Positions 1 through 64,000 of a DNA stretch of 64,000 nt are shown piece by piece. Below the pieces are notes generated by a model. The model was given only the letters and a program-made list of their open reading frames with translations. It was not told where the DNA came from and ran no database searches. The translations under genes were made by a program, and so were the position numbers. The stretch comes from Synechococcus sp. LTW-R (GTDB lineage: Bacteria > Cyanobacteriota > Cyanobacteriia > PCC-6307 > Cyanobiaceae), in contig NZ_CP059060.1 of the NCBI RefSeq assembly GCF_014217875.1, positions 1,550,001 to 1,614,000 of the forward strand, written 5' to 3'. Numbering within the stretch: position 1 is the first letter of the stretch; every line of letters starts with the position of its first letter.

Positions 1-1
1 A

Positions 2-100
2 GACACCGTCGTGCCCACCGATGTGCGCGAGCAGCTTCTGGATGAGGCGCCCCTGCGGGAAGGCGATTTCTTCCGCGTTCCCAAAATCCTGGCGGACTGA
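2..100 (+). CDS. gatC: GatC C-terminus (Asp/Glu-tRNA amidotransferase subunit C), 5' partial
   Basis: Only the last 32 codons are present; the gene enters from the left edge of the window. The visible C-terminus, with [16 protein letters not shown] followed by RVPKIL and a stop, matches the conserved end of GatC, in which a 'NAP[13 protein letters not shown]'-like tail follows the linker. GatC is the small subunit of the GatCAB complex, which converts mischarged Glu-tRNA(Gln) or Asp-tRNA(Asn) to the correct species in the cytoplasm. The identification rests on this tail only, but it is distinctive. It converges on crtR with a gap of about 43 bases. Confidence 0.72.
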
Positions 101-143
101 TCCGACGCGAGCCGACTGCAAGCTCGAGTTCGGCTTTCGGCCC

Positions 144-1169
144 TCAGCGACGCGGGGAAACGGCCGTGCGGTGCAGCAGCGCGACCACATGGCGACGGGC
201 CCTGAACGAGGGCAGTAAACCAGCAATCGGACGAAGCTTGCTGCGGCGGCGACGATGGCTGCGCACGCCCAGGACGATGTCGTAGAGGAAATTCGTGAGA
301 TCACTCTTGGTCTCGAACAATCCGAGGCGCTGGGGAGATCCCTTGGCATCCAGGATTGGCTTGGTTGCGTGATACGCAGGCCGGTATTCAAACCAGGGAA
401 TCGACGGCCAGAGGTGATGAACCAAGTGATAGTTCTGACCCATGATCAGCCAGTTCATCAAACGCCCGGGATAGACCCTGGCGTTGTGCCACCGATTCCG
501 GGACGAGAAGGGGCGGTGAGGCAGGTAATCGAAGAACAACCCAAGCGTCACTCCAACCATCAAGGCTGGGGCGAACCAGACATTGAAGATGAAATCAATG
601 AAGCCATATTTAATTCCAGCGAGCACAATCGCGAAGAAGATTCCCCGCCCTAATCCCCATTCCAGGAGCTCATGGCCGCGCCAAAGCTTGCGCTGGAAGA
701 AGAAGTACTCGTGATAGAAGAATCGGGGCGCAATTAACCAGAGCGGACCGAAGGTACTGACGATGTGATCGGGATCGTTCTTCGGATCGTTCACATGGGC
801 GTGGTGCTGTAGGTGCACGCGCGTGAAGACCGGGAAGCTGAAGCCCAGCAACAACGCGGCTCCGTGCCCCATAAAGGCATTCCAGAACCGGCTGGGATGC
901 GCCGCGTTATGGCAGGCGTCATGAATGACCGTGCCCTCCAGATGCAGTGCCAGAAAGCCCGTGGCCAGCAAGACAGGCAGGGGCCAGCCCCACAGAAACC
1001 AGCCGGCAATGCTCAGAGCAGCCAGGGCGTAACCGCCCAAGAAGAGCCCCACCGTTGGGTTCCAGGGGGCAGGGGGATCGAGGTATTCACGCGGTACAGC
1101 GCTCACCGAAGCACGCACCTCTTGGCGTCCAAGCTCTCTCGACTCAGCTGGGGCCAAGATTTGCGTCAT
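144..1169 (-). CDS. crtR: Beta-carotene hydroxylase CrtR
   Basis: This is a membrane di-iron hydroxylase of the fatty-acid-desaturase superfamily that adds 3-hydroxyl groups to beta-ionone rings, making zeaxanthin from beta-carotene in the thylakoid or cytoplasmic membrane. The three histidine boxes are visible: HDACH at residues 83-87, HLQHH at 119-123 and HLVHH at 248-252. Hydrophobic segments lie before the first box (about residues 40-80) and between the second and third. At 341 residues the length is normal for cyanobacterial CrtR. The last 40 residues are unusually arginine-rich and look like a lineage-specific extension. The chosen start reads MTQILAP. The gene lies between gatC and tRNA-Leu. 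Confidence 0.93.
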   Translation of the reverse strand: MTQILAPAESRELGRQEVRASVSAVPREYLDPPAPWNPTVGLFLGGYALAALSIAGWFLWGWPLPVLLATGFLALHLEGTVIHDACHNAAHPSRFWNAFMGHGAALLLGFSFPVFTRVHLQHHAHVNDPKNDPDHIVSTFGPLWLIAPRFFYHEYFFFQRKLWRGHELLEWGLGRGIFFAIVLAGIKYGFIDFIFNVWFAPALMVGVTLGLFFDYLPHRPFSSRNRWHNARVYPGRLMNWLIMGQNYHLVHHLWPSIPWFEYRPAYHATKPILDAKGSPQRLGLFETKSDLTNFLYDIVLGVRSHRRRRSKLRPIAGLLPSFRARRHVVALLHRTAVSPRR

Positions 1170-1217
1170 ACCTACTGAATAAGGACCAGCTTAGAAAAGC
1201 TGACGTCTCGAGCGGAT

Positions 1218-1298
1218 GCCCACCGGGGGACTTGAACCCCCACGACCGAAGCCACTGGTACCTAAAACCAGCGCGTCTACCAATTCCGCCAGGTGGGC
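1218..1298 (-). tRNA. tRNA-Leu (anticodon UAG)
   Basis: On the minus strand the sequence folds as an 81-nt class II tRNA. The acceptor arm GCCCACC pairs with GGTGGGC. The anticodon stem CTGGT/ACCAG encloses the loop TTTAGGT, giving anticodon UAG. There is a short variable arm, and the T-loop is TTCAAGT. No CCA is encoded. The class II shape and the anticodon agree on leucine, decoding CUN codons. Confidence 0.95.
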
Positions 1299-1349
1299 AG
1301 GCGACGACTGTAGAGAGCGGCCCAGAATGGGGTCAACGCCTCAATTCCG

Positions 1350-1997
1350 ATGCTGGCCACCCTTGGCGGAACCCTTGCCCTGCTGGTGGGCCTGACGGTG
1401 ATGCTGTTGCCACTGCTCGCCACCGAGCTCAGCCGCCCCCGCGACGCCGCCTGGGGGGCCGTGGTGTTGCTGCTGGGTCTGACCCTGGTCACCAGCGCAG
1501 ACCGACTGACCGGCTCCCCGATGCTGGCCGTGCTTTGCGGAGGCCTCCTCATTGCTCGGCTGGGTAGCGAGGTCCTGCAAAGCCGCTGGCGCATGCTCAC
1601 CCCAGAGGAGCAGCAGCGAATCGCCTCCGTGGAACGCTGGCAGACCAGCCTGGGCGAACTGTTCAGCAGCAGCTCCAAGGCCGCTGCCGTCTTGAACGAA
1701 ACGGGTGGCTCCCTGCTGAGCGCCTTCAAAGGGGGGCCAAAACCAGGCAAGACCAGCAAACGTTGGGTTCGCTCTGAAACCGAGTCAGCCAGCACTGACT
1801 CAGCCAGTACTGACGCAAAAACCACGGCGGAAGTTCCCAGCACAACGCCAGAGGAGCCAGCTCCCGAGGCGCCGGCGCTAAGCGACGTCGATCTCACCGT
1901 TGAGACCAGCACCGAGCCGATCACGGAGCCCACCGTGGTGGCGTCCTTCGACGAGGTGGAAGAGCTGCTCGAGGCCTCCAGCCCCCAAGCGGGATAA
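1350..1997 (+). CDS. Ycf66-family membrane protein
   Basis: A 215-residue protein whose first 75 residues contain hydrophobic stretches (about 1-20, 34-46 and 57-68) of the Ycf66 N-terminal type. A soluble, Ser/Thr/Glu/Pro-rich and probably disordered tail follows from about residue 130. Ycf66 proteins occur in cyanobacteria and some plastids; their biochemical role is not established. The gene lies 24 bases upstream of ileS on the same strand and is probably cotranscribed with it. Family assignment is from memory of the N-terminal pattern and the position beside ileS, so it is good but not certain. Confidence 0.72.
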   Translation: MLATLGGTLALLVGLTVMLLPLLATELSRPRDAAWGAVVLLLGLTLVTSADRLTGSPMLAVLCGGLLIARLGSEVLQSRWRMLTPEEQQRIASVERWQTSLGELFSSSSKAAAVLNETGGSLLSAFKGGPKPGKTSKRWVRSETESASTDSASTDAKTTAEVPSTTPEEPAPEAPALSDVDLTVETSTEPITEPTVVASFDEVEELLEASSPQAG

Positions 1998-2021
1998 TCG
2001 ACCCTTGCTGCCCCGAGCGCT

Positions 2022-4972
<2,951 letters not shown>

Positions 4973-4976
<4 letters not shown>

Positions 4977-5287
4977 AGCCAAGCGCCTGGGTCGAGGAAG
5001 GTCTCGGCCCCGGACGCCTGGGCGAGGCACTGCTCAGCCTGCGGGTTGAGCGGACCCTGCAGCAGCTCGGCCTGCTCGATTTGAGCCGCGTCGGGCAGCA
5101 GCGGTTGATCGGGATCAAAGCCCGTGGGGTGCGAGACGCTGCTGGAAAACCCGCGAAAGATCAGCAGCTCAAACGGCTCGACGCCAGTGGGAACAGGCAA
5201 TGCCCCCCGCAAACGCAGGACACGGTCCGCTCGGCCTCGGCTGATCTCTTCGAGCTGAACCAGCAGCTCGGCCACGCGCAACGCCAT
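4973..5287 (-). CDS. Conserved cyanobacterial protein, DUF7734-like
   Basis: A 104-residue soluble protein with no signal peptide or membrane segment. The core contains FELLIFRGFSSSVSHPT followed by FDPDQPLLP, a block I associate with a small cyanobacterial/plant family (DUF7734) of unknown function. It is encoded directly downstream of the DUF3177 gene, with only a 3-base gap, so the two are probably one transcript. Its stop codon overlaps the end of ileS. The function is unknown, and the family name is a recollection rather than a search result. Confidence 0.7.
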
Positions 5288-5290
5288 GCC

Positions 5291-5908
5291 TTAAAAACCG
5301 CCGGCGACCCGGCCCTGCTTGGGCAACCGGACGACCAGCCACTGCAGCAGGCCAACGCCGTAGGCGACCAGGGACACATAACCGACAAAGGCGGCAATGG
5401 CCGCTGTCCAGCTGCCGCCAAAGACGAAATCAAAGACCCTGGCCACACCGCCGTGCAAGTCATCGGGGGCCTCTAGCCAGACCCGGCAGATCGGCCGGGT
5501 CAGCCCACCGCCGACGCAGCTGAGGGCCACGGCGCTCAAGGCGGCGCCGAGCACGCCGAACACCGTCAGACCCCAGCGCCAGGCTCGGACAACGAACGGC
5601 AAGGGGCGCCAAGGCGGCAGGTCCGCCAACTCCTCGTTGAGGTCCACCCAGAACCAGACGCTGATCACCACTAGCAGCTGGGAGAGGACCGCGAGCAGAT
5701 AGCCCAGGGGCCGGTTATCGGTCAGCAGCAGCACCGTGATCAGCAGCAGGCTGGCCACCTTCCAGTAGATGCCCATCAAGCGGGTCAAGGCCTGCTCACG
5801 CTTGAGTGCAGACCACACCAGCAGCACCAGGGGCAACCCCAGGGCAAACACCGCCGCCAAGCGGTAGTCCAGCCAAACCAGGGTGCGATAGAGCAGCAGA
5901 TCTGGCAC
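5291..5908 (-). CDS. DUF3177-family membrane protein
   Basis: A 205-residue polytopic membrane protein with about five hydrophobic helices (near residues 15-33, 47-62, 66-88, 108-130 and 165-190). The pattern, including LVWLDYRLAAVFALGLPL at the N-terminus, fits the cyanobacteria-restricted DUF3177 family, whose function is not known. It is the first gene of a probable two-gene minus-strand operon with the DUF7734-like gene. A 70-base intergenic region separates it from the divergently transcribed FIST gene. Confidence 0.78.
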   Translation of the reverse strand: MPDLLLYRTLVWLDYRLAAVFALGLPLVLLVWSALKREQALTRLMGIYWKVASLLLITVLLLTDNRPLGYLLAVLSQLLVVISVWFWVDLNEELADLPPWRPLPFVVRAWRWGLTVFGVLGAALSAVALSCVGGGLTRPICRVWLEAPDDLHGGVARVFDFVFGGSWTAAIAAFVGYVSLVAYGVGLLQWLVVRLPKQGRVAGGF

Positions 5909-5978
5909 GCAGCAACACGCAGTCAGTGGCCATTATCTGCAGCCCTGCGGCGAAAGGAAGCGGCAGTAAGGTCCGCCG

Positions 5979-7253
5979 ATGGCCTGGACCGCCCGCCTCT
6001 CTCCGTTTTTGCCCTGGCGCCACACGCCGCAGCAGGCGCAGTGCACGACAGCACTGAGCTCTGAGCCGGCCCTGGAGGCCGCCATCGCGGATCTGGGCCA
6101 GCAGCTCAAGCAAGCCGGCCAGCGGCATCCGGCTGATCTCGGGCTGGTGTTTTGCTCAAGCGCCTACGCCAGCGACCTCCAACGCTTGATGCCGCTGCTC
6201 CAGCCAGTGCTTGGCGCCAAGCACTGGCTGGGCTGCTGTGGCGGCGGAGTCGTCGGCACGAACGCCGAAGGAGCCCCCCAGGAGCTCGAACACCAGCCCG
6301 CCATCAGCGTCACCCTGCTCACCCTCCCCGAGACGGAGATCGAACTCTTCTCTCTCAAAAGCGAGGCCTTGCCCGATCTCGACGGCTCACGGCAGAGCTG
6401 GATCGACTGGGCCGGTGTCGCCCCGGACGGCTGCCATTCCATGCTCCTGTTCCTTGATCCAACCTGCACCGCGATCAATGACGTGATCAGCGGCTTGGAC
6501 TTCGCCTACCCCGAAGCCCAGAAGATCGGGGGGATCGCCGGGCAACACAGCGCGCAACATGGCTCCCTCTTGCTCGGGGACGGCGTCATGGACGGCGCCA
6601 TCGGCTGCCTGATCAAGGGGGCTTGGCGCATTGATCCGGTCGTCGCCCAGGGCTGCAAGCCGATCGGCCCGGTCTTTGAGATTGAGAAAGCCGAGCGCAA
6701 TGTGCTGCTGCGCCTCAGCCATGACGGCGAAGCGGACACTCCCGTGGCCTGCCTGCAAACGATCCTGCAGGACCTCTCCCCGGAGGAGAAGGAGCTGGTG
6801 CGGCATTCCCTGTTCTTAGGGGTGGCCAAAACCAACTTCCAAATGCCCAGCGATGGATCCCCCGCCCCTGGACCGGCGGTTCTGGTGCGCAACCTGATCG
6901 GAGTTGACCCCCGCAACGGCTCCGTCGCGGTGGCCGAGCGGCTGCGGGTGGGGCAACAGGTGCAGTTTCAACTGCGGGATGCCGAGACGTCACGGCAGGA
7001 ACAACAACAGTTGCTGGCTCAACAGCACGGCCGCAACGCCGAGCCGCTGGCGGCCCTCCTCTTTGCCTGCCTTGGCCGCGGGGAGGGGCTCTACGGCAGC
7101 GCCAATGGCGATGTCGGTGGATGCCGTCAACACTTCCCTGCGGTGCCCATCAGCGGTGCCTTCTGCAACGGCGAAATCGGCCCGGTCGCCGGTGCGACCC
7201 ACCTGCATGGCTACACCGCGAGCTGGGGCTTTCTGGTGCCGAACACTCCCTGA
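5979..7253 (+). CDS. FIST signal-transduction domain protein
   Basis: A 424-residue protein that appears to be almost entirely an FIST_N domain (about residues 40-230, with GLVFCSSAYASDLQRLMPLL and a C-C-G-G-G-V-V-G loop) followed by FIST_C (about 240-405, with CNGEIGPV and a conserved HLHGYTAS end). FIST domains are predicted ligand sensors, often for amino acids, and are usually fused or linked to output domains. Here no output domain is attached. The gene leads a run with trmB (6-base gap), ictB and a sugar kinase. ATG at 5979 is the only good start before the homology. Confidence 0.85.
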   Translation: MAWTARLSPFLPWRHTPQQAQCTTALSSEPALEAAIADLGQQLKQAGQRHPADLGLVFCSSAYASDLQRLMPLLQPVLGAKHWLGCCGGGVVGTNAEGAPQELEHQPAISVTLLTLPETEIELFSLKSEALPDLDGSRQSWIDWAGVAPDGCHSMLLFLDPTCTAINDVISGLDFAYPEAQKIGGIAGQHSAQHGSLLLGDGVMDGAIGCLIKGAWRIDPVVAQGCKPIGPVFEIEKAERNVLLRLSHDGEADTPVACLQTILQDLSPEEKELVRHSLFLGVAKTNFQMPSDGSPAPGPAVLVRNLIGVDPRNGSVAVAERLRVGQQVQFQLRDAETSRQEQQQLLAQQHGRNAEPLAALLFACLGRGEGLYGSANGDVGGCRQHFPAVPISGAFCNGEIGPVAGATHLHGYTASWGFLVPNTP

Positions 7254-7259
7254 TTTCCG

Positions 7260-7973
7260 ATGGTGCGCCAACACGTCAACCCACTGAGCCGCTTCTTCCA
7301 GTTGCCGCTGGAGCTGCCCCCGGCCCAGGACCTGTTCAGTGATCCAGGCCTGCCGGTGCACCTGGATATCGGCTGCGCGCGAGGTGGCTTTCTGCTGACG
7401 CTCGCCCAGCAACAACCCCAGGTCAACCACCTCGGCATTGAGATCCGGCGCGCCCTGGTCAGCGCCGCGGAAGCCGACCGTCAGCAACTCGGCCTGGGCA
7501 ACCTCCACTACCTCTTCTGCAACGCCAACATCAGCACGAGTGCCTGGCTGCAGGCCTTGGAGCCCGGACAGCTGGATCTGGTCTCGATCCAATTCCCCGA
7601 TCCATGGTTCAAGAAGAAGCACCACAAGCGCCGGGTCCTGCAACCCGCCCTGCTGCTCGCGATCGCCGCGGCCCTGCAACCGGGCAAGCGCTTCTTTATC
7701 CAGAGCGACATCCTGGACGTCATCGAACCGATGGTCGCCGTCACTGAAGCCAGCGGCTGCTTCAGCCGACCGGCCGGCGACGCCAGACCCTGGCGCGAAA
7801 CCAACCCCCTCCCGGTGCCCACCGAACGGGAGACCTATGTCCTCGGACAGGGGCTCCCGGTCTATCGCGTGCTCTACGAACGCAACGAAACGCCGTTGCC
7901 GAGCCTGGAGGCCCTGGAGCAACGGCTGGAAGCCGCCGATAATCCCGAGACATCAACCCACCCCTCGGCATGA
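7260..7973 (+). CDS. trmB: tRNA (guanine-N7)-methyltransferase TrmB
   Basis: This is the S-adenosylmethionine-dependent enzyme that makes m7G46 in the tRNA variable loop. The Rossmann motif I reads [16 protein letters not shown] (about residues 36-51). The family signature [14 protein letters not shown] lies near residue 115. At 237 residues the length is normal. The gene is translationally coupled to ictB: its TGA overlaps the ictB ATG as ATGA. Confidence 0.95.
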
Positions 7974-9289
7974 GCGCAGGATCGGCGCCATCCACCCCCT
8001 GGCTGCTGCGTTGGCAGGGGATCTTGGGCCAAGCCAGCGAGGGGCCGCTGGGATCTCAGTTGACCTGGATCGCCGGAGGCGTGCTCTGCGTGCTGCTGGC
8101 GGCCATGCCCTTCGTCACCCGGGCGGGCCTCAGCCTGCTGATCCTCGCGTCGGGGTTGCTCTGGCTGGTGTGGTCGCTCGCTCTCCCCGCCGGTCGCATC
8201 GGCCGCATCAGCGGTTGGCTCCTCTTGATGCTCGGCATCGCCGTGTTGGCGACCGGGTTTTCACCGGTCACACCTGCCGCCTTCAAGGGGCTGCTCAAGC
8301 TGATCAGCTATCTCGGGGTCTACGCGCTGATGCGGCAACTGCTGGATCAGGCACCCCGCTGGTGGGATCGGCTGGTGGCCGCGCTGTTGGCTGGCGAATT
8401 GCTCAGCAGCGTCCTCGCCATCCGGCAGCTCTACGGCGACACCAGTGAACTGGCCCGCTGGGCCGATCCCAACTCCGTCGCGGACGGCACGATTCGGGTC
8501 TACGGGCCCTTGGAGAACCCGAATCTGCTAGCGGGTTATCTGATCCCGATCCTGCCGATTGCCTTGATCGCGCTCTTGCGCTGGCGCTCCTGGCCCCAAC
8601 GCCTGTTTGCCGCGAGTGCCCTGATCCTCGGGAGCAGTGCCCTCTTCCTCAGCTACAGCCGGGGGGGCTGGCTGGGAATGGTCGCGGCCCTCGGGGCCGC
8701 AGTCCTGCTGCTGGTGCTGCGGCAGACGCGCCACTGGCCGCCCCTCTGGCGCCGCCTCTTCCCCCTGCTGCTGATCGCCGGAGCGGTCTGCGTCCTGGTC
8801 ATTGCCGTGACCCAAATCGAACCACTCCGGATCCGGGTGATGAGCCTGGCTGCCGGGCGCGGCGATAGCTCCAACAACTTCCGCATCAACGTCTGGCTCG
8901 CCGCCATCGAGATGATCCAGGAGCGGCCCTGGCTGGGCATCGGCCCCGGCAACAGCGCCTTCAACCTGATTTACCCCCTCTATCAGCAACCCAAATTCAA
9001 CGCGCTGAGTGCGTACTCCGTACCGCTCGAGCTGCTGGTCGAAGGGGGCATCCCCAACCTGCTGGCTGGACTGGGGTTGCTCGTCGCCAGCCTGCAGGCC
9101 GGCCTGAGGCAACTCAAAGGTGAATCGCCTTGGGCCCTGCCCGCCCTCGCGGCGATTGCGGCCATCGCTGGACTCTGCGTTCAGGGCGCCACCGACACGA
9201 TCTTTTTCCGGCCGGAAGTCCAACTCTCAGGCTGGTTCTGCCTGGCCACCTTGAGCGCCAGCCAAAACACCAGCAGTAGCGATGGCTGA
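7970..9289 (+). CDS. ictB: IctB-family membrane protein (O-antigen ligase-like)
   Basis: A 439-residue protein with about ten to twelve transmembrane helices and the Wzy/O-antigen-ligase signature: a periplasmic-loop region with [14 protein letters not shown], a downstream [17 protein letters not shown], and the [12 protein letters not shown] segment. IctB was first described as a putative inorganic-carbon transporter in Synechococcus. It is homologous to O-antigen ligases, so the transport role is not settled. It overlaps trmB by four bases and the following kinase gene by eight, so the three are co-translated. Confidence 0.85.
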
Positions 9290-10241
9290 GGGTCAGCTGT
9301 TGGCGGGCTTTGATGCCGGCCAAACCCACACCAACTGCAAGCTCGCCTGGCTCAAACCCAATGGAGAGCTGAGCCCGATCGCCCAGGGCCAAGGACCGGG
9401 GGTTCGCCATCTGGCCGCCCCAGGCGGTGAAGCCTGTTTCCGCGACGCCCTGCAGCAGAGCCTCAGCGATGCGCGCCAGGTGGCCGGACTGCCGGACGAT
9501 CAGCCCCTGGCCGCAGCCGGCGTGGGGGCCAGCGGCATTGAGCGGGGCAACACGATCCAGAGCCAAGGGGAAGCCTTGGCCGCTGCCGCACTCAAGCTGC
9601 CGCTGGCCTCGGTGCAGGTCAGCGGCGATGAACACACCGCCCTACTCGGGGCCCTGGGCGATGAGCCCGGTGTTCTGGTGATTAGCGGCACCGGCTGCAT
9701 CGCCCTCGGCCAAACAGGCTGCGGGCGCTGGCACCGCACTGGCGGCTGGGGCTGGCTCCTCGATGGAGCGGGCTCAGCGATGGATCTCGGCCGGGATGGC
9801 CTAGCGGTCAGCGTCCAAATGGCCGACGGTCGGCTCAGGGAAACCGCACTGAAAAACCAGCTCTGGCAAGCCCTTGGAGTGCGTACTCCCCAGGAGCTGA
9901 AGGCCGCCGTGGTCGCCGAGGGATTTGGAGCCGCAGGCTTTGCCCGGCTCGCTCCGGTCGTGGACGCGAGTGCCCGCAGCGGCGATCCCCATGCCCGGGT
10001 CATCGTCGAGCGCTCCGCCCAGGCCCTCGCCCAAATGGTCAGCAGCATCGCCGCCACCCTGGAGCTACCAACACCGCGGGTGTGTTGCAGCGGCGGCGCG
10101 ATCACGCACCTGCTGACGCTGCGTCAGGCCTTTGCCGCGGATCTGGCGCAACGCTGCTCCGGCGCAAGCTTGGCGGCGTCCAAGGGCGATGCCTGTGATG
10201 GAGCCCTGCGGCTCGCCGTTCAGGCGGCGTTGAGGTGCTGA
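9282..10241 (+). CDS. BadF/BadG-type ATPase, N-acetylglucosamine-kinase-like
   Basis: A 319-residue member of the ASKHA sugar-kinase fold. The phosphate-1 loop is LLAGFDAGQTHTNCKL near residue 6, phosphate-2 is ISGTGCIALG near 132, and the GGWGWLLDGAGSAMDLG block near 152 is typical of NagK/BadF kinases. The most likely role is phosphorylation of N-acetylglucosamine released in wall turnover. This is inferred from the family and from the convergent glmM gene, with which it shares a 22-base 3' overlap. Other small substrates are possible. Its ATG lies inside the ictB stop region. Confidence 0.8.
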   Translation: MAEGQLLAGFDAGQTHTNCKLAWLKPNGELSPIAQGQGPGVRHLAAPGGEACFRDALQQSLSDARQVAGLPDDQPLAAAGVGASGIERGNTIQSQGEALAAAALKLPLASVQVSGDEHTALLGALGDEPGVLVISGTGCIALGQTGCGRWHRTGGWGWLLDGAGSAMDLGRDGLAVSVQMADGRLRETALKNQLWQALGVRTPQELKAAVVAEGFGAAGFARLAPVVDASARSGDPHARVIVERSAQALAQMVSSIAATLELPTPRVCCSGGAITHLLTLRQAFAADLAQRCSGASLAASKGDACDGALRLAVQAALRC

Positions 10242-11596
10242 TCGGCGAGCTCCGCCAGATGGCGACTCCAATGGTCGACATCCGCCTGTTCCGCTGCCTC
10301 CACCATCACCCGCAACAACGGCTCGGTGCCACTGGCCCGCACCAAGACACGCCCGCTGCCAGCCATCGCCGCTTCGGCGGCCTGAACCTCCTGCAGCAGG
10401 GGCAAGCAGGTCTCCCAGCGGGTGCGCTTGCTGCGATCGGGAACGGTGACGTTCACCAATTTCTGGGGATAGGGCTGGAAGCTGCCATCCAGCCAGTCAC
10501 TCAGCGATCCCCCCTGGGCCTGGATCAAACTCGCCACCTGCAAGGCCGTCAGCAGGCCGTCACCGCTCATGCCGTAGCGGGCCGAGAGGATGTGGCCGGA
10601 CTGTTCGCCGCCCAAGGACGCCCCCAGCTCCTCCATGGCGGCATGCACGTATTGATCGCCGACGGCGGTGCGCTCGAGCACCCCCCCGCGGGCTTGCCAG
10701 GCGCGCTCGAAGCCAAGGTTGCTCATCACCGTGGCGACGATCCGGTTCTCCGGTAGCGCGCCCTCGGCCATCAGCGCCTGGCCCCAGAGGTAGAGGATCT
10801 GGTCGCCATCGACAACTCGGCCGCGGCCATCGACAGCCAGCATTCGATCGGCATCGCCATCAAAGGCAAAGCCCATGGCAGCGCCTTGGGCCGTCACCGC
10901 GGCCTGAAGCGCTTCGAGGTGGGTGCTGCCGCAGCCCTGGTTAATCCGGGTGCCATCGGGCTCGCCATGGATCACCGTCAGATCAGCGCCCAACTCACGG
11001 AAGACGCTTTCACCGCAGCTCGTCGCCGAACCCCAGCAGAGATCGAGCACCACCTTGGCACCATCCAGCCGAGCGGAACCCACGCTCTCCAGCAGGCGCT
11101 GGCGGTAATCGCTCAGCAGATCCGGTCGCTGCTCGAGCCGTCCGTTGGCACTGAAGCCGCTGAGGACATCACCGCCGCCATGCAGGCCGGCTTCGATCTC
11201 CGCCTGCTGTTGCTTGGCCAGCTTGGCGCCGCACGCACCAAAGACCTTGATCCCGTTGTCGTGGGGTGGGTTATGGCTGGCTGAAACCATCAGACCGCCA
11301 CTGGCACCGAGCTGGCGAATGGCCCCAGGCACGGCGGGGGTGGGACACAGACCGATATCCAGCACCTCTCGCCCCGCAGCCGTGAGGCCCGCAGCCAGGG
11401 CAGCCACCAACATCGGACTGCTACTGCGGGAGTCCATCCCCAAGACGATGGGACCGCCGGCGGGCAGGACTCGACCGCACCAGTAGCCAACCTGCAGCGC
11501 CAAGGCCGGTGTGATCACCTGACCGACGCGGCCACGGATGCCATCGGTGCCAAAACTCGCCGTACCAGAAGGGAATGGCGCCCCAAGTGGAGACAT
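10220..11596 (-). CDS. glmM: Phosphoglucosamine mutase
   Basis: Interconverts glucosamine-6-phosphate and glucosamine-1-phosphate on the way to UDP-GlcNAc for peptidoglycan and lipid A. The start of homology FGTDGIRGRVGQ, the active-site serine loop LMVSASHNPPHDNG, the metal loop FDGDADRM and the C-terminal phosphate-binding VRASGTEPLLRVMVEA are all present. I chose the ATG at 11596 (458 residues), not the longer frame to 11668, because the extra 24 residues have no family counterpart and 458 is the normal length. Confidence 0.95.
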   Translation of the reverse strand: MSPLGAPFPSGTASFGTDGIRGRVGQVITPALALQVGYWCGRVLPAGGPIVLGMDSRSSSPMLVAALAAGLTAAGREVLDIGLCPTPAVPGAIRQLGASGGLMVSASHNPPHDNGIKVFGACGAKLAKQQQAEIEAGLHGGGDVLSGFSANGRLEQRPDLLSDYRQRLLESVGSARLDGAKVVLDLCWGSATSCGESVFRELGADLTVIHGEPDGTRINQGCGSTHLEALQAAVTAQGAAMGFAFDGDADRMLAVDGRGRVVDGDQILYLWGQALMAEGALPENRIVATVMSNLGFERAWQARGGVLERTAVGDQYVHAAMEELGASLGGEQSGHILSARYGMSGDGLLTALQVASLIQAQGGSLSDWLDGSFQPYPQKLVNVTVPDRSKRTRWETCLPLLQEVQAAEAAMAGSGRVLVRASGTEPLLRVMVEAAEQADVDHWSRHLAELADQHLNAA

Positions 11597-11693
11597 GACG
11601 GGCGAGTGAATCAATGCTGGCGGCAGGTTACGCCTGGTCTGCAGTGCAGGCGGAGCCCATCTCACCAAGAATGCGCGCAGTGATCACACCGCT

Positions 11694-13709
11694 TTGGCCC
11701 AGCGCCCGCTTTCGGCTGAACGACGCCAAAGTCTGGTCGGCACGGCCCTCATTGGCCTGTGCTGCCTGGGAACCGGCGTCGCCCTAGCGGCCGGGCGCGC
11801 GTGGTTGGTGCACCTCGCCCCGCCCCTCACCCCAAACAGCAGCGCCGCCGAGCTCAGCCGCAACCGGCGCCGGAGCCTGGATCCCGATCGGCGCCGCGAT
11901 GCCGCCCTGCTGCTCAGTGCCCAAGCGGGCAGCACGCCCGAGCGGCGCCGCGCTTGGCTGCAGAGCCAGGGCTGGGGCAACCACGCCAGCAGCCGGGTCC
12001 TCGCGGCGATCAGCCTCAAACGAGCCGCCCTCGCGGCCCAAGCCAGTGGCCGGCCCCAGGAAGGCCAAGCCCTCTGGAGGGAGTTGCTGCGGCGCTTCCC
12101 GCAGGCGCCCGCTAGTGCCGATGCCCTCTATGCCCTCGGCCGGCAGCAACCCCAACTGCGGCGCACCCTGCTGGAGCGCTTTGCGGCCCACCCAGCGGCC
12201 CTCGCGGCGGCGCTGGAGGCCGGCGATGCCCTGCATCTCGCCCGCTGGGGAGCCCGCTGGCCCGGCGCCGAAGCACTCCTCCTGCGAACTTGCGACGAAC
12301 AACCAGCCACGCTCCGCGCTGACGACCAACAGTTGCTGGCTGCAGGCTTAGTGCAACTGGGGCGCAGCGAGCAGGCATTGAGCTGCTTGGGGGAGACCAC
12401 CCCGACGGCCGAACTGCAGCTGCGCCTGGCCCAAGGGATGTTGCGGGGGAGCCGCGCCCAACAAACCCAAGCCGAAGCACGGCTGCTGAGCCTCGCCAAA
12501 AGCGGAGGCCCCGAAGGATTGGAGGCCGCCCGGCTCTTGGCGCAATCTCCGGCCGCCGGAGCCGTGGCCGTTCTGCACCAGCTGCCACCGTCGCTCCAGG
12601 ACAGTGCCCCCGTTCAGGCGCGCCTTGCGGAAGCCGGTCAACGCGATCCAGCGTCCGTGCTCGCGCGCTGGCCGAACGATCCCGCCAGTTGGGAGCTGCA
12701 GTGGCGCGAGGCCCGCAAAGCGTTGCTCCAGCGGGACTGGAGCCAAGCGCAGCGCTGGCTGGATGCGCTCAAGAGCGCAACCCTGCCCGCCCCCTTGGCG
12801 GCACGCCAGCTGTTCTGGCGCGGTTGGACCGCCCAGCAGCAAGGGGACCAGGCGAGCGCGGAGCAGTTCTGGCGCGCAACCCAGCGAACCCAACCGCTCG
12901 GCTACTACAGCTGGAGGGCCAGCGAACGGCTGGGTGACAGCCGCAACGACGACGCCAAGGGAGAGCCGCATCAGGCATGGCAGCCATTAAATAGCGGGGA
13001 TGCCCGAATCGACGCGCTCTGGCAACGGGGCCAGGCCCTCGAAGCCTGGGAGAGCTGGCGCACCAAGCAAGGCGGCCAGGCCCCGAGCAGCCCTGAGGAG
13101 TTCTTGATCGAGGGCCGGCTGCGCACGGCGATCGGGGATGACTGGACCGGCCTGGGACAACTCGAGCGAGCCAGCTTTCGCCTCCCGCAAATCGGCTGCA
13201 GGGAACAACTGGAACGGGAGCGCCAACTCCACCCGCTGCGCTTCTCCAAGGAGCTCACAGACGCCAGCGAAGACAGCGGTGTCGATCTCGCCCTCTTGCT
13301 GGCAGTCGCCAAGCAGGAATCACGCTTCAGCCCCAGCGTGCGCTCAGGGGCCGGAGCCAGCGGGCTGCTGCAACTGATGCCGGCGACCGCCGGCGAATTG
13401 GCCGGGGAATCCCTCGACCATCAAGCGCTGAGCGATCCCGGACGCAACGGCGCCCTCGGAGCGGCGTATCTCAAGCAACTCCTCAGCGGCGCCGGAGGGA
13501 ACCTGTTCCAGGCGATCGCCAGCTACAACGCGGGGCCCGGTGCGGTCGGCGGCTGGCTGACCCGTGGAGGCTTTGATCTCCAGCGCGAACCCGAGCTCTG
13601 GACCGAAGCCATCCCCTATCCCGAAACCAGGCTCTACACGAAAAAAGTGCTGGGCAATGCCTGGAGCTACCGGCAGCAGGGCCGCAGCGCCGAAGAGCTC
13701 TGCCGCTGA
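11694..13709 (+). CDS. Soluble lytic murein transglycosylase (GH23)
   Basis: A 671-residue Slt70-like enzyme that cleaves the MurNAc-GlcNAc bond of peptidoglycan and leaves an anhydro end. A hydrophobic N-terminus (about residues 15-35) suggests a signal peptide or membrane anchor. A long alpha-helical superhelical region follows. The GH23 domain is at the C-terminus, with catalytic Glu 542 in AVAKQESRFSPSV, then GASGLLQLMPATA and QAIASYNAGPGAV. The start is a TTG at 11694; no in-frame ATG or GTG fits better. It is divergent from glmM, with about 97 bases between the two starts. Confidence 0.9.
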   Translation: MAQRPLSAERRQSLVGTALIGLCCLGTGVALAAGRAWLVHLAPPLTPNSSAAELSRNRRRSLDPDRRRDAALLLSAQAGSTPERRRAWLQSQGWGNHASSRVLAAISLKRAALAAQASGRPQEGQALWRELLRRFPQAPASADALYALGRQQPQLRRTLLERFAAHPAALAAALEAGDALHLARWGARWPGAEALLLRTCDEQPATLRADDQQLLAAGLVQLGRSEQALSCLGETTPTAELQLRLAQGMLRGSRAQQTQAEARLLSLAKSGGPEGLEAARLLAQSPAAGAVAVLHQLPPSLQDSAPVQARLAEAGQRDPASVLARWPNDPASWELQWREARKALLQRDWSQAQRWLDALKSATLPAPLAARQLFWRGWTAQQQGDQASAEQFWRATQRTQPLGYYSWRASERLGDSRNDDAKGEPHQAWQPLNSGDARIDALWQRGQALEAWESWRTKQGGQAPSSPEEFLIEGRLRTAIGDDWTGLGQLERASFRLPQIGCREQLERERQLHPLRFSKELTDASEDSGVDLALLLAVAKQESRFSPSVRSGAGASGLLQLMPATAGELAGESLDHQALSDPGRNGALGAAYLKQLLSGAGGNLFQAIASYNAGPGAVGGWLTRGGFDLQREPELWTEAIPYPETRLYTKKVLGNAWSYRQQGRSAEELCR

Positions 13710-13718
13710 GCCCAGCCG

Positions 13719-14249
13719 TCAACCAAAGACAAAACCCAGATGGGCGTAGAGGGAGCGGCCCACCAGGATCCCGGCCAGGACCCAACTGCAGAGGACAAAC
13801 GCCCCCAGCAGCGGAGCCGGGGCTATTCGGAGGCGGGTGAGATCCAACCGAGCAAGCAAAACGGCTGAGGCCAAGACGAGCACTTCCGAGAGGACCGCCA
13901 GATGCAGCAGATACAGGCCGCCGGTGATGACCACGAGCAGGGTGACCACCAAGGTCAGGGCCTTACTGGCCGCCATCAGCTGCGAGAGCTCCCGCAGCAG
14001 CAGGTCGGGCATGGTGCAGAGCACCACCACCAGCAGCGCCTGCATGCACTGCAACGGCCAGAACCAGGGCCCCGCGAATTCTTGCTGCAAGGGGGTGCTG
14101 GCCTGGGTGACCAACTGCGGTGCCACATCGGCCCAGTGCAACCCCATGAAGGCGCTGACCGCAAACAGCACCAGCAACATCGGTGCCCGCAGCGGCAGGA
14201 CCAAGAAACCAAGCACGGCAGTCACAGGGCGCATAGATAGGCGCATCAC
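13719..14249 (-). CDS. Unrecognised polytopic membrane protein
   Basis: A protein of 170-176 residues with about five hydrophobic helices (near residues 10-40, 64-84, 95-114, 118-132 and 148-165). I do not recognise a family. The start codon lies within the last codons of the upstream NIL-ferredoxin gene (four-base overlap), so the two are translationally coupled. An alternative ATG a few codons in (MRLSMRP or MRPVTAV) is equally possible. The coupling suggests a membrane partner for the ferredoxin-like protein, but that is inference. Confidence 0.7.
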   Translation of the reverse strand: MMRLSMRPVTAVLGFLVLPLRAPMLLVLFAVSAFMGLHWADVAPQLVTQASTPLQQEFAGPWFWPLQCMQALLVVVLCTMPDLLLRELSQLMAASKALTLVVTLLVVITGGLYLLHLAVLSEVLVLASAVLLARLDLTRLRIAPAPLLGAFVLCSWVLAGILVGRSLYAHLGFVFG

Positions 14250-14674
14250 TGGGCAGCGCCCACAGCTTGATCCAACACCAGAGCGATCGCCTCAAACGGA
14301 CATGAGGGGATGCATTGCTCGCAGACCAGGCAACGCTGGGCGTTGAACGTCAGCCGCCACGCAGGAGCCGTGCAACTCAGGGCTCCGCTCGGGCAAACGC
14401 TGGTGCAGATCCCGCAGTCCACACAACGCTGCGGATCAATCGCAATCTCGCCGGAGGCCCGGTTCAGGCCCAGACCCTGACCCTCCAGCCACTGCTCGGC
14501 CGCGTCCAGATCGTCGATATCGCCCGAGAGCTCCACGACCATCGTTCCGCTCTGGTTGGGCGCGATCTGAGCCCGCAGGATCTTGGCGGCGATGTCGAAT
14601 TCCACCGCGAGGCGGTAGGTGATCGGCTGATGCACCGCTTCCCGGGGGAAGTGAAGGGTGATGCGGCGTTTCAC
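14246..14674 (-). CDS. NIL domain plus 2[4Fe-4S] ferredoxin protein
   Basis: A 142-residue protein. An N-terminal NIL domain (about residues 1-75), a ligand-binding fold known from methionine ABC transporter ATPases, is fused to a bacterial-type ferredoxin domain. The ferredoxin domain carries two cluster motifs, CVDCGICTSVCPSGA (about 87-101) and CLVCEQCIPSCPFEA (about 116-130). Both motifs are complete, so two [4Fe-4S] clusters are expected. The exact electron partner is unknown. In some bacteria NIL-ferredoxin proteins accompany sulfur or methionine metabolism. It is divergent from the TxlA gene, with 84 bases between them. Confidence 0.88.
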   Translation of the reverse strand: MKRRITLHFPREAVHQPITYRLAVEFDIAAKILRAQIAPNQSGTMVVELSGDIDDLDAAEQWLEGQGLGLNRASGEIAIDPQRCVDCGICTSVCPSGALSCTAPAWRLTFNAQRCLVCEQCIPSCPFEAIALVLDQAVGAAQ

Positions 14675-14758
14675 GGGCGCAACTCAGCCATCGTCAGGGT
14701 ATCGACGCGGACTGCGAACAGTCCTGGCAGATTGGCGCCAAGCACAAGGAGACCGCCT

Positions 14759-15298
14759 GTGGAGAGCAACACAGCAACCCTGGGACGGCGCGAACGCATA
14801 CTGCTGGCCGCCGTGGCGGCCCTGCTCGCCCTCGGGCTCTTCCTGCTTCGGGGGGGGCTCTCACCGGCCGCACCTCTCGACAAACTGGCGCGCCAATCGC
14901 TTGAACCCGCCGTCGCCCTCAGCAACGGACGTCCAAGCGTGATCGAGTTCTACGCCGACTGGTGCGAAGCCTGCCAAGCCATGGCCCCAGCGATGGAGCG
15001 GGTGGAGGGCGAACACCACGGCCAACTCGATGTGGTGCTGCTCAATGTCGACAACCCCCGCTGGCAACCGGAGGTGGATCGCTACGACGTCAACGGGATC
15101 CCTCAGCTGGAGTTCTTCGCTGCCGATGGCACTCCCGTTGGCCGCGCCATTGGGGCCCGCACGCAGGACGAATTGGAAGCCCTGACCACCGCTCTGATCA
15201 GCGGGTCGCCCCTGCCCGCCATGGCTGGCGTCGCTGAGACGAGCGTGTTGAAGCCTGCCGAGTCCACCGCGATGGCAGGCCCTCGCAGCCACAGCTGA
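14759..15298 (+). CDS. txlA: Membrane-anchored thioredoxin-like protein, TxlA/HCF164 type
   Basis: A 179-residue protein with one N-terminal membrane helix (about residues 13-35) and a thioredoxin domain in which the active site reads YADWCEACQAMAP. The WCEAC motif and single anchor resemble cyanobacterial TxlA and plant HCF164, which reduce cytochrome maturation components on the lumen side of thylakoids. The start is taken as GTG 14759. The frame is open further upstream, but that stretch is antisense to the NIL-ferredoxin gene. The tail after about residue 150 is low-complexity. Confidence 0.87.
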   Translation: MESNTATLGRRERILLAAVAALLALGLFLLRGGLSPAAPLDKLARQSLEPAVALSNGRPSVIEFYADWCEACQAMAPAMERVEGEHHGQLDVVLLNVDNPRWQPEVDRYDVNGIPQLEFFAADGTPVGRAIGARTQDELEALTTALISGSPLPAMAGVAETSVLKPAESTAMAGPRSHS

Positions 15299-15352
15299 GT
15301 CCCGCAAAGCCCGTTACCCTGCAGCACCAGCTCCCCACGCCATCGCCCGCCC

Positions 15353-16075
15353 ATGAAACGCTTTCGGGTTGAGCTGATTGCAGCGACCCCCAACCCCCAG
15401 CAGTGCGTCTATGCGGGGATGCACCAGGACTACAGCGAAGGGTTTGTGGCGGCTGACCGGGCGGAGTGGCCGGACGAGACCCGCGCCGGCGAGATCTGTG
15501 TCAAGCGTCTCCTCGCCGGAGAGCGCGGTCACTACGGGCCGCTCGAGCACGCCCAGATCGTGCTCAACGTGGGCTGGTTTCCCCACTCCGTCATGCAACA
15601 GGCCCGCACCCACCGGGTGGGGGTGAGCTTTGACGTCCAATCGATGCGCTACACGGGCGATCGGATCTGCCGTGCGGCCAACGGCGAATTGGAACTGGAA
15701 GAGGTCTTTTACCTGCGCCCTGAAGGCCAGTACAGCGATCGCCAAGGCAAGAAGTACACCTACACGGCGGACGAGCGGCAAAAGGATCTCGCCCTCTGCC
15801 AAGTGGCTGCGGAGCGCTACCGCGACATGCTCGCGGCTGGCTTCGCGGAGGAGCATGCCCGCGGGATCCTGCCCTTCGATTACCGCCAGCACTTCGTCGT
15901 CAGCTTCTCGTTACGGGCCTTCCTGCACTTCATGGACCTGCGGGCCAAGCTCGACGCCCAGGAAGAGATCCGGGTGCTCTGCGATCTGATGTGGCCGCAC
16001 CTCCAGGCCTGGGCACCGGAAATTGCCGCTTGGTACGAGAAGAGCCGGCTGCACAAAGCACGCCTGGCGCCGTAG
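15353..16075 (+). CDS. thyX: FAD-dependent thymidylate synthase
   Basis: Makes dTMP from dUMP with methylenetetrahydrofolate and NADPH using FAD. The ThyX signature region reads ARTHRVGVSFDVQSMRYTGD (about residues 84-103), which is the divergent form I associate with picocyanobacteria rather than the canonical RHRxxSxNExSxRY. At 240 residues it has family length. The nearby dcd gene, which feeds dUTP synthesis, fits a pyrimidine deoxynucleotide locus, although the two are now separated by a decayed insertion. Confidence 0.93.
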   Translation: MKRFRVELIAATPNPQQCVYAGMHQDYSEGFVAADRAEWPDETRAGEICVKRLLAGERGHYGPLEHAQIVLNVGWFPHSVMQQARTHRVGVSFDVQSMRYTGDRICRAANGELELEEVFYLRPEGQYSDRQGKKYTYTADERQKDLALCQVAAERYRDMLAAGFAEEHARGILPFDYRQHFVVSFSLRAFLHFMDLRAKLDAQEEIRVLCDLMWPHLQAWAPEIAAWYEKSRLHKARLAP

Positions 16076-16171
16076 AGCCCTCACCGCCAAAACACCAAGA
16101 ATCACAAATACGGTTCACCCGAGGTTCTCTGAAGCGGGGGTATAAGCCTGAGATCAACGGCAAGACCGTTC

Positions 16172-17754
16172 TTGATTAACGATCTCTCGAGCCGAAGCCG
16201 TGCCTTGATCCCGATTGGAGGCAAGCCACTCTCGTCAGCCTTCTGGTTCACAGCCTGCATTGCCCTCGGATCTGGGCTACTGATCGCAACCCTCGGATTG
16301 GATCGGCCCTACGACGCCATCCCAGACCAAGATCTTCTGTGGCTCCGTGAAGCACTCCTGATGCATCAAGGGAAAGCACCGGGGTACCCAGATCATCCCG
16401 GAATCTTCTGGCAGGTGCTCTACACCCTCAAGCTGAAGTGGCTGTCACTCAGCAATCCTTTGCGCTATGGGCTGGCATTCCGATCGCACCAGACGACTCC
16501 AACCTAATAATTCGCTGGGCAAGGCTGGAAAATGGAATCCTTGCTGGTCTCACGAGCCTTTTACTTTGGCCAACCCTGCGCCAACTCGGCATTCAACGCT
16601 GGCTCACAACTATCAGCGTCATCACATGCTGCCTGTGCCTCGGGAATCTAGAATCAGCCGTTCAAATCAGAAATGAGCTGACCAGCACCTTTTTCCTGCT
16701 GGCCTATCTCAACATTGCTCTACTACTACCTAATCTGAAATCAGGACCGTATTGCAGGGCAGCCAGCGCTGCTGCCATGGCCTGTTTCTTAGTCGCCGCT
16801 TATTGCAAGGTTCAAATCCTCATCATCACCCCATTTTTATTCGTACTGATTCTCGGACATCAATGCCTCAATACGGACGAAGAGAATATTTCGCACCGCG
16901 GAGGTTCCCTCAACCTTCAAAACCTAAAAGCCATCGCCATATCCCTGATCTTGGGCTCAGGGATATGGCTGATTGCTGTCTCTGGCCCAGTCTTCGCATC
17001 GCTGAATCGATTTCAACATGTCAGAACCGAGCTTGATCTGCCGTTCTGGGCAGCAACGAATGTCCTCCTCATTTTGACAACACGGGCAAGCTCATCTGAA
17101 CGGAATGCAGTCAAAGCAACCTGGCGGGTCGGCTTGCTGTATGGAGCGATAACCCTCCTGATCTCCAGGGTGCTCGCCTACCCGGTCTGAACAGTACAGG
17201 TCTTCAGCTTTCCAAGCAACGCACTGGGCTTCTCTGGCGGCGAGAATCGGCTTATTCTTCTTCAAGAAGGAATCGATAAATACCTCTCAGATCTTTTCAT
17301 CTCAAGCCCCTGCATCACACTACTAGTCATAGCCGGCCTGGCCATTTCTCTGCTGACCCAAACAATACGGAGCCAACACAAGCCGAGTGCTTCCAAGGCC
17401 ACTTGGCTGCTCTGCCTACTGGGCCTGTGCTGCAGCATTTGGATCGCCAATGCCATGCGGCCTCGCGGCTTCTACGAGCTCTACCTCATCATTCCTGCAC
17501 TGATTCTCCTCACCCTTTGCATATCGACATGGCACACCTCTTCAAGAGGGTCCATTACGCCATTTCTCGCCATCACCCTGATCAGCTTGTCTCTGATCCA
17601 ATCGGTCGCAAACATGTGGCTTGTTCCACAGATCGCGCAAATGACTCAACCCAGGCAGTATTTATGTTTTGAACAGGACTTCGATCAAGCGCTCAGCAGA
17701 ACAAGCATCGCGACTTGCCCCAACTTTGGCGACTACCTGGAAAGACACTCCTAG
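16172..17754 (+). pseudogene. Decayed polytopic membrane protein (GT-C glycosyltransferase-like)
   Basis: One former gene of about 525 codons is broken twice. Frame 1 begins at a TTG (16172) and reads to a stop at 16507. The homologous reading continues in another frame from about 16440, so a frameshift lies between about 16440 and 16507. That second frame hits TGA at 17188-17190 and then continues without any stop to 17754. The translation has many hydrophobic helices. An N-terminal DQDLLWLREALLMHQG followed by YPDHPGIFW resembles the first periplasmic loop of GT-C lipid-linked sugar transferases. GC is low (23 of 60 bases at 16801-16860), unlike thyX and dcd on either side. An assembly error could explain one lesion but hardly both. 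Confidence 0.8.
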
Positions 17755-17801
17755 TTAAAAGAAAGCCTCACCAACGGACCAGAGACTCTCAATCGAGAAA
17801 G

Positions 17802-18395
17802 TCAAACGCGCGCCAAGGTGACCCGCTCGGGCTGGTGCTGGTACTTCCCGGCCCGGTCCTTGTAGGTGGTCTCGCAGGGGTCGCCCTCAAAGAAGAGCAA
17901 CTGACAGATGCCCTCGTTGGCGTAGATCCGGCAGTCCGCTCCGGAGGAGTTGCTGAACTCCAGAGTCAAATGGCCCTCCCAGCTGGCCTCGGCCGGGGTC
18001 GTATTGACGATGATCCCAAGACGGGCATAGGTGCTCTTGCCCAGGCAGATCACGGTGATGTTGGGGGGCACCCGCATGTTCTCCAGCGCCACACCCAATC
18101 CATAGGAATGGGCCGGGAGGATGAAGTAGGACCCGTCCTCGTCCTCATGCAGCGGAACCGGCTCGAGGTTCGCCGGATTGAAGCGCTTGGGATTCATGAT
18201 CGTGCCGGGCACATGCCGGAAGATCAGGAACTCCTGGGGCGACAGGCGCAGGTCGTAGCCGTAGGAGGAGCAGCCAAAGCTCAAGACCGGCTTTTGACTG
18301 TTCTCCGGATCGAGATGACGGACTAGCTGCGGCTGAAAGGGCTCGAGCATGCCCTGGGCGGCCTGCTCGTTAATCCAACGGTCGTTCTTGAGCAT
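17802..18395 (-). CDS. dcd: dCTP deaminase
   Basis: Deaminates dCTP to dUTP, supplying dUMP for ThyX. Family motifs VICLGKSTYARLGI (about residues 115-128), ASWEGHLTLEFSN (about 138-150, carrying the catalytic Glu) and GICQLLFFEGDP are clear. At 197 residues it has normal length. Its ATG overlaps the TAA of the upstream CobO-like gene as TAATG, so the two are cotranscribed. Confidence 0.95.
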   Translation of the reverse strand: MLKNDRWINEQAAQGMLEPFQPQLVRHLDPENSQKPVLSFGCSSYGYDLRLSPQEFLIFRHVPGTIMNPKRFNPANLEPVPLHEDEDGSYFILPAHSYGLGVALENMRVPPNITVICLGKSTYARLGIIVNTTPAEASWEGHLTLEFSNSSGADCRIYANEGICQLLFFEGDPCETTYKDRAGKYQHQPERVTLARV

Positions 18396-18985
18396 TAGAA
18401 ACCTCGGCGCAGCTGGGTGACCTGATCGGCCATGGCCAACAAAGCCGTGGGCATGGACGGCCCCGTCAGGATCACATCCAGGTTGGACGGCCGCTGCTCC
18501 AGGGCCGAGACCACCTCCGCTTCCGCCAAATAACCCAGCTCAACAGCCAAGCCCAGCTCATCGAGGACCAGCTGATCCAGCTGCCCGCCCAAGAGCTGCT
18601 CGCGGGTGTACTCCCAAACCTCCCGCACAGCCGCGGCATCCGCCTGGGATGCCGGCATGGGCTCGGCGAGGCAACCCGCCACGGCAGGCCGAAGCCACTG
18701 CAGACGGCCGCAGAGCCAAACGCTGCGATCCAGACCTTGATCAACACCGCCCTTGAGGAACTGGCTGACGAGCACGCGGCTCCCCAATCCAGCACTGCGC
18801 AACGCCTGACTGAACACGCCGCTGAAGCTGCCGCGAAAGGGCGCCGTATGCACCTGGAGCTGCCCCTCCTGCTGGGCCGCCAGGCGCACGCTGCGGGCGG
18901 GGGCCGACGCTGGAATCGAGGCCAGCGGACGCAGGTGTCCAGCACGGGGAGTTGCACTGGGAGTGGCTGCAATGCTGGCCGTCAT
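18395..18985 (-). CDS. CobO/BtuR-like protein with degenerate P-loop
   Basis: A 196-residue relative of ATP:cob(I)alamin adenosyltransferase (CobO/BtuR). The scaffold is preserved: VLVSQFLKGG (about 71-80), QLVLDELGLAVELGYL (about 138-153) and DVILTGPSMPTALLAMADQV near the end. However, where CobO has TGxGKGKTTAA this protein reads HTAPFRGSFSGV (about residues 46-57). The phosphate-binding Gly-Lys-Thr is therefore gone, and normal ATP binding is doubtful. The start is taken at 18985 (MTASIAAT); ATG 18994 is also possible, and the longer frame to 19102 would cross the rph promoter region. It lies upstream of dcd and is divergent from rph. Confidence 0.75.
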   Translation of the reverse strand: MTASIAATPSATPRAGHLRPLASIPASAPARSVRLAAQQEGQLQVHTAPFRGSFSGVFSQALRSAGLGSRVLVSQFLKGGVDQGLDRSVWLCGRLQWLRPAVAGCLAEPMPASQADAAAVREVWEYTREQLLGGQLDQLVLDELGLAVELGYLAEAEVVSALEQRPSNLDVILTGPSMPTALLAMADQVTQLRRGF

Positions 18986-19049
18986 CGAGTGCATGGCTGC
19001 CGCTTGGGATCCTGAATGTAGCGGCGTTAGGCCGTCCGGCAAGCAACAA

Positions 19050-19065
19050 GCACTACCTGTAGTGC
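19050..19065. promoter_or_regulatory. 16-bp palindrome between CobO-like gene and rph
   Basis: GCACTAC-CT-GTAGTGC is a perfect 7-bp inverted repeat with a 2-base spacer in the divergent intergenic region. It lies 22 bases before the rph ATG and 64 bases before the CobO-like start. Position and symmetry suggest an operator, or a small stem in the 5' leader. It does not match the NtcA box (GTA-N8-TAC) or the cyanobacterial LexA box. No binding protein is proposed. Confidence 0.45.
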
Positions 19066-19087
19066 AAACACCCGTACCATCGAGGCC

Positions 19088-19822
19088 ATGACCAGCACCC
19101 AACCCCGGCGGGATGGCCGCAGCACCTCGGATCTACGCAGCACGCGTTTCGGCTGGGATCCGATGGGCTTCGCCCTGAGCTCCGTCACCGTTCACACGGG
19201 TCGCACCGCAGTGATCTGCAGCGTCTGCCTCGAGGAGGGTGTCCCGAAGTGGCGCAAGGGCTCTGGCAAGGGCTGGCTGAGTGCCGACTACAGGCTGCTG
19301 CCCGCCAGCACCCCCAGCCGCCAGCCGCGGGAGCTGATGAAGCTCAGCGGCCGAACCCAGGAAATTCAACGTTTGATTGCCCGCAGCCTTCGGGCCTGCC
19401 TCGATCTCGAGCTGCTGGGGGAGAGGACGCTGCAGATCGATTGCGATGTGCTGCAGGCCGATGCCGGGACCCGCACCGCTTCGATCACGGGAGCCTGGGC
19501 GGCCCTAGCCCTTGGACTGCGACGGCTCGAACAACGCGGAGTGCTGGAGGGCTCACCCTTGATCGGCCAGGTGGCGGCGGTGTCGGTGGGCCTCGTGGAT
19601 GGAGCCGCCCTGCTGGATCTCGACTACAGCGAAGACAGCCGCGCCGAGGTGGATTTGAACGTGGTGATGAATCAAGAGCTGCATTTGCTCGAAATTCAGG
19701 GCACCGCCGAAGGCGCACCCTTCAGCCGCCAACAGCTGTCTTCCCTGGTGGACCTCGCCGAAGCTGGCATCCAGCAACTCCAAGCGGCTCAGACCAAGGC
19801 TTTGGAAGAAGCCCCGAATTAG
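19088..19822 (+). CDS. rph: Ribonuclease PH
   Basis: A phosphorolytic 3'-5' exoribonuclease that trims tRNA 3' ends. The protein starts with RDGRSTSDLRSTRFGWDPM, the family's N-terminal signature region, and carries the phosphate-binding block SGRTQEIQRLIARSLR (about residues 87-102). At 244 residues the length fits. The ATG at 19088 comes just after the divergent palindrome. ntcA follows after 65 bases on the same strand. Confidence 0.94.
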   Translation: MTSTQPRRDGRSTSDLRSTRFGWDPMGFALSSVTVHTGRTAVICSVCLEEGVPKWRKGSGKGWLSADYRLLPASTPSRQPRELMKLSGRTQEIQRLIARSLRACLDLELLGERTLQIDCDVLQADAGTRTASITGAWAALALGLRRLEQRGVLEGSPLIGQVAAVSVGLVDGAALLDLDYSEDSRAEVDLNVVMNQELHLLEIQGTAEGAPFSRQQLSSLVDLAEAGIQQLQAAQTKALEEAPN

Positions 19823-19887
19823 TTTCAATGGCTACACGGCCGCCCTGGACTGATCCGTAGGTTCCAGCAGACTTCAGTCGCGCTGAA

Positions 19888-20628
19888 ATGGTCGTGGCAA
19901 CGCAAGGATTCAGCCGCTACTCCCCTAGCCCTACTACCGGTACTTCTGTGATCGCACCGATCGCGGGAAGTCCGCTGCCACCCAATGCAACGCTCCTGGA
20001 TGTCATCCGGGGGCTGAGCGGCAGCACGACCGAAATTGTCGAGCGCGGCAAGACGATCTTTTTCCCCGGAGATCCAGCCGAAAAGGTCTACCTGCTGAAA
20101 CGCGGAGCCGTTCGCCTCTCCCGGGTCTACGAATCGGGCGAAGAGATCACGGTCGCACTCCTGCGGGAAAACAGCCTGTTCGGGGTGCTCTCCCTGCTGA
20201 CCGGCCAACGCTCGGATCGCTTTTATCACTCCATCGCCTTCACCCGTGTCGAGCTGGTGACGGCCCCCGCCACCTCGGTGCGCAAGGCGATTGAACAGGA
20301 CCCTGCGGTGGGACTGCTCCTGCTGCAAGGTCTGTCCTCTCGGATCCTGCAAACCGAGACCATGATCGAAACCCTCACCCACCGCGACATGTCCTCGCGC
20401 CTGGTGAGTTTCCTGTTGGTGCTCTGCCGCGATTTTGGGGTTCCCAGCAGCGACGGCATCACGATCGACCTGCGTCTTTCCCACCAAGCCATCGCGGAGG
20501 CCATCGGCTCCACGCGGGTCACCATCACCCGGCTTCTGGGGGACCTCCGCAACGACGGCCTGGTGCAGATCGACCGCAAAAAGATCACCGTGTTCGACCC
20601 GCTTGCCCTGGCGAAGCGCTTCAGCTAA
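19888..20628 (+). CDS. ntcA: Global nitrogen regulator NtcA
   Basis: A CRP-family transcription factor that senses 2-oxoglutarate and activates nitrogen-assimilation genes under nitrogen limitation. The cyclic-nucleotide-type sensor domain occupies about residues 40-150 ([18 protein letters not shown]). The C-terminal helix-turn-helix is [20 protein letters not shown] near residue 200. Family length is about 222-225 residues, so the first 20 residues (from ATG 19888) may be an over-call, with an internal start (for example GTG 19891) possible. No classic NtcA box was found by eye in the 65 bases upstream. Confidence 0.96.
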
Positions 20629-20703
20629 ACGGCTGACCGGGTGGCTGATCCCCGCTGATTTCCCACCGCCTGCAACCGATACTGACCGTCGTCGCCCAAC
20701 GTC

Positions 20704-21882
20704 GTGTCCGGCTGGATCCTGATCCTGGCGCTGCTGATCCTCGGGGGAGTGCTCTCCACCCTGGGGGATCGCTTGGGATCCAAGGTCGGCAAGGCGCGGC
20801 TCAGCTTGTTTCGGCTGCGGCCCAAGAAAACGGCCGTGGTCATCACGGTCCTGACCGGCAGCTTGATCAGTGCGATTTCACTGGGCTTGATGCTGCTCGT
20901 CAGTGATCGCCTGCGCACCGGGCTGTTCGAACTCGATCAGATCGAACAACGTCTGCGGGATAGCCGTGATGCCCTGGCCAGCAGCCGCAAGGACTTAGCC
21001 CAAAGCCGCAGTGCCCTGCGCAGTGCCGAACAGGAGCGCAGCCAAGCCCAGAGCCAACTGAAGGTGGTCGAACAGCAGGCCAACCGACTCCAAAAGGAAC
21101 TGGCCCCGCTGATGGAGCAGCGCCGGCAATTGGAAGTTGAACGCGATCGCCTCAGCCGCGACATCGCGGCCAAGGATTCCGACCTGCAGCGGAACCGCGC
21201 TGAGCTCGCCAAGCTCAACATCAAGATCAAGACCAGCAGCCAAGAACTGGAGCGCCTGGAACGCAACCTCATTGCCCTGCGGCAAGGCGATGTGGTGATC
21301 AGCAGCGGGCAACCCCTCGAGGTCGCCAAGGTCCGGATCGAGAACGCCAGTCAGGCCAGGGAAGTCATCCACGCCCTGCTGCAACGCACAAATTTGAACG
21401 TCTACCAACGGGTGCTGCCCGGGGAGACACCGAACCGTCAGATCCTGCTGGTGCCGCGGAGCGACATCAGCAAGCTGGAGACCACCCTGAGCAAGCGCGG
21501 CGAGTGGGTGGTCAGTCTGATCTCAGCTGCCAACGTGCTCAAGGGCGAGCGTCAGGTGGTCGCATTCCCAGATGTCAGGCCCAACAAGCGGGTCGTTCGC
21601 AGCGGCGAACAACTGGCCACCACCGTGCTGGAGGCCGATGAACGCTCCCAAGACCAGGTGCGCAGCCGCCTCAACCTGCTCCTAGCCGCAGCCTTAACCC
21701 GCGCCCAACGCCAAGGGGCCCTGGCCAATGGTTTGCAATTCGATCCGACGCGGGTCAGCCAACTGGCCGAGGCCCTGGTGAACCGTCCTCCCGGCGAGAC
21801 CGCAAAACTCGAGGCCGTCTCCAGGGCGAACAGCGATCTGGCCGATCCGGTTGCCGTGGACATCCGCTGGCAGCGCCCATGA
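20704..21882 (+). CDS. DUF3084 coiled-coil membrane protein
   Basis: A 392-residue protein with two N-terminal membrane helices (about residues 4-16 and 42-67), then a long Arg/Glu/Gln-rich coiled coil (about 76-190). A folded C-terminal part follows, containing SSGQPLEVAKVRIENASQAR. This architecture is the cyanobacterial DUF3084 family, of unknown function. GTG 20704 begins the hydrophobic segment directly. Its stop overlaps the start of the YqgF-like gene as ATGA. Confidence 0.85.
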   Translation: MSGWILILALLILGGVLSTLGDRLGSKVGKARLSLFRLRPKKTAVVITVLTGSLISAISLGLMLLVSDRLRTGLFELDQIEQRLRDSRDALASSRKDLAQSRSALRSAEQERSQAQSQLKVVEQQANRLQKELAPLMEQRRQLEVERDRLSRDIAAKDSDLQRNRAELAKLNIKIKTSSQELERLERNLIALRQGDVVISSGQPLEVAKVRIENASQAREVIHALLQRTNLNVYQRVLPGETPNRQILLVPRSDISKLETTLSKRGEWVVSLISAANVLKGERQVVAFPDVRPNKRVVRSGEQLATTVLEADERSQDQVRSRLNLLLAAALTRAQRQGALANGLQFDPTRVSQLAEALVNRPPGETAKLEAVSRANSDLADPVAVDIRWQRP

Positions 21883-22328
21883 GCGCCTGGCTCGGCCTGG
21901 ATCCAGGCCTTAGCAAATGCGGCTTGGTCTTGTCTGATGAGGGCTCAGGCACGGTCCTGGCCGCAGGCGTGCTCTCCCCCGACGGTTGCCTCGCTCAAAT
22001 TCAAAGCTGGCAGAACGGCGCTGGGATAGAGGCGGTGGTGCTCGGCAATGGCACTGGCAGCAAACACTGGCAACAGCAACTCAGCGCCCTGGGGCTCAGG
22101 GTCCAGGTGATCCCTGAAGCCGGAACCACCCTGGCCGCCCGCGCGCGCTACTGGCAGCTGGAGCCCCCCAGGGGATGGCGGCGATTGTTGCCGGAGGGCC
22201 TACGCCTGCCGCCCCGGGACTACGACGATGTGGTCGCGCAACTCCTGCTCGAGCGCCACTGGGGAACGACGCTTAAGCGCGAGCCTGGCTTGACCGTGCT
22301 GGGCCTTAAAACTTCGCCCGGACGTTGA
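21879..22328 (+). CDS. RNase H-like protein, YqgF/RuvC-resolvase-like
   Basis: A 149-residue protein with the N-terminal strand MSAWLGLDPGLSKCGLVL, in which the DPG motif is typical of the RuvC/YqgF branch of the RNase H fold. DYDDVVAQLLLER near residue 117 supplies C-terminal acidic residues. YqgF-type proteins take part in 16S rRNA 5' maturation, and RuvC-type proteins cut Holliday junctions; which applies here is not decided. It is coupled to the DUF3084 gene and overlaps the convergent DUF3146 gene by 23 bases. Confidence 0.75.
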   Translation: MSAWLGLDPGLSKCGLVLSDEGSGTVLAAGVLSPDGCLAQIQSWQNGAGIEAVVLGNGTGSKHWQQQLSALGLRVQVIPEAGTTLAARARYWQLEPPRGWRRLLPEGLRLPPRDYDDVVAQLLLERHWGTTLKREPGLTVLGLKTSPGR

Positions 22329-22563
22329 AGGCGTAGTCCCCCCCCGCCTCCAGCTGGTAATCGGTTTTCAGCAGAAAACGCAGCAGGGCGTCCTGGATCA
22401 AAGCCCGGCCCAGGGACGGTTCCACCTGCAACTCCCCGCGGTCAAAGAACCAGGCGAACGTCCACTCAAATCCGCCAGCACTGACCTCGCCCTCGAGCAC
22501 CCGCTGGCTAAAGCTCTGGCGGAGCACCCGCAATTGCGCCGTTGTGGTGGGGAGGCGACTCAC
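22306..22563 (-). CDS. DUF3146-family protein
   Basis: An 85-residue soluble protein beginning MSRLPTTTAQLRVLRQSFSQ, with the core VSAGGFEWTFAWFFDRGEL and the ending GGDYAFNVRAKF. The sequence fits the small cyanobacteria-specific family DUF3146, of unknown function. It lies six bases downstream of pth and closes a probable psbH-tatA-pth-DUF3146 minus-strand run. Confidence 0.78.
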   Translation of the reverse strand: MSRLPTTTAQLRVLRQSFSQRVLEGEVSAGGFEWTFAWFFDRGELQVEPSLGRALIQDALLRFLLKTDYQLEAGGDYAFNVRAKF

Positions 22564-22569
22564 GCGGAC

Positions 22570-23202
22570 TCAGGCGGTGGGTTGCTCGACCAGCTTGGCG
22601 GCAGAGGGAGCCACAAAACCGTTGAGCCTGTTACCGGCCCGCTCAAAACCCAGGCGCTGGATCAGATCAAGGCCCGATAAGACCTCATCGATCACCTCAT
22701 CGAGCACCGGTTGCTCGGCTGCGGCGAAGCGGCCCAGCACGTGACCAACGGTGCGCTGCTTGCGCTCCACCGGATTCAAGGCCGGGGCACCAATGCCGAT
22801 ACGCAGCCGGGGAAACTCTTGTCCGCCGAGGTGGGCAATGCTGCTGCGCAAGCCGTTGTGGCCACCCGCACCGCCCGAGAGCCTCAAGCGCAACCGACCC
22901 AGGGGAAGATCCATGTCGTCCACCAGGATCAGCATCTGGGCAGGCTCAAAGCCAAACCAATCGAGGGCAGCCCGAATCGAGCGACCGCTCTCATTCATGT
23001 AGGTCTGGGGCATGAGCAGCCGCAAGCGTTCTGCCCCGTGCCCCACTTCGGCAAGGAGACCATGCAACTTGGACTGCTGCTTGAAGCTGCTGGCTTGACG
23101 CTTCGCCAACTGCTCAAGCGCCATAAAACCAACGTTGTGGCGGGTGCCGGCGTACTTCTCGCCGGGATTCCCCAAACCAACAACAAGACTCAACGGAGCC
23201 AT
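22570..23202 (-). CDS. pth: Peptidyl-tRNA hydrolase
   Basis: Releases tRNA from stalled peptidyl-tRNA. The N-terminal signature VVGLGNPGEKYAGTRHNVGF carries the catalytic His at about residue 22. PQTYMNESGRSIRAAL and VDDMDLPLGRLRLRLSGGAG (about 94-113) supply the other conserved residues. At 210 residues it is slightly longer than the E. coli enzyme because of a C-terminal tail. tatA lies 7 bases upstream. Confidence 0.95.
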   Translation of the reverse strand: MAPLSLVVGLGNPGEKYAGTRHNVGFMALEQLAKRQASSFKQQSKLHGLLAEVGHGAERLRLLMPQTYMNESGRSIRAALDWFGFEPAQMLILVDDMDLPLGRLRLRLSGGAGGHNGLRSSIAHLGGQEFPRLRIGIGAPALNPVERKQRTVGHVLGRFAAAEQPVLDEVIDEVLSGLDLIQRLGFERAGNRLNGFVAPSAAKLVEQPTA

Positions 23203-23209
23203 GGCGCTC

Positions 23210-23452
23210 TCAACCGGCCGCTTGCTCGTCTTCGGCCTTGAGTTGAGGCTGAGGGTCGGACTTCACCTCCGCTTCCACCGTGTCGACGGCTTTGCGGAAT
23301 TCGTTCTCGAATTCCTTGGACGCGGACTGGAAGCCCTTCAGGGTTTTGCCCAGGGTGCGACCCAGCTCGGGCAAACGCTTGGGACCGAACACCAAGAGAC
23401 CGACAGCGGCAATGACCGCCATCTCTGGCAGTCCGATCCCAAACACGTTCAT
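23210..23452 (-). CDS. tatA: TatA/Hcf106-type twin-arginine translocase subunit
   Basis: An 80-residue protein with one N-terminal membrane helix (about residues 6-20), the hinge VFGPKRLPELGRTLGK and an amphipathic, charged tail rich in Glu and Lys. This is the standard TatA/B layout; the FGPKRLPELG motif places it firmly in the family. TatA multimers form the pore for folded proteins exported across thylakoid and cytoplasmic membranes. It lies between psbH (4-base gap) and pth. Confidence 0.92.
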   Translation of the reverse strand: MNVFGIGLPEMAVIAAVGLLVFGPKRLPELGRTLGKTLKGFQSASKEFENEFRKAVDTVEAEVKSDPQPQLKAEDEQAAG

Positions 23453-23456
23453 CGAA

Positions 23457-23657
23457 TCAGCCGATGCCGTTCCAGTTCACGGTGATGCCGTCGAGGATCA
23501 ACGATTTGTTGTACAGCTGGAGGATCACCAGCAGGAACACCAGGAAAAGGGCCATGAACACGCCCATCACGGGCGTGGTGCCCCAGCCGGGCACAACCTT
23601 GCCGTACTCGGAGTTCAGGGGACGCAGCAGATCTCCCAGGCGGGTGCGTTGAGCCAT
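23457..23657 (-). CDS. psbH: Photosystem II protein PsbH
   Basis: A 66-residue single-helix subunit of the photosystem II core that stabilises the Q-B site and binding of nearby subunits. The sequence has the short N-terminal stretch [18 protein letters not shown], one membrane helix (about residues 29-49) and the conserved lumenal end. It is divergent from psbN with an 86-base shared promoter region, the arrangement typical of cyanobacteria. Confidence 0.96.
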
Positions 23658-23743
23658 GTCGGGCTGTGCTCTCTGGCAAGGAGTTGGTCTCGTTACTGTA
23701 AGGGGCCTGGCTGCCTGAGCGGCCGGCCCTGTCGAGAGTTGTG

Positions 23744-23884
23744 ATGGAAACCACCTCCCCAGCCATGTCAGTGGCTCTGGCCGTCCTGGCCGTGCTGCTC
23801 GGTCTGACCGGCTTCGGGATCTACACGGCCTTTGGTCCTCCCTCGAAGCAGCTCAGCGACCCCTTCGACGACCACGACGACTAA
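23744..23884 (+). CDS. psbN: Photosystem II assembly protein PsbN
   Basis: A 46-residue protein: [20 protein letters not shown], then a single membrane helix ending in [19 protein letters not shown] and an acidic tail with Asp-Asp-His-Asp-Asp. The [13 protein letters not shown] block is the PsbN signature. PsbN is needed for assembly of photosystem II rather than being a core subunit. It is divergent from psbH. Its TAA overlaps the last bases of the convergent mannosidase gene by four bases. Confidence 0.94.
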
Positions 23885-26871
23885 GCCCGCTCCAACTCCA
23901 GAGCCAGCAGCTGCCAAGGCTTCAGCGCCACAGCACCGCTCTGCCAGCCCTGGTCTTCGTCCTGGCGCCAACGCCAGCTCGAGCCCAACCCCCAGGACTG
24001 CCGCTGGGGGCTGAGGTTCTGCAACCGCAACGCCAGTTGCCGCGGGCCTGGGCCAGGCCTGCAGCTGAGCAGCCGGATTTGAGCATTGACCCAGTCGATC
24101 CCCTCCATCAGGTCAATGGGACCGGTCACTTCAGGGGCGCCTGCGATGTTCTTGGCGCGGCGTTGCGCCGGCCGCAGCCAGAGCGGTTCTCGAAAACGCT
24201 GGGCCAAACGTGGCGCACCAGCGGACCTCCAACCGTTCTGACAGGGGGCCAACGCCAGCCGAAGACGCTGGACGCCGTTGTCGGCGGAGGGATCCGGCCA
24301 GGTGGGCGCCCGCAACAGCGAGACGCCGAGACGCTCCGGGCTGGCAGACACCCCCTGAGGGCCATCCAGCAGAACAGCCAGACCACTCCCGCCGGCTTGG
24401 GGCTGGGTTGCGGCCCAGCTGATCGCGGTCACTTCCCAGCGCGCCTCTTCCCTCGGCGTCATGGGCTGAGCGGGGCGTTCCAGGACCCCAGCGGAGGTGT
24501 CCGCGGCGTAGCGCAGGGCCGCTTGCCCCAAGGGCAACTCGAGCCGCAGCAGCTCATGGCGCTGGCACCAATCGACCATCAAGGTCAACTCGAGGTAGGG
24601 GGAGGCGGCCCGCAGCTGAATATCCAGGCGCAGCGGGCTTTGGCCGCAGCGGCCGCGGACGACGAAGCGGCAACAGAGCGGTCCCTGCTCCACCAGCTCC
24701 GGAGTCCCCTCCCAGGTCAGGGGCAAGGGGTGCTTGCGGTAGTCCGCGGCGATATCCCAGGCATCCCAGAACTCCCCCCGATCCCGCCAACGCCGCCATT
24801 CCATCGGCCCGGAGAGCTGCGGCGAACCATCAGCCCCCCAGAGCTGCTGCACACCCTCAGCCCCGATCTCAACCGCAACCAAGCCGTTGGCCAAACGCCA
24901 GTTCGAGGCGTTGGCCTCCAGGACTACCGGGTTCGTGATGGCTGCAGCGGAGCCAGGCAGACCGTCATCCCGCTCGAGGGGGAGCGCCTGAAGGCCCGCG
25001 GGCAGAGGAAGCTGCACCCAGGTTCCGCCGCTGGATCGGGCCTGACTCGGGAGCGGTGCCCCGTCGACGCGCCAAGACCCGGCGGGCAGGCGAACGGTCA
25101 GCAGTTCGGCGGGCTGGGGCTGCAACTGCACCAGCCACCAGGGCTGAGCGCTGCTGCGGGCCGGCAGCAACGCCTGCAAACAGCGATCGCGTTGCAGCGC
25201 GGCCTGGCGGCGGGCCTGGCGCCACTGGGGCTCGGCCTGCTCGAACACCTCGGGGATCGAGGTGCCCGGAAGGATGTCGTGAAACTGCTGAAAGAGCAGC
25301 GGCCGCCAATCCGCCCCAAGCCGCTCCACTCCGGAGAGGTGCTGCAGGGCTGAAACCCAGTCGAGCTCGCGGAGCAAACGCTCCAAAGTCCGGTTGTGAC
25401 GCTTCTGATCCGGGCGGGTCGTCGCGCAACCCCGATGCAGCTCGAGATAGAGCTCATCGCGCCAGACCGGCAGCCTGCTCGCCAGGGGCTCGAGTCCCTC
25501 GAGGTAGCTGCGCAGCGTGCCGTGCTGCTGCGGGCAGGCCACGGGCTGGTGCTGCCAAAGGGCCAACTGCTCGAGCATCTCGGCGGTCGGACCACCGCCG
25601 TGGTCGCCCACCCCCGGAAGCCAGAGGGCCTCGTCAACTCCCGTCGCCGCCCGCCATTGCTGCCGGTAGGTCTCCATGGCTTGGGGATCGCCCCCGGTTC
25701 CGATGGGTGCGGTCGCCAGGGACAACAGCTCCGATCCATCGGCACTGCGCCAGCGGAACAGGCGATGGGGAAAGGCATTGCTGCTGTTCCAGGCCAACTT
25801 GTGGGTGCAGAACCAGCGCACCCCGCTGAGTTGCACCACGGCCGGCAAACCGGCGGCAAAGCCAAAACTGTCGGGCAACCAGCAGAGCTCGTGGGTCCAT
25901 TGGGGGAAACGGCTGCGGCTGTAGGCCTGGCCCTCCTCGAACTGCCGCAGCAGCGATGGGATCCCCAACAAGACGCAATCGCTTTCCACCCAGGGGCCAT
26001 TGATCGGCTCAAAGCGGCCCTGCTCCATGGCCGCCACAAGGCGGGCAAACAGAACCGGATGGTGCTGCTCAATCCAGGCGTAGAGCGCCGGGGTGGAGTG
26101 GGCGAAGTGCAGCGCTGGATCCCGCTCCATCAGGGCCAGCGCCGACTCGAAGGTGCGCAATGCCACCTGCCAGGTGTCCGCCACCGGCCAGAGCCAGGCC
26201 AAATCCAAATGGGCATGACCCAACACATGGAACCGCCCCGAGGGCCTGAGCGCAGCGCATTGCTCCAGAGCGCTAGAGACAGCCCCCTGCTCCAACTGAG
26301 ACAAGAGGGCTGCAGAGGCCTCCGTCGCCAAACGGGAGACCCCAAGGGCCAAGGCATCGGCCGCGAGCACGCCAGTGGGGTCCTCGAGCGCCGTGGGCTC
26401 CTGATCGACCCGGCTGTGGATCAAGGCGCCGTCGTCGTGCAGCGGGGAGCGCAGGCGCAGCTCCAGCTGCAAGGGCTCCCCCTCCCACCAGGAAGCCGGC
26501 AAGGGCCAGCGGCAGGCACTGTCAAATAAATCCCCCTGGTGAACGAGGGCACCACCGGCCCAAAGCTCGGCGGCATCCGCCCACCAACAGAGGGCCAAAC
26601 GGGCACGCCGATCCCCCCGCTGAGCCGCCTGCCAGGGCTTCGGGCAAACCAACTCCAGGCGCAGATTCAGCCAGCGCCCGCCGCGGGGCCAGCTCAGCAA
26701 TCCACGTTGATGCCAGTCAGGCCGGTGGCACGCGCCCCAGGGGTCATCGACGGCCGAAACGCTGTCGCCACAGGGACTTTGGACGCACCAGAGGGGCAGC
26801 AGGTCCCAACGGGTTTGTGCCTGAAACGTTTCAATCCAGGAGCGAACCGCGCCCTCTGTGCCCTCAGACAT
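23881..26871 (-). CDS. Alpha-mannosidase, glycoside hydrolase family 38
   Basis: A 996-residue cytoplasmic-looking enzyme with no signal peptide. The GH38 catalytic domain shows GHAHLDLAWLWP with zinc ligands His 221 and Asp 223, and the nucleophile Asp 334 in WLPDSFGFAAGLPAV, followed by GVRWFCTHKLAWN. The C-terminal half is the beta-sandwich region of the family. It presumably cleaves alpha-linked mannose from glycans or oligosaccharides; the substrate is unknown. It sits between psbN and psbI, two genes I expect to be close together in picocyanobacteria, so it may be an insertion. Composition is as GC-rich as the backbone, so any acquisition is old or from a similar donor. Confidence 0.93.
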   Translation of the reverse strand: MSEGTEGAVRSWIETFQAQTRWDLLPLWCVQSPCGDSVSAVDDPWGACHRPDWHQRGLLSWPRGGRWLNLRLELVCPKPWQAAQRGDRRARLALCWWADAAELWAGGALVHQGDLFDSACRWPLPASWWEGEPLQLELRLRSPLHDDGALIHSRVDQEPTALEDPTGVLAADALALGVSRLATEASAALLSQLEQGAVSSALEQCAALRPSGRFHVLGHAHLDLAWLWPVADTWQVALRTFESALALMERDPALHFAHSTPALYAWIEQHHPVLFARLVAAMEQGRFEPINGPWVESDCVLLGIPSLLRQFEEGQAYSRSRFPQWTHELCWLPDSFGFAAGLPAVVQLSGVRWFCTHKLAWNSSNAFPHRLFRWRSADGSELLSLATAPIGTGGDPQAMETYRQQWRAATGVDEALWLPGVGDHGGGPTAEMLEQLALWQHQPVACPQQHGTLRSYLEGLEPLASRLPVWRDELYLELHRGCATTRPDQKRHNRTLERLLRELDWVSALQHLSGVERLGADWRPLLFQQFHDILPGTSIPEVFEQAEPQWRQARRQAALQRDRCLQALLPARSSAQPWWLVQLQPQPAELLTVRLPAGSWRVDGAPLPSQARSSGGTWVQLPLPAGLQALPLERDDGLPGSAAAITNPVVLEANASNWRLANGLVAVEIGAEGVQQLWGADGSPQLSGPMEWRRWRDRGEFWDAWDIAADYRKHPLPLTWEGTPELVEQGPLCCRFVVRGRCGQSPLRLDIQLRAASPYLELTLMVDWCQRHELLRLELPLGQAALRYAADTSAGVLERPAQPMTPREEARWEVTAISWAATQPQAGGSGLAVLLDGPQGVSASPERLGVSLLRAPTWPDPSADNGVQRLRLALAPCQNGWRSAGAPRLAQRFREPLWLRPAQRRAKNIAGAPEVTGPIDLMEGIDWVNAQIRLLSCRPGPGPRQLALRLQNLSPQRQSWGLGSSWRWRQDEDQGWQSGAVALKPWQLLALELERA

Positions 26872-26971
26872 CGGTCAACGCGTTCACGACCCATAGGATG
26901 ATGTGGCTGCCTCAGGCTCGTTACGGGCCCATTTGGCGCTTGTCACTCCCTGTCACCCGCCGGACAGACCC

Positions 26972-27091
26972 ATGCTTGCCCTCAAGATCTCGGTTTACTC
27001 GGTCGTTTTCTTCTTTATCGGGATCTTCGTGTTCGGCTTCCTGGCCAGCGATCCCAGCCGCACCCCGAGCCGCAAAGACCTGGAGGAGTGA
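26972..27091 (+). CDS. psbI: Photosystem II reaction-centre protein PsbI
   Basis: A 39-residue single-helix subunit: [20 protein letters not shown], then the conserved end [17 protein letters not shown]. The 'SDPSR-PxRKDLE' tail is diagnostic. PsbI binds near D1 and stabilises the photosystem II dimer. The upstream in-frame extension has no family match. A candidate terminator follows 14 bases after the stop. Confidence 0.95.
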
Positions 27092-27104
27092 TCTCCAGAC
27101 CCTT

Positions 27105-27142
27105 TGAGGTGGGCTGAGTAACCGGCACCGCCTCACCCTTTT
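27105..27142 (+). terminator. Candidate terminator after psbI
   Basis: An 8-bp stem with one G-T pair, TGAGGTGG against CCGCCTCA, encloses a 15-base loop and is followed by CCCTTTT. Position and orientation fit a rho-independent terminator for psbI. The loop is large and the T-run short, so it may be weak. Confidence 0.45.
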
Positions 27143-27186
27143 GAACAGATGGCCGTGGCAAGATCGCGGCCTTACGCGACCCCTTG

Positions 27187-30100
27187 GTGACTCAGCTCCG
27201 GAAGAGACTGATCCAAGGGGTTTCTGCATGCTCTGTTGCAGCCCTTCAGCTCGCACCGCTCAGCTCGGCCTGGGCGGCGCAACCAGCTCCCACCCCCACA
27301 GCGTCGGTCCTCTCAGAGGCCAGCCCCGAGCAGTCTCCCCCGGTCGTCATCAACCTGCTCGCCAACGAGCAGGGGTTCGATCAACGCCTCAATCGCTTTG
27401 TCGCCAAGGGCGACGTTCAACTTGATCTGGCCGGCGGGCGCGTCCTAGCTGATCGCCTGGAATACGAAACCGCGACACGCACACTGCTGCTGAGCGGGCG
27501 GGTCCGTTTCCAGCGGGGTGAGCAGTATTTCCAGGCCAACAGCCTCCGCTACAGCCTGATCGAGAACAGCGGTGATGCGGATGCGGTCTATGGGGTGATC
27601 GACTTCGACACCAGCGAAGTCGACTTCGACCTCAAGGCCTATCCCTCCGTTGCGCTGCCATCTCTGAGCTACTGGCCAACATGGAGCGCCTACGAAAAAG
27701 CGAGTTTTTCGACCAACCCGCCCCGCTTGCTTCGCAAAGATCTCAAGGGCAATGTCCTTGTTGATGTCAGCTGGGCCAAGCCGGCCAATGCCGCCGAATT
27801 GGCGCTGGCCGCGCATCCACTCGAGGCGCACACAGGTCAGGTCGAGCTCAAAGGTCTTGCACTCCAAGGCCTAAGCAGCAGCAAGCAAGCCTTAGGTCTG
27901 CCGGACAAGCTCAGCCTGGCCGACTGGAGAGTGCCTCCCATGGCCGTGGCACCGGCCGCGCAATCGATGGCATGCACGCCACTGATTCCGCCTGTCCCGG
28001 ATTGGCACCCACATCCCTCAGCCGTGACGGCGTGGGCATTCGGACAAGCGATTGACGCCAACTTCGGTAACTCGTTCACCTTCAACGGACGCTGGCGCCC
28101 CGAAAACGTCTGGGGCCTGAACTACAACCAGCGCCTCGTCGATGCCGGCCCCCTGGCACTGGAATTTGACTCCAATGCCCTCCTCCACAAAACCAGCTGG
28201 CAGCCCGGTGGTGAGTTCAATAACAGCGAGCCTTTTGCACCGCTGCCGCCCAAAACCTTCGGCGAGTTCACCGCGGCCTTCGGCCTGCGGGCTTGGCTGC
28301 AGCCCTGGCTGAGCCTGGGCTTCTTCGAAGGCGTGAGTTTGCTGACCAGCAACAGCCTTTACGAGCAGACCTTCCGGCAGAACTACCAAACCTTCCTCAA
28401 CTACCTGGGCTTTGAAGTCGAAGCCCTGGTGAAACCCCAGTGGTCTGTGGTCGGCCGCCTGCATCACCGCTCCGGCGCCTACGGCACCTACGGCGGTGTC
28501 AGCGAAGGCAGTAATGCCTATCTGGTGGGGGTCCGCTACCGCTATGGCCGCTCCAAACCGCCTCGGATTGCGCCATTGATGCCCCCTGCGGCCAGCTGCC
28601 CTGGCGCACCCAGCACCGGCGAAGAGCAGCAACAAAAGCCCCTTGCTGATCAGCTGAATGCTGTTGCGGAGGCGAAGCCTCAGCAGGCAACCGGCACCAG
28701 CCAACCACCAGCGCTTCCCCCACTCCCCACGACCCCAGCGGCACAGCTCGAAGCCGAGCGTCACAAGGCCATCGAAGCGATTGCGGATCAACGCATCAGC
28801 GACCTCTATTACATCCGCAGCCTGAAACTAGAGCGACGTCAGGGTGGCGGCTTCTTGACGCGTTCCAGCGAAGAAGATGCCTTTGGATCGGTCAAGCCAA
28901 ACCAACTTGACGCTTTTAGCGGTGACCAAAAACTGATTGAGGGCTTCATCAGCCGCTGGAGGTTCCAGGCGGCCCGAATTCAGATCACACCGGACGGTTG
29001 GACCGCAACGCGGGCTGCCTTCAGCAACGACCCCTTCACACCCGCACAATCCTGGATCGACCTCGAGGATGTTGTTGCCGTCCAAGAAACGGAGGAGCGC
29101 ACCAAGATCAGCGCTAAGCGCAGCCGCCTTGTCTTAGAGAACCGACTTCCGATCCCGATGCGGAAAAACATTGTCCTGGAGCAGGACCAACCCGCAGATA
29201 GCCCATGGGTGATCGCTGACGATGGCATTGACCGAAGCGGCATCTACTTCGGATACGACATGAAGGAAATCGAGCTGAAGAAAGCTCGATCATTCACTAA
29301 CAAAAAAGGCGTTCAGGTTGACGAACAGCCCCTCAAGCTCAAGATTCAGCCCCAATTCATGGTGGCCCGAGCTCTCAACGGGAACGTCAACAGCTTTGTT
29401 CTGCCTGGCGATCCGATTGGAGGCCCGACCGGGTCTCAGCCAGCGCAGATCGGGGATCTCTTTGGTGCCTTGATCAAGCTCGAAGGCTCTGTCTTCGGCT
29501 ACTCCACCAGTGACTTCACCCTCAGCCTGCCAACGCTGAACCCCCAGAACATGGCGAATGGCACCCGCAGCTGGGGTGACTTCTCAAGACAAATTTTCAT
29601 TCCCAAGCTGGGGATCATTCCAGCCGGCACTTACACCACAAGGCTGTTCGGCGCCTATCGATACAAGACCTACAACGGCTCCTTAGGCCAGCAGGACGTC
29701 TACTCCGCCCTCGGCGCTTCGATCGAACGCCAAGGCGATCTCAATCCCTGGTGGCAGGTCAAGCACAACTATTACTGGAGGGCAGCCTTCGGCAACTTCC
29801 AAGGCAATAGTTTTGGCGAATCCAATCTGATCGACAGCACCCGCGGCAGTTTCTTTGGCGCCGTGAACAGTTCACTGCAGATTTGGCAAGCCAAATACGG
29901 TGATCGCAACAATCCCAAAACAACACAAAACACACCCAACCCGATTACGCCTGGGCTGCGTTTTAACACCAACGTCAGCACCCGCCTTGACTTCTACGGC
30001 GATGGCACTCGACAACTGGACCTCAGCCTCTCAGGTGGTCCGACATTGACGTTGGGGCGTTTCGAGAAAAACTTCTTCGACTACACCGAACTCACCATTT

Positions 30101-30453
30101 CTGGCGGGGGCACCCTGCAGCAAGGTGAAAGTCCGTTCAGCTTTGACAGAAACGTCGACCTCGCCACGTTGGGCATTGGTTTGCGCCAACAGCTTGTCGG
30201 TCCGCTCTTGATCAGCGGCGGCCTGGGTGTGAACGTCGATCCCAGCTCCCCCTACTACGGCGACTTCACCAATGCCTATGGCGAATTGGTGTGGTCCCGC
30301 CGCGGCTACGAATTCGCGATCTACTACAGCCCCTACGAGCAGGTCGGCGGCGTCCGCGTGAAGCTCAACGACTTCAACTACCGGGGCACGGGCCTGCCCT
30401 TCGTGCCGTACACCCCGACGGATTTCACCAAGAAGCGCCAGGGTCTCTACTGA
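27187..30453 (+). CDS. DUF3769 outer-membrane protein (LptD-like LPS assembly)
   Basis: A protein of about 1088 residues. An N-terminal signal peptide ends near LSSAWA. An OstA/LptA-like beta-jellyroll segment follows (about residues 60-140, with FVAKGDVQLDLAGGRVLADR and LLLSGRVRFQRGEQYFQA). A long C-terminal region of alternating aromatic beta-strands is typical of an outer-membrane barrel. This is the cyanobacterial DUF3769/LptD-like architecture, thought to insert lipopolysaccharide into the outer membrane. GTG 27187 is preferred to the TTG immediately before it. The C-terminus converges on a pentapeptide-repeat gene (7-base overlap). Confidence 0.85.
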   Translation: MTQLRKRLIQGVSACSVAALQLAPLSSAWAAQPAPTPTASVLSEASPEQSPPVVINLLANEQGFDQRLNRFVAKGDVQLDLAGGRVLADRLEYETATRTLLLSGRVRFQRGEQYFQANSLRYSLIENSGDADAVYGVIDFDTSEVDFDLKAYPSVALPSLSYWPTWSAYEKASFSTNPPRLLRKDLKGNVLVDVSWAKPANAAELALAAHPLEAHTGQVELKGLALQGLSSSKQALGLPDKLSLADWRVPPMAVAPAAQSMACTPLIPPVPDWHPHPSAVTAWAFGQAIDANFGNSFTFNGRWRPENVWGLNYNQRLVDAGPLALEFDSNALLHKTSWQPGGEFNNSEPFAPLPPKTFGEFTAAFGLRAWLQPWLSLGFFEGVSLLTSNSLYEQTFRQNYQTFLNYLGFEVEALVKPQWSVVGRLHHRSGAYGTYGGVSEGSNAYLVGVRYRYGRSKPPRIAPLMPPAASCPGAPSTGEEQQQKPLADQLNAVAEAKPQQATGTSQPPALPPLPTTPAAQLEAERHKAIEAIADQRISDLYYIRSLKLERRQGGGFLTRSSEEDAFGSVKPNQLDAFSGDQKLIEGFISRWRFQAARIQITPDGWTATRAAFSNDPFTPAQSWIDLEDVVAVQETEERTKISAKRSRLVLENRLPIPMRKNIVLEQDQPADSPWVIADDGIDRSGIYFGYDMKEIELKKARSFTNKKGVQVDEQPLKLKIQPQFMVARALNGNVNSFVLPGDPIGGPTGSQPAQIGDLFGALIKLEGSVFGYSTSDFTLSLPTLNPQNMANGTRSWGDFSRQIFIPKLGIIPAGTYTTRLFGAYRYKTYNGSLGQQDVYSALGASIERQGDLNPWWQVKHNYYWRAAFGNFQGNSFGESNLIDSTRGSFFGAVNSSLQIWQAKYGDRNNPKTTQNTPNPITPGLRFNTNVSTRLDFYGDGTRQLDLSLSGGPTLTLGRFEKNFFDYTELTISGGGTLQQGESPFSFDRNVDLATLGIGLRQQLVGPLLISGGLGVNVDPSSPYYGDFTNAYGELVWSRRGYEFAIYYSPYEQVGGVRVKLNDFNYRGTGLPFVPYTPTDFTKKRQGLY

Positions 30454-30950
30454 GGGGGCAGCACCGGCAACGAGCTGGGTCCATCCAGGACATCACCGCC
30501 CACCATCAGCTGGCTGCCGGTGAAATCCACCCCCACCAAGACCGTCTGATCGAGATTGAGCCCAGGTGTCAGCGCCTGAATCATCACGGCCCCGCTCAAA
30601 TTCGCGCTGCTGAGATCGGCACCAGAGAGGTCCGCATTGCTCAGCCGGGTGCCCTGCAGCTGCGCCCCCTCCAGGTTGGCGCCACTGAGATCCGCCCCTT
30701 CCAAATTGCTGCCACGCAGATCGGCTCCGCGCAGATCCGCCTCCCGCAGGTCGATGCCATTCAGCATCAAGCCACTCAGGTCAGCGCCGCGCAGGTCACA
30801 GCCAGGGCAGGCCGGCCAAGCCGGGGCAGCCAGCCCCGCTTTCTCTGGGTAAGGCTCAACCTGCAGAGGAGCGGCTTGAACCGATCCCGGGCCGCAGACC
30901 AGAGCGAGTGCGACGGCCGCCGATCCCTTCCCAAGCCAGCCGATCGCCAT
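30447..30950 (-). CDS. Secreted pentapeptide-repeat protein
   Basis: A 167-residue protein with a signal peptide (hydrophobic to about residue 25, cleavage likely after VQA). It has about 15 tandem A(D/N)Lxx pentapeptides between residues 50 and 130, for example LRGADLRGSNLEGADLSGAN. Such repeats form a right-handed quadrilateral beta-helix. In cyanobacteria many are exported to the periplasm or thylakoid lumen; the function is unknown. A Cys pair (CPGC, about residues 48-51) just before the repeats may form a disulfide. Confidence 0.88.
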   Translation of the reverse strand: MAIGWLGKGSAAVALALVCGPGSVQAAPLQVEPYPEKAGLAAPAWPACPGCDLRGADLSGLMLNGIDLREADLRGADLRGSNLEGADLSGANLEGAQLQGTRLSNADLSGADLSSANLSGAVMIQALTPGLNLDQTVLVGVDFTGSQLMVGGDVLDGPSSLPVLPPQ

Positions 30951-31004
30951 CGCCGTTGCGCCGCTATCTCATTCATAGACAGTGGCGCAACTGGCCGCCA
31001 CGAT

Positions 31005-31628
31005 TCAGGCGGCTTGGAACTGACGCAGATAGGGAAGGCGTTGGGCGGTGGCCTTCAGCGCCCCGTCATTGGCCAGCAACTGGCCCGTGGCATCCCACTG
31101 CCCGCTGAGCAGCATCTGCTTGGGACCCTCCGCCAAGGTCAACCCCCACTGCTGATCACCGCAGGAGAGCGTCAAGGCATCGACATCCACCACGAAAGCC
31201 GCGGTCGCATCGGCCTCGGCCGCCGCCTGAATCGCCAGCATCGTCTCGTGATCGGCGCTGAGGCAGGGAATGCCAAGGGCTAGGCAGTTCCCATAGAAAA
31301 TCTCGGCGAAGCTCTCGCCGACCACAACCCGGATGCCCCAACGCATCAGGGCCTGCGGGGCATGCTCGCGGCTTGAACCGCAGCCGAAGTTGCGGTTCAC
31401 CAGCAGGACGGACGCCTCTTGATGCTCCGGGCGATCGAAGGGATGCGCCCCGGCCAACTCCGCGCGGTCATCGGCGAAGGCCGCAGGTCCGAGGGCATCA
31501 AAGGTGACGCACTTCAGGAAACGAGCCGGAATAATCCGGTCGGTGTCGATGTCATCGCCGCGCATCACAACGCTGGTGCCGGAGACCTGAGTGATCGAGC
31601 CAGAGGGGAAAGGAGTGGAGCTAGCCAT
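31005..31628 (-). CDS. leuD: 3-isopropylmalate dehydratase small subunit
   Basis: Partner of LeuC in the isomerisation of 2- to 3-isopropylmalate in leucine synthesis. Motifs GDDIDTDRIIPARFLK (about residues 25-40) and NRNFGCGSSREHAPQALMRWG (about 78-98) are the aconitase swivel-domain signatures. At 207 residues the length is normal. It lies 25 bases downstream of leuC, in one operon. Confidence 0.96.
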   Translation of the reverse strand: MASSTPFPSGSITQVSGTSVVMRGDDIDTDRIIPARFLKCVTFDALGPAAFADDRAELAGAHPFDRPEHQEASVLLVNRNFGCGSSREHAPQALMRWGIRVVVGESFAEIFYGNCLALGIPCLSADHETMLAIQAAAEADATAAFVVDVDALTLSCGDQQWGLTLAEGPKQMLLSGQWDATGQLLANDGALKATAQRLPYLRQFQAA

Positions 31629-31653
31629 CGGTTGAAAAGAAAAACGCGATCAA

Positions 31654-33063
31654 TCAGGCGTTGAGCAATGCGCGCACATCACTGACGCGGCCCTCAATTG
31701 CGGCGGCCGCCACCATCGCTGGGCTCATCAGCAGGGTGCGGCCGCTGGCGGAACCCTGGCGCCCCTTGAAGTTGCGGTTGCTGGAGCTCGCGCTGATCTG
31801 GCGATCTTCCAGGCGGTCGGGATTCATCGCCAGGCACATCGAGCAGCCCGGCTCCCGCCACTCAAAGCCCGCCGCTTCAAAGACCTTGTCGAGGCCTTCC
31901 GCCTCCGCGGCGGCGGCCACCTGCTCACTGCCGGGAACGACAAAGGCCTTGATGCCTGCAGCCACGTGGCGTCCCTTGGCCACCGCGGCCGCAGCCTGAA
32001 GGTCACTCAAGCGGCCATTGGTGCAGCTGCCGATGAAGCAGACATCGACCGGCAAGCCAGCAATGGGAGCCCCGGGTTGCAAATCCATATAGCGATAAGC
32101 CTCCTCCGCCAGGGGACGCTCGTCAGGTTCGGTTTGCTCCAGGGTGGGCACGGCCTCATCCACGCCGATGCCTTGGCCGGGGGTGATGCCCCAGGTGACC
32201 GTGGGCGCGATGGAAGCCGCGTCAAAGCGCACTTCATCGTCGAAGACAGCGTCGGTGCCGCTGGCCAAGCCACTCCACCAGCGCACCGCCTCAGACCAGG
32301 CCTCACCACTGGGAGCGAAGGGGCGCCCCTCGAGGTAGTCAAAGGTGACCTGATCGGGGTTGACGTAACCGCAGCGGGCGCCGCCCTCAATCGCCATGTT
32401 GCAGAGGGTCATCCGCTCCTCCATCGAGAGCGCCTCAATCGCTGGCCCGGCGAATTCGTAGGCGTAGCCCACGCCGCCCTTGACCCCCAAGGTGCGAATC
32501 ACGTGCAGGACCAGGTCCTTGGCGTAAACGCCGGGCTGGAGCTGACCATCCACCCAGATCCGGCGGACCTTGAGCTTGCCCATCGCCAGGCTCTGGCTGG
32601 CGAGCACATCCCGCACCTGACTGGTGCCAATGCCAAAGGCGATCGCACCGAAAGCCCCATGGGTGGAGGTGTGGGAGTCGCCGCAGGCCACGGTCATGCC
32701 CGGCTGGGTCAAACCCAGTTCAGGGGCAATCACGTGGACGATCCCTTGGCGACCGCTGCCGATGCCATGCAGGGTGATGCCGTGCTCCGCGCAGTTGGCC
32801 TCCAAGGTGGCGAGCATTTCCTCCGCCAGGGGATCCGCGAAGGGGCGCGCCTGGGAGGTCGTCGGAACGATGTGATCCACCGTGGCGACCGTGCGCTCGG
32901 GGTGCCGCACCGTCAAACCCAGGTCCTTCAAGCCGGCAAAGGCTTGGGGACTGGTGACCTCGTGGATCAGATGCAGGCCGATGAATAGCTGGGTGGCCCC
33001 ACCCGGCAGCTGGGAGACCTGGTGAAGATCCCAAACCTTGTCGTAGAGGGTGCCGGAGCTCAC
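31654..33063 (-). CDS. leuC: 3-isopropylmalate dehydratase large subunit
   Basis: A 469-residue [4Fe-4S] aconitase-family enzyme. The cluster cysteines are in [15 protein letters not shown] (about residue 347) and in the C-x-x-C of [11 protein letters not shown] (about 407-410). [20 protein letters not shown] (about 130) is the substrate-binding block. The start [16 protein letters not shown] is conserved for the family. It precedes leuD. Confidence 0.97.
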
Positions 33064-33095
33064 GCCGATGCCTGCAGCGGAATCGACGAGCCTAC

Positions 33096-34337
33096 TCAGG
33101 CCAACTGCAGCCTCAATCGGTTCAAGGCCTCACCAGCGCTCAGGGTCTGGATCCAGGCGCGGCCGCGACTCGTGCCAAAGCGAAGGCCCTCACTTCTGCA
33201 GCCCTGAGGACCCGCCACCGCGATATGCACCAGGCCCACGGGCTTCTGCTCGCTCCCGCCACCTGGTCCGGCAACCCCCGTAATCGCCAAGCCCCAATCC
33301 GCGCCCGTCAGCCGGCGCGCCCCCTCAGCCATCGCCTCGGCCACCGGATCGCTCACGGCCCCGTGGGTCTCAAGCAGCGCCTCGGGGACCCCGAGAACCT
33401 GCTGCTTAACGCGATTGGCATAGGCAATCACCCCACCCAGAAACACGTCGGACGCCCCAGGAACGGCCGCCAAGGCAGCACCTAATCCACCACCGGTGCA
33501 GCTCTCCGCAACGGCGACGCTCTGCCCGCGCTGCCGTAGCCGATCGAGCACCACCGCGGCCAGGTCCTGATCATCAACGCCGAAACAGCTCAGGCCTGTT
33601 CGACGGCGGATCTCACTCTCCACCGGCTCAAGCAGGGCTTCAGCTTCGGCGAGGTGCTCGGCTCGGGCCGTGATCCGCAGCTTGACCTCCCCCGCACCCG
33701 CGTAGGGCGCCACGGTGGGGTTGACCTGCTCAAGCAGATCCGCCATCTCCTCGGCCAACGCCGATTCAGAGACACCCCAGAAGCGCAGCATCCGGCTCGC
33801 GAACACACCAGCAGCCAAGCCGGACTGGCGCAACCAAGGGGCAGCGGTCTGCTGCCACATCGCTTTCATCTCACTGGGAACCCCCGGGAAGGTCAGGACC
33901 GTGAAGCCCGGCACCGGGCTCCAGATCATTCCGGGGGCTGTCCCGGTGGGATTCGGCAGCAGCGCAGCCCCTTGCGGCAAAAACGCCTGGCGACGATTGC
34001 TCGGCGAGCAGGTCCGGCCGCGGGCGGACAGGCGCGCCTGGATCTCCGCCCACACCTCAGGGTGCTCGACCAGGGGCGTCTCAAACGCAGCCGCGATCGC
34101 CTTGGTAGTCAAGTCATCGGGGGTCGGTCCAAGGCCGCCCGTGGTGATCAAGACGCGGCAGCGGCCGGCAGCCTGGCGGACCTCAGCCATCAGACGCTCG
34201 CGGTTATCGCCGACGACCATCTGGCGTTGATGCGGAACGCCGAGGGACGCCAATTGCTCAGCAATCCAGCGGGCATTGCCGTTGGTGATGTTGCCCAGCA
34301 GCAATTCGCTGCCGACGCAGAGGATTTCAGCCGTCAA
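33096..34337 (-). CDS. cinA: CinA-family nicotinamide-nucleotide amidohydrolase-like protein
   Basis: A 413-residue protein with an N-terminal MoCF/COG1058 domain ([19 protein letters not shown], then [18 protein letters not shown] near residue 65). The C-terminal CinA domain (about 255-405) carries the [20 protein letters not shown] block with the catalytic Ser-Thr region. In other bacteria the C-terminal domain deamidates nicotinamide mononucleotide and the N-terminal domain has ADP-ribose pyrophosphatase activity. It overlaps the upstream glycosyltransferase gene by 11 bases. Confidence 0.94.
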
Positions 34338-35424
34338 CGTCCTGGTCCTGGCGAGCGCGCTCGCGGCTCAAACTGCGGCGACAAACCGTCACCGCCGCAA
34401 TCAAGACCGCGGTGGCCAAGGTCAGCCATAGGAAACGCAACTCGGCTCCTGCGAAGACCAACGCCAAAGCAGCCAGCCACTGGGTGAAGGCGTAGATCAA
34501 GAGCACCGTGCGGCGATGGCTAAACCCAGCCCGCAGCAGGCGGTGATGCAAATGCCGCCGGTCCGGATAGAAGGGGGAATGACCCTCGCTGACCCGGCCC
34601 ATGATCACGGCGGACATGTCCGCCAAGGGCAAGGCCAGGATCAAGAGCGGGATGAGCAAGCTGACGCTGGTTAAGCCCTTGGCCGGGCCAACGATGCTGA
34701 TGGCGGCCAAGGCAAAGCCCAGGAAGTAAGAGCCGCCATCTCCCATAAAAATCTGGGCCGGATTGAAGTTGTGGCGCAGGAAGCCCAAACAACTGCCCGC
34801 GAGCGCCGCGGCCAGCAGGCCGGGGGCCGGCTGAGACAGGCTGTAGCTGACCGAGAGCAGAGCTACCGCAGCGATTCCGCTGACACCAGCGGCAAGGCCA
34901 TCGAGACCATCGAGCCAATTGATGGCATTGGTAATCCCAACCAGCCAGATCATGGTGAAGAGCAGGCTCAGTGGCTCGGACAAGGGAATGACCCCTGAAC
35001 CACCACCGAAGGGCAGATCAATCGCACCAATACGGACACCCTGGCTCCAAACCGCCATCGCCACCGCCACCTGACCGCCCAGACGCGGCAGAGGGGGCAG
35101 GGCAAAGAGGTCATCGGCAAGACCGATGACGAAATAGCAAAGCGAGCCCGCGAGGGTGGTCCAAATCAGGGCATCACGCTGGGGCGGCAGCTCCACAAAG
35201 CCACCCAGGCGCCAGATCAAGAGCAGGCCGAGCACGAAGCCCGCCACGATCCCGATGCCACCCAGGCGCACCATGGGCGTGGTGTGCTGCTTCCTGGGGT
35301 CGGGCTGGTCAATCAGACCCCAATGCAACCCCAACTGGCGCACGAGGGGGACGATCAAGGCGGTCAGCACCGCGGCGCTTGCGAAAGCCAGGACAGCGGC
35401 AAGATCCGGCCGGCTGGAAATCAT
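34327..35424 (-). CDS. Undecaprenyl-phosphate sugar-1-phosphate transferase, WecA/TagO type
   Basis: A 365-residue polytopic membrane enzyme of the MraY/WecA superfamily. It should transfer a HexNAc-1-phosphate, most likely GlcNAc-1-P, from UDP-sugar to undecaprenyl phosphate, starting O-antigen or other surface polysaccharide. Visible signatures are [38 protein letters not shown] and the [13 protein letters not shown] loop (the His motif of WecA/TagO rather than MraY). It may supply the primer for glycans decorated by the island at 53-61 kb, but that link is inference. Confidence 0.9.
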
Positions 35425-35477
35425 CGAAGGCGGTGCTCAATGCAGTGCGCAGTGACCCGCGCGAATCGGCGCCAGGC

Positions 35478-35512
35478 AAAAGGCCCTGCCAGCCAAAGCT
35501 TAAGCAGGGCCT
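35478..35512 (-). terminator. Rho-independent terminator after glyA
   Basis: A perfect 9-bp inverted repeat, AGGCCCTGC/GCAGGGCCT, with a 14-base loop. On the minus strand the stem is followed by a T-run and GCC. It starts 43 bases beyond the glyA stop in the correct orientation. Confidence 0.7.
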
Positions 35513-35554
35513 ATGAGTTCGGCGACAGCCAAGGCCCCATCAGGGGCCAGTCGC

Positions 35555-36844
35555 TCAAGCGGGCTGCAGCTCGCGCTGATGGGCGTAGAGGGGGAAGCGC
35601 TCACAGAGGGCAGCCACCCGCTCACGGCAGCGCTCTTCGATGGCGGAGTCCTCCGGATTGAGCAGGCGATCAGCGATCACATCGGCCACCTCACGGAAGG
35701 CGTCTTCATCGAAGCCGCGGGTCGTGCAAGCGGCCGTCCCCAGACGTAGACCACTGGTCACGAAGGGGGACTGGGGATCGAAGGGCACGGTGTTCTTGTT
35801 GGCCGTGATGTGCACGTCACTGACCAGGAGATCAGCCACCTTGCCGGTCATGCCAATGCCGCGCAGGTCCAGCAGCACGATGTGGTTATCGGTGCCGGCG
35901 CTGACCACATCAATGCCGCGCTCTTTGATGCGAGCCGCCAGGGCCTGGGCGTTGGCCACCACCTGCTTGGCGTAGGCCTTGAAGCTGGGCTGCAGCGCTT
36001 CGCCAAAGGCCACGGCTTTCGCCGCAATGACGTGCTCCAGGGGACCCCCTTGGCTTCCGGGGAAGACCGCCTTATCGAACTGCTTGGCGAACTCCGCATC
36101 ACGGCAGAGGATCAGGCCACCGCGGGGGCCACGCAGGGTCTTGTGGGTTGTGGTGGTGACCACGTCACACACGGGAACCGGGTTGGGGTGCACACCGGCG
36201 GCCACCAGGCCAGCGATGTGAGCCATGTCGGCCAGCAGGTAGGCGCCCACTTCATCAGCGATGGCGCGGAAGGCCTGGAAGTCGATCGTGCGGGGGTAAG
36301 CCGAGTAGCCGCAAACGATCAGCTTGGGCTTGTGCTCGAGGGCCAGCTTGCGGATCGCCTCGAAGTTCAGCTGCTGGGTGGTTTCATCCACGCCGTACTG
36401 AACGACGTTGAACCACTTACCGCTCACGTTGACCGGCGAACCATGGGTCAGGTGACCGCCATGGCTCAGGTCCATGCCCATGATCGTGTCGCCGGGCTTC
36501 AGCAGCGCGAGGAACACCGCGAAGTTGGCCTGGGCGCCGCTATGGGGCTGGACGTTGGCCCAGGCTGCACCGAAGAGCTCTTTGGCGCGCTCGATCGCCA
36601 GCTCCTCGATCGCATCGACGTGCTCACAGCCGCCGTAGTAGCGCTTAGAGGGAAGACCCTCGGCGTATTTGTTGGTCAGAACAGAGCCCTGGGCCTCCAT
36701 CACGGCCTGGGAGGCGAAGTTCTCCGAGGCGATCAGCTCGAGGTGGGTCTGCTGACGCTGCAGCTCGTTGCCGATCAGGGCAGCGATGGCGGGATCGCTG
36801 GCAGCCAGAGGGCGATTGGTGGCTGCTGCGGTGGACTCCGCCAT
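35555..36844 (-). CDS. glyA: Serine hydroxymethyltransferase
   Basis: A PLP enzyme that interconverts serine and glycine with tetrahydrofolate. The PLP lysine lies in [17 protein letters not shown] (about residue 235). [12 protein letters not shown] and [20 protein letters not shown] are family blocks. At 429 residues the length is usual. In cyanobacteria it serves one-carbon supply and photorespiratory glycine use. A strong terminator follows. Confidence 0.97.
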
Positions 36845-36917
36845 GACAAATCAGGGCTCATGTTGACCTGAATCGTAAGAAACCGCAGCACTGCACGCTG
36901 AGCGGCACGCAAGCAAC

Positions 36918-36942
36918 AAAAAAGTCGCCCCGAAGGACGACT
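36918..36942 (-). terminator. Terminator of tRNA-Arg
   Basis: On the minus strand AGTCGTCC-TTCG-GGGCGACT forms an 8-bp stem (one internal mismatch) capped by a stable TTCG tetraloop, followed directly by six T. It lies 10 bases past the 3' end of tRNA-Arg and is a convincing rho-independent terminator. Confidence 0.82.
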
Positions 36943-36951
36943 CTTGAAAGG

Positions 36952-37025
36952 CGCGCCTGGAGAGATTCGAACTCCCGACCCTCTGATCCGTAGTCAGATG
37001 CTCTAATCCGCTGAGCTACAAGCGC
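36952..37025 (-). tRNA. tRNA-Arg (anticodon ACG)
   Basis: A 74-nt cloverleaf on the minus strand. The acceptor arm GCGCTTG pairs with CAGGCGC (one G-T pair), with discriminator G. The D-arm starts TAGCTCAG. The anticodon stem CTGA/TCAG holds the loop CTACGGA, giving ACG (read as ICG after A34 deamination). The T-arm is GGGAG-TTCGAAT-CTCTC. CCA is not encoded. Confidence 0.96.
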
Positions 37026-37108
37026 CTGGGCTTGCCCGGACATTCTGCCCACATCGAGGGCCCACACGTCAACCAACCAAACTGGAGCCAACGAGGAGCC
37101 GCTCAGAC

Positions 37109-37348
37109 ATGCCGATCCGTTGGTACGGCCCTGCCAACCCTGAGGACCCCACCTACCGGCACTTCAACCGGATCGTGAATCTGGTGCTGCACGGCATGGT
37201 GTTTGCGGCCCTCAACAGCGGGCTCTGGTTTGTCCAGGAAATGCGCCACCCCTGGAGCCATCTCAACTGGCTGACCAGCGCCTGGGCGGTCCTGCTGGCT
37301 GCCCACCTGGTCAGCGTGGCCGCTCAACGCCCGAAGGCGTCATCCTGA
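37109..37348 (+). CDS. Small two-helix membrane protein
   Basis: A 79-residue protein with two hydrophobic helices (about residues 22-42 and 53-72) separated by VQEMRHPWSHLNWLTSAW, and a charged N-terminus starting MPIRWYGPANPEDPTYRHF. The pattern resembles 2TM-domain proteins, but I cannot name a function. It is followed after 23 bases by the DUF3181 gene on the same strand. Confidence 0.7.
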   Translation: MPIRWYGPANPEDPTYRHFNRIVNLVLHGMVFAALNSGLWFVQEMRHPWSHLNWLTSAWAVLLAAHLVSVAAQRPKASS

Positions 37349-37371
37349 GCACAGCTCTGAAGGCGGTTGGC

Positions 37372-37659
37372 ATGGCCCTCTCCCCTAGCGAGATCCGCGA
37401 CCTGCAACTCGAGATCGCCGATCGCCTGTACATCCAAATCGGCGGCTGGCACCTCTATCTGGGCGACGCCGGCCTCGCTGAGGCCCTCGCCATCGAATGC
37501 GCCGCCCGGCTCGAGCAAGGGGCTGGGGTCTGTGCCCGGCAGTCCCTAGAGGCCGTGCAGGTTCCGATTGGCGGTGGCAGCAGCAAGCTGCCCCTGGCTC
37601 GACTGGTCCCGGCGGGACAACTGCAGGACCTGGAGGATCTCCTGGACAACCGCAGTTAG
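37372..37659 (+). CDS. DUF3181-family protein
   Basis: A 95-residue soluble acidic protein, MALSPSEIRDLQLEIADRLY followed by IQIGGWHLYLGDAGLAEALA. The sequence fits the cyanobacteria-specific family DUF3181, of unknown function. Its stop lies 25 bases before the GTG of the next small gene, so the three short genes at 37.1-37.9 kb probably form an operon. Confidence 0.8.
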   Translation: MALSPSEIRDLQLEIADRLYIQIGGWHLYLGDAGLAEALAIECAARLEQGAGVCARQSLEAVQVPIGGGSSKLPLARLVPAGQLQDLEDLLDNRS

Positions 37660-37684
37660 GGTTGCCCCCACCTGCCAGGGCCCA

Positions 37685-37939
37685 GTGCTGGTCATCGAGG
37701 TCACCAACGCTCGCGAGGTGGTGCGACAACGCATCGGTCGCTTGGGGAGCCGCTTGATCGGCAAAGTCGTCGATGCGGAGGCCCAGGTGGAAAAGGCCCT
37801 AATCCAGGAAATGGAGACCGCCTTCCGCGATTTCGGCATCGAAGCGCGGATCTATTCCGTTGACGGCCCAGCGATGGTGGGCAAAAGCCACCTGGAGCTG
37901 CCGATCCAGGTCCGCGAAGAGCGGGTCGTCGAGCTTTAA
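37685..37939 (+). CDS. Unrecognised small conserved-looking protein
   Basis: An 84-residue protein from GTG 37685: (M)LVIEVTNAREVVRQRIGRLG and then a helix-rich middle with EAQVEKALIQEMETAFRDFG, ending in short strands IEARIYSVDG and LELPIQVREE. There is no signal peptide or membrane segment. I do not recognise the family. The open frame extends upstream, but that part overlaps DUF3181 and is not expected to be coding. Its stop is four bases inside the end of convergent murJ. Confidence 0.65.
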   Translation: MLVIEVTNAREVVRQRIGRLGSRLIGKVVDAEAQVEKALIQEMETAFRDFGIEARIYSVDGPAMVGKSHLELPIQVREERVVEL

Positions 37940-39558
37940 CCGCGCCCGGGAAGACGCGCCCGCAGCTGCCTGCCGATGTCTTGGGCCTCTGGCACCTTGG
38001 CGGCCGCCGCAATCAGGCCGTAAACAAACAGACCCACGCCTCCGCTGAAGCTGCACTGCAGAAGCAGGCCCAGCAGATCTTGGGGCCAGGCAATCCAGGA
38101 GGACGTGGCCCAAGCGCTCAGACCAGCGGCCAGGGCTGCCGCCGCCAACAGCGCGCTGTCCCGAGCCCAATCCGCCAAGGGCATCCCGGAGACCCGGCGC
38201 TGCAGGGCGAGGAGCAGGCCAAAGCAGGTGATCAGATTCACCCCAACCGTGGCCAGCACCAACCCCGGCGCACCAAAGTTCAAGGCGGGCAGCTGCAGTC
38301 CCCAGGGCGTCGGGCCGCCCACCAAGACCCAATCAAAGAGCGCGTTCAACGCGATCCCTGCCATCGAGAAGCGGAACGGGGTCGTGCCGTCACCCAAGGC
38401 GTAAAACACCCGCACCAGCACATCCCGCCCCAGGTAGGCCGGCATGCCCACGCCGTAGGCCATCAGTAGGCCGCCCACCAGCGCCGCAGCACCCGCATTA
38501 AAGGCACCGCGTTCATAAACCAAGGCGACGATCGGGCCCGCCAAAGCGACCATCAGTGCCCCCAGGGGAAGCATGGATGCGTTGGAGAGCATCAAGCCCT
38601 GGCGAATCCGGGCAATCAGTTCAGGGCGGTCCGCCGGAGCGGTGAGCCGGGCGAAAACCGGCAGCAGGGGCACCAGCAAGGCATTGGAAAGCAAGCCCAG
38701 CGGGGTCTGCACCAGCAGGTTCGCGTAGCCCAAACCGGCAGCTGCACCAACGATGCCCGAGGCAAAAAAGAGGTCGGTGAAGACGTTGATCTGGAGCATC
38801 CCGGAGGAGAGGGTTGCCGGGCCCATTACCTGCAACACCTCCTGGACACCGGGGTGCTTCCAATCCCAGACCAGCTGAAACTTGTGCAGCCCCTGCTTCG
38901 CCAGCGCCGGCAGCTGAATCAGCCACTGGAAGACGGCTCCTAGCAGGGTTGTTCCGGCCAAAACCGCACCCCCCAAGAAGGCGTACTGGGGCAGGGCAAT
39001 GTCGGAGCCCAGATGCAGCCACAAAATCCCCAGACCGGCGATCACCGCCACGCTGGAGAGCAGGGGGCTAAACGAGGGAAGCCAGAACTCATCGGCGGCA
39101 TTCAGGGCACCAAAGCCCAGGCCAATCAAGCCGGCGAAGAGCGCCATCGGCGCCATCCAGCGCAGCTCCAGCACGGCGATCGCATGGCGTTCGGCATCCA
39201 GCCCAGGACCCACCAGATCGATCAGGGGATCCGCGGCCAAAAACAGCAGCACCGTGACGCCGATCAGGGCCGCTCCGACCAGGGTATTGATCGCAGCGAG
39301 CACATGGGCGCCCTCCTCACGGGGACGGCGGGCCAAGGCGCTGACCATGGCGCTGTGGAACGGTCCGTTGATCCCCCCCAGGAGGATCAGCAGAAAGCCC
39401 GGCAGCACGTAGGCGTAGTTGTAGGCGTCGTAGGCCGCACCAACCCCGAAGGCAGCCGCAATGGCCTGCTGACGGACCAGGCCAGCCAGCTTGCTGAGGG
39501 CGGTCGCCACCGCAACGATCAAGGCGATTCGCCGCAGCGAGCGGTTGGCTTGGCTCAT
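37936..39558 (-). CDS. murJ: Lipid II flippase MurJ (MviN)
   Basis: A 540-residue protein of the MOP exporter superfamily with about 14 membrane helices, which flips lipid-linked peptidoglycan precursor across the cytoplasmic membrane. The N-terminus SLRRIALIVAVATALSKLAG and the blocks PGFLLILLGGINGPFHSAMV and YALGDGTTPFRFSM are MurJ-like. I set the start at ATG 39558; the open frame upstream to 39777 is antisense to sfsA. Confidence 0.93.
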   Translation of the reverse strand: MSQANRSLRRIALIVAVATALSKLAGLVRQQAIAAAFGVGAAYDAYNYAYVLPGFLLILLGGINGPFHSAMVSALARRPREEGAHVLAAINTLVGAALIGVTVLLFLAADPLIDLVGPGLDAERHAIAVLELRWMAPMALFAGLIGLGFGALNAADEFWLPSFSPLLSSVAVIAGLGILWLHLGSDIALPQYAFLGGAVLAGTTLLGAVFQWLIQLPALAKQGLHKFQLVWDWKHPGVQEVLQVMGPATLSSGMLQINVFTDLFFASGIVGAAAGLGYANLLVQTPLGLLSNALLVPLLPVFARLTAPADRPELIARIRQGLMLSNASMLPLGALMVALAGPIVALVYERGAFNAGAAALVGGLLMAYGVGMPAYLGRDVLVRVFYALGDGTTPFRFSMAGIALNALFDWVLVGGPTPWGLQLPALNFGAPGLVLATVGVNLITCFGLLLALQRRVSGMPLADWARDSALLAAAALAAGLSAWATSSWIAWPQDLLGLLLQCSFSGGVGLFVYGLIAAAAKVPEAQDIGRQLRARLPGRG

Positions 39559-39603
39559 CGAGGCGCCTGCGGGCCCAAACTCGGGCGATTCTTGCCGCTT
39601 TGC

Positions 39604-40386
39604 ATGCCCGCTGCCGCATCCCCCACAGAACGTCGTCCGGTTCTGGCCCTCGAGGACCTGCATGAAGGGGTGCTGCTGAAGCGCTACAAGCGCTTCCTGG
39701 CGGATGTGGAGCTCGGCAACGGCGAGGTGGTCACAGCCCACTGCGCCAATACCGGACCAATGACCGGGGTGCTGCACGTCGGAGGGCGCGTCCGGCTGCG
39801 CTACGCCCCCTCACCCACGCGCAAGCTCGCCTGGACCTGGGAGCAGGCCGAGGTGCCCGGCGCCGATGGTCGGCCGGTTTGGGTGGGCATCAACACGGCC
39901 CTCCCCAACCGACTCGTGCGCGCCACCATCGAGGCGGGTTGCCTCGAGCCTTGGCTCGGTCCGATCGCGGGAATCCGCGCGGAGGTGGCCTATGGCCTGA
40001 ATCGCCGAAGCCGCATTGACTTGCTGCTCACCCCCGCGGAGGGGGCGGCAGACCAGCGCCCGATCTACCTCGAGGTCAAAAACACGACCTGGTGCGACGG
40101 CGATCTCGCCCTCTTCCCCGACACGGTGACCGAGCGAGGGCAGAAGCATCTGGAGGAGCTCATGGGCGTCCTACCCGAGGCCCGGGCTGTCCTGGTTCCT
40201 TGCCTGAGCCGCTCGGACCTGCAACGCTTCGCCCCCGGCGATCAAGCCGACCCCCGCTACGGGGAGCTCTTCCGCGAGGCCCTCGCCGCTGGTGTGGAGG
40301 TGGTGCCCTGCCGCTACAGCTTCAGCGACAGCAGCATCGACTGGCTTGGGGTGGCCAGCGTCCAAGCCCAGAGCGGAGGCTCATAG
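39604..40386 (+). CDS. sfsA: SfsA-family DNA/RNA nuclease-like protein
   Basis: A 260-residue protein with the SfsA layout. An N-terminal OB-like region ([20 protein letters not shown], then [12 protein letters not shown]) is followed by a PD-(D/E)XK-like catalytic core containing RRSRIDLLL and [10 protein letters not shown] (Glu-x-Lys at about residues 158-160). E. coli SfsA was named for sugar-fermentation stimulation; the molecular role is not firmly established. ATG 39604 is chosen. It is divergent from murJ with a 45-base gap. Confidence 0.92.
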
Positions 40387-40411
40387 AGTTAGGGACCTCG
40401 AGCCAGCCGCT

Positions 40412-41632
40412 GTGGATACCCGCGCGTTTAAGCGATCGCTGCATCACTCCGATCGCTACAACCGCCGCGGCTTTGGCCTGGGGGAAGAGGTGGCCGGCAG
40501 CTTGGAGCAGGCCTACCAAAGCAATCTGATCGCCAGCATCCGTGAAAACGGCTATCAGCTGGAACACGGCCGGCTGAAGGTGAAGTTGGCGGAAGCCTTC
40601 GGGTTCTGCTGGGGCGTCGAGCGGGCCGTGGCCATGGCCTACGAGACCCGGAAGCACTACCCCACCGAGCGGATCTGGATCACCAACGAGATCATCCACA
40701 ACCCCTCGGTGAACGACCACCTGCGGGAGATGGACGTGCTGTTCATCGACGTCGAGAACGGGGTCAAGGACTTCTCCAAAGTCGCCAGTGGCGATGTGGT
40801 GATCCTTCCGGCGTTTGGCGCCACCGTTCAGGAGATGCAGCTGCTCAACGAGCGGGGCTGCCACATCGTCGACACCACCTGCCCCTGGGTCTCCAAGGTG
40901 TGGAACACCGTGGAGAAGCACAAGAAACACGACATCACCTCAATCATTCACGGCAAGGTCAAGCACGAGGAAACCCTGGCCACGAGCTCCTTTGCCGGGA
41001 CCTACCTGGTCGTCCTCGATCTGGCCGAAGCACAGCTGGTCTGCGACTACATCCTCGCCAGTGCGGGCGGGCAAAGCCCCAGTGCTGAGCAGCGCCAAGC
41101 CTTCATGGATCGCTTTTCCAACGCCTGTTCACCAGGCTTTGATCCCGATCGGGATCTGGTGAAGGTGGGCGTGGCCAACCAGACCACCATGCTCAAGAGT
41201 GAAACCGAGGAAATCGGCCGCCTGTTCGAGCGCACGATGCTTCAGCGCTTCGGCCCCGCGGAACTCAACGATCACTTCGTGGCCTTCAACACGATCTGCG
41301 ATGCCACCCAAGAGCGGCAGGACGCGATGTTTGCGCTGGTGGATGAGCCCCTCGATCTGATGGTCGTGATTGGCGGCTACAACTCCTCCAACACCACCCA
41401 CCTGCAGGAGATCGCCATCACCCGCGGAATTCGCTCCTTCCACATCGATACCCCTGAGCGGATTGGCCCGAGCAACCGAATTGAGCACAAGCCCCTCGGC
41501 GCCGATCTCGAGGTGGTTGAGCCCTTCCTCCCCGGCGGTCCCTTGCGGGTTGGCATTACCTCTGGCGCCTCCACACCCGATCGCGTTGTGGAAGACGTCA
41601 TTGGCCGTTTGATCGCCTTGGCCGACGCCTAA
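40412..41632 (+). CDS. ispH: 4-hydroxy-3-methylbut-2-enyl diphosphate reductase
   Basis: The last step of the MEP pathway, an iron-sulfur enzyme yielding IPP and DMAPP for carotenoids, phytol and quinones. Cluster cysteines lie in [12 protein letters not shown] (about residue 66), [11 protein letters not shown] (about 157) and [14 protein letters not shown] (about 294). GTG 40412 ([20 protein letters not shown]) is the family start, giving 406 residues as in other cyanobacteria. The longer frame from 40292 overlaps sfsA and is not used. Two candidate terminator hairpins follow. Confidence 0.96.
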
Positions 41633-41655
41633 TTCAGCTGTCACAGACGCTGCAG

Positions 41656-41677
41656 AGCCCGGCACCGAGCGGGCTTT
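41656..41677 (+). terminator. Candidate terminator 1 after ispH
   Basis: A 6-bp GC-rich stem AGCCCG/CGGGCT with an 8-base loop, followed by TTTACA. It lies 24 bases after the ispH stop, and the short T-run makes it modest. Confidence 0.45.
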
Positions 41678-41702
41678 ACATTGATTCATCTGACCCACAA
41701 CC

Positions 41703-41724
41703 AGGCCCTTCAACCGGGCCTTCT
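41703..41724 (+). terminator. Candidate terminator 2 after ispH
   Basis: A second stem AGGCCC/GGGCCT with loop TTCAACC and trailing TTCT, 25 bases beyond the first hairpin and just before the DUF1997 gene. It may act in tandem with the first. Confidence 0.4.
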
Positions 41725-41739
41725 GCGTTGATCTCATCG

Positions 41740-42366
41740 GTGACCACACCTGGACCTGAGGTCGACGCCAGCGACCTGCCCCTGCGGCGTTCTCACGACA
41801 CGCGCGTGCGCTGCTACAGCAGCCAGTTCGCGGATGTGATGGAGATGCGGGCGCCCGCCAAAACCGTGGCGGCCTACCTGGATCGCCACGAAGGCTGGTT
41901 CCGCCGCTGCGCGGCTCCCATGGAGGTGGCAAGCCTGGGGCAAAACGGCTACCGGCTGACCCTGGGCCGGTTCGGCAACTTTGGCTTTGAAGTCGAGCCC
42001 ACGATCGGCCTGGAGCTCCTGCCCCAAAGCCAAGGCGTCTATCGGATTTGCACGGTGCCACCCGAGCAGTTCCAGCCCGGGCTACGGGACCTCTATGACG
42101 TGGAGTTCAACGCTGCCCTGCGGCTGGAAGAACAAAACGCCGAGAGCCCCCAGACCGACGTGCGCTGGGAACTGGATCTGAGCGTCTGGATCAAGCTCCC
42201 GGCGGTGATTGGACTGTTGCCCGAGAGCCTGGTGCAGAGCAGCGGCGATCATCTGCTGCGCCAGATCGTGCGCCAGATCTCAAGGCGCCTGACCTGGAAA
42301 GTCCAGGAAGACTTCCACGCCACCCACGGATTGGAGTGCCCGCCAAGGCGGCGGGCCCAGTTCTGA
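41740..42366 (+). CDS. DUF1997-family protein
   Basis: A protein of about 208 residues from GTG 41740 (TTG 41728 is an alternative). The region YSSQFADVMEMRAPAKTVAAYL followed by HEGWFRRCAAPMEV, and GRFGNFGFEVEPTIGLELLP, match DUF1997, a cyanobacterial/plant family with an SRPBCC-like lipid-binding appearance. The function is not established. It ends directly against the stop of convergent DUF4079. Confidence 0.82.
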   Translation: MTTPGPEVDASDLPLRRSHDTRVRCYSSQFADVMEMRAPAKTVAAYLDRHEGWFRRCAAPMEVASLGQNGYRLTLGRFGNFGFEVEPTIGLELLPQSQGVYRICTVPPEQFQPGLRDLYDVEFNAALRLEEQNAESPQTDVRWELDLSVWIKLPAVIGLLPESLVQSSGDHLLRQIVRQISRRLTWKVQEDFHATHGLECPPRRRAQF

Positions 42367-42831
42367 TCAGGCGGGGCGGTTTTCCCAGATCTTGTTGAGG
42401 ATCTGCATGCCGCTCACGGCTTGCCAGAGGAACAGGGTGAAGACGCCCATGTTCATCATCACGTGCAGCTTGCGGGCGATCAGGTTGCCCTGCTGCATCA
42501 GCGGGGAGAGGGCCGCCGCCAGGGCCAGGCCACAGGTCATCGCGATGCCGACCAGCAGGTGCGGACCGACGAAGAGCTTGCCGTTGTTCAGGTAGGTCAC
42601 CGCCATCCCGCCAAAGGTGCCCAGCACCATCACCGCCAAGACGGCACTGCCATAGAGGTAATGGCGTTTGGCGAATTGGCCCTTGATCAGAGTTTTGCGG
42701 GTCTCCGCGTCGGCGGTGCGGGTTTTCTTGGCCTTGATGCCAAGGAACATCGCGTAACCGCTCAGGGCGAGCAGACCCCACATCGCCAGCGGGTGCAGGA
42801 AGTTGAGATTGAAGGCAAGAGCTTCCGGCAT
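42367..42831 (-). CDS. DUF4079-family membrane protein
   Basis: A 154-residue membrane protein with about four helices (near residues 12-31, 57-80, 87-110 and 124-143). The first helix carries NLNFLHPLAMWGLLALSGYA. The His residues in helices and the four-helix layout recall cytochrome b561-like DUF4079 proteins of cyanobacteria. Haem binding is a possibility, not shown. It is followed upstream by purH with a 38-base gap. Confidence 0.82.
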   Translation of the reverse strand: MPEALAFNLNFLHPLAMWGLLALSGYAMFLGIKAKKTRTADAETRKTLIKGQFAKRHYLYGSAVLAVMVLGTFGGMAVTYLNNGKLFVGPHLLVGIAMTCGLALAAALSPLMQQGNLIARKLHVMMNMGVFTLFLWQAVSGMQILNKIWENRPA

Positions 42832-42869
42832 GGAGCGCTGGCTAAGGGAACGGACCGGTCGACGCTAGG

Positions 42870-44429
42870 TCAGTGCAGGAAATGGCGGCGGCCCGTGACG
42901 ACCATCGCCAAGCCGAGCTCATCGCAAGCGGCGATGGAGTCGGCGTCCCGGACGCTGCCACCGGGCTGAATCACCGCGGTGATGCCGTACTGCGCCGCCA
43001 AGCGCACGGTGTCATCGAAGGGGAAGAAGCCATCGCTGGCCAAGACTGCACCGCGGGCCTTCTCCCCAGCAGTCTCCAGGGCAATTTTCGCCGAGCCCAC
43101 CCGGTTCATCTGACCGGCACCGATCCCGAGGCTCTGCCCGCCGCGGGCCACGGTGATGGCGTTGGAGCGCACGTGGCGCACCAGACGCCAGCAGAAGGCC
43201 AGGTCAGCCAGTTCTTCGGGACTGGGCTGTCGCTTGCTCACCACCTGCCAAGCGGTTTCATCCACGGGCTGGTCGTCCAGGTCCTGCACCAAGAGACCGC
43301 CGAGAACGCTGCGCAGCTGTTGACGGCTGGCGCGCTCAATCGCCTCCGGCGCCAGCTCCAGCAAGCGCAGGTTGGCCTTGGCCGAGAGCAGCTCGCGGGC
43401 TTCCGCGTCAAATGAGGGGGCCACCACGGACTCCAAAAAGAGGCTGGTCAAATGCCCGGCCGTCGCCCCATCAACGGGGCCATTGATCGCGACGATGCCA
43501 CCAAAGGCCGAGAGGCGATCGGCATCGAGCGCCCGCTCGAGCGCGTTGGCGCTACCGGACCCTGTCGCCACACCACAGGGGTTGGTGTGCTTCACGACAA
43601 CCGCCGCTGGCTTGAAGGCATTGCCGCCAGCGGGCTGGCCTCCGTAACCGAACTCGCGCACCGTGGCGAGGGCTGCCTCGAGGTCAAGGATGTTGTTGTA
43701 GCTGAGCTCCTTGCCCTGGAGCTGCTCACCAGCGCCCAGACCCGCACCAGGCTGGGCGTACCAAGTGGCGCTTTGGTGGGGGTTCTCGCCGTAGCGCAGG
43801 CTCTGGCGGGCCGGCAGCTCAAGGCTGAAGCGGCCCGCGCGCTCGGCCTGCAGTTGGGTGGTCAACCACTGGCTGATGGCAGCGTCGTACTCCGCGGTAT
43901 GGCTAAAGGCCTCCAGGGCCAGCTGACGCCGCAGCTCGGAGCTGATCGCCCCAGCGCCCAGGGCCTCCAGGAAGGCGGGGTATTGGGCGGGACTCGTCAG
44001 AACGGCCACATCGGCATGGTTCTTGGCCGCCGCGCGCACCATCGCCGGACCGCCGATGTCGATGTTTTCGATCGCCGCGTCCCAGCTGACGTCGGGGCGA
44101 GCAATCGTCTCGCGGAAGGGATAGAGGTTGACCACGACCACATCGATCGGGGCAATGCCCTGGTCCGCCAGATCGCTTTGGTGGGAGGACTCGGAGCGCT
44201 TGGCCAGAATCCCGCCGTGAATACGGGGGTGCAGGGTTTTGACGCGACCCCCAAGGATTTCTGGTGCACCGGTGTGCTCGGCGACCTTGGTGACCGGGAC
44301 CCCCGCCGCTGCCAACGCTGCTGCGGTGCCGCCGCTGGAGATCAGTTGATAACCGGCTGCCAACAGCCCCTGGGCCAAGGGCACCAGCCCTTCCTTGTTG
44401 GACACGCTGAGCAGGGCCGTGGGCGCCAT
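42870..44429 (-). CDS. purH: Bifunctional AICAR transformylase / IMP cyclohydrolase
   Basis: A 519-residue enzyme for the last two steps of IMP synthesis. The N-terminal IMP cyclohydrolase domain has [34 protein letters not shown] (about residues 63-77) and [10 protein letters not shown]. The C-terminal transformylase domain has [27 protein letters not shown] (catalytic Lys-His) and the ending [18 protein letters not shown]. The length is typical. Confidence 0.97.
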
Positions 44430-44488
44430 GGCGATGCAGAGGTCGGCAGAAGGTCCAACCTACGCAGGAGCAGCTCCCGGATCCGCCC

Positions 44489-45091
44489 ATGACCAGCCAT
44501 CCCGACCAGCTCCAACTAGGGCCTGAGCACGCCCAACAACGGCTCGTTCTGCTGCATGGCTGGGGGGCTGATGCGGATGACCTCCTCGATCTCGGGGCCC
44601 TACTCGTTAGCCCCCAGACCAGCGTTGTCGCCCTCCGCGCCCCCGAACCCCATCCCTATGGGACAGGCCGGCAGTGGTACGACCTGCAGCCGATCGACTG
44701 GGAGGCCCTGCCAGCGGCCCGCTCCAACCTCCAGGCGCGGCTCCTCTCCCTCGCTAAGAGCGTGCCCCTGGAGAAGACCGTCCTGTTGGGCTTCTCCCAG
44801 GGGGCGGCGATGGCGCTCGATGTCGGTTCCGCCCTCCCTTTGGCGGGGATTGCGGCCTGCAGCGGATACCCCCATCAGGGCTGGCAACCGCCGTCGCCCT
44901 GTCCAGCGGTGCTCCTGACCCACGGCCGCCAGGACCCCGTAGTCCCCTTCATGGCCAGTGAGGAGCTGCAGAAGCAACTGCAAGCCAGTGGCCAAACAGC
45001 ACGACTGGTGCCCTTTGAGGGCGGCCACGGCATTGATGAATCAGTCCTGCCCGAGCTCAAACGCTTCATCGCGGAGCAGATTGAGGGGTGA
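44489..45091 (+). CDS. Alpha/beta hydrolase, carboxylesterase/phospholipase type
   Basis: A 200-residue serine hydrolase similar to the small YpfH/carboxylesterase group. The nucleophile elbow is LLGFSQGAAMAL (Ser at about residue 101), the Asp is in LTHGRQDPVVPF (about 148) and the His in FEGGHGIDESV (about 177), so the triad is complete. LHGWGADADDLLDLGALL is the oxyanion region. There is no signal peptide. Substrates are probably short-chain esters or lysophospholipids. It is divergent from purH. Confidence 0.87.
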   Translation: MTSHPDQLQLGPEHAQQRLVLLHGWGADADDLLDLGALLVSPQTSVVALRAPEPHPYGTGRQWYDLQPIDWEALPAARSNLQARLLSLAKSVPLEKTVLLGFSQGAAMALDVGSALPLAGIAACSGYPHQGWQPPSPCPAVLLTHGRQDPVVPFMASEELQKQLQASGQTARLVPFEGGHGIDESVLPELKRFIAEQIEG

Positions 45092-45099
45092 AGCGCAAC

Positions 45100-45128
45100 A
45101 AAAAAACCGGCCTCACACGGAGGCCGGT
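45100..45128 (-). terminator. Rho-independent terminator of the DUF3155 gene
   Basis: A perfect 8-bp stem ACCGGCCT/AGGCCGGT with a 7-base loop; on the minus strand it runs straight into seven T. It starts 30 bases after the DUF3155 stop. On the plus strand there is no T-run, so it serves the minus-strand gene. Confidence 0.85.
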
Positions 45129-45157
45129 CCATTGCCCTTCAGGAGAAGTTTTGGGAA

Positions 45158-45529
45158 TCAGACGAAGGCGTATTCGTACTCTTCCATCTCTTCCCAATCG
45201 TCGGACGCCAGAGCCTCGAGACCAGCAAAGAGGTTCTCTTCACCAATGCGGTCGACGATTTCACGCAGGGAGGGGAACAGGAAGTGGTTCTCCTCGGCGT
45301 ATTGAGCACTGAAGAGACCCTTTTCGCCCCAGAAGAAGCGGTCGGTGGTGTGCTCGTTGCGACGCACATTCACCAGAGCGGGGGGAACAATGCCCGACTC
45401 GGCGATGTAGCGGCGAGCAGCCGTGACGGGCTTGTACTCACCGGTTTCGATGTTGTGAACGCCGACATGGGCCAGAACTCGCTGACCGGCAAGCCGGCGG
45501 CGGCTTACGCGCTTACGCTTTTTGGACAT
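45158..45529 (-). CDS. DUF3155-family protein
   Basis: A 123-residue protein starting MSKKRKRVSRRRLAGQRVLA with a strongly basic N-terminus, then VTAARRYIAESGIVPPALVN and a very acidic end (EALASDDWEEMEEYEYAFV). This is the cyanobacterial DUF3155 family, of unknown function; the basic head could bind nucleic acid. I chose ATG 45529 because the upstream 31 codons of the open frame have no family match. A strong terminator follows. Confidence 0.8.
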   Translation of the reverse strand: MSKKRKRVSRRRLAGQRVLAHVGVHNIETGEYKPVTAARRYIAESGIVPPALVNVRRNEHTTDRFFWGEKGLFSAQYAEENHFLFPSLREIVDRIGEENLFAGLEALASDDWEEMEEYEYAFV

Positions 45530-45845
45530 GAGAAGAAACCCCGAAGGGCGGAGGGGACGAAGAGAGGAAGACGGGAAGCCTTCAGCAACGCCCAAACCTC
45601 TGACAGCCCAAGGTGACAGCAAAGCGAGCGTTGGCGTTCTATCCAGCGAAGAGACGCATCTCTACTGCTGTAGCCTCGGCACAACAAAGTTGCAACCAGA
45701 GGCAGAAGCCATCGCCGTGCTGCCTGCGTCAGGCCGCTCGGTATTGGTCGATACTCAAAATCTTAAGACTTTTTCTCGGATTTGAACCAAGTCTCCGAGA
45801 AAGATCTTTTTGAAGGCCGTGGATCAACCCCAAACCGCCGCATAG
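45530..45845. other. 316-base divergent intergenic region with a hairpin
   Basis: No gene is supported here. It should hold the promoters of the DUF3155 gene (minus) and the histidine kinase (plus). The last 130 bases are AT-richer. They contain a perfect 9-bp inverted repeat, TTTCTCGGA at 45772-45780 and TCCGAGAAA at 45794-45802, with a 13-base loop, followed by GATCTTTTTG. It could be a leader-RNA structure or attenuator of the kinase gene, about 43 bases before its ATG. Confidence 0.5.
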
Positions 45846-46982
45846 ATGCAAGTCTCCAAGCGGTTTCTCGCGCTGCTGAAACAGCAACTGGCCCAATTCG
45901 CAGATCGTCCAGACCTGCGAATGCTGGTGGTGTATGCAGCGCTCCCCAGTGCCGACGGAGAGCCCTCACTGCTCTCGATTGGTGAATGGCCGCAACCCGG
46001 CCTGGCCCTCCAAGGCGGCATGAGCGAACCAGCACCGGAGCCAGGCAGCACCCGCCGCTGGCTCGCCCTACGGGATGGCCCCCTTCTGCTCGGAGCCCTG
46101 CGGATTGATACGGACTGCTGGCCCTGGCCGACGCCCCTCAGCGATCGACTCGAAGCCACCGCGCTCTGCCTCACAGAAGCGCTCAAGCTCGATCTGGAGC
46201 AACAACGGCTCGGGCGGCAACTGGCCCTCAGGGATGACCAGCTGAAGCTGCTGGTCCACCAACTGCGCAATCCCCTGGCCGCCCTGCGCACCTTTGGGCA
46301 ACTGCTCAGGCGACGCCTTGAGGGCGACAGCGCCAACCAGGCGCTGGTGGACAACCTGCTGAGCGAGCAACACCAGATCAATCGCTATCTCGAGGCGATT
46401 GACCAGCTGACCCAAACGCCGCTGCTCCCCCCCGCCGAAGGCGGACTGCAACCCCTGCTGTTGCCGCCGGCCTTCAGCCGCGAGGACCTTCGCTCCCTGA
46501 ACCAGGTGCTGGAGCCCTTGATCGAACGCGCGGCTGGGACCGCCGCCCTGCAGGGCCGGCGTTGGGCGCCGCCGGGTGAGCTCCCCACCCTGCCGTGCAA
46601 CGCCGCGGCCGTTTCCGAGATCGTGGCCAATCTGCTGGAGAACGCCTTCCGCTACAGCCGGGCCGGCGGCTGCGTGGGCCTGAGCTGCCACGAGCAAGAC
46701 GACACTCTGAGGTTGGCGGTTTGGGACGAAGGTCCCGAAATTCCAGACGCAGAGCGGGAGCAGATCTTCCGCAAAGGGGAGCGGGGCAGCACCGGCAAGG
46801 CCCTCGCGGGAAGCGGTTTAGGGCTGGCGCTGGCTCGAGACCTGGCTGAGCGCAGTGGTGGCGCACTGGAGTTACTGACTCCACCGTCCCGCCTTGATCC
46901 ACAACTGCCCCCGGCGGGGAATGTCTTTCAGCTCAGCCTGCCCAAGACGCCAGTGCCGCCAAAAGAAGCAGCGTCCAACTGA
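45846..46982 (+). CDS. Sensor histidine kinase, soluble, orphan
   Basis: A 378-residue kinase with no membrane segment. Residues 1-115 form a GAF-like or unclassified input region. The H-box is LVHQLRNPLAALRTFGQLL with the phosphorylated His at residue 138. The ATP-binding domain has the N-box EIVANLLENAFRYS, the G1 region VWDEGPEIPD, the F-box IFRKGER and the G2 loop GSGLGLALARDLAE. No response-regulator gene lies nearby. The HQLRNPLAALRTFG H-box and soluble form recall cyanobacterial Hik2 (plastid CSK relatives), but that is a guess. Its 3' end overlaps convergent cobS by 50 bases. Confidence 0.88.
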   Translation: MQVSKRFLALLKQQLAQFADRPDLRMLVVYAALPSADGEPSLLSIGEWPQPGLALQGGMSEPAPEPGSTRRWLALRDGPLLLGALRIDTDCWPWPTPLSDRLEATALCLTEALKLDLEQQRLGRQLALRDDQLKLLVHQLRNPLAALRTFGQLLRRRLEGDSANQALVDNLLSEQHQINRYLEAIDQLTQTPLLPPAEGGLQPLLLPPAFSREDLRSLNQVLEPLIERAAGTAALQGRRWAPPGELPTLPCNAAAVSEIVANLLENAFRYSRAGGCVGLSCHEQDDTLRLAVWDEGPEIPDAEREQIFRKGERGSTGKALAGSGLGLALARDLAERSGGALELLTPPSRLDPQLPPAGNVFQLSLPKTPVPPKEAASN

Positions 46983-47694
46983 GGCCCCACTCCACGCACG
47001 CCCCATAGCTATCGCCGCTGTGGCCGCCCAGACGCCGGCCCAAAGACCACGGGATGAGCAGGGCCGGCAGCACTCCGAACCAGCCCAGGAGCGCCCACTG
47101 ACTCAAGCCAAGAGCGAGCAGCAGGCCGCTAAGGGCAAACACCAGCAGTAGGGAGGGCACCAATTCGGCGAGCAGCCCCTGCCAATGGCGACGGTGAAAG
47201 GCGGCCGTGCCCTCGCTCTGGCGCAGGTAGGGAAAGGCTTCCATCGCAAACAGCGGTGCAACCCGGGCCCAGATGGAGGTCCAGAGCAAGGCGATCGGCG
47301 CAGCAGCACCCAGCCAGGCCAAGGCCGCGACCCGCAGCAACAGCGCCACCACCAGGGCCTGAACACCACTGGCACCCACCCGGCTGTCATCCATCGCCTC
47401 CAGCCGGCGGTCAGCAGGAGCCGCCAAGCCATCGGCCGTATCCATCAGCCCGTCGAGATGCAGACCGCCGCTGAGGCTGATGCCCAGGGCCAGCACCAAA
47501 GGGATCTGAACCAGGAGCCCGGCGGGTGCCAGCACCTGCCACAGCCCGGCTTCCAAGAGGCCAATGGCGATGCCGACCCAGGGCGCAAAGCGAGCGATGC
47601 GCTCAAAGCGCGGGGTCAGCCCCGGCGGCAGCGGCAGGACGCTGTAGAAGATCCAAGCTCCAGCCCAATCCCTGAGCATGCGGGCGGCCAGCAA
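46933..47694 (-). CDS. cobS: Adenosylcobinamide-GDP ribazoletransferase (cobalamin synthase)
   Basis: A 253-residue polytopic membrane enzyme that joins the lower-ligand alpha-ribazole to adenosylcobinamide-GDP in the last stage of (pseudo)cobalamin synthesis. The key block is [17 protein letters not shown] (about residues 75-91), and [15 protein letters not shown] follows, with about five to six helices. The start may be five codons further in (MLRDWAGAW). No B12 riboswitch was seen upstream. It is divergent from tgt. Confidence 0.92.
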
Positions 47695-47723
47695 CGATGG
47701 GTCTAGATGATCCTGCCGCCTCG

Positions 47724-48845
47724 ATGAGCTTCCACTTCGAGATCACGGCCCGCTGCACACGCACCGGAGCGCGCTGCGGCTGCTTTCACACCCCCCACGG
47801 CGTCGTCACGACACCGCGCTTCATGCCCGTGGGAACGCTGGCAACGGTGAAGGGGGTCACCCCAGCGCAACTGAAGGCCACCGGCGCGGAGATGGTGCTC
47901 TCCAACACCTTCCACCTGCACCTGCAACCCGGTGAGCAGATCGTCGCCGATGGAGGTGGCTTGCATCGCTTCATGGCCTGGGACGGGCCGATGCTTACTG
48001 ACTCAGGCGGCTTTCAGGTCTTCAGCCTGGGCGACATCAACACGATTAATGACCGCGGGGTGGTCTTTCGCTCCCCCCGGGACGGGGCGCGGATCGATCT
48101 CACCCCAGAGCGCTCGATGGCCATTCAGATGGCCTTGGGCGCGGATGTGGCGATGGCCTTTGACCAGTGTCCGCCCTACCCAGCCAGCGAAAGCGACGTG
48201 GAGGCCGCTTGCCGGCGCACCCATGCCTGGCTCGAGCGCTGCATCAGCAGCCACACCAAAAGCGATCAAGCCCTCTTCGGCATCGTCCAGGGGGGCTGCT
48301 TCCCGCGCCTGCGCGAGGAATCCGCGCGCGTCGTCAGCTCGATGGGCCTGCCCGGCATCGCCGTGGGCGGCGTCAGCGTGGGCGAACCCGCCGAGGAGAT
48401 GCACCGAATCGTGCGCCAGGTCGGCCCCCTACTGCCCGATGACAAGCCCCACTACCTGATGGGCGTGGGCACCTTGCCAGAGATGGCGATTGCCGTGGCC
48501 AATGGCTTCGATCTCTTTGATTGCGTCCTGCCCACCCGCCTGGGGCGCCACGGTGCAGCCCTGGTGGGCGGTGAACGCTGGAACCTGAAAAACGCCCGCT
48601 TCCGCCACGACCACACTCCCCTCGACCCCAGCTGCAGCTGCCCGGCCTGCACGGTCCACAGCCGCGCCTACCTGCATCACCTGATCAAGACCGACGAACT
48701 GCTCGGGAAGATCCTGCTGAGCCTGCACAACATCACCCAACTGGTCCGCTTCAGCAGTGCCATGGGACGGGCGATTCGGGACGGCTGTTTTTCAGAGGAT
48801 TTCGCTCCGTGGGAACCGAACTCTCCGGCCGCCCACACGTGGTAG
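47724..48845 (+). CDS. tgt: tRNA-guanine transglycosylase
   Basis: Exchanges guanine 34 for preQ1 in GUN-anticodon tRNAs. The motifs [30 protein letters not shown] (catalytic Asp), [27 protein letters not shown] and the zinc site CSCPAC with His 313-314 downstream (YLHHL) are present. ATG 47724 ([11 protein letters not shown]) is preferred to 47697, because the family N-terminus begins there and the earlier stretch overlaps the cobS promoter area. The length is 373 residues. Confidence 0.95.
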
Positions 48846-48875
48846 CTTCCGTCCCTAGCCAACGACGATTCCGGG

Positions 48876-49019
48876 ATGGCCGCTTACGCCCTGCAGACCC
48901 TGGCACAGCTGCCCGAGGCCTACCAAGCCTTCGGTCCTCTGATTGACATCCTGCCCATCATTCCCCTGTTCTTCCTGCTGCTGGCCTTTGTTTGGCAAGC
49001 CTCCGTCGGCTTCCGCTGA
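48876..49019 (+). CDS. psbK: Photosystem II protein PsbK
   Basis: A 47-residue precursor: [20 protein letters not shown], then the mature single-helix subunit beginning at about [20 protein letters not shown] and ending QASVGFR. The [21 protein letters not shown] core is diagnostic for PsbK, a photosystem II core subunit near CP43. It is 30 bases downstream of tgt and is followed by a strong terminator. Confidence 0.95.
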
Positions 49020-49045
49020 ACCGCAGACCAACAGTTTTTTCGCTG

Positions 49046-49080
49046 AAGCGGTGGAGGCCTGAAGGCTTCCACCGCTTTTT
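49046..49080 (+). terminator. Rho-independent terminator after psbK
   Basis: AAGCGGTGGAGGCCT pairs with AGGCTTCCACCGCTT, a 15-bp stem with one G-T pair and a tiny loop, followed by further T residues. It lies 26 bases beyond the psbK stop. Because of its symmetry it may also stop transcription from the convergent WecG gene. Confidence 0.85.
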
Positions 49081-49087
49081 GCTGGCT

Positions 49088-49834
49088 TCAGCCCCGCCGA
49101 AGAACCGCCCAGGCAAATTCCGGCAGCGCCAACATCCGCCGCCAACGGCTGGGCTCTTGCACGAGGCGATAGAGCCATTCGATCTGAAGCCTGCACATCC
49201 ACTGCGGGGCGCGCTGCTTGGCGCCCGACCAGACGTCAAAGCTGCCGCCCACGCCCATCCAGAGCCCCGGCTGATGGACATGCATCCGCTGGATCCAGGT
49301 TTCTTGACGCGGCACGCCCAAGGCCACCAGCACCAGATCCGGACGGGCCTCAAGCAGTTGCTGCTCAATCCCAGGCCATTGCTCCGGGCTTTGATAGCCG
49401 TGAACGCTGAACTGCAGGGTCAGACCAGGAATCTCCTTCTTCAGCCGAGCTGAGACCAGCGCCATCACCTCAGGACTCGCCCCCACCAGGGCCACCCGCC
49501 AACTGCGAGAGGCTGCCTCAACCAACAGCTGACGGGCGAGCTCAATGCCAGGACTACGCCGCACCCGGTAACCCTTGCGCTTCAGGGCCCAGACCACACC
49601 AGCGCCATCTGGGATCACGAGATCGGCCGCCGCGATCGCTCCGCCCAGGGCGGGATCGGCGAGGGCCGCCATCGTCATTTCGGCGTTCAAGGTGACGATC
49701 TGGCCGCCGCCCTGCTCTTTCAACGCCAGAGCCGCCTCGAGGACATCGGCGGCCACGGCCACCTGCACACCCAGGACCTGGGCGACCTGCCAGGCGGGCT
49801 GTTCAAACGCGTTGGGGCTGGCGGGAGTCGCCAT
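49088..49834 (-). CDS. WecG/TagA/CpsF-family glycosyltransferase (GT26)
   Basis: A 248-residue glycosyltransferase that transfers ManNAc or ManNAcA from a UDP-sugar onto a lipid-linked GlcNAc. The signatures GGQIVTLNAEMTMAAL, AADLVIPDGAGVVWALK (catalytic Asp), VALVGASPEVMALV, VALGVPRQETWI and GVGGSFDVWSG are all typical. It would act directly after a WecA-type transferase such as the one at 34-35 kb. It is transcribed toward psbK and is divergent from the GH15-like gene. Confidence 0.92.
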   Translation of the reverse strand: MATPASPNAFEQPAWQVAQVLGVQVAVAADVLEAALALKEQGGGQIVTLNAEMTMAALADPALGGAIAAADLVIPDGAGVVWALKRKGYRVRRSPGIELARQLLVEAASRSWRVALVGASPEVMALVSARLKKEIPGLTLQFSVHGYQSPEQWPGIEQQLLEARPDLVLVALGVPRQETWIQRMHVHQPGLWMGVGGSFDVWSGAKQRAPQWMCRLQIEWLYRLVQEPSRWRRMLALPEFAWAVLRRG

Positions 49835-49897
49835 TGATGCCGTCGGGGATAGGCCGCACGAGAGAATCTATGGCTGGCCTTCAGGCAGTGCTCGCCC

Positions 49898-52800
49898 ATG
49901 ACCCTCAGCAGCGCCCCGGTTGCGAACAGCGCCGCACCGCTGCAGCTGAGTGCCGCTGAAGCCTGGCAGCACCTAAAGGAACTGGACCGCCAAATCGATC
50001 AGGTGGTGCTGCAGCGCCAACACCCGATCACCGGCCTACTCCCCGCCAGCACCGCCAACAACGTCCACGGCAACTACGGCGATGCCTGGGTGCGGGACTG
50101 CGTCTATTCGATCCAATGCGTATGGGGTCTCGCCCTGGCCCACCGGCGCCTGAGTGGCGCCACCTCCCGCGTCTATGAGCTGGAGCAACGGGTGCTGCAA
50201 CTGATGCGGGGCCTGCTCAACGCGATGTTGCGCCAAGCCCACAAGGTCGAGCGCTTCAAGCAGACCCTCTCACCGCTCGATTGCCTGCACGCCAAGTACG
50301 ACACCGGCAGCGGCGATCCCGTGGTCCCAGACGACGGTTGGGGCCATCTGCAGCTCGATGCGACGGCCCTCTTTCTGCTGCAGCTCGCCCAGCTGACCCG
50401 CTCGGGACTCGTGGTGGTGCAAACCAGCCATGAGCGGGACTTCCTGCAAAACCTCGTCTATTACGTCGCCCGCGCCTATCGCGTGCGCGACTACGGCATT
50501 TGGGAACGGGGCGACAAGGGCAACCACGGCCTACCGGAGCGCAACGCCAGCTCCATCGGCCTCGTGAAAGCAGCCCTCGAAGCCCTGGTGGGCCTCGATC
50601 TCTATGGCCCCCACGGAAGCGGGCAGTGCCATCTGTACATCCCCCACGACGCCATCGTGCGGCTGCGGCGCGCCTTGAGCGGCCTGCTGCCGCGCGAGTC
50701 GGCCAGTAAAGAAGTGGATGCGGCCTGCCTCTCGGTGATTGGCTACCCGGCCTGGGCCGTGGAAGACCGCGCCCTGGTGGAGCGCACCCGGGACAAAATC
50801 CGCACCGAACTGGGCGGCCCCTACGGCTACAAGCGCTTCCGCCGCGATGGCCACCAAACCGTGGTCGAGGACCACAACCGGCTGCATTACGAACGCGAGG
50901 AACTGGCCCAGTTCGAGCACATCGAATGCGAGTGGCCCTTGTTCTTGGCCTACGAGCTGATCACGGCCTGCTGCGAAGAGCGCTGGAGTGAGGCCTGGAG
51001 CTGGCGGGAGCGCCTGCGCAAGGTGGCCGTGGAGGTGGATGGGGTCGCGCTGCTCCCTGAGGTGTACGTGGTTCCCGAAGAACGGGTTGAGGCGGAGCGC
51101 CAGCAACCGGGCAGCCAGGAGCGGATCGCGAACGACAACGTGCCATTGCTCTGGACGCAGAGCCTGACCTGGCTGGGCGATCTGATGCTGCTGGGCCTAC
51201 TGGAGCCGCAGCAACTCGACCCCAGCGAACGGCGCCGCAGCCGCAGCCTGGGCGCGACGGAGGTGCTGGTCAGTTTTGTTCCCGCACGCGAGAGCATCGC
51301 GGCGGCACTCGAGCAGGCCGGCCTCGCCGTGAGCAGGCCAACCGGTCCCACCAGCATTGCCAGCTCCAAGGAGCTGGGCCGGCGGATGGCGCAGGTGGGA
51401 GCCAATGCCCGTCTGGGCCTGAGCGGCCACCCGCGCTTGCGGATGGAGACCATGGCCACCGCCCGGCTCTACCGCCAAGACGGCCAAACCCTGGCCTTTC
51501 TGCCGGCGGTCCTCGAGGAGAGCACCTTCTACCTCTCCGATGACCCCGAGCAACTCGTCGATGCGGTCGCCAACGAAATCAGCCAGTTGGAGCGCCACTG
51601 GCGCGGCAGCGGTCTACCGCTGTTACTGATCCCCGTCGAAGAAGGTCCCTTCCAGCGCAGCCCCGAGACGTTCCTGCGGCTGGGGGAAACCCTGCGCAGC
51701 GGCGTGCTGGGTGGCACCGCTGTTCAACTGGGCAGCCTGGATGACCTCGCCAGCCAGGCCTGCTGGGCCGACCTGCCCAGCCACCGACCCGAAGCGGCCG
51801 CCAGCGCCCCAGCGGAGCCGACCCAGGGGCTGCAGAGCAGCAACCTCGACAAACCCCTGACCGCAGCAGACGAGCAGGAGCTGGAGGAATCCAGCCTCGA
51901 TGCTCTGCTGGAGCGGCTCTGGCAAAGCGGATCCCTGCAGGAGCAAGCCGAGCTGCTCGAACTGCTGGTGCGCCGGCTGGGGCTCTCCACGGTTCTAACG
52001 GGGCCCAGCGGCAACGCCACGCCGAAGGCCCTGCTAGAGGAGGCCTACCGACGGGGCCTCAAAGAAGGCGACTGGAACGTGGTCCGGCGTTGCGCTGGAG
52101 TCCTCGGCTTGGTGCATCCCCAACTGGAAGATGCCCTGACCGACCTATTGGTGCGCCAGAAGCAAGTCGTGGTGGGGCGCAACTACACCAATGACTCCCT
52201 GATCACCCAACCCCTGAGCAGCAAAGCGATTGCGGCGAGAATCCGCCGCTACAGCGGCGAGGACAGCCGCGAATGGGTGCTGCAACAGGAGCTCCTGCTC
52301 GCCCTCGATGGCCTCGCCCGGCGTGATCCAGCCCTGCTCAGCGGCAGCCTGACCCTGCAGCTCGGCCAGCTGTTGCTGCTGCTCACCAGTGAAGTGGCCG
52401 GGGAGCAGAACCTCTCACCGAGCGACGCCTTCGAGGCCCTCTGCGACACCCCTCCCCACACGATCGGGCGCCGGCTCAAGCAGGTGCTCAGCGATGTGGA
52501 ACACGCCAAAGCTGCCCTCCAACGCAAGGAGCAACTGCACCTCAGCGGCCGGGTGAGCTGGGAAGCACCAGCACCCCTCGAGGAACTCGAAAAAGGCGAG
52601 AACTGGCTCAAACACCGCGAGCGCATGGGGGCGCTGCAAAACGTCCCGCGGGACTTCCACCCGGGGATCTGGAGCCTGCTGCACCACTGCCGCGGCCTGG
52701 TCATCGGCGACAAACTCGAACGCCGCAACCGGCTCGAGAGCGCGCCGCTGCTCAAGGAGAAAACCCCCGGCGAACGCAACTTCGCCGTGCACGTGGAGCA

Positions 52801-53095
52801 CCTGCTCAGCAAGATCGAAGCTCCGGAGTACCGGCGCCTCTGCATCGAGACCCTGGTGACCCTGATTGCCTTTGTCGATGCCAACCCAGAGGTCAGCGTC
52901 GCTGACGACCTGGTGCTGGATGTGGTGATTGGCCACGCCGTTCGGGTTGGCTGGCAACAGCGCCACCCACAGGCTGATCCTGCTGACTACGGGAGCCACA
53001 AAAGCGATGCCTGGGGAGAGTTCTACCGCTCGTCACCGGCCGACTGTCGCCGCTGGCAACTGCGGGCCCTCAAGGAACTCGCCGAGATGGAATGA
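49898..53095 (+). CDS. GH15/phosphorylase-kinase-alpha-like protein
   Basis: A 1065-residue protein. The N-terminal (alpha/alpha)6 toroid (about residues 20-440) resembles GH15 glucoamylase and the phosphorylase-kinase alpha/beta subunits: NVHGNYGDAWVRDCVYSIQC, DDGWGHLQLDATALFL and YGIWERGDKGNHGLPERNAS (candidate general acid Glu 203). The C-terminal 550 residues are helical and match no domain I recognise, though a phosphorylase-kinase-like tail is plausible. There is no signal peptide. Glycogen- or glucan-linked regulation is a guess. It is the last GC-rich gene before the low-GC island; its stop is the left boundary. Confidence 0.82.
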   Translation: MTLSSAPVANSAAPLQLSAAEAWQHLKELDRQIDQVVLQRQHPITGLLPASTANNVHGNYGDAWVRDCVYSIQCVWGLALAHRRLSGATSRVYELEQRVLQLMRGLLNAMLRQAHKVERFKQTLSPLDCLHAKYDTGSGDPVVPDDGWGHLQLDATALFLLQLAQLTRSGLVVVQTSHERDFLQNLVYYVARAYRVRDYGIWERGDKGNHGLPERNASSIGLVKAALEALVGLDLYGPHGSGQCHLYIPHDAIVRLRRALSGLLPRESASKEVDAACLSVIGYPAWAVEDRALVERTRDKIRTELGGPYGYKRFRRDGHQTVVEDHNRLHYEREELAQFEHIECEWPLFLAYELITACCEERWSEAWSWRERLRKVAVEVDGVALLPEVYVVPEERVEAERQQPGSQERIANDNVPLLWTQSLTWLGDLMLLGLLEPQQLDPSERRRSRSLGATEVLVSFVPARESIAAALEQAGLAVSRPTGPTSIASSKELGRRMAQVGANARLGLSGHPRLRMETMATARLYRQDGQTLAFLPAVLEESTFYLSDDPEQLVDAVANEISQLERHWRGSGLPLLLIPVEEGPFQRSPETFLRLGETLRSGVLGGTAVQLGSLDDLASQACWADLPSHRPEAAASAPAEPTQGLQSSNLDKPLTAADEQELEESSLDALLERLWQSGSLQEQAELLELLVRRLGLSTVLTGPSGNATPKALLEEAYRRGLKEGDWNVVRRCAGVLGLVHPQLEDALTDLLVRQKQVVVGRNYTNDSLITQPLSSKAIAARIRRYSGEDSREWVLQQELLLALDGLARRDPALLSGSLTLQLGQLLLLLTSEVAGEQNLSPSDAFEALCDTPPHTIGRRLKQVLSDVEHAKAALQRKEQLHLSGRVSWEAPAPLEELEKGENWLKHRERMGALQNVPRDFHPGIWSLLHHCRGLVIGDKLERRNRLESAPLLKEKTPGERNFAVHVEHLLSKIEAPEYRRLCIETLVTLIAFVDANPEVSVADDLVLDVVIGHAVRVGWQQRHPQADPADYGSHKSDAWGEFYRSSPADCRRWQLRALKELAEME

Positions 53096-53163
53096 GGATG
53101 AAAGTTAAGTATATTGCTGAAGAACAAGATCACACAACCAAAGAAGAAAGACTTCCAATTGTC

Positions 53164-54111
53164 ATGAGATCGATGAAAGAAAAGCTTGTCACTGTGGTAA
53201 TTCCGACATTCCGCTCAAACGGAAGAGTCATTGAAACTGCAGATGACGTCAGGAAGCGCCTAAGAGAATTGGACATCCAAAACGAAGTTATAGTTGTCGA
53301 GGACTGCGGAAGGGACAACACATGGGATGCACTGGTGAACTATGCGGAAAACGAGAGAGGTTTCAAGGCAATTCAACTTAGACGAAACTATGGCCAACAC
53401 AATGCAATCCTGTGCGGGATAGTCAATGCCAAAGGTGATCTCATCATCACAATGGACGATGACGGCCAGCATGACCCAGAAGAGATAGAGAAACTAATTG
53501 TCAAACTCGATGAGGGGTGGGACGTTGTTTATGGAACGCCACTAAGAGAAGCACATAGCCGGAGAAGAACGCTAGCCTCAAGATTAACAAAGATGGCCCT
53601 CCAGCTGTCAGCAAACGGGAGCAAGACAGTGAACATATCGGCGTTCAGGGCCATAAGAGCCGAAATATGCGAGCCTTTCAAGAATTACCAAAGCAGATCC
53701 GTCAACCTTGACGCTTTGCTGCACTGGCAAACAGACAGAATAAGCGCTATTAAGGTAAACCACCGAGGGAGACTGCACGGCGATAGCACTTATTCGCTCA
53801 GAAAGCTTGTGAAGCACACTACAAATATGGTCATAGGATTTTCATCGCTCCCACTACGCGCCGCAAGCTATACGGGCATAGCAATAGCCGCAGGTGGCAT
53901 CTGTGCACTTTTGTTTGTATTGTCAGGATGGATAGCAAACGGAAGCGTAGTGCCTGGATTTGCATTTTTGGCTTGCCTGATGTGCATATTTGCTGGCACA
54001 CAGTTAGTAGCACTCGGCCTAATCGGTGAGTACATATCACGAATATACGGAAGGTCACTTAATCAGCCCGTATTTACGGTGGCCAAGGTGGTGGAAGGCC
54101 GAAATGATTGA
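53164..54111 (+). CDS. GT2 polyprenyl-phosphate glycosyltransferase (ArnC/GtrB-like)
   Basis: A DPM1-like GT2 enzyme with a cytoplasmic GT-A domain (VTVVIPTFRSNGRVIETADD, the metal site in LIITMDDDGQHDPEEIEKL) and two C-terminal membrane helices (about residues 233-257 and 271-294 from this start). Enzymes of this shape load a sugar onto undecaprenyl phosphate. The frame is open from ATG 53092, which overlaps the previous stop. I prefer ATG 53164 (MRSMKEKLVTVVIP) because the family homology begins with KLVTVVIP. Base composition is A-rich. It overlaps the GNAT gene start by eight bases. Confidence 0.88.
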   Translation: MRSMKEKLVTVVIPTFRSNGRVIETADDVRKRLRELDIQNEVIVVEDCGRDNTWDALVNYAENERGFKAIQLRRNYGQHNAILCGIVNAKGDLIITMDDDGQHDPEEIEKLIVKLDEGWDVVYGTPLREAHSRRRTLASRLTKMALQLSANGSKTVNISAFRAIRAEICEPFKNYQSRSVNLDALLHWQTDRISAIKVNHRGRLHGDSTYSLRKLVKHTTNMVIGFSSLPLRAASYTGIAIAAGGICALLFVLSGWIANGSVVPGFAFLACLMCIFAGTQLVALGLIGEYISRIYGRSLNQPVFTVAKVVEGRND

Positions 54112-54892
54112 CTCAGACCTGAACTACTACGAATGGAGCGACTCCGGAGTCAGCGTTGTTGGACACCTGTGCGAGCATGACTCACTAGCACTGGGAGAAA
54201 AGATTTTTCAAATCGATGAGATCGGCATGCCGGACTACACCTGCAGCCCAAAGTCAGCAGAAAGCTTCAGAAGGTTTCTGCTGAATGAAGGCTTCACAGG
54301 CGCAACGGCTAGGGTGAAGATAGGAAGCCAAGAGGCGATCACCTTTCTGCAATCCTGCGAGTTTATTTTTATTGAAACAATAATCGAACCCTTTGTACAA
54401 ACAAAGACATTTGACGGAGAATACGACTGGAGCACAAGAATTAGACCTGCCGAAATAGAGGACATTCAGCATTTAAAGGAGATGGCTTTTGAGGCATTTT
54501 CACTAGAAAGATATCATTCAGACAATAGGTATGACAGCAGACTTGCCAGCAAGAGATACTCAGACTGGATAGAAAAGGCAGTCCTAGAAAGAGGAGAACA
54601 AGTTGTCGACGTCGTTATCCAAGAAGGACTGCAGGTTGGCTTCTTTATAAGTAAATTTAACGAGAATGGGGAAGAATGCATGTGGCTTCTGAATTGCATT
54701 GCCCCAAGCCATCAAGGGAAGGGAATTGGGAAGCGCGCTTGGACTGCAATGATTTATAAACTAAAGCAAGAAGGAGTCAAGACAATTAAAACATCAGTGA
54801 CTGCAACCAATACAAGGGTTCTTGGTCTTTATAGCACCTTGCAATTTAGATATCTAGCCCCTCTGGCAACTTTTCACTGGAAAGAAGTCTAA
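54104..54892 (+). CDS. GNAT N-acetyltransferase, WecD-like
   Basis: A 262-residue protein with a divergent N-terminal half and a GNAT domain at the C-terminus (about residues 110-255). The acetyl-CoA loop is SHQGKGIGKRAWTAM, and the ending TNTRVLGLYSTLQFRYLAPL is typical of sugar N-acetyltransferases in O-antigen clusters. RffA in the same operon makes dTDP-4-amino-4,6-dideoxygalactose, so acetylation of that amino group to dTDP-Fuc4NAc is the best guess (as with E. coli WecD). The start ATG 54104 lies in the GT2 stop region. Confidence 0.8.
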   Translation: MIDSDLNYYEWSDSGVSVVGHLCEHDSLALGEKIFQIDEIGMPDYTCSPKSAESFRRFLLNEGFTGATARVKIGSQEAITFLQSCEFIFIETIIEPFVQTKTFDGEYDWSTRIRPAEIEDIQHLKEMAFEAFSLERYHSDNRYDSRLASKRYSDWIEKAVLERGEQVVDVVIQEGLQVGFFISKFNENGEECMWLLNCIAPSHQGKGIGKRAWTAMIYKLKQEGVKTIKTSVTATNTRVLGLYSTLQFRYLAPLATFHWKEV

Positions 54893-54940
54893 TAAGACAC
54901 CTAATAAACAGGAATAGCTGGAGAATAGGTGAGGCCTTCA

Positions 54941-55354
54941 ATGGCTGGCAATGGTGTTAAAGTTGCTCTATCAGATGGAATGACGATGAGGGAGCTCTTG
55001 CTAGCCGCGCCATCAATTATTCTGATCGGAAGCGCGAATGCAGTGATGAAGTGGAGATTGACAAGCACAAATAACGAAAGCGTCGCTGGAGATTTGGCAC
55101 AAAAGATAATCCGACTAGTTTCAGATCCATTTTTGTTTGCAGCGGTCATTGGAACGATCGCTTCTATCCTATGGTGGCTATACATCATATCCAGGGTTCG
55201 AGTTTCTGTAGTCTACCCAATGATTCAAGCTGGAGCCATTGTATTCACTTCGGCTCTGGCAGCGGTATTTCTCCAAGAAAAGATCAATGGTGAACAGCTG
55301 ACGGGGATGCTTCTCGTAATATCAGGTATATTTTTCCTAGCTGCGAGTCGCTAA
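54941..55354 (+). CDS. Four-helix EamA/SMR-like membrane protein
   Basis: A 137-residue protein with four hydrophobic helices (about residues 18-33, 60-83, 88-110 and 113-133). Features such as SIILIGSANAVMKWRL and SVVYPMIQAGAIVFTSALAAV followed by FLQEKING fit the SMR/EamA half-transporter fold, like ArnE/ArnF, which flip undecaprenyl-phosphate-aminoarabinose. ATG 54941 has a GTGAGG ribosome-binding site six bases upstream. Its position after a GT2 enzyme supports a lipid-linked-sugar flippase role, which is inferred. Confidence 0.8.
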   Translation: MAGNGVKVALSDGMTMRELLLAAPSIILIGSANAVMKWRLTSTNNESVAGDLAQKIIRLVSDPFLFAAVIGTIASILWWLYIISRVRVSVVYPMIQAGAIVFTSALAAVFLQEKINGEQLTGMLLVISGIFFLAASR

Positions 55355-55357
55355 ATA

Positions 55358-55837
55358 GTGCCTAAGAACCCTAGGGACGGGATCTTCTTGGTCAAAGCGG
55401 CCGCAAGAAGATACCTACAGCTTGTATTGATGAATACCCTACCATTCTCGACTTGGAGAGTATTTGTACTCCGTCTGTGTGGAGTGCACATTGGCAAAGA
55501 CTGTTACGTCGGATTTGGCGTTATGGTTGATACAAATTATCCAGAGCTAATTACTATTGGCAACTCTGTAACCATATCCCACTCATGCTATATATTTACT
55601 CATACTCAGACACCGGCGCTATCAAGACTTGGGAAAACTTTTGATTCTGTAAAGGGTGTGAAGCTTTTTAGCGGTGCCTGGATAGGAGCTTCATCCTTGA
55701 TTTTACCAGGAGCGGTAGTAGAGGAAGACTGTATGGTGGGGGCTGGCTCTACGGTACGAGGAACATTGAGAAAGGGTTGCCTTTACATGGGTAATCCTGC
55801 GAAGCTGGTGAGAGAGATTTTTAGAGACTCGTACTAA
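55358..55837 (+). CDS. Left-handed beta-helix acyltransferase (hexapeptide family)
   Basis: A 159-residue protein starting at GTG 55358, three bases after the previous stop. The hexapeptide region reads GVHIGKDCYVGFGVMVDTNY, then ITIGNSVTISHSCYIFTHT, and ends with GAWIGASSLILPGAVVEEDC, VGAGSTVRG and MGNPAKLVREI. This is the WcaF/maltose-acetyltransferase type. The His in SCYIFTHTQTP is the likely catalytic base. It should O-acetylate (or otherwise acylate) a sugar. Composition shifts here from A-rich to T-rich. Confidence 0.85.
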   Translation: MPKNPRDGIFLVKAAARRYLQLVLMNTLPFSTWRVFVLRLCGVHIGKDCYVGFGVMVDTNYPELITIGNSVTISHSCYIFTHTQTPALSRLGKTFDSVKGVKLFSGAWIGASSLILPGAVVEEDCMVGAGSTVRGTLRKGCLYMGNPAKLVREIFRDSY

Positions 55838-55838
55838 G

Positions 55839-57284
55839 GTGAAAATTCTTGTTGTCGGTACTGGGTTGGCAGCATATGGTTGTTGCAAGGCTCTTATAGA
55901 GAATATGGTTGATAACATACATGTATATGATATTGGCCTAACTCACAGGGGTGAGTTCTGTGTTGCCAAGGAAGTACTGAATGCATCGAGTGGTGACGGG
56001 TCATTCTTTGAATACGGTATAAATGATTTGAACCTAAGACCTCGTCTTAAGTCAAAGCGCTTATGCTCAAGCCACGCAGCCGGTGGATTCTCTAGAGTAT
56101 ATAGTGGGTCAATATTGAGACCTCAAAATGAGGATCTCATTGACTGGCCTGAAGATTCGATTCCTGAAGATAACGACTTTAAAGCGATTATTTCTTCGTT
56201 AGATATTTGCCAGTTTAAAGATGACTTGGCTACTCTTGCTCCACTAGATGGTACTTCACCACGAATCTCTCCCGAGCTCAGCTGTTATTTAGGCAGGTCT
56301 CGAATAGCACTAAGCCAAGACAAAGAGATTGACGGATGTGTTAACTCGTCAAAAAGTACATTCTGCAGCAGTGCAGCTTTTGATGCTTGGTCTAGTCTTG
56401 GGGTAATAAGATATTTTTCAGGTGTTTACGTGGAGTCAGTTAAGCAAGGCAGAAACAAAGTAGATGTTTACTGCAGACGTGGCAGTAAATCGTTTATAGA
56501 AGCGTTCGACAAGATTTATCTTGCAGCGGGATGTGTTAACACAACGAGCATTATCGGCCACAGCATGGGAGAGAGCAAGGAGCTATATATCAAGTCTGCA
56601 CCGATACACCTCGGTGCTTACATTAGGTGGAAGTTTCGCAGAGACAAGAGCGAAGCGAGATGTAATTCTATCGTGGAAGGCACCATTCCCGATAGATGCC
56701 AATACTTCCATGAGTTCAAGTCAGCGAATACTGGATATCGTTGGTCACATACACAGCTAGGTCCAATGAATACAGATGTGCGAGAGAAGGTGTCAGGATT
56801 AGTACCTCTCTGTCTTACAAGGTATATGAATATGTTATTGAAGAATGTCTGGTTTTCGATTAGCACACTTAACTCTACGACAGGGGAAGATATACCCATT
56901 GTAGTTGATTCAGTTGGACCTACTATTATGGATAGATTAACTAAGATTAACGAAAGACCTCTCAGGAGAAGGTTGCGATACAGCCTAGAGTTAAAACTGA
57001 GAATCCTTAGCAAGTTCAAGACTCTGAAACTGTTGCCTATCCCTTTTGGATCGATTATTGGGGATGTATTAAGAAAAAACCGACTTGGGGGGTGGCACAT
57101 CGGTGGATCACTACCAATGAGTGCTCGGTCGGAATCCCCATACACCTGTAAGCCGACTGGAGAACTTAGAGGAATCAAAGGCGTTTATGTGGTTGACTCA
57201 GCGGGTTTTCCATCCGTACCGGGAAGTTCAATAGCATTGCTAAGCATGGCTAACGCTTATCATATAGCTAGGAATTCACTTTAA
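55839..57284 (+). CDS. GMC-type FAD-dependent oxidoreductase
   Basis: A 481-residue flavoprotein. The N-terminal dinucleotide loop is MKILVVGTGLAAYGCC (Gly 7, Gly 9). The C-terminus has the GMC-type active site GGWHIGGSLPMSA (His 420), then LRGIKGVYVVDSAGFPSVPG and SSIALLSMANAYHIAR, which closes over FAD. Family members oxidise sugar or alcohol hydroxyls. No signal peptide is present, so a nucleotide-sugar or free cyclitol is a likely substrate. It starts with GTG one base after the previous stop and precedes an aminotransferase, suggesting oxidation followed by amination. Confidence 0.83.
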   Translation: MKILVVGTGLAAYGCCKALIENMVDNIHVYDIGLTHRGEFCVAKEVLNASSGDGSFFEYGINDLNLRPRLKSKRLCSSHAAGGFSRVYSGSILRPQNEDLIDWPEDSIPEDNDFKAIISSLDICQFKDDLATLAPLDGTSPRISPELSCYLGRSRIALSQDKEIDGCVNSSKSTFCSSAAFDAWSSLGVIRYFSGVYVESVKQGRNKVDVYCRRGSKSFIEAFDKIYLAAGCVNTTSIIGHSMGESKELYIKSAPIHLGAYIRWKFRRDKSEARCNSIVEGTIPDRCQYFHEFKSANTGYRWSHTQLGPMNTDVREKVSGLVPLCLTRYMNMLLKNVWFSISTLNSTTGEDIPIVVDSVGPTIMDRLTKINERPLRRRLRYSLELKLRILSKFKTLKLLPIPFGSIIGDVLRKNRLGGWHIGGSLPMSARSESPYTCKPTGELRGIKGVYVVDSAGFPSVPGSSIALLSMANAYHIARNSL

Positions 57285-57290
57285 TAGCCG

Positions 57291-58538
57291 ATGCGAATCT
57301 CTAGGGGCAGCATTCATCACGAGATTCACGAAGACATCTTAAGTCTCATTCACTCATGCGTAGATCCTGGATTGTCTAAAGCTGCGAGCGCAAAGCAGAA
57401 GACAGAGGTTGAAGACGCTATAACACTCTACTTTAGAACTAAGGATTCGAAGCTTTATACGCTCGCAAGGACAGCTTTGCTTGAGATCTTGCTATCACTT
57501 GACCTCGAGAAAGGATCTAAAGTCTTAATGACGCCGATCAATATATATCCCATGAAAGAAGTTATTGAGCACGTTGGATGTACGCCTATATTTGTGGATA
57601 TTGATCCAGGGCATGCTTTCCTCCCTAGCCTCGATGATTTAGAAAAGCAGTTAAGGATGAAGCCTGCATGCTTTTTGATAACACACCTATTTGGGATGGC
57701 TGGAAATATAGAAGAGATCGCAGAGCTTTGCCGAAGATATGATGTTATCCTGATCGAGGATATATCACAATCGATTGGAGCAAGATACAACGGTAAGCAT
57801 TTAGGGACTTTTGGTGATTTCGCTATCTGTAGCTGCTCGATTACAAAGTATCTAGATGCTTACGGCGGCGGTTTTGCGTTGATAAATGACAATCATTCGA
57901 ACTTCGCAAGTTCTAGCCTTAATGCCTTAGAGATGAGGCCACCATCAAGACGTAGATTGACTTCAAGTATTTTTACAACCTTAGCGTGGAATATTGCGTT
58001 AAGTTTGTCTTTTTTCTCGGTTTTTACTTATCCGGTTCTTAGAATAGTCTTGCGCCTAGATAAGAAGCTATATGGCAGACTCTTAGGGGCCAAGATCAAA
58101 GAGATGGGCTCAGATACGCTGCCTAGTTTTTACACAGAAGACATTAGTGTATTGCAGGCGAGGATGATTGCGAGGGGACTTGAGCGCCTAGACTATATTA
58201 TTAGACAGAGGCGAGAATGTTTTGATAAGTTTTCGGAGGCTTATGAAGCCGTACATGGATGTCGATATATAATTGGGACAGATATTGAATTAGAGGATAT
58301 TAGTTCCTATCATGTTTATTGGCAGGTTCTCTTGCCAGTCGGTAAGCAAGACAATGCGCGTTATCAGCTGCTAAAACTCGGGATCGAAACGGGTGGTACA
58401 AATCTACCCGTCCTTGGCTCTGAATCTGTATCTGAAAGTTGGAGGATCAAGAACAATATGCTGTTTGTTCCTCTTCACAAAGGGCTAGGTGTCAATGACT
58501 ATGCTTCAATAATCAGTGCTTACAAACTTCTCGGTTAA
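57291..58538 (+). CDS. DegT/DnrJ/EryC1/StrS-family aminotransferase, divergent
   Basis: A 415-residue PLP enzyme of the sugar-aminotransferase family. The PLP-ring aspartate is in DVILIEDISQSIGARYNG (Asp 157, Gln 160), and the catalytic Lys 186 is in CSCSITKYLDAYGGGFALI, so it should be active. The N-terminal 55 residues and the region 220-270 (hydrophobic, SIFTTLAWNIALSLSFFSVF) are unlike RffA and give it an unusual internal hydrophobic segment. It lies between the GMC oxidoreductase and RffA, and its stop overlaps the RffA start (TAATG). Confidence 0.82.
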   Translation: MRISRGSIHHEIHEDILSLIHSCVDPGLSKAASAKQKTEVEDAITLYFRTKDSKLYTLARTALLEILLSLDLEKGSKVLMTPINIYPMKEVIEHVGCTPIFVDIDPGHAFLPSLDDLEKQLRMKPACFLITHLFGMAGNIEEIAELCRRYDVILIEDISQSIGARYNGKHLGTFGDFAICSCSITKYLDAYGGGFALINDNHSNFASSSLNALEMRPPSRRRLTSSIFTTLAWNIALSLSFFSVFTYPVLRIVLRLDKKLYGRLLGAKIKEMGSDTLPSFYTEDISVLQARMIARGLERLDYIIRQRRECFDKFSEAYEAVHGCRYIIGTDIELEDISSYHVYWQVLLPVGKQDNARYQLLKLGIETGGTNLPVLGSESVSESWRIKNNMLFVPLHKGLGVNDYASIISAYKLLG

Positions 58539-59674
58539 TGTCAGCCAAAGAAGTCCCATTCAATAAGCCGTACCTAACTGGTGATGAGATTCGGTTTATT
58601 CAAGATGCTCATCATAGGGGGCAGCTGTCTGGAGATGGTTACTATACTGGTCTATGTAGTCAATGGATAAAAAATAATCTAAACTGTGGAAAAGTCTTGT
58701 TGACTCATTCGTGCACGGCTGCACTAGAGATGTCTGCGCTCTTAGGGAATCTCAGCGAAGGCGACGAGGTCATAATGCCTTCATACACATTTGTATCAAC
58801 TGCCAATGCATTTGTACTTAGGGGTATCAGACCTATATTTGTAGATATTCGACCGGACACTCTCAATATAGATGAAACAAAGATTGAAGCAGCTATCACT
58901 AGCAAAACAAAAGCTATAGTCGTAGTTCATTATGCTGGCGTTGCCTGTGAATTAGACGCAATCATCGCTATTGCCCAAAGGCATGAACTACTTCTAGTAG
59001 AAGATGCTGCACAGGCATTTCTTTCAAAGTATAAAGACGAATACCTCGGAACGTTTGGCAATCTTGCAACTTTTTCTTTCCATGAAACAAAGAATATAAT
59101 TTCAGGAGAGGGTGGAGCGCTAATCATTAATGAAAAAGAACTCTTTGTAAGATCAGAGATTATTAGAGAGAAAGGTACAAACCGTAGTCAGTTTTTCAGG
59201 GGAGAGATTGACAAGTACAACTGGGTAGACCTCGGTTCATCCTTCTTGCCAGGCGAAATAGTGTCTGCTTTCTTATGGGGACAATTGAAGTCTGCATTTA
59301 AGATAACATCAACACGTATAGAGTACTGGAACGAGTATCACTTAGCGTTTTCGAGTTATGAGGCTAAAGGGATTCTTACTAGACCTTGGGTTCCCAGTCA
59401 CTGCACCCACAATGCTCACATGTACTATTTGATTTTCGAGAAGCCAGATGTTAGGAGTTTTTTTATTAAAGAAATGAAGGATCGGGGTATTCATTGTGTC
59501 TTTCACTATGTCCCGCTTCATAACTCCCCGTTCGTGAAGGGGAAGTTCCCCGAAGTGCAATCCTTACCAGTGACTGAGAGGGTTAGCGATTGCTTAGTAC
59601 GTTTGCCCATGTGGATCGGAATGGATCAGAGCCTTATCCTCAAACACGCGAAAGAAGTATTAAATTGCATTTAG
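58538..59674 (+). CDS. rffA: dTDP-4-amino-4,6-dideoxygalactose transaminase
   Basis: A 378-residue protein closely resembling E. coli WecE/RffA throughout: VPFNKPYLTGDE, KVLLTHSCTAALEMSALL, GDEVIMPSYTFVSTANAFVL followed by RG, IFVDIRPDTLNIDETKIEAA and VHYAGVACELD. PLP Lys 185 is in FSFHETKNIISGEGG. It aminates dTDP-4-keto-6-deoxyglucose to dTDP-Fuc4N. The rmlA and rmlB genes that make the precursor are not in the window. Its end overlaps the stop of the convergent membrane protein by four bases. Confidence 0.92.
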   Translation: MSAKEVPFNKPYLTGDEIRFIQDAHHRGQLSGDGYYTGLCSQWIKNNLNCGKVLLTHSCTAALEMSALLGNLSEGDEVIMPSYTFVSTANAFVLRGIRPIFVDIRPDTLNIDETKIEAAITSKTKAIVVVHYAGVACELDAIIAIAQRHELLLVEDAAQAFLSKYKDEYLGTFGNLATFSFHETKNIISGEGGALIINEKELFVRSEIIREKGTNRSQFFRGEIDKYNWVDLGSSFLPGEIVSAFLWGQLKSAFKITSTRIEYWNEYHLAFSSYEAKGILTRPWVPSHCTHNAHMYYLIFEKPDVRSFFIKEMKDRGIHCVFHYVPLHNSPFVKGKFPEVQSLPVTERVSDCLVRLPMWIGMDQSLILKHAKEVLNCI

Positions 59675-60972
59675 GGATCAGCTAAATAGTCCGAGGGACT
59701 ATTATCTCCAATAATTGCTTGAGCTGATGCAGCTAAATATGCAATAGCGCAACCTACCGAAAATGGCATGGAGATATAGTCGCAATAATCAACTGCGAGG
59801 AATTGCAGCTCAGGGAAGTAGGGGCGGTAATTATAGAATAGAATGTACAAGCTCGAGGCTCCAAAAGTTAATATGGATAGCATATTACTCTTTGTATATC
59901 TTATATTTTGAGTCTCGCTTCGCGCACTCATTAATCCTGCTAGTGAAAGGAAGAGTAGTCCCAGAGATACAAGTTTATAGTTTGCTGAGCTTGTAAAGAA
60001 ATACATTATAATAAACGAAGAGGCCCCCAATGCGGCTGTCATAATTGGGGTAAGAGAATCGCCCTTATAGTGACGTATAGCTTGCTTTAGAATTTTGTTA
60101 GCTACGCTTGCAAATGTGAGAAATCCAATAGTTGCGATTACAATCTTGAGATAATTTAATAAGTTCAAGCTGTTGTGTGCATTCGGTACTTGAAATCCAA
60201 AAACAATTCCTGGGTCAACATGTAGATTACTTGCGAATGAACCAGGCGCTGTACCTGAGATTGTGAGAAGCAATAACGAAATTGGAATTAACGCATAAAG
60301 AAACACCTTTAGGTATCGATTAGAAACTAGAATAGAGTTTACGAGCACTGAATAGATGAAGAGATACGGAAGAGTGAATCCCTTAATCAATACACTAAGA
60401 AAAATAAGTAGGCCTGCAGACAATATATTTTTGTTAGATCTTCTCTGATATGTCTTTGACAGGAAGAGTGGAAAAGCCAGTAAGGCAAGAATCCAGGCAA
60501 TCTGATCGAGCTGGCCCCTCTCGATCACATAACGAAATGGGAAAGAATATATGAGTAGTGAATATGCAATGAGACAGCAGAGATTGGAAATGCGTAAATT
60601 CTTCTCAATTTTTGTTGCGGTCACAAGGCATGACATCAAAAAGAATGTCCCCAGAAGAAAGCCGCTTAGATTTGGATGCTTAACTAACCAGCCAGGAATG
60701 AGATTATATATATAGAAGGCCGCAGTTGGATAGTCGAATTCCCCTCGTATAACTCCATAAAAGCTATCGCTGCAAGAACCAAGTATTTTAAACTGATGAA
60801 TTGGTATGTGACATTGATAGTTAAGTATCAGAATATATAAGTCTCTGAATTGGGGTGTAGCCTTAGGGACTCCGTTAAACAGAGACTTGCCGAGGCCGAA
60901 AATATCCAGATCTGATGAATAAAGAAATAGTTCAACTACAAGAGGTACGGAAACAAAGAAATACTTAAACAT
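59671..60972 (-). CDS. Polytopic membrane protein, GT-C-like
   Basis: A 433-residue protein with about ten to twelve membrane helices spread over the whole length. An N-terminal loop (about residues 40-95, with FRDLYILILNYQCHIPIHQ and FDYPTAAFYIYNLIPGW) and VIERGQLDQIAWILALLAF near residue 150 resemble the extracytoplasmic loops of GT-C glycosyltransferases. No established family is recognised. It could be the final transferase for a lipid-linked sugar made by the opposite-strand operon. GC is about 40%. It overlaps the small upstream gene by eight bases. Confidence 0.78.
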   Translation of the reverse strand: MFKYFFVSVPLVVELFLYSSDLDIFGLGKSLFNGVPKATPQFRDLYILILNYQCHIPIHQFKILGSCSDSFYGVIRGEFDYPTAAFYIYNLIPGWLVKHPNLSGFLLGTFFLMSCLVTATKIEKNLRISNLCCLIAYSLLIYSFPFRYVIERGQLDQIAWILALLAFPLFLSKTYQRRSNKNILSAGLLIFLSVLIKGFTLPYLFIYSVLVNSILVSNRYLKVFLYALIPISLLLLTISGTAPGSFASNLHVDPGIVFGFQVPNAHNSLNLLNYLKIVIATIGFLTFASVANKILKQAIRHYKGDSLTPIMTAALGASSFIIMYFFTSSANYKLVSLGLLFLSLAGLMSARSETQNIRYTKSNMLSILTFGASSLYILFYNYRPYFPELQFLAVDYCDYISMPFSVGCAIAYLAASAQAIIGDNSPSDYLADP

Positions 60973-61234
60973 TAATTAGAGAGCGGACAATATAAGAAGA
61001 CATTATAAGCAGAATAGAGGTAAATATATAGCTATTGGCAAATAGACCTATGCTAGAGACAAAGCTTGAACTTCTACTTGCGAAGGCGACTCCAACGACG
61101 GCTTGGATCATGGTGGTGACGACGACCGTCAATTTCAAGTCAATTGAGAACACGGCCGTTATTGAGCGGGCAGGAGAAATTAGTAGCTGCAGAAGCTGGC
61201 TATCAATGATAGAGGATACGGTCACAAGAGTCAT
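60965..61234 (-). CDS. Small hydrophobic protein of unknown function
   Basis: An 89-residue open frame with ATG 61234, containing two or three hydrophobic stretches (about residues 12-28, 34-52 and 58-84). The eight-base overlap with the following membrane-protein gene suggests translational coupling. There is no recognisable family; GtrA was considered but its motifs are absent. It may be a real small membrane partner or a remnant of a larger gene. Confidence 0.5.
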   Translation of the reverse strand: MTLVTVSSIIDSQLLQLLISPARSITAVFSIDLKLTVVVTTMIQAVVGVAFASRSSSFVSSIGLFANSYIFTSILLIMSSYIVRSLINV

Positions 61235-61276
61235 TCTTTAAGATCAAGCCAAGACAGTGTGATGCATAGACTATGA

Positions 61277-62269
61277 TCATATGGGGCTTGGCAAGCTTAT
61301 GCATATATTAGAGTTGTCGACTGACTGTTCAATTAGATCGGCAAGTAGCAAAGCGCGCGATGCCTGTGGGCCGTCTACAGCAGGCTTTTCTTGTCCGCGA
61401 ACGCACTGCAAGAAATGCTCTAATTCGGCCACTAGCGGATCTACCGGAGATGTGCTTACTTCTTCGATAAAACCATCGTTCCGATAAAGCAACTCACCAT
61501 GGTCGGCACTGAAGGACTGATGGGTACGCCGATGGATCTGCAAGCTGCGATTGAGAAAATCTGTTTCCACAAGAGCACCACGGCAGTGGGCCGAAAGACT
61601 CCGGATCTTGCGATGGGCCATCTTGCTAGAGGTCAGACTAGCTACGATGCCGTTAGAAAATCCTAAGGTGGCATTGACGTAATCAATCGGGCCATCGGCG
61701 CTGCGGCCGCCTGCGGCGGCGAGACGCACAACCGGCGCCTGGGCCAGCTCGAGCACCAAATCGATGTCGTGAATCATCAGATCCAGGACCACTGATACAT
61801 CGTTGGCGCGATCGGGATTGGGGCTATGTCGACGCGCCTCCAGCACCACAACCTCTTCTCCAGCCACCACCTTGATCAGCTCACGGAAGGCTGGATTGAA
61901 GCGCTCGATGTGACCGACCTGCAGCAATCGACCGGCTGCCTTGGCGGCTCGAATCAGATCGGAGGCCTCGTCTTGGGTTGCCGCGATCGGCTTCTCGATC
62001 AGGACGTGGACCCCGGCGTCAAAGCAGGCCATACCGACCCTGTGATGCAGCAGCGTCGGCACCGCGATGCACACGGCTTCGACCTCTTTGAGGAGATCGG
62101 CGTAGTCAGCGAACCAGCGGCAACTGAACTGCTCCACCGCCAGCTGGCCGCGATCGGGGTCCGGGTCAGCGACACCAACGAGCTCGGCATCCTTGAGCAA
62201 GCTGAGCACCCGGGCGTGGTGCCAGCCCATATTTCCAATTCCGATCACTCCAACGCGGACTGGCTTCAT
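61277..62269 (-). CDS. Gfo/Idh/MocA-family NAD(P)-dependent sugar dehydrogenase
   Basis: A 330-residue oxidoreductase. The Rossmann start is VRVGVIGIGNMGWHHARVL, the catalytic-domain motif is HVLIEKPIAATQDEA (EKP at about residues 93-95), then QVGHIERFNPAF and DLMIHDIDLVLEL. Such enzymes commonly oxidise UDP-HexNAc at C-3 before transamination. It is transcribed out of the backbone toward the island; its last 100 or so bases are AT-richer than the rest, marking the right edge of the island. Confidence 0.88.
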   Translation of the reverse strand: MKPVRVGVIGIGNMGWHHARVLSLLKDAELVGVADPDPDRGQLAVEQFSCRWFADYADLLKEVEAVCIAVPTLLHHRVGMACFDAGVHVLIEKPIAATQDEASDLIRAAKAAGRLLQVGHIERFNPAFRELIKVVAGEEVVVLEARRHSPNPDRANDVSVVLDLMIHDIDLVLELAQAPVVRLAAAGGRSADGPIDYVNATLGFSNGIVASLTSSKMAHRKIRSLSAHCRGALVETDFLNRSLQIHRRTHQSFSADHGELLYRNDGFIEEVSTSPVDPLVAELEHFLQCVRGQEKPAVDGPQASRALLLADLIEQSVDNSNICISLPSPI

Positions 62270-62303
62270 GGCGTTGGAGTTCCGGCCCAGCCATTATCAG
62301 GGA

Positions 62304-63593
62304 TCAGAGGTCGTGTTCGCTGCTGGATTCAGCCAAACGGCGACTGATCTCTACACGTTCAATCCGAGGGCCATCCATCGCCAGGACCTCGAACTGATGC
62401 CCCTTCCAAAACACACTTTCCCCCGGTGAGGGGATGTGCTGAAGGCGCTCCAGAAGAAAACCGGCCAAGGTGTGGTGCTCATCGGATTCCGGCAGTTGGA
62501 GGTTGAGCTCCCGGTTGAGCTCATAAATCTCGAGATCGCCGGCCACCAGCCAGCTGTGGTCCTGTAGCTGCTGCAGATCCTCCTCAGGGTTTTCGGGATC
62601 CTCTTCCTCGCCGACGATCTCGCTGGTGAAGTCAGAAATGGTGACCAAACCCTCCGTACCGCCGTGCTCGTCCACCACCAACAGCAGCGGCTGACCACTG
62701 CGAATTAAGGGCAGCAAATCCGCCACCGGGGTGGTTTCTTGCACCTTGGTCACCGGGGTGACGTAGGGAGCCAGAGGCGTATCGCGCTGCAGCAGGCCCT
62801 TGGCAATCGGCTCAGCCAGACGGCGCAGGTCCAGCACCCCACGCACGTCATCAAGGGAACTGCCAAGGACGGGGAAACGGGCGTGATGGGTCGTGTGGAC
62901 CGCTTCCATCAATTCGCCAAACCGCACCTCAAGCGGCAGGGTGACCATTCCGGAACGGGGCACCATCACCTCCCTGACCTGGGTGTCGCGCAGGGAGAAG
63001 AGCCCTTCCAACATGTCCCGTTCATCAGGCATCAAGCCGGTGACGCTGTCGGACTCAATCAGCGTTTCCAGCTCACCGGCGGAGAGGGCAGGCACCAACT
63101 GGTCCCAGTTGCGGGGCAAACCCAGCAGACGCAACACTCCATCGCCGAGGCGCTCCACTACGGCCAAAAATGGAGCCAGGGTTCGAATCAAGTTCTCCAG
63201 AACCGGAGCCAGGCGCAGGGCGGTGGCCTCCGGCCTGTGCAGAACCCAAGCTTTCGGCACCAACCCACCCACCAGGGTGGCCAGCAGCACCAACACGGCA
63301 AACACGCCAAAGTCCCACCAGACCTGCTGGCTGGAAGCGGTCGAGAGGCGCTCCGCCAGTGCACGGCCGCTCCAGCCCAGAGCCAACAGCGCCATGGCCA
63401 TACCGAGCTGGGTCGCCACTAAGGCCCGGCGCAAACGACGCTGCAGGCGGGCAACGGCGGAGGCTCCAGCGTGACCGTCCTCCTGCAGCAACTGAACCCG
63501 GGTCGGGCGCAGGCGGATCAGCGCAAACTCGGACGCCGCGAAGAAGGCCAGCAGGATCAGCAGGGCCGCCGGAGCCAGGAATCGCATCGCCAA
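62304..63593 (-). CDS. CNNM/CorC (HlyC)-family membrane protein with CBS pair
   Basis: A 429-residue protein. The N-terminal CNNM domain with three to four helices (about residues 5-175) starts AALLILLAFFAASEFALIRL. Then come a CBS pair (about 200-325, with RDTQVREVMVPRSGMVTLPL and LVVDEHGGTEGLVTISDF) and a C-terminal CorC_HlyC domain (about 340-420). Relatives are implicated in magnesium or cobalt efflux and tolerance; the historic hemolysin label is unreliable. ATG 63587 (MRFLAPAAL) is an alternative start. The CAU-tRNA gene lies 4 bases upstream. Confidence 0.9.
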   Translation of the reverse strand: MAMRFLAPAALLILLAFFAASEFALIRLRPTRVQLLQEDGHAGASAVARLQRRLRRALVATQLGMAMALLALGWSGRALAERLSTASSQQVWWDFGVFAVLVLLATLVGGLVPKAWVLHRPEATALRLAPVLENLIRTLAPFLAVVERLGDGVLRLLGLPRNWDQLVPALSAGELETLIESDSVTGLMPDERDMLEGLFSLRDTQVREVMVPRSGMVTLPLEVRFGELMEAVHTTHHARFPVLGSSLDDVRGVLDLRRLAEPIAKGLLQRDTPLAPYVTPVTKVQETTPVADLLPLIRSGQPLLLVVDEHGGTEGLVTISDFTSEIVGEEEDPENPEEDLQQLQDHSWLVAGDLEIYELNRELNLQLPESDEHHTLAGFLLERLQHIPSPGESVFWKGHQFEVLAMDGPRIERVEISRRLAESSSEHDL

Positions 63594-63597
63594 AGAG

Positions 63598-63670
63598 TGG
63601 GGGTCGCGAGGATCGAACTCGCCTAAGGCGGATTATGAGTCCGCTGCATTCACCAGATTGCTAGACCCCC
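63598..63670 (-). tRNA. tRNA with CAU anticodon (Met elongator or Ile2)
   Basis: A 73-nt cloverleaf on the minus strand. The perfect acceptor arm GGGGGTC/GACCCCC has discriminator A. The anticodon stem GCGGA/TCCGC holds the loop CTCATAA, giving CAT. The T-arm is GCGAG-TTCGATC-CTCGC. Anticodon CAU fits elongator Met, initiator Met, or Ile2 with lysidine. The paired first acceptor base excludes the initiator; Met and Ile2 cannot be separated with confidence by eye, and Met is the default. Confidence 0.9.
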
Positions 63671-64000
63671 AGCGGGTGTGATCTACCACAGGCCACGCAA
63701 GGGGGGGTTCTGAAGGAGCAATCGGCGTGCTGGAGAGGCTGCAGCCACCCTGGGCCAACCCTTGGCAGAAGCCATTGGACAGATCGGCGGTCCGCCATGG
63801 CAGGGGAGTGCTCTGGTGATCGAGCAACACTTGATAGGTGTTCTCGACGGCCGAACCGTCCCAAACAATCGTCTGATCGGGGAAGCCAAGGCCCATCACC
63901 CGGTTGCCCTCGCGGCCGCCCATGGCAATACCCAGGACATCGGTGATCTGATTCACCACGCTCACCCCGCGGGCGTAGGGGGCGGTGTAACTGAAGAAGC
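63633..64000 (-). CDS. Unrecognised protein, C-terminal part (5' end outside window)
   Basis: The visible 122 residues begin in the middle of a protein, with FFSYTAPYARGVSVVNQITD and later VMGLGFPDQTIVWDGSAVEN. The frame is open and codon use is backbone-like. I do not recognise a family. Two Cys residues (about 25 and 32 residues before WPVVDHTRW) could form a disulfide in an exported protein. Its stop (TAA) lies inside the tRNA gene immediately downstream on the same strand, a 38-base overlap. An earlier stop caused by a frame error is not excluded. Confidence 0.6.
   Translation of the reverse strand, partial: FFSYTAPYARGVSVVNQITDVLGIAMGGREGNRVMGLGFPDQTIVWDGSAVENTYQVLLDHQSTPLPWRTADLSNGFCQGLAQGGCSLSSTPIAPSEPPLAWPVVDHTRWGSSNLVNAADS

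Follow-up and report, generated by a model that had tools for sequence, protein, structure and literature searches.

An AT-rich cassette of 8.2 kb is inserted, in the 64,000-nucleotide stretch of Synechococcus sp. LTW-R DNA that we analysed (the window), between two convergent genes whose stop codons lie one base apart in the three nearest relatives, and neither gene is broken. We favour, with moderate confidence, the reading that the cassette is a horizontally acquired surface-glycan decoration island lodged between the stops of a GH15 gene and a Gfo/Idh/MocA gene (gfo), both kept intact, that it entered by homologous recombination on the gfo side, and that it encodes an amino-sugar route along the lines proposed below. 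Its one-sided recombination footprint would then make it a clean natural case of a surface-glycan cassette entering a picocyanobacterial genome without an integrase.

An insertion at a site that is empty in relatives

Horizontal acquisition, as proposed in the initial annotation, is strongly supported. Firstly, the composition of the island (positions 53096-61276) is unlike that of the host: at 42.8% GC, the island lies below the remainder of the window (64.5%; 1-53095 and 61670-64000), which bears out the announced drop; the 8-kb windows upstream have a mean of 64.5% (sd 1.5, minimum 61.2). Secondly, comparison of the flanks across relatives revealed a cargo-free site. The GH15 and gfo flanks are present and the island is absent in 20/20 fetched relatives, of which 18 belong to the genus of the host and 2 to other genera (the count leaves out relatives G002 and G010); the two stops lie -4 to 33 bp apart, with a 4-bp overlap of the genes in 10 of the 20. 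In 5 further relatives (G009, G017, G019, G021, G026), GH15 adjoins gfo by coordinates. Thirdly, the island DNA is matched by 10 other genomes among 197 searched (own included), and none of these is another member of the genus. The locus is therefore one precise presence/absence insertion, and no hotspot at which cargo varies: the "variable region" predicted from the sequence holds in the sense of presence or absence, and not in the sense of different cargo, as none of the relatives examined has any cargo there.

The expectation of sharp edges held on the left side only. There, the border coincides with the stop codon of the GH15/phosphorylase-kinase-C-domain gene (49898-53095, + strand; Pfam Glyco_hydro_15 and KPBB_C), where GC content steps from 66.4% to 46.6% in the next gene. 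GH15 is a native flank; its full-length protein has relatives up to 96% identical, and, in 60-bp bins running as far as the stop, its 3' end keeps 82-100% identity to the three nearest relatives, with no peak of synonymous substitutions at the border. Since the gene run of the island starts at or just after this stop, and since a promoter scan gave no candidate site on the + strand upstream of 54489 (13 promoter-like sites in all, 16.8 being expected by chance), the seven-gene run is probably co-transcribed with GH15. On the right, the border falls about 400-500 bp inside gfo and not at its stop, GC3 being 50% in the last 393 nt of that gene against 73% in its first 600 nt.

A probable recombination footprint in gfo

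The right flank, gfo (61277-62269, - strand; GFO_IDH_MocA), is an intact 330-aa frame with a counterpart in 20/20 fetched relatives. Its 3' part (61277-61669, - strand) shows mostly silent divergence: third-position identity to the nearest relative, G018, is 45% there against 78% in the 5' part, while codon positions 1 and 2 remain 93% identical. A change point as strong as the one found against G018 was obtained in 0/300 permutations. Its position differs between comparisons (nt 522, 770, 914 and 875); the log-likelihood gains are 7.7-21.7 in comparisons with the window and 2.3-4.9 between relatives, permutation having been applied to the window comparison and the relatives' gains being given unpermuted. 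Such a synonymous-substitution peak is seen on the gfo border and is absent from the GH15 border. Judging from this pattern, the 3' part of gfo is a probable incoming tract, which would have arrived with the island by homologous recombination. Entry would thus have involved, on the right, recombination through gfo homology, bringing in a foreign gfo 3' end, and, on the left, a join at the GH15 stop without detected homology.

Could the 3' part of gfo instead be native, made AT-rich in place by local AT-biased substitution, the island having entered precisely at the gap between the two stops through illegitimate recombination alone? The protein encoded by this part does sit with the host's genus (SH-aLRT 99), and N321, I322 and P327 are common to the window and the five nearest species. 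Topology tests on this protein, in a tree of 51 of the 53 rows after removal of two partial ones, do not reject a clade of the genus that excludes the window (p-AU 0.077), nor a clade of the window with the five nearest species (p-AU 0.34) or of those five alone (0.30). The gulf between third positions (45%) and positions 1 and 2 (93%) would nevertheless require long evolution under selection, and no such rise in divergence occurs in the 5' part of gfo or the 3' end of GH15. We therefore regard a native 3' part as rather unlikely and retain the incoming tract. Its DNA is matched by 287/400 family genomes (own included), the best other match (78%) lying in the host's genus, and no donor was found by this search of the 400 genomes. 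As the protein is genus-like and the members of the genus that were inspected have a high GC content, an unsequenced AT-rich donor must be postulated, which, like the shifting change point, counts against the incoming tract.

According to PMC4033161, exchanged surface-polysaccharide islands (replacement flexible genomic islands) have borders with raised, mostly synonymous substitutions. The present island resembles those described there in its surface-glycan genes and in having such a border, but differs in that the relatives' site is empty and the footprint lies on one border only; different cargo of like function was not found at the site in any of the 20 relatives.

Gene content and a proposed amino-sugar route

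Nine genes, seven of them in a tight + strand run, had been annotated in the island. The run stands, with spacings of -8, 48, 3, 1, 6 and -1 bp; the ninth gene, an 89-aa ORF with two TM-like segments by hydropathy count (60965-61234, - strand), is doubtful and unmatched in Pfam at E values up to 5. Family matches (Pfam and NCBIfam models, and the solved relatives of two of the enzymes) support glycan decoration. The further statement that every recognisable product works on activated or lipid-linked sugars was too strong, as no substrate is assigned to the GMC oxidoreductase, the hexapeptide acetyltransferase or the membrane protein. No defence genes were reported by PADLOC for the six island proteins given to it.

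The first gene (53098-54111, + strand; start codon uncertain, 53092-53173) encodes an ArnC/GtrB-like GT2 polyprenyl-phosphate glycosyltransferase, with a Glycos_transf_2 match and two C-terminal TM-like segments. It matches the ArnC model at E=1.6e-49, under the NCBIfam cut-off, and its nearest solved structures are ArnC (9hwj, E=1.6e-40) and sll0501 (5ekp, E=3e-33). It is followed by a GNAT acetyltransferase (54104-54892, + strand; Acetyltransf_1 over cut-off), which scores 49.3 bits (E=5e-13) against the WecD model, whose cut-off is 219, and is thus WecD-like only, short of an equivalog. Next come a small ArnE/ArnF-like membrane protein of SMR/EamA type, a putative flippase (54941-55354, + strand; EamA 29.9 bits against a cut-off of 28.2, ArnF at E=7.7e-8 and ArnE both under cut-off), and a WcaF/WbbJ-like hexapeptide-repeat acetyltransferase (55358-55837, + strand; Hexapep over cut-off, WcaF-family model at E=4.6e-19 and under cut-off). 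Downstream of the two genes treated in the next section, a WecE-type dTDP-4-amino-4,6-dideoxygalactose transaminase (58538-59674, + strand) exceeds two curated cut-offs (551 against 375 bits; 532.6 against 434.85), 4piw being among its solved relatives (E=2.4e-122). It matches 37 phage-collection records (10 of the 37 listed), all at less than 60% identity, which we read as ordinary relatives.

On the - strand, a polytopic membrane protein (59671-60972), to which a simple hydropathy count assigns six TM-like segments, has no Pfam match over cut-off and no PDB match. One of its four aligned homologues matches GT87 weakly (E=9e-4), and F-x-D-L and ERG stretches are common to the protein and its homologues, so that it is a possible GT-C (GT87-like) glycosyltransferase. 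Structure models of this protein and of the GMC oxidoreductase were too poor to use (mean pLDDT 38 and 47, respectively).

From these assignments, the cassette probably serves to decorate the cell surface with an unusual amino sugar. The host's dTDP-4-keto-6-deoxyglucose, the product of RmlB (over cut-off in the host genome), would receive an amino group from the WecE-type enzyme and an acyl group from the GNAT protein, giving a dTDP-4-(acyl)amino-4,6-dideoxyhexose; the GT2 enzyme would move that or a related sugar onto undecaprenyl phosphate, the ArnE/F-like protein would flip the lipid-linked sugar, and the polytopic membrane protein would attach it to a surface glycan. Against this route count the GNAT, GT2 and SMR matches, all under their NCBIfam cut-offs, and the GT-C reading, which stands on the weak GT87 match of one homologue and on motifs. 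A role of the cassette in phage or grazer recognition is plausible.

The Arn pathway comprises ArnB, ArnC, ArnE/F and ArnT. The island recalls it in its GT2, nearest to solved ArnC, in its flippase, nearest to ArnF/ArnE, and in its likely cargo, a 4-amino sugar, but its aminotransferase is WecE-type and not ArnB, and its last enzyme is not ArnT-like by Pfam; neither ArnA nor ArnD is among the family matches listed (for one list, the best 25 of 30). WecE and WecD act in the synthesis of dTDP-Fuc4NAc, and genes for both a WecE that passes its cut-offs and a GNAT that resembles WecD, though far under cut-off, stand in the single run of the island. No Wzx/Wzy-type gene was recognised in the island by Pfam or NCBIfam. 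Three-component extracytoplasmic glycan decoration consists of GtrB, GtrA and a GT-C enzyme, as set out in PMC11127046. Flippases of such systems belong to the GtrA, SMR or MATE types. The GT2 appears to fit the polyprenyl-phosphate sugar synthase (GtrB/ArnC type) of such a system, and the island likewise unites a GT2 of this kind, a small flippase-like protein and a polytopic membrane protein. Compared with that description, it adds its own donor-sugar genes (WecE-type and GNAT) and a GMC-DegT pair, and Pfam does not recognise its presumed GT-C protein.

The GMC-DegT1 pair

The pairing of a GMC-type FAD oxidoreductase (55839-57284, + strand), a member of a rare picocyanobacterial subfamily, with DegT1, a divergent DegT/DnrJ/EryC1/StrS aminotransferase (57291-58538, + strand; DegT_DnrJ_EryC1), is new here and makes a candidate new sugar modification. 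The former matches GMC_oxred_C (33.2 bits, cut-off 24.6), its N-terminal GMC domain not being matched in the Pfam search; in a four-row alignment of the latter, K186 and an EDISQ stretch are invariant. Each subfamily occurs in the same 4/300 family genomes (own included), which belong to four genera. In the three other loci, genes for an ArnC/PgfS-like GT2 and for a small GtrA-like protein lie at most a few genes away; two of these GtrA-like proteins match Pfam GtrA over cut-off and the third has no Pfam match. Across the phylum, 15/386 genomes (own included) gave GMC matches at E<=0.001, mostly weak and C-terminal; three genomes of another family (f50) hold relatives at E of about 1e-33 to 1e-38, and no DegT1 match was found in the stretches fetched from them.

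The two enzymes probably work one after the other before the flip, a sugar hydroxyl being oxidised to a carbonyl that is then aminated; both order and substrate are guesses. The hexapeptide enzyme may acylate their product. A bolder proposal, which we put forward tentatively and with low confidence, is that they form a new enzyme pair remodelling an undecaprenyl-phosphate-linked (or nucleotide-linked) sugar by oxidation and amination before the flip, yielding a new picocyanobacterial surface amino sugar, and that the pair moves between islands as a unit while its flippase and GT-C partners are swapped. The modification would then be common to the GC-rich host and to AT-rich genomes that appear to be of Prochlorococcus type.

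Alternatively, the target of the cassette could be a small amino-sugar metabolite, secreted or kept inside the cell, and not a surface glycan. In gentamicin synthesis, as described in PMC4039129, GenQ and GenB1 act on a sugar hydroxyl as a flavin dehydrogenase followed by a PLP aminotransferase, chemistry that the GMC-DegT1 pair resembles, and the nearest solved relative of DegT1, 7b0d, is named glutamine--scyllo-inositol transaminase. GenB1, as described there, is a class III transaminase, whereas the island enzyme is of the DegT family and stands among glycan genes. Against a small metabolite, the pair has genes for a polyprenyl-phosphate GT2, a flippase-like protein and a membrane protein beside it both here and in the three other loci. 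We thus consider a small metabolite improbable and keep to a surface glycan.

Searches for mobile elements

Tycheposons and other integrase-borne islands carry a recombinase gene and are inserted at a tRNA. That the cassette is a degraded or self-moving element of this kind, and not a passively recombined block, is very improbable: a tRNA-Met does lie about 1.3 kb beyond gfo (63597-63670), relative G011 has another AT-rich block with transposase-like ORFs beyond a CorC-like gene, and the island is enclosed between the arms of a 30-nt inverted pair (52666-52695 / 61578-61607; 73% complementarity), but no recombinase family was found among the island products (Pfam, NCBIfam), neither junction has a tRNA, and the spanning repeat pairs (best 20 of 21 families of direct repeats, with 12 inverted pairs, scanned without a shuffle control) are short, imperfect and within coding sequence. 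On the first two of these grounds, a mobile-element origin was rejected. A phage or plasmid source was also discarded: the island DNA is unmatched in phage and plasmid records, and the GMC protein in phages, plasmids and two viral-contig scans. Among the direct repeats, one pair (53085-53101 / 54973-54989, 16/17) touches the left junction, at a similarity roughly estimated to be not far from chance in 9.8 kb.

Occupancy of the site in relatives

Firstly, we compared the interval between the GH15 gene (49898-53095, + strand) and the Gfo/Idh/MocA oxidoreductase gene (gfo, 61277-62269, - strand) across related genomes. GH15 was searched in 60 genomes, our own included, and was present in 40; the region downstream was compared in 20 relatives, of which two belong to other genera and 18 are drawn from the 24 other members of the genus that were searched. 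All 20 show the order GH15, gfo, CorC-like gene, with no cargo at the junction that carries the island (53096-61276) here. Their two stop codons lie -4 to 33 bp apart. A spacing of 1 bp is seen in G029 as well as in the three nearest relatives (G023, G020 and G018), and ten relatives have one of -4 bp. Five further relatives (G009, G017, G019, G021 and G026) have GH15 and gfo adjacent, as judged from coordinates. A search with the island DNA in 197 genomes (own included) matched ten others, none of the host genus, over the WecE-type gene only (63-68% identity). The cargo-free site in 20/20 relatives, none of which has the same gene set in place, bears out the horizontal acquisition proposed in the initial annotation: the island is a real acquired glycan cassette. 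The proposed variable region stands as presence here versus absence in relatives, but alternative cargo was seen in no relative examined, so that within this sample the site is no hotspot.

Beyond the CorC-like gene, one relative (G011, L048:2829-9752) has a 6-7 kb AT-rich block containing ORFs that are transposase-like, GH13-like and PP2C-like by reading of the sequences. A tRNA-Met is found in seven of the nine relative loci scanned, and was not found in L048 or L039.

Composition and gene layout

The genome is a single contig of 2.416 Mb. The GC content of the island is 42.8% versus 64.5% for the remaining window (upstream 8-kb windows: mean 64.5%, sd 1.5); across the left edge, GC steps from 66.4% (GH15) to 46.6% (the gene after it). 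Seven + strand genes follow with spacings of -8, 48, 3, 1, 6 and -1 bp, then a membrane gene that converges on them and an 89-aa ORF of doubtful status. The GC drop and gene packing described earlier are thus confirmed, but on the right the island's edge falls within gfo. Upstream of 54489 a scan for promoter-like sites gave none on the + strand (13 sites in all versus 16.8 expected by chance), a result compatible with co-transcription of the run with GH15 but no proof of it. The WecE-type and membrane genes converge with a 4-bp stop overlap (59671-59674), the same geometry as GH15-gfo in ten relatives. A second GC dip (54%, 16001-18000) surrounds a hydrophobic-protein ORF (16438-17190), possibly another small acquired gene.

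Mode of entry

In 60-bp bins, the 3' end of GH15 matches the three nearest relatives at 82-100% identity; the gene is native up to its stop codon. Compared with G018, the first 600 nt of gfo are ~90% identical and the rest ~75%. From 5' to 3', identity falls from 78% to 45% at third positions and from 98% to 93% at positions 1 and 2, that is, the divergence is mostly silent; the 3' part has a GC3 of 50%, versus 79-83% in four near relatives. A significant change point lies at nt 522 against G018 (0/300 permutations) and at nt 770, 914 and 875 against G023, G020 and a fourth relative, G012 (0, 0 and 1 of 300), and since it differs by comparison the breakpoint has no sharp placement. Gains were 7.7-21.7 for the window versus 2.3-4.9 in three unpermuted relative-versus-relative comparisons. 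In a protein tree the 3' part sits on a long branch and groups with the host genus (SH-aLRT 99), both a position inside the genus and one beside it being compatible with the data. According to PMC4033161, exchanged surface-polysaccharide islands of aquatic prokaryotes have borders with mostly synonymous substitutions, which the gfo border resembles. Because of the silent 3' divergence, the change points and this likeness, we prefer a scenario in which the island would have entered through homologous recombination within gfo, from a donor not yet sequenced, together with a non-homologous-looking join on the left, at the GH15 stop, where no homology was found. One copy of a direct repeat (16/17) lies at the GH15 stop (53085-53101), the other near the start of the ArnE/F-like gene (54973-54989); the repeat may be due to chance, or else be a trace of the joining event.

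A putative decoration pathway

The WecE-type aminotransferase scores above two curated cut-offs and matches solved WecE-like structures. RmlB is over cut-off in the host genome, and the substrate of the WecE-type enzyme should therefore exist. Nine of the 13 RmlB-model matches cluster at about 1.663-1.792 Mb of contig 1, suggesting that the main sugar-nucleotide region lies there, some 50-180 kb beyond the island. The GNAT protein is WecD-like, with a score far under cut-off. The closest solved relatives of the GT2, which has two TM-like segments at its C-terminal end, are ArnC and the cyanobacterial sll0501 enzyme, which we take to be a GtrB. The small membrane protein is over cut-off for EamA and ArnF/ArnE-like. 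The polytopic membrane protein itself matches no family; among its four aligned homologues, one matches GT87 weakly (E=9e-4), and F-x-D-L and ERG stretches, typical of such GT-C enzymes, are common to the set. Judged by these similarities, the genes together look like an Arn/Gtr-type decoration pathway, as defined in PMC11127046, for a 4-amino-4,6-dideoxy sugar.

The GMC-DegT pair

The cassette is ordinary in kind; what is unusual is the exactness of its site and the pairing of a GMC FAD oxidoreductase (55839-57284, + strand) with a divergent DegT aminotransferase, DegT1 (57291-58538, + strand). The latter retains in alignment a lysine and an EDISQ stretch, to which we ascribe roles in PLP enzymes, and is for this reason probably an active one. 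Oxidation followed by transamination is described for GenQ and GenB1 in PMC4039129. A literature search, mostly without subscription papers, returned none joining a GMC oxidoreductase with DegT and Prochlorococcus, nor with aminotransferase, lipopolysaccharide, glycosyltransferase and cyanobacteria.

Three other loci, one in a genome matching Prochlorococcus sp. AG-436-M02, have both genes (35-40% identity to the island's) adjacent or one small gene apart. At all three, an ArnC/PgfS-like GT2 adjoins the pair or sits one gene off and a small GtrA-like protein lies next to it; at one, so does a WecE-type gene (above one of the two cut-offs). A second Prochlorococcus, sp. AG-686-M10, retains a decayed GMC relic (L063:10001-10198). 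The relic is flanked on one side by an ArnC/PgfS-like GT2 and on the other by a WecE-type gene that shares 52% identity with that of the island; an ArnE/F-like gene (40% identity) follows about 6 kb further on.

Of 300 family genomes, own included, four have the GMC gene and four have a member of the DegT1 subfamily (E below 1e-45), the two samples having equal tallies and being taken as identical sets. The carriers are the same four genomes, from four genera. With the query genome set aside, the chance of 3/3 coinciding among 299 is ~2e-7 if genomes are independent, which they are not fully. Since these four loci supplied the DegT1 profile, it favours them, but a lone homologue as close as the four are to each other should also pass it. 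In the other three genera, 1/14, 1/4 and 1/3 genomes carry the GMC gene.
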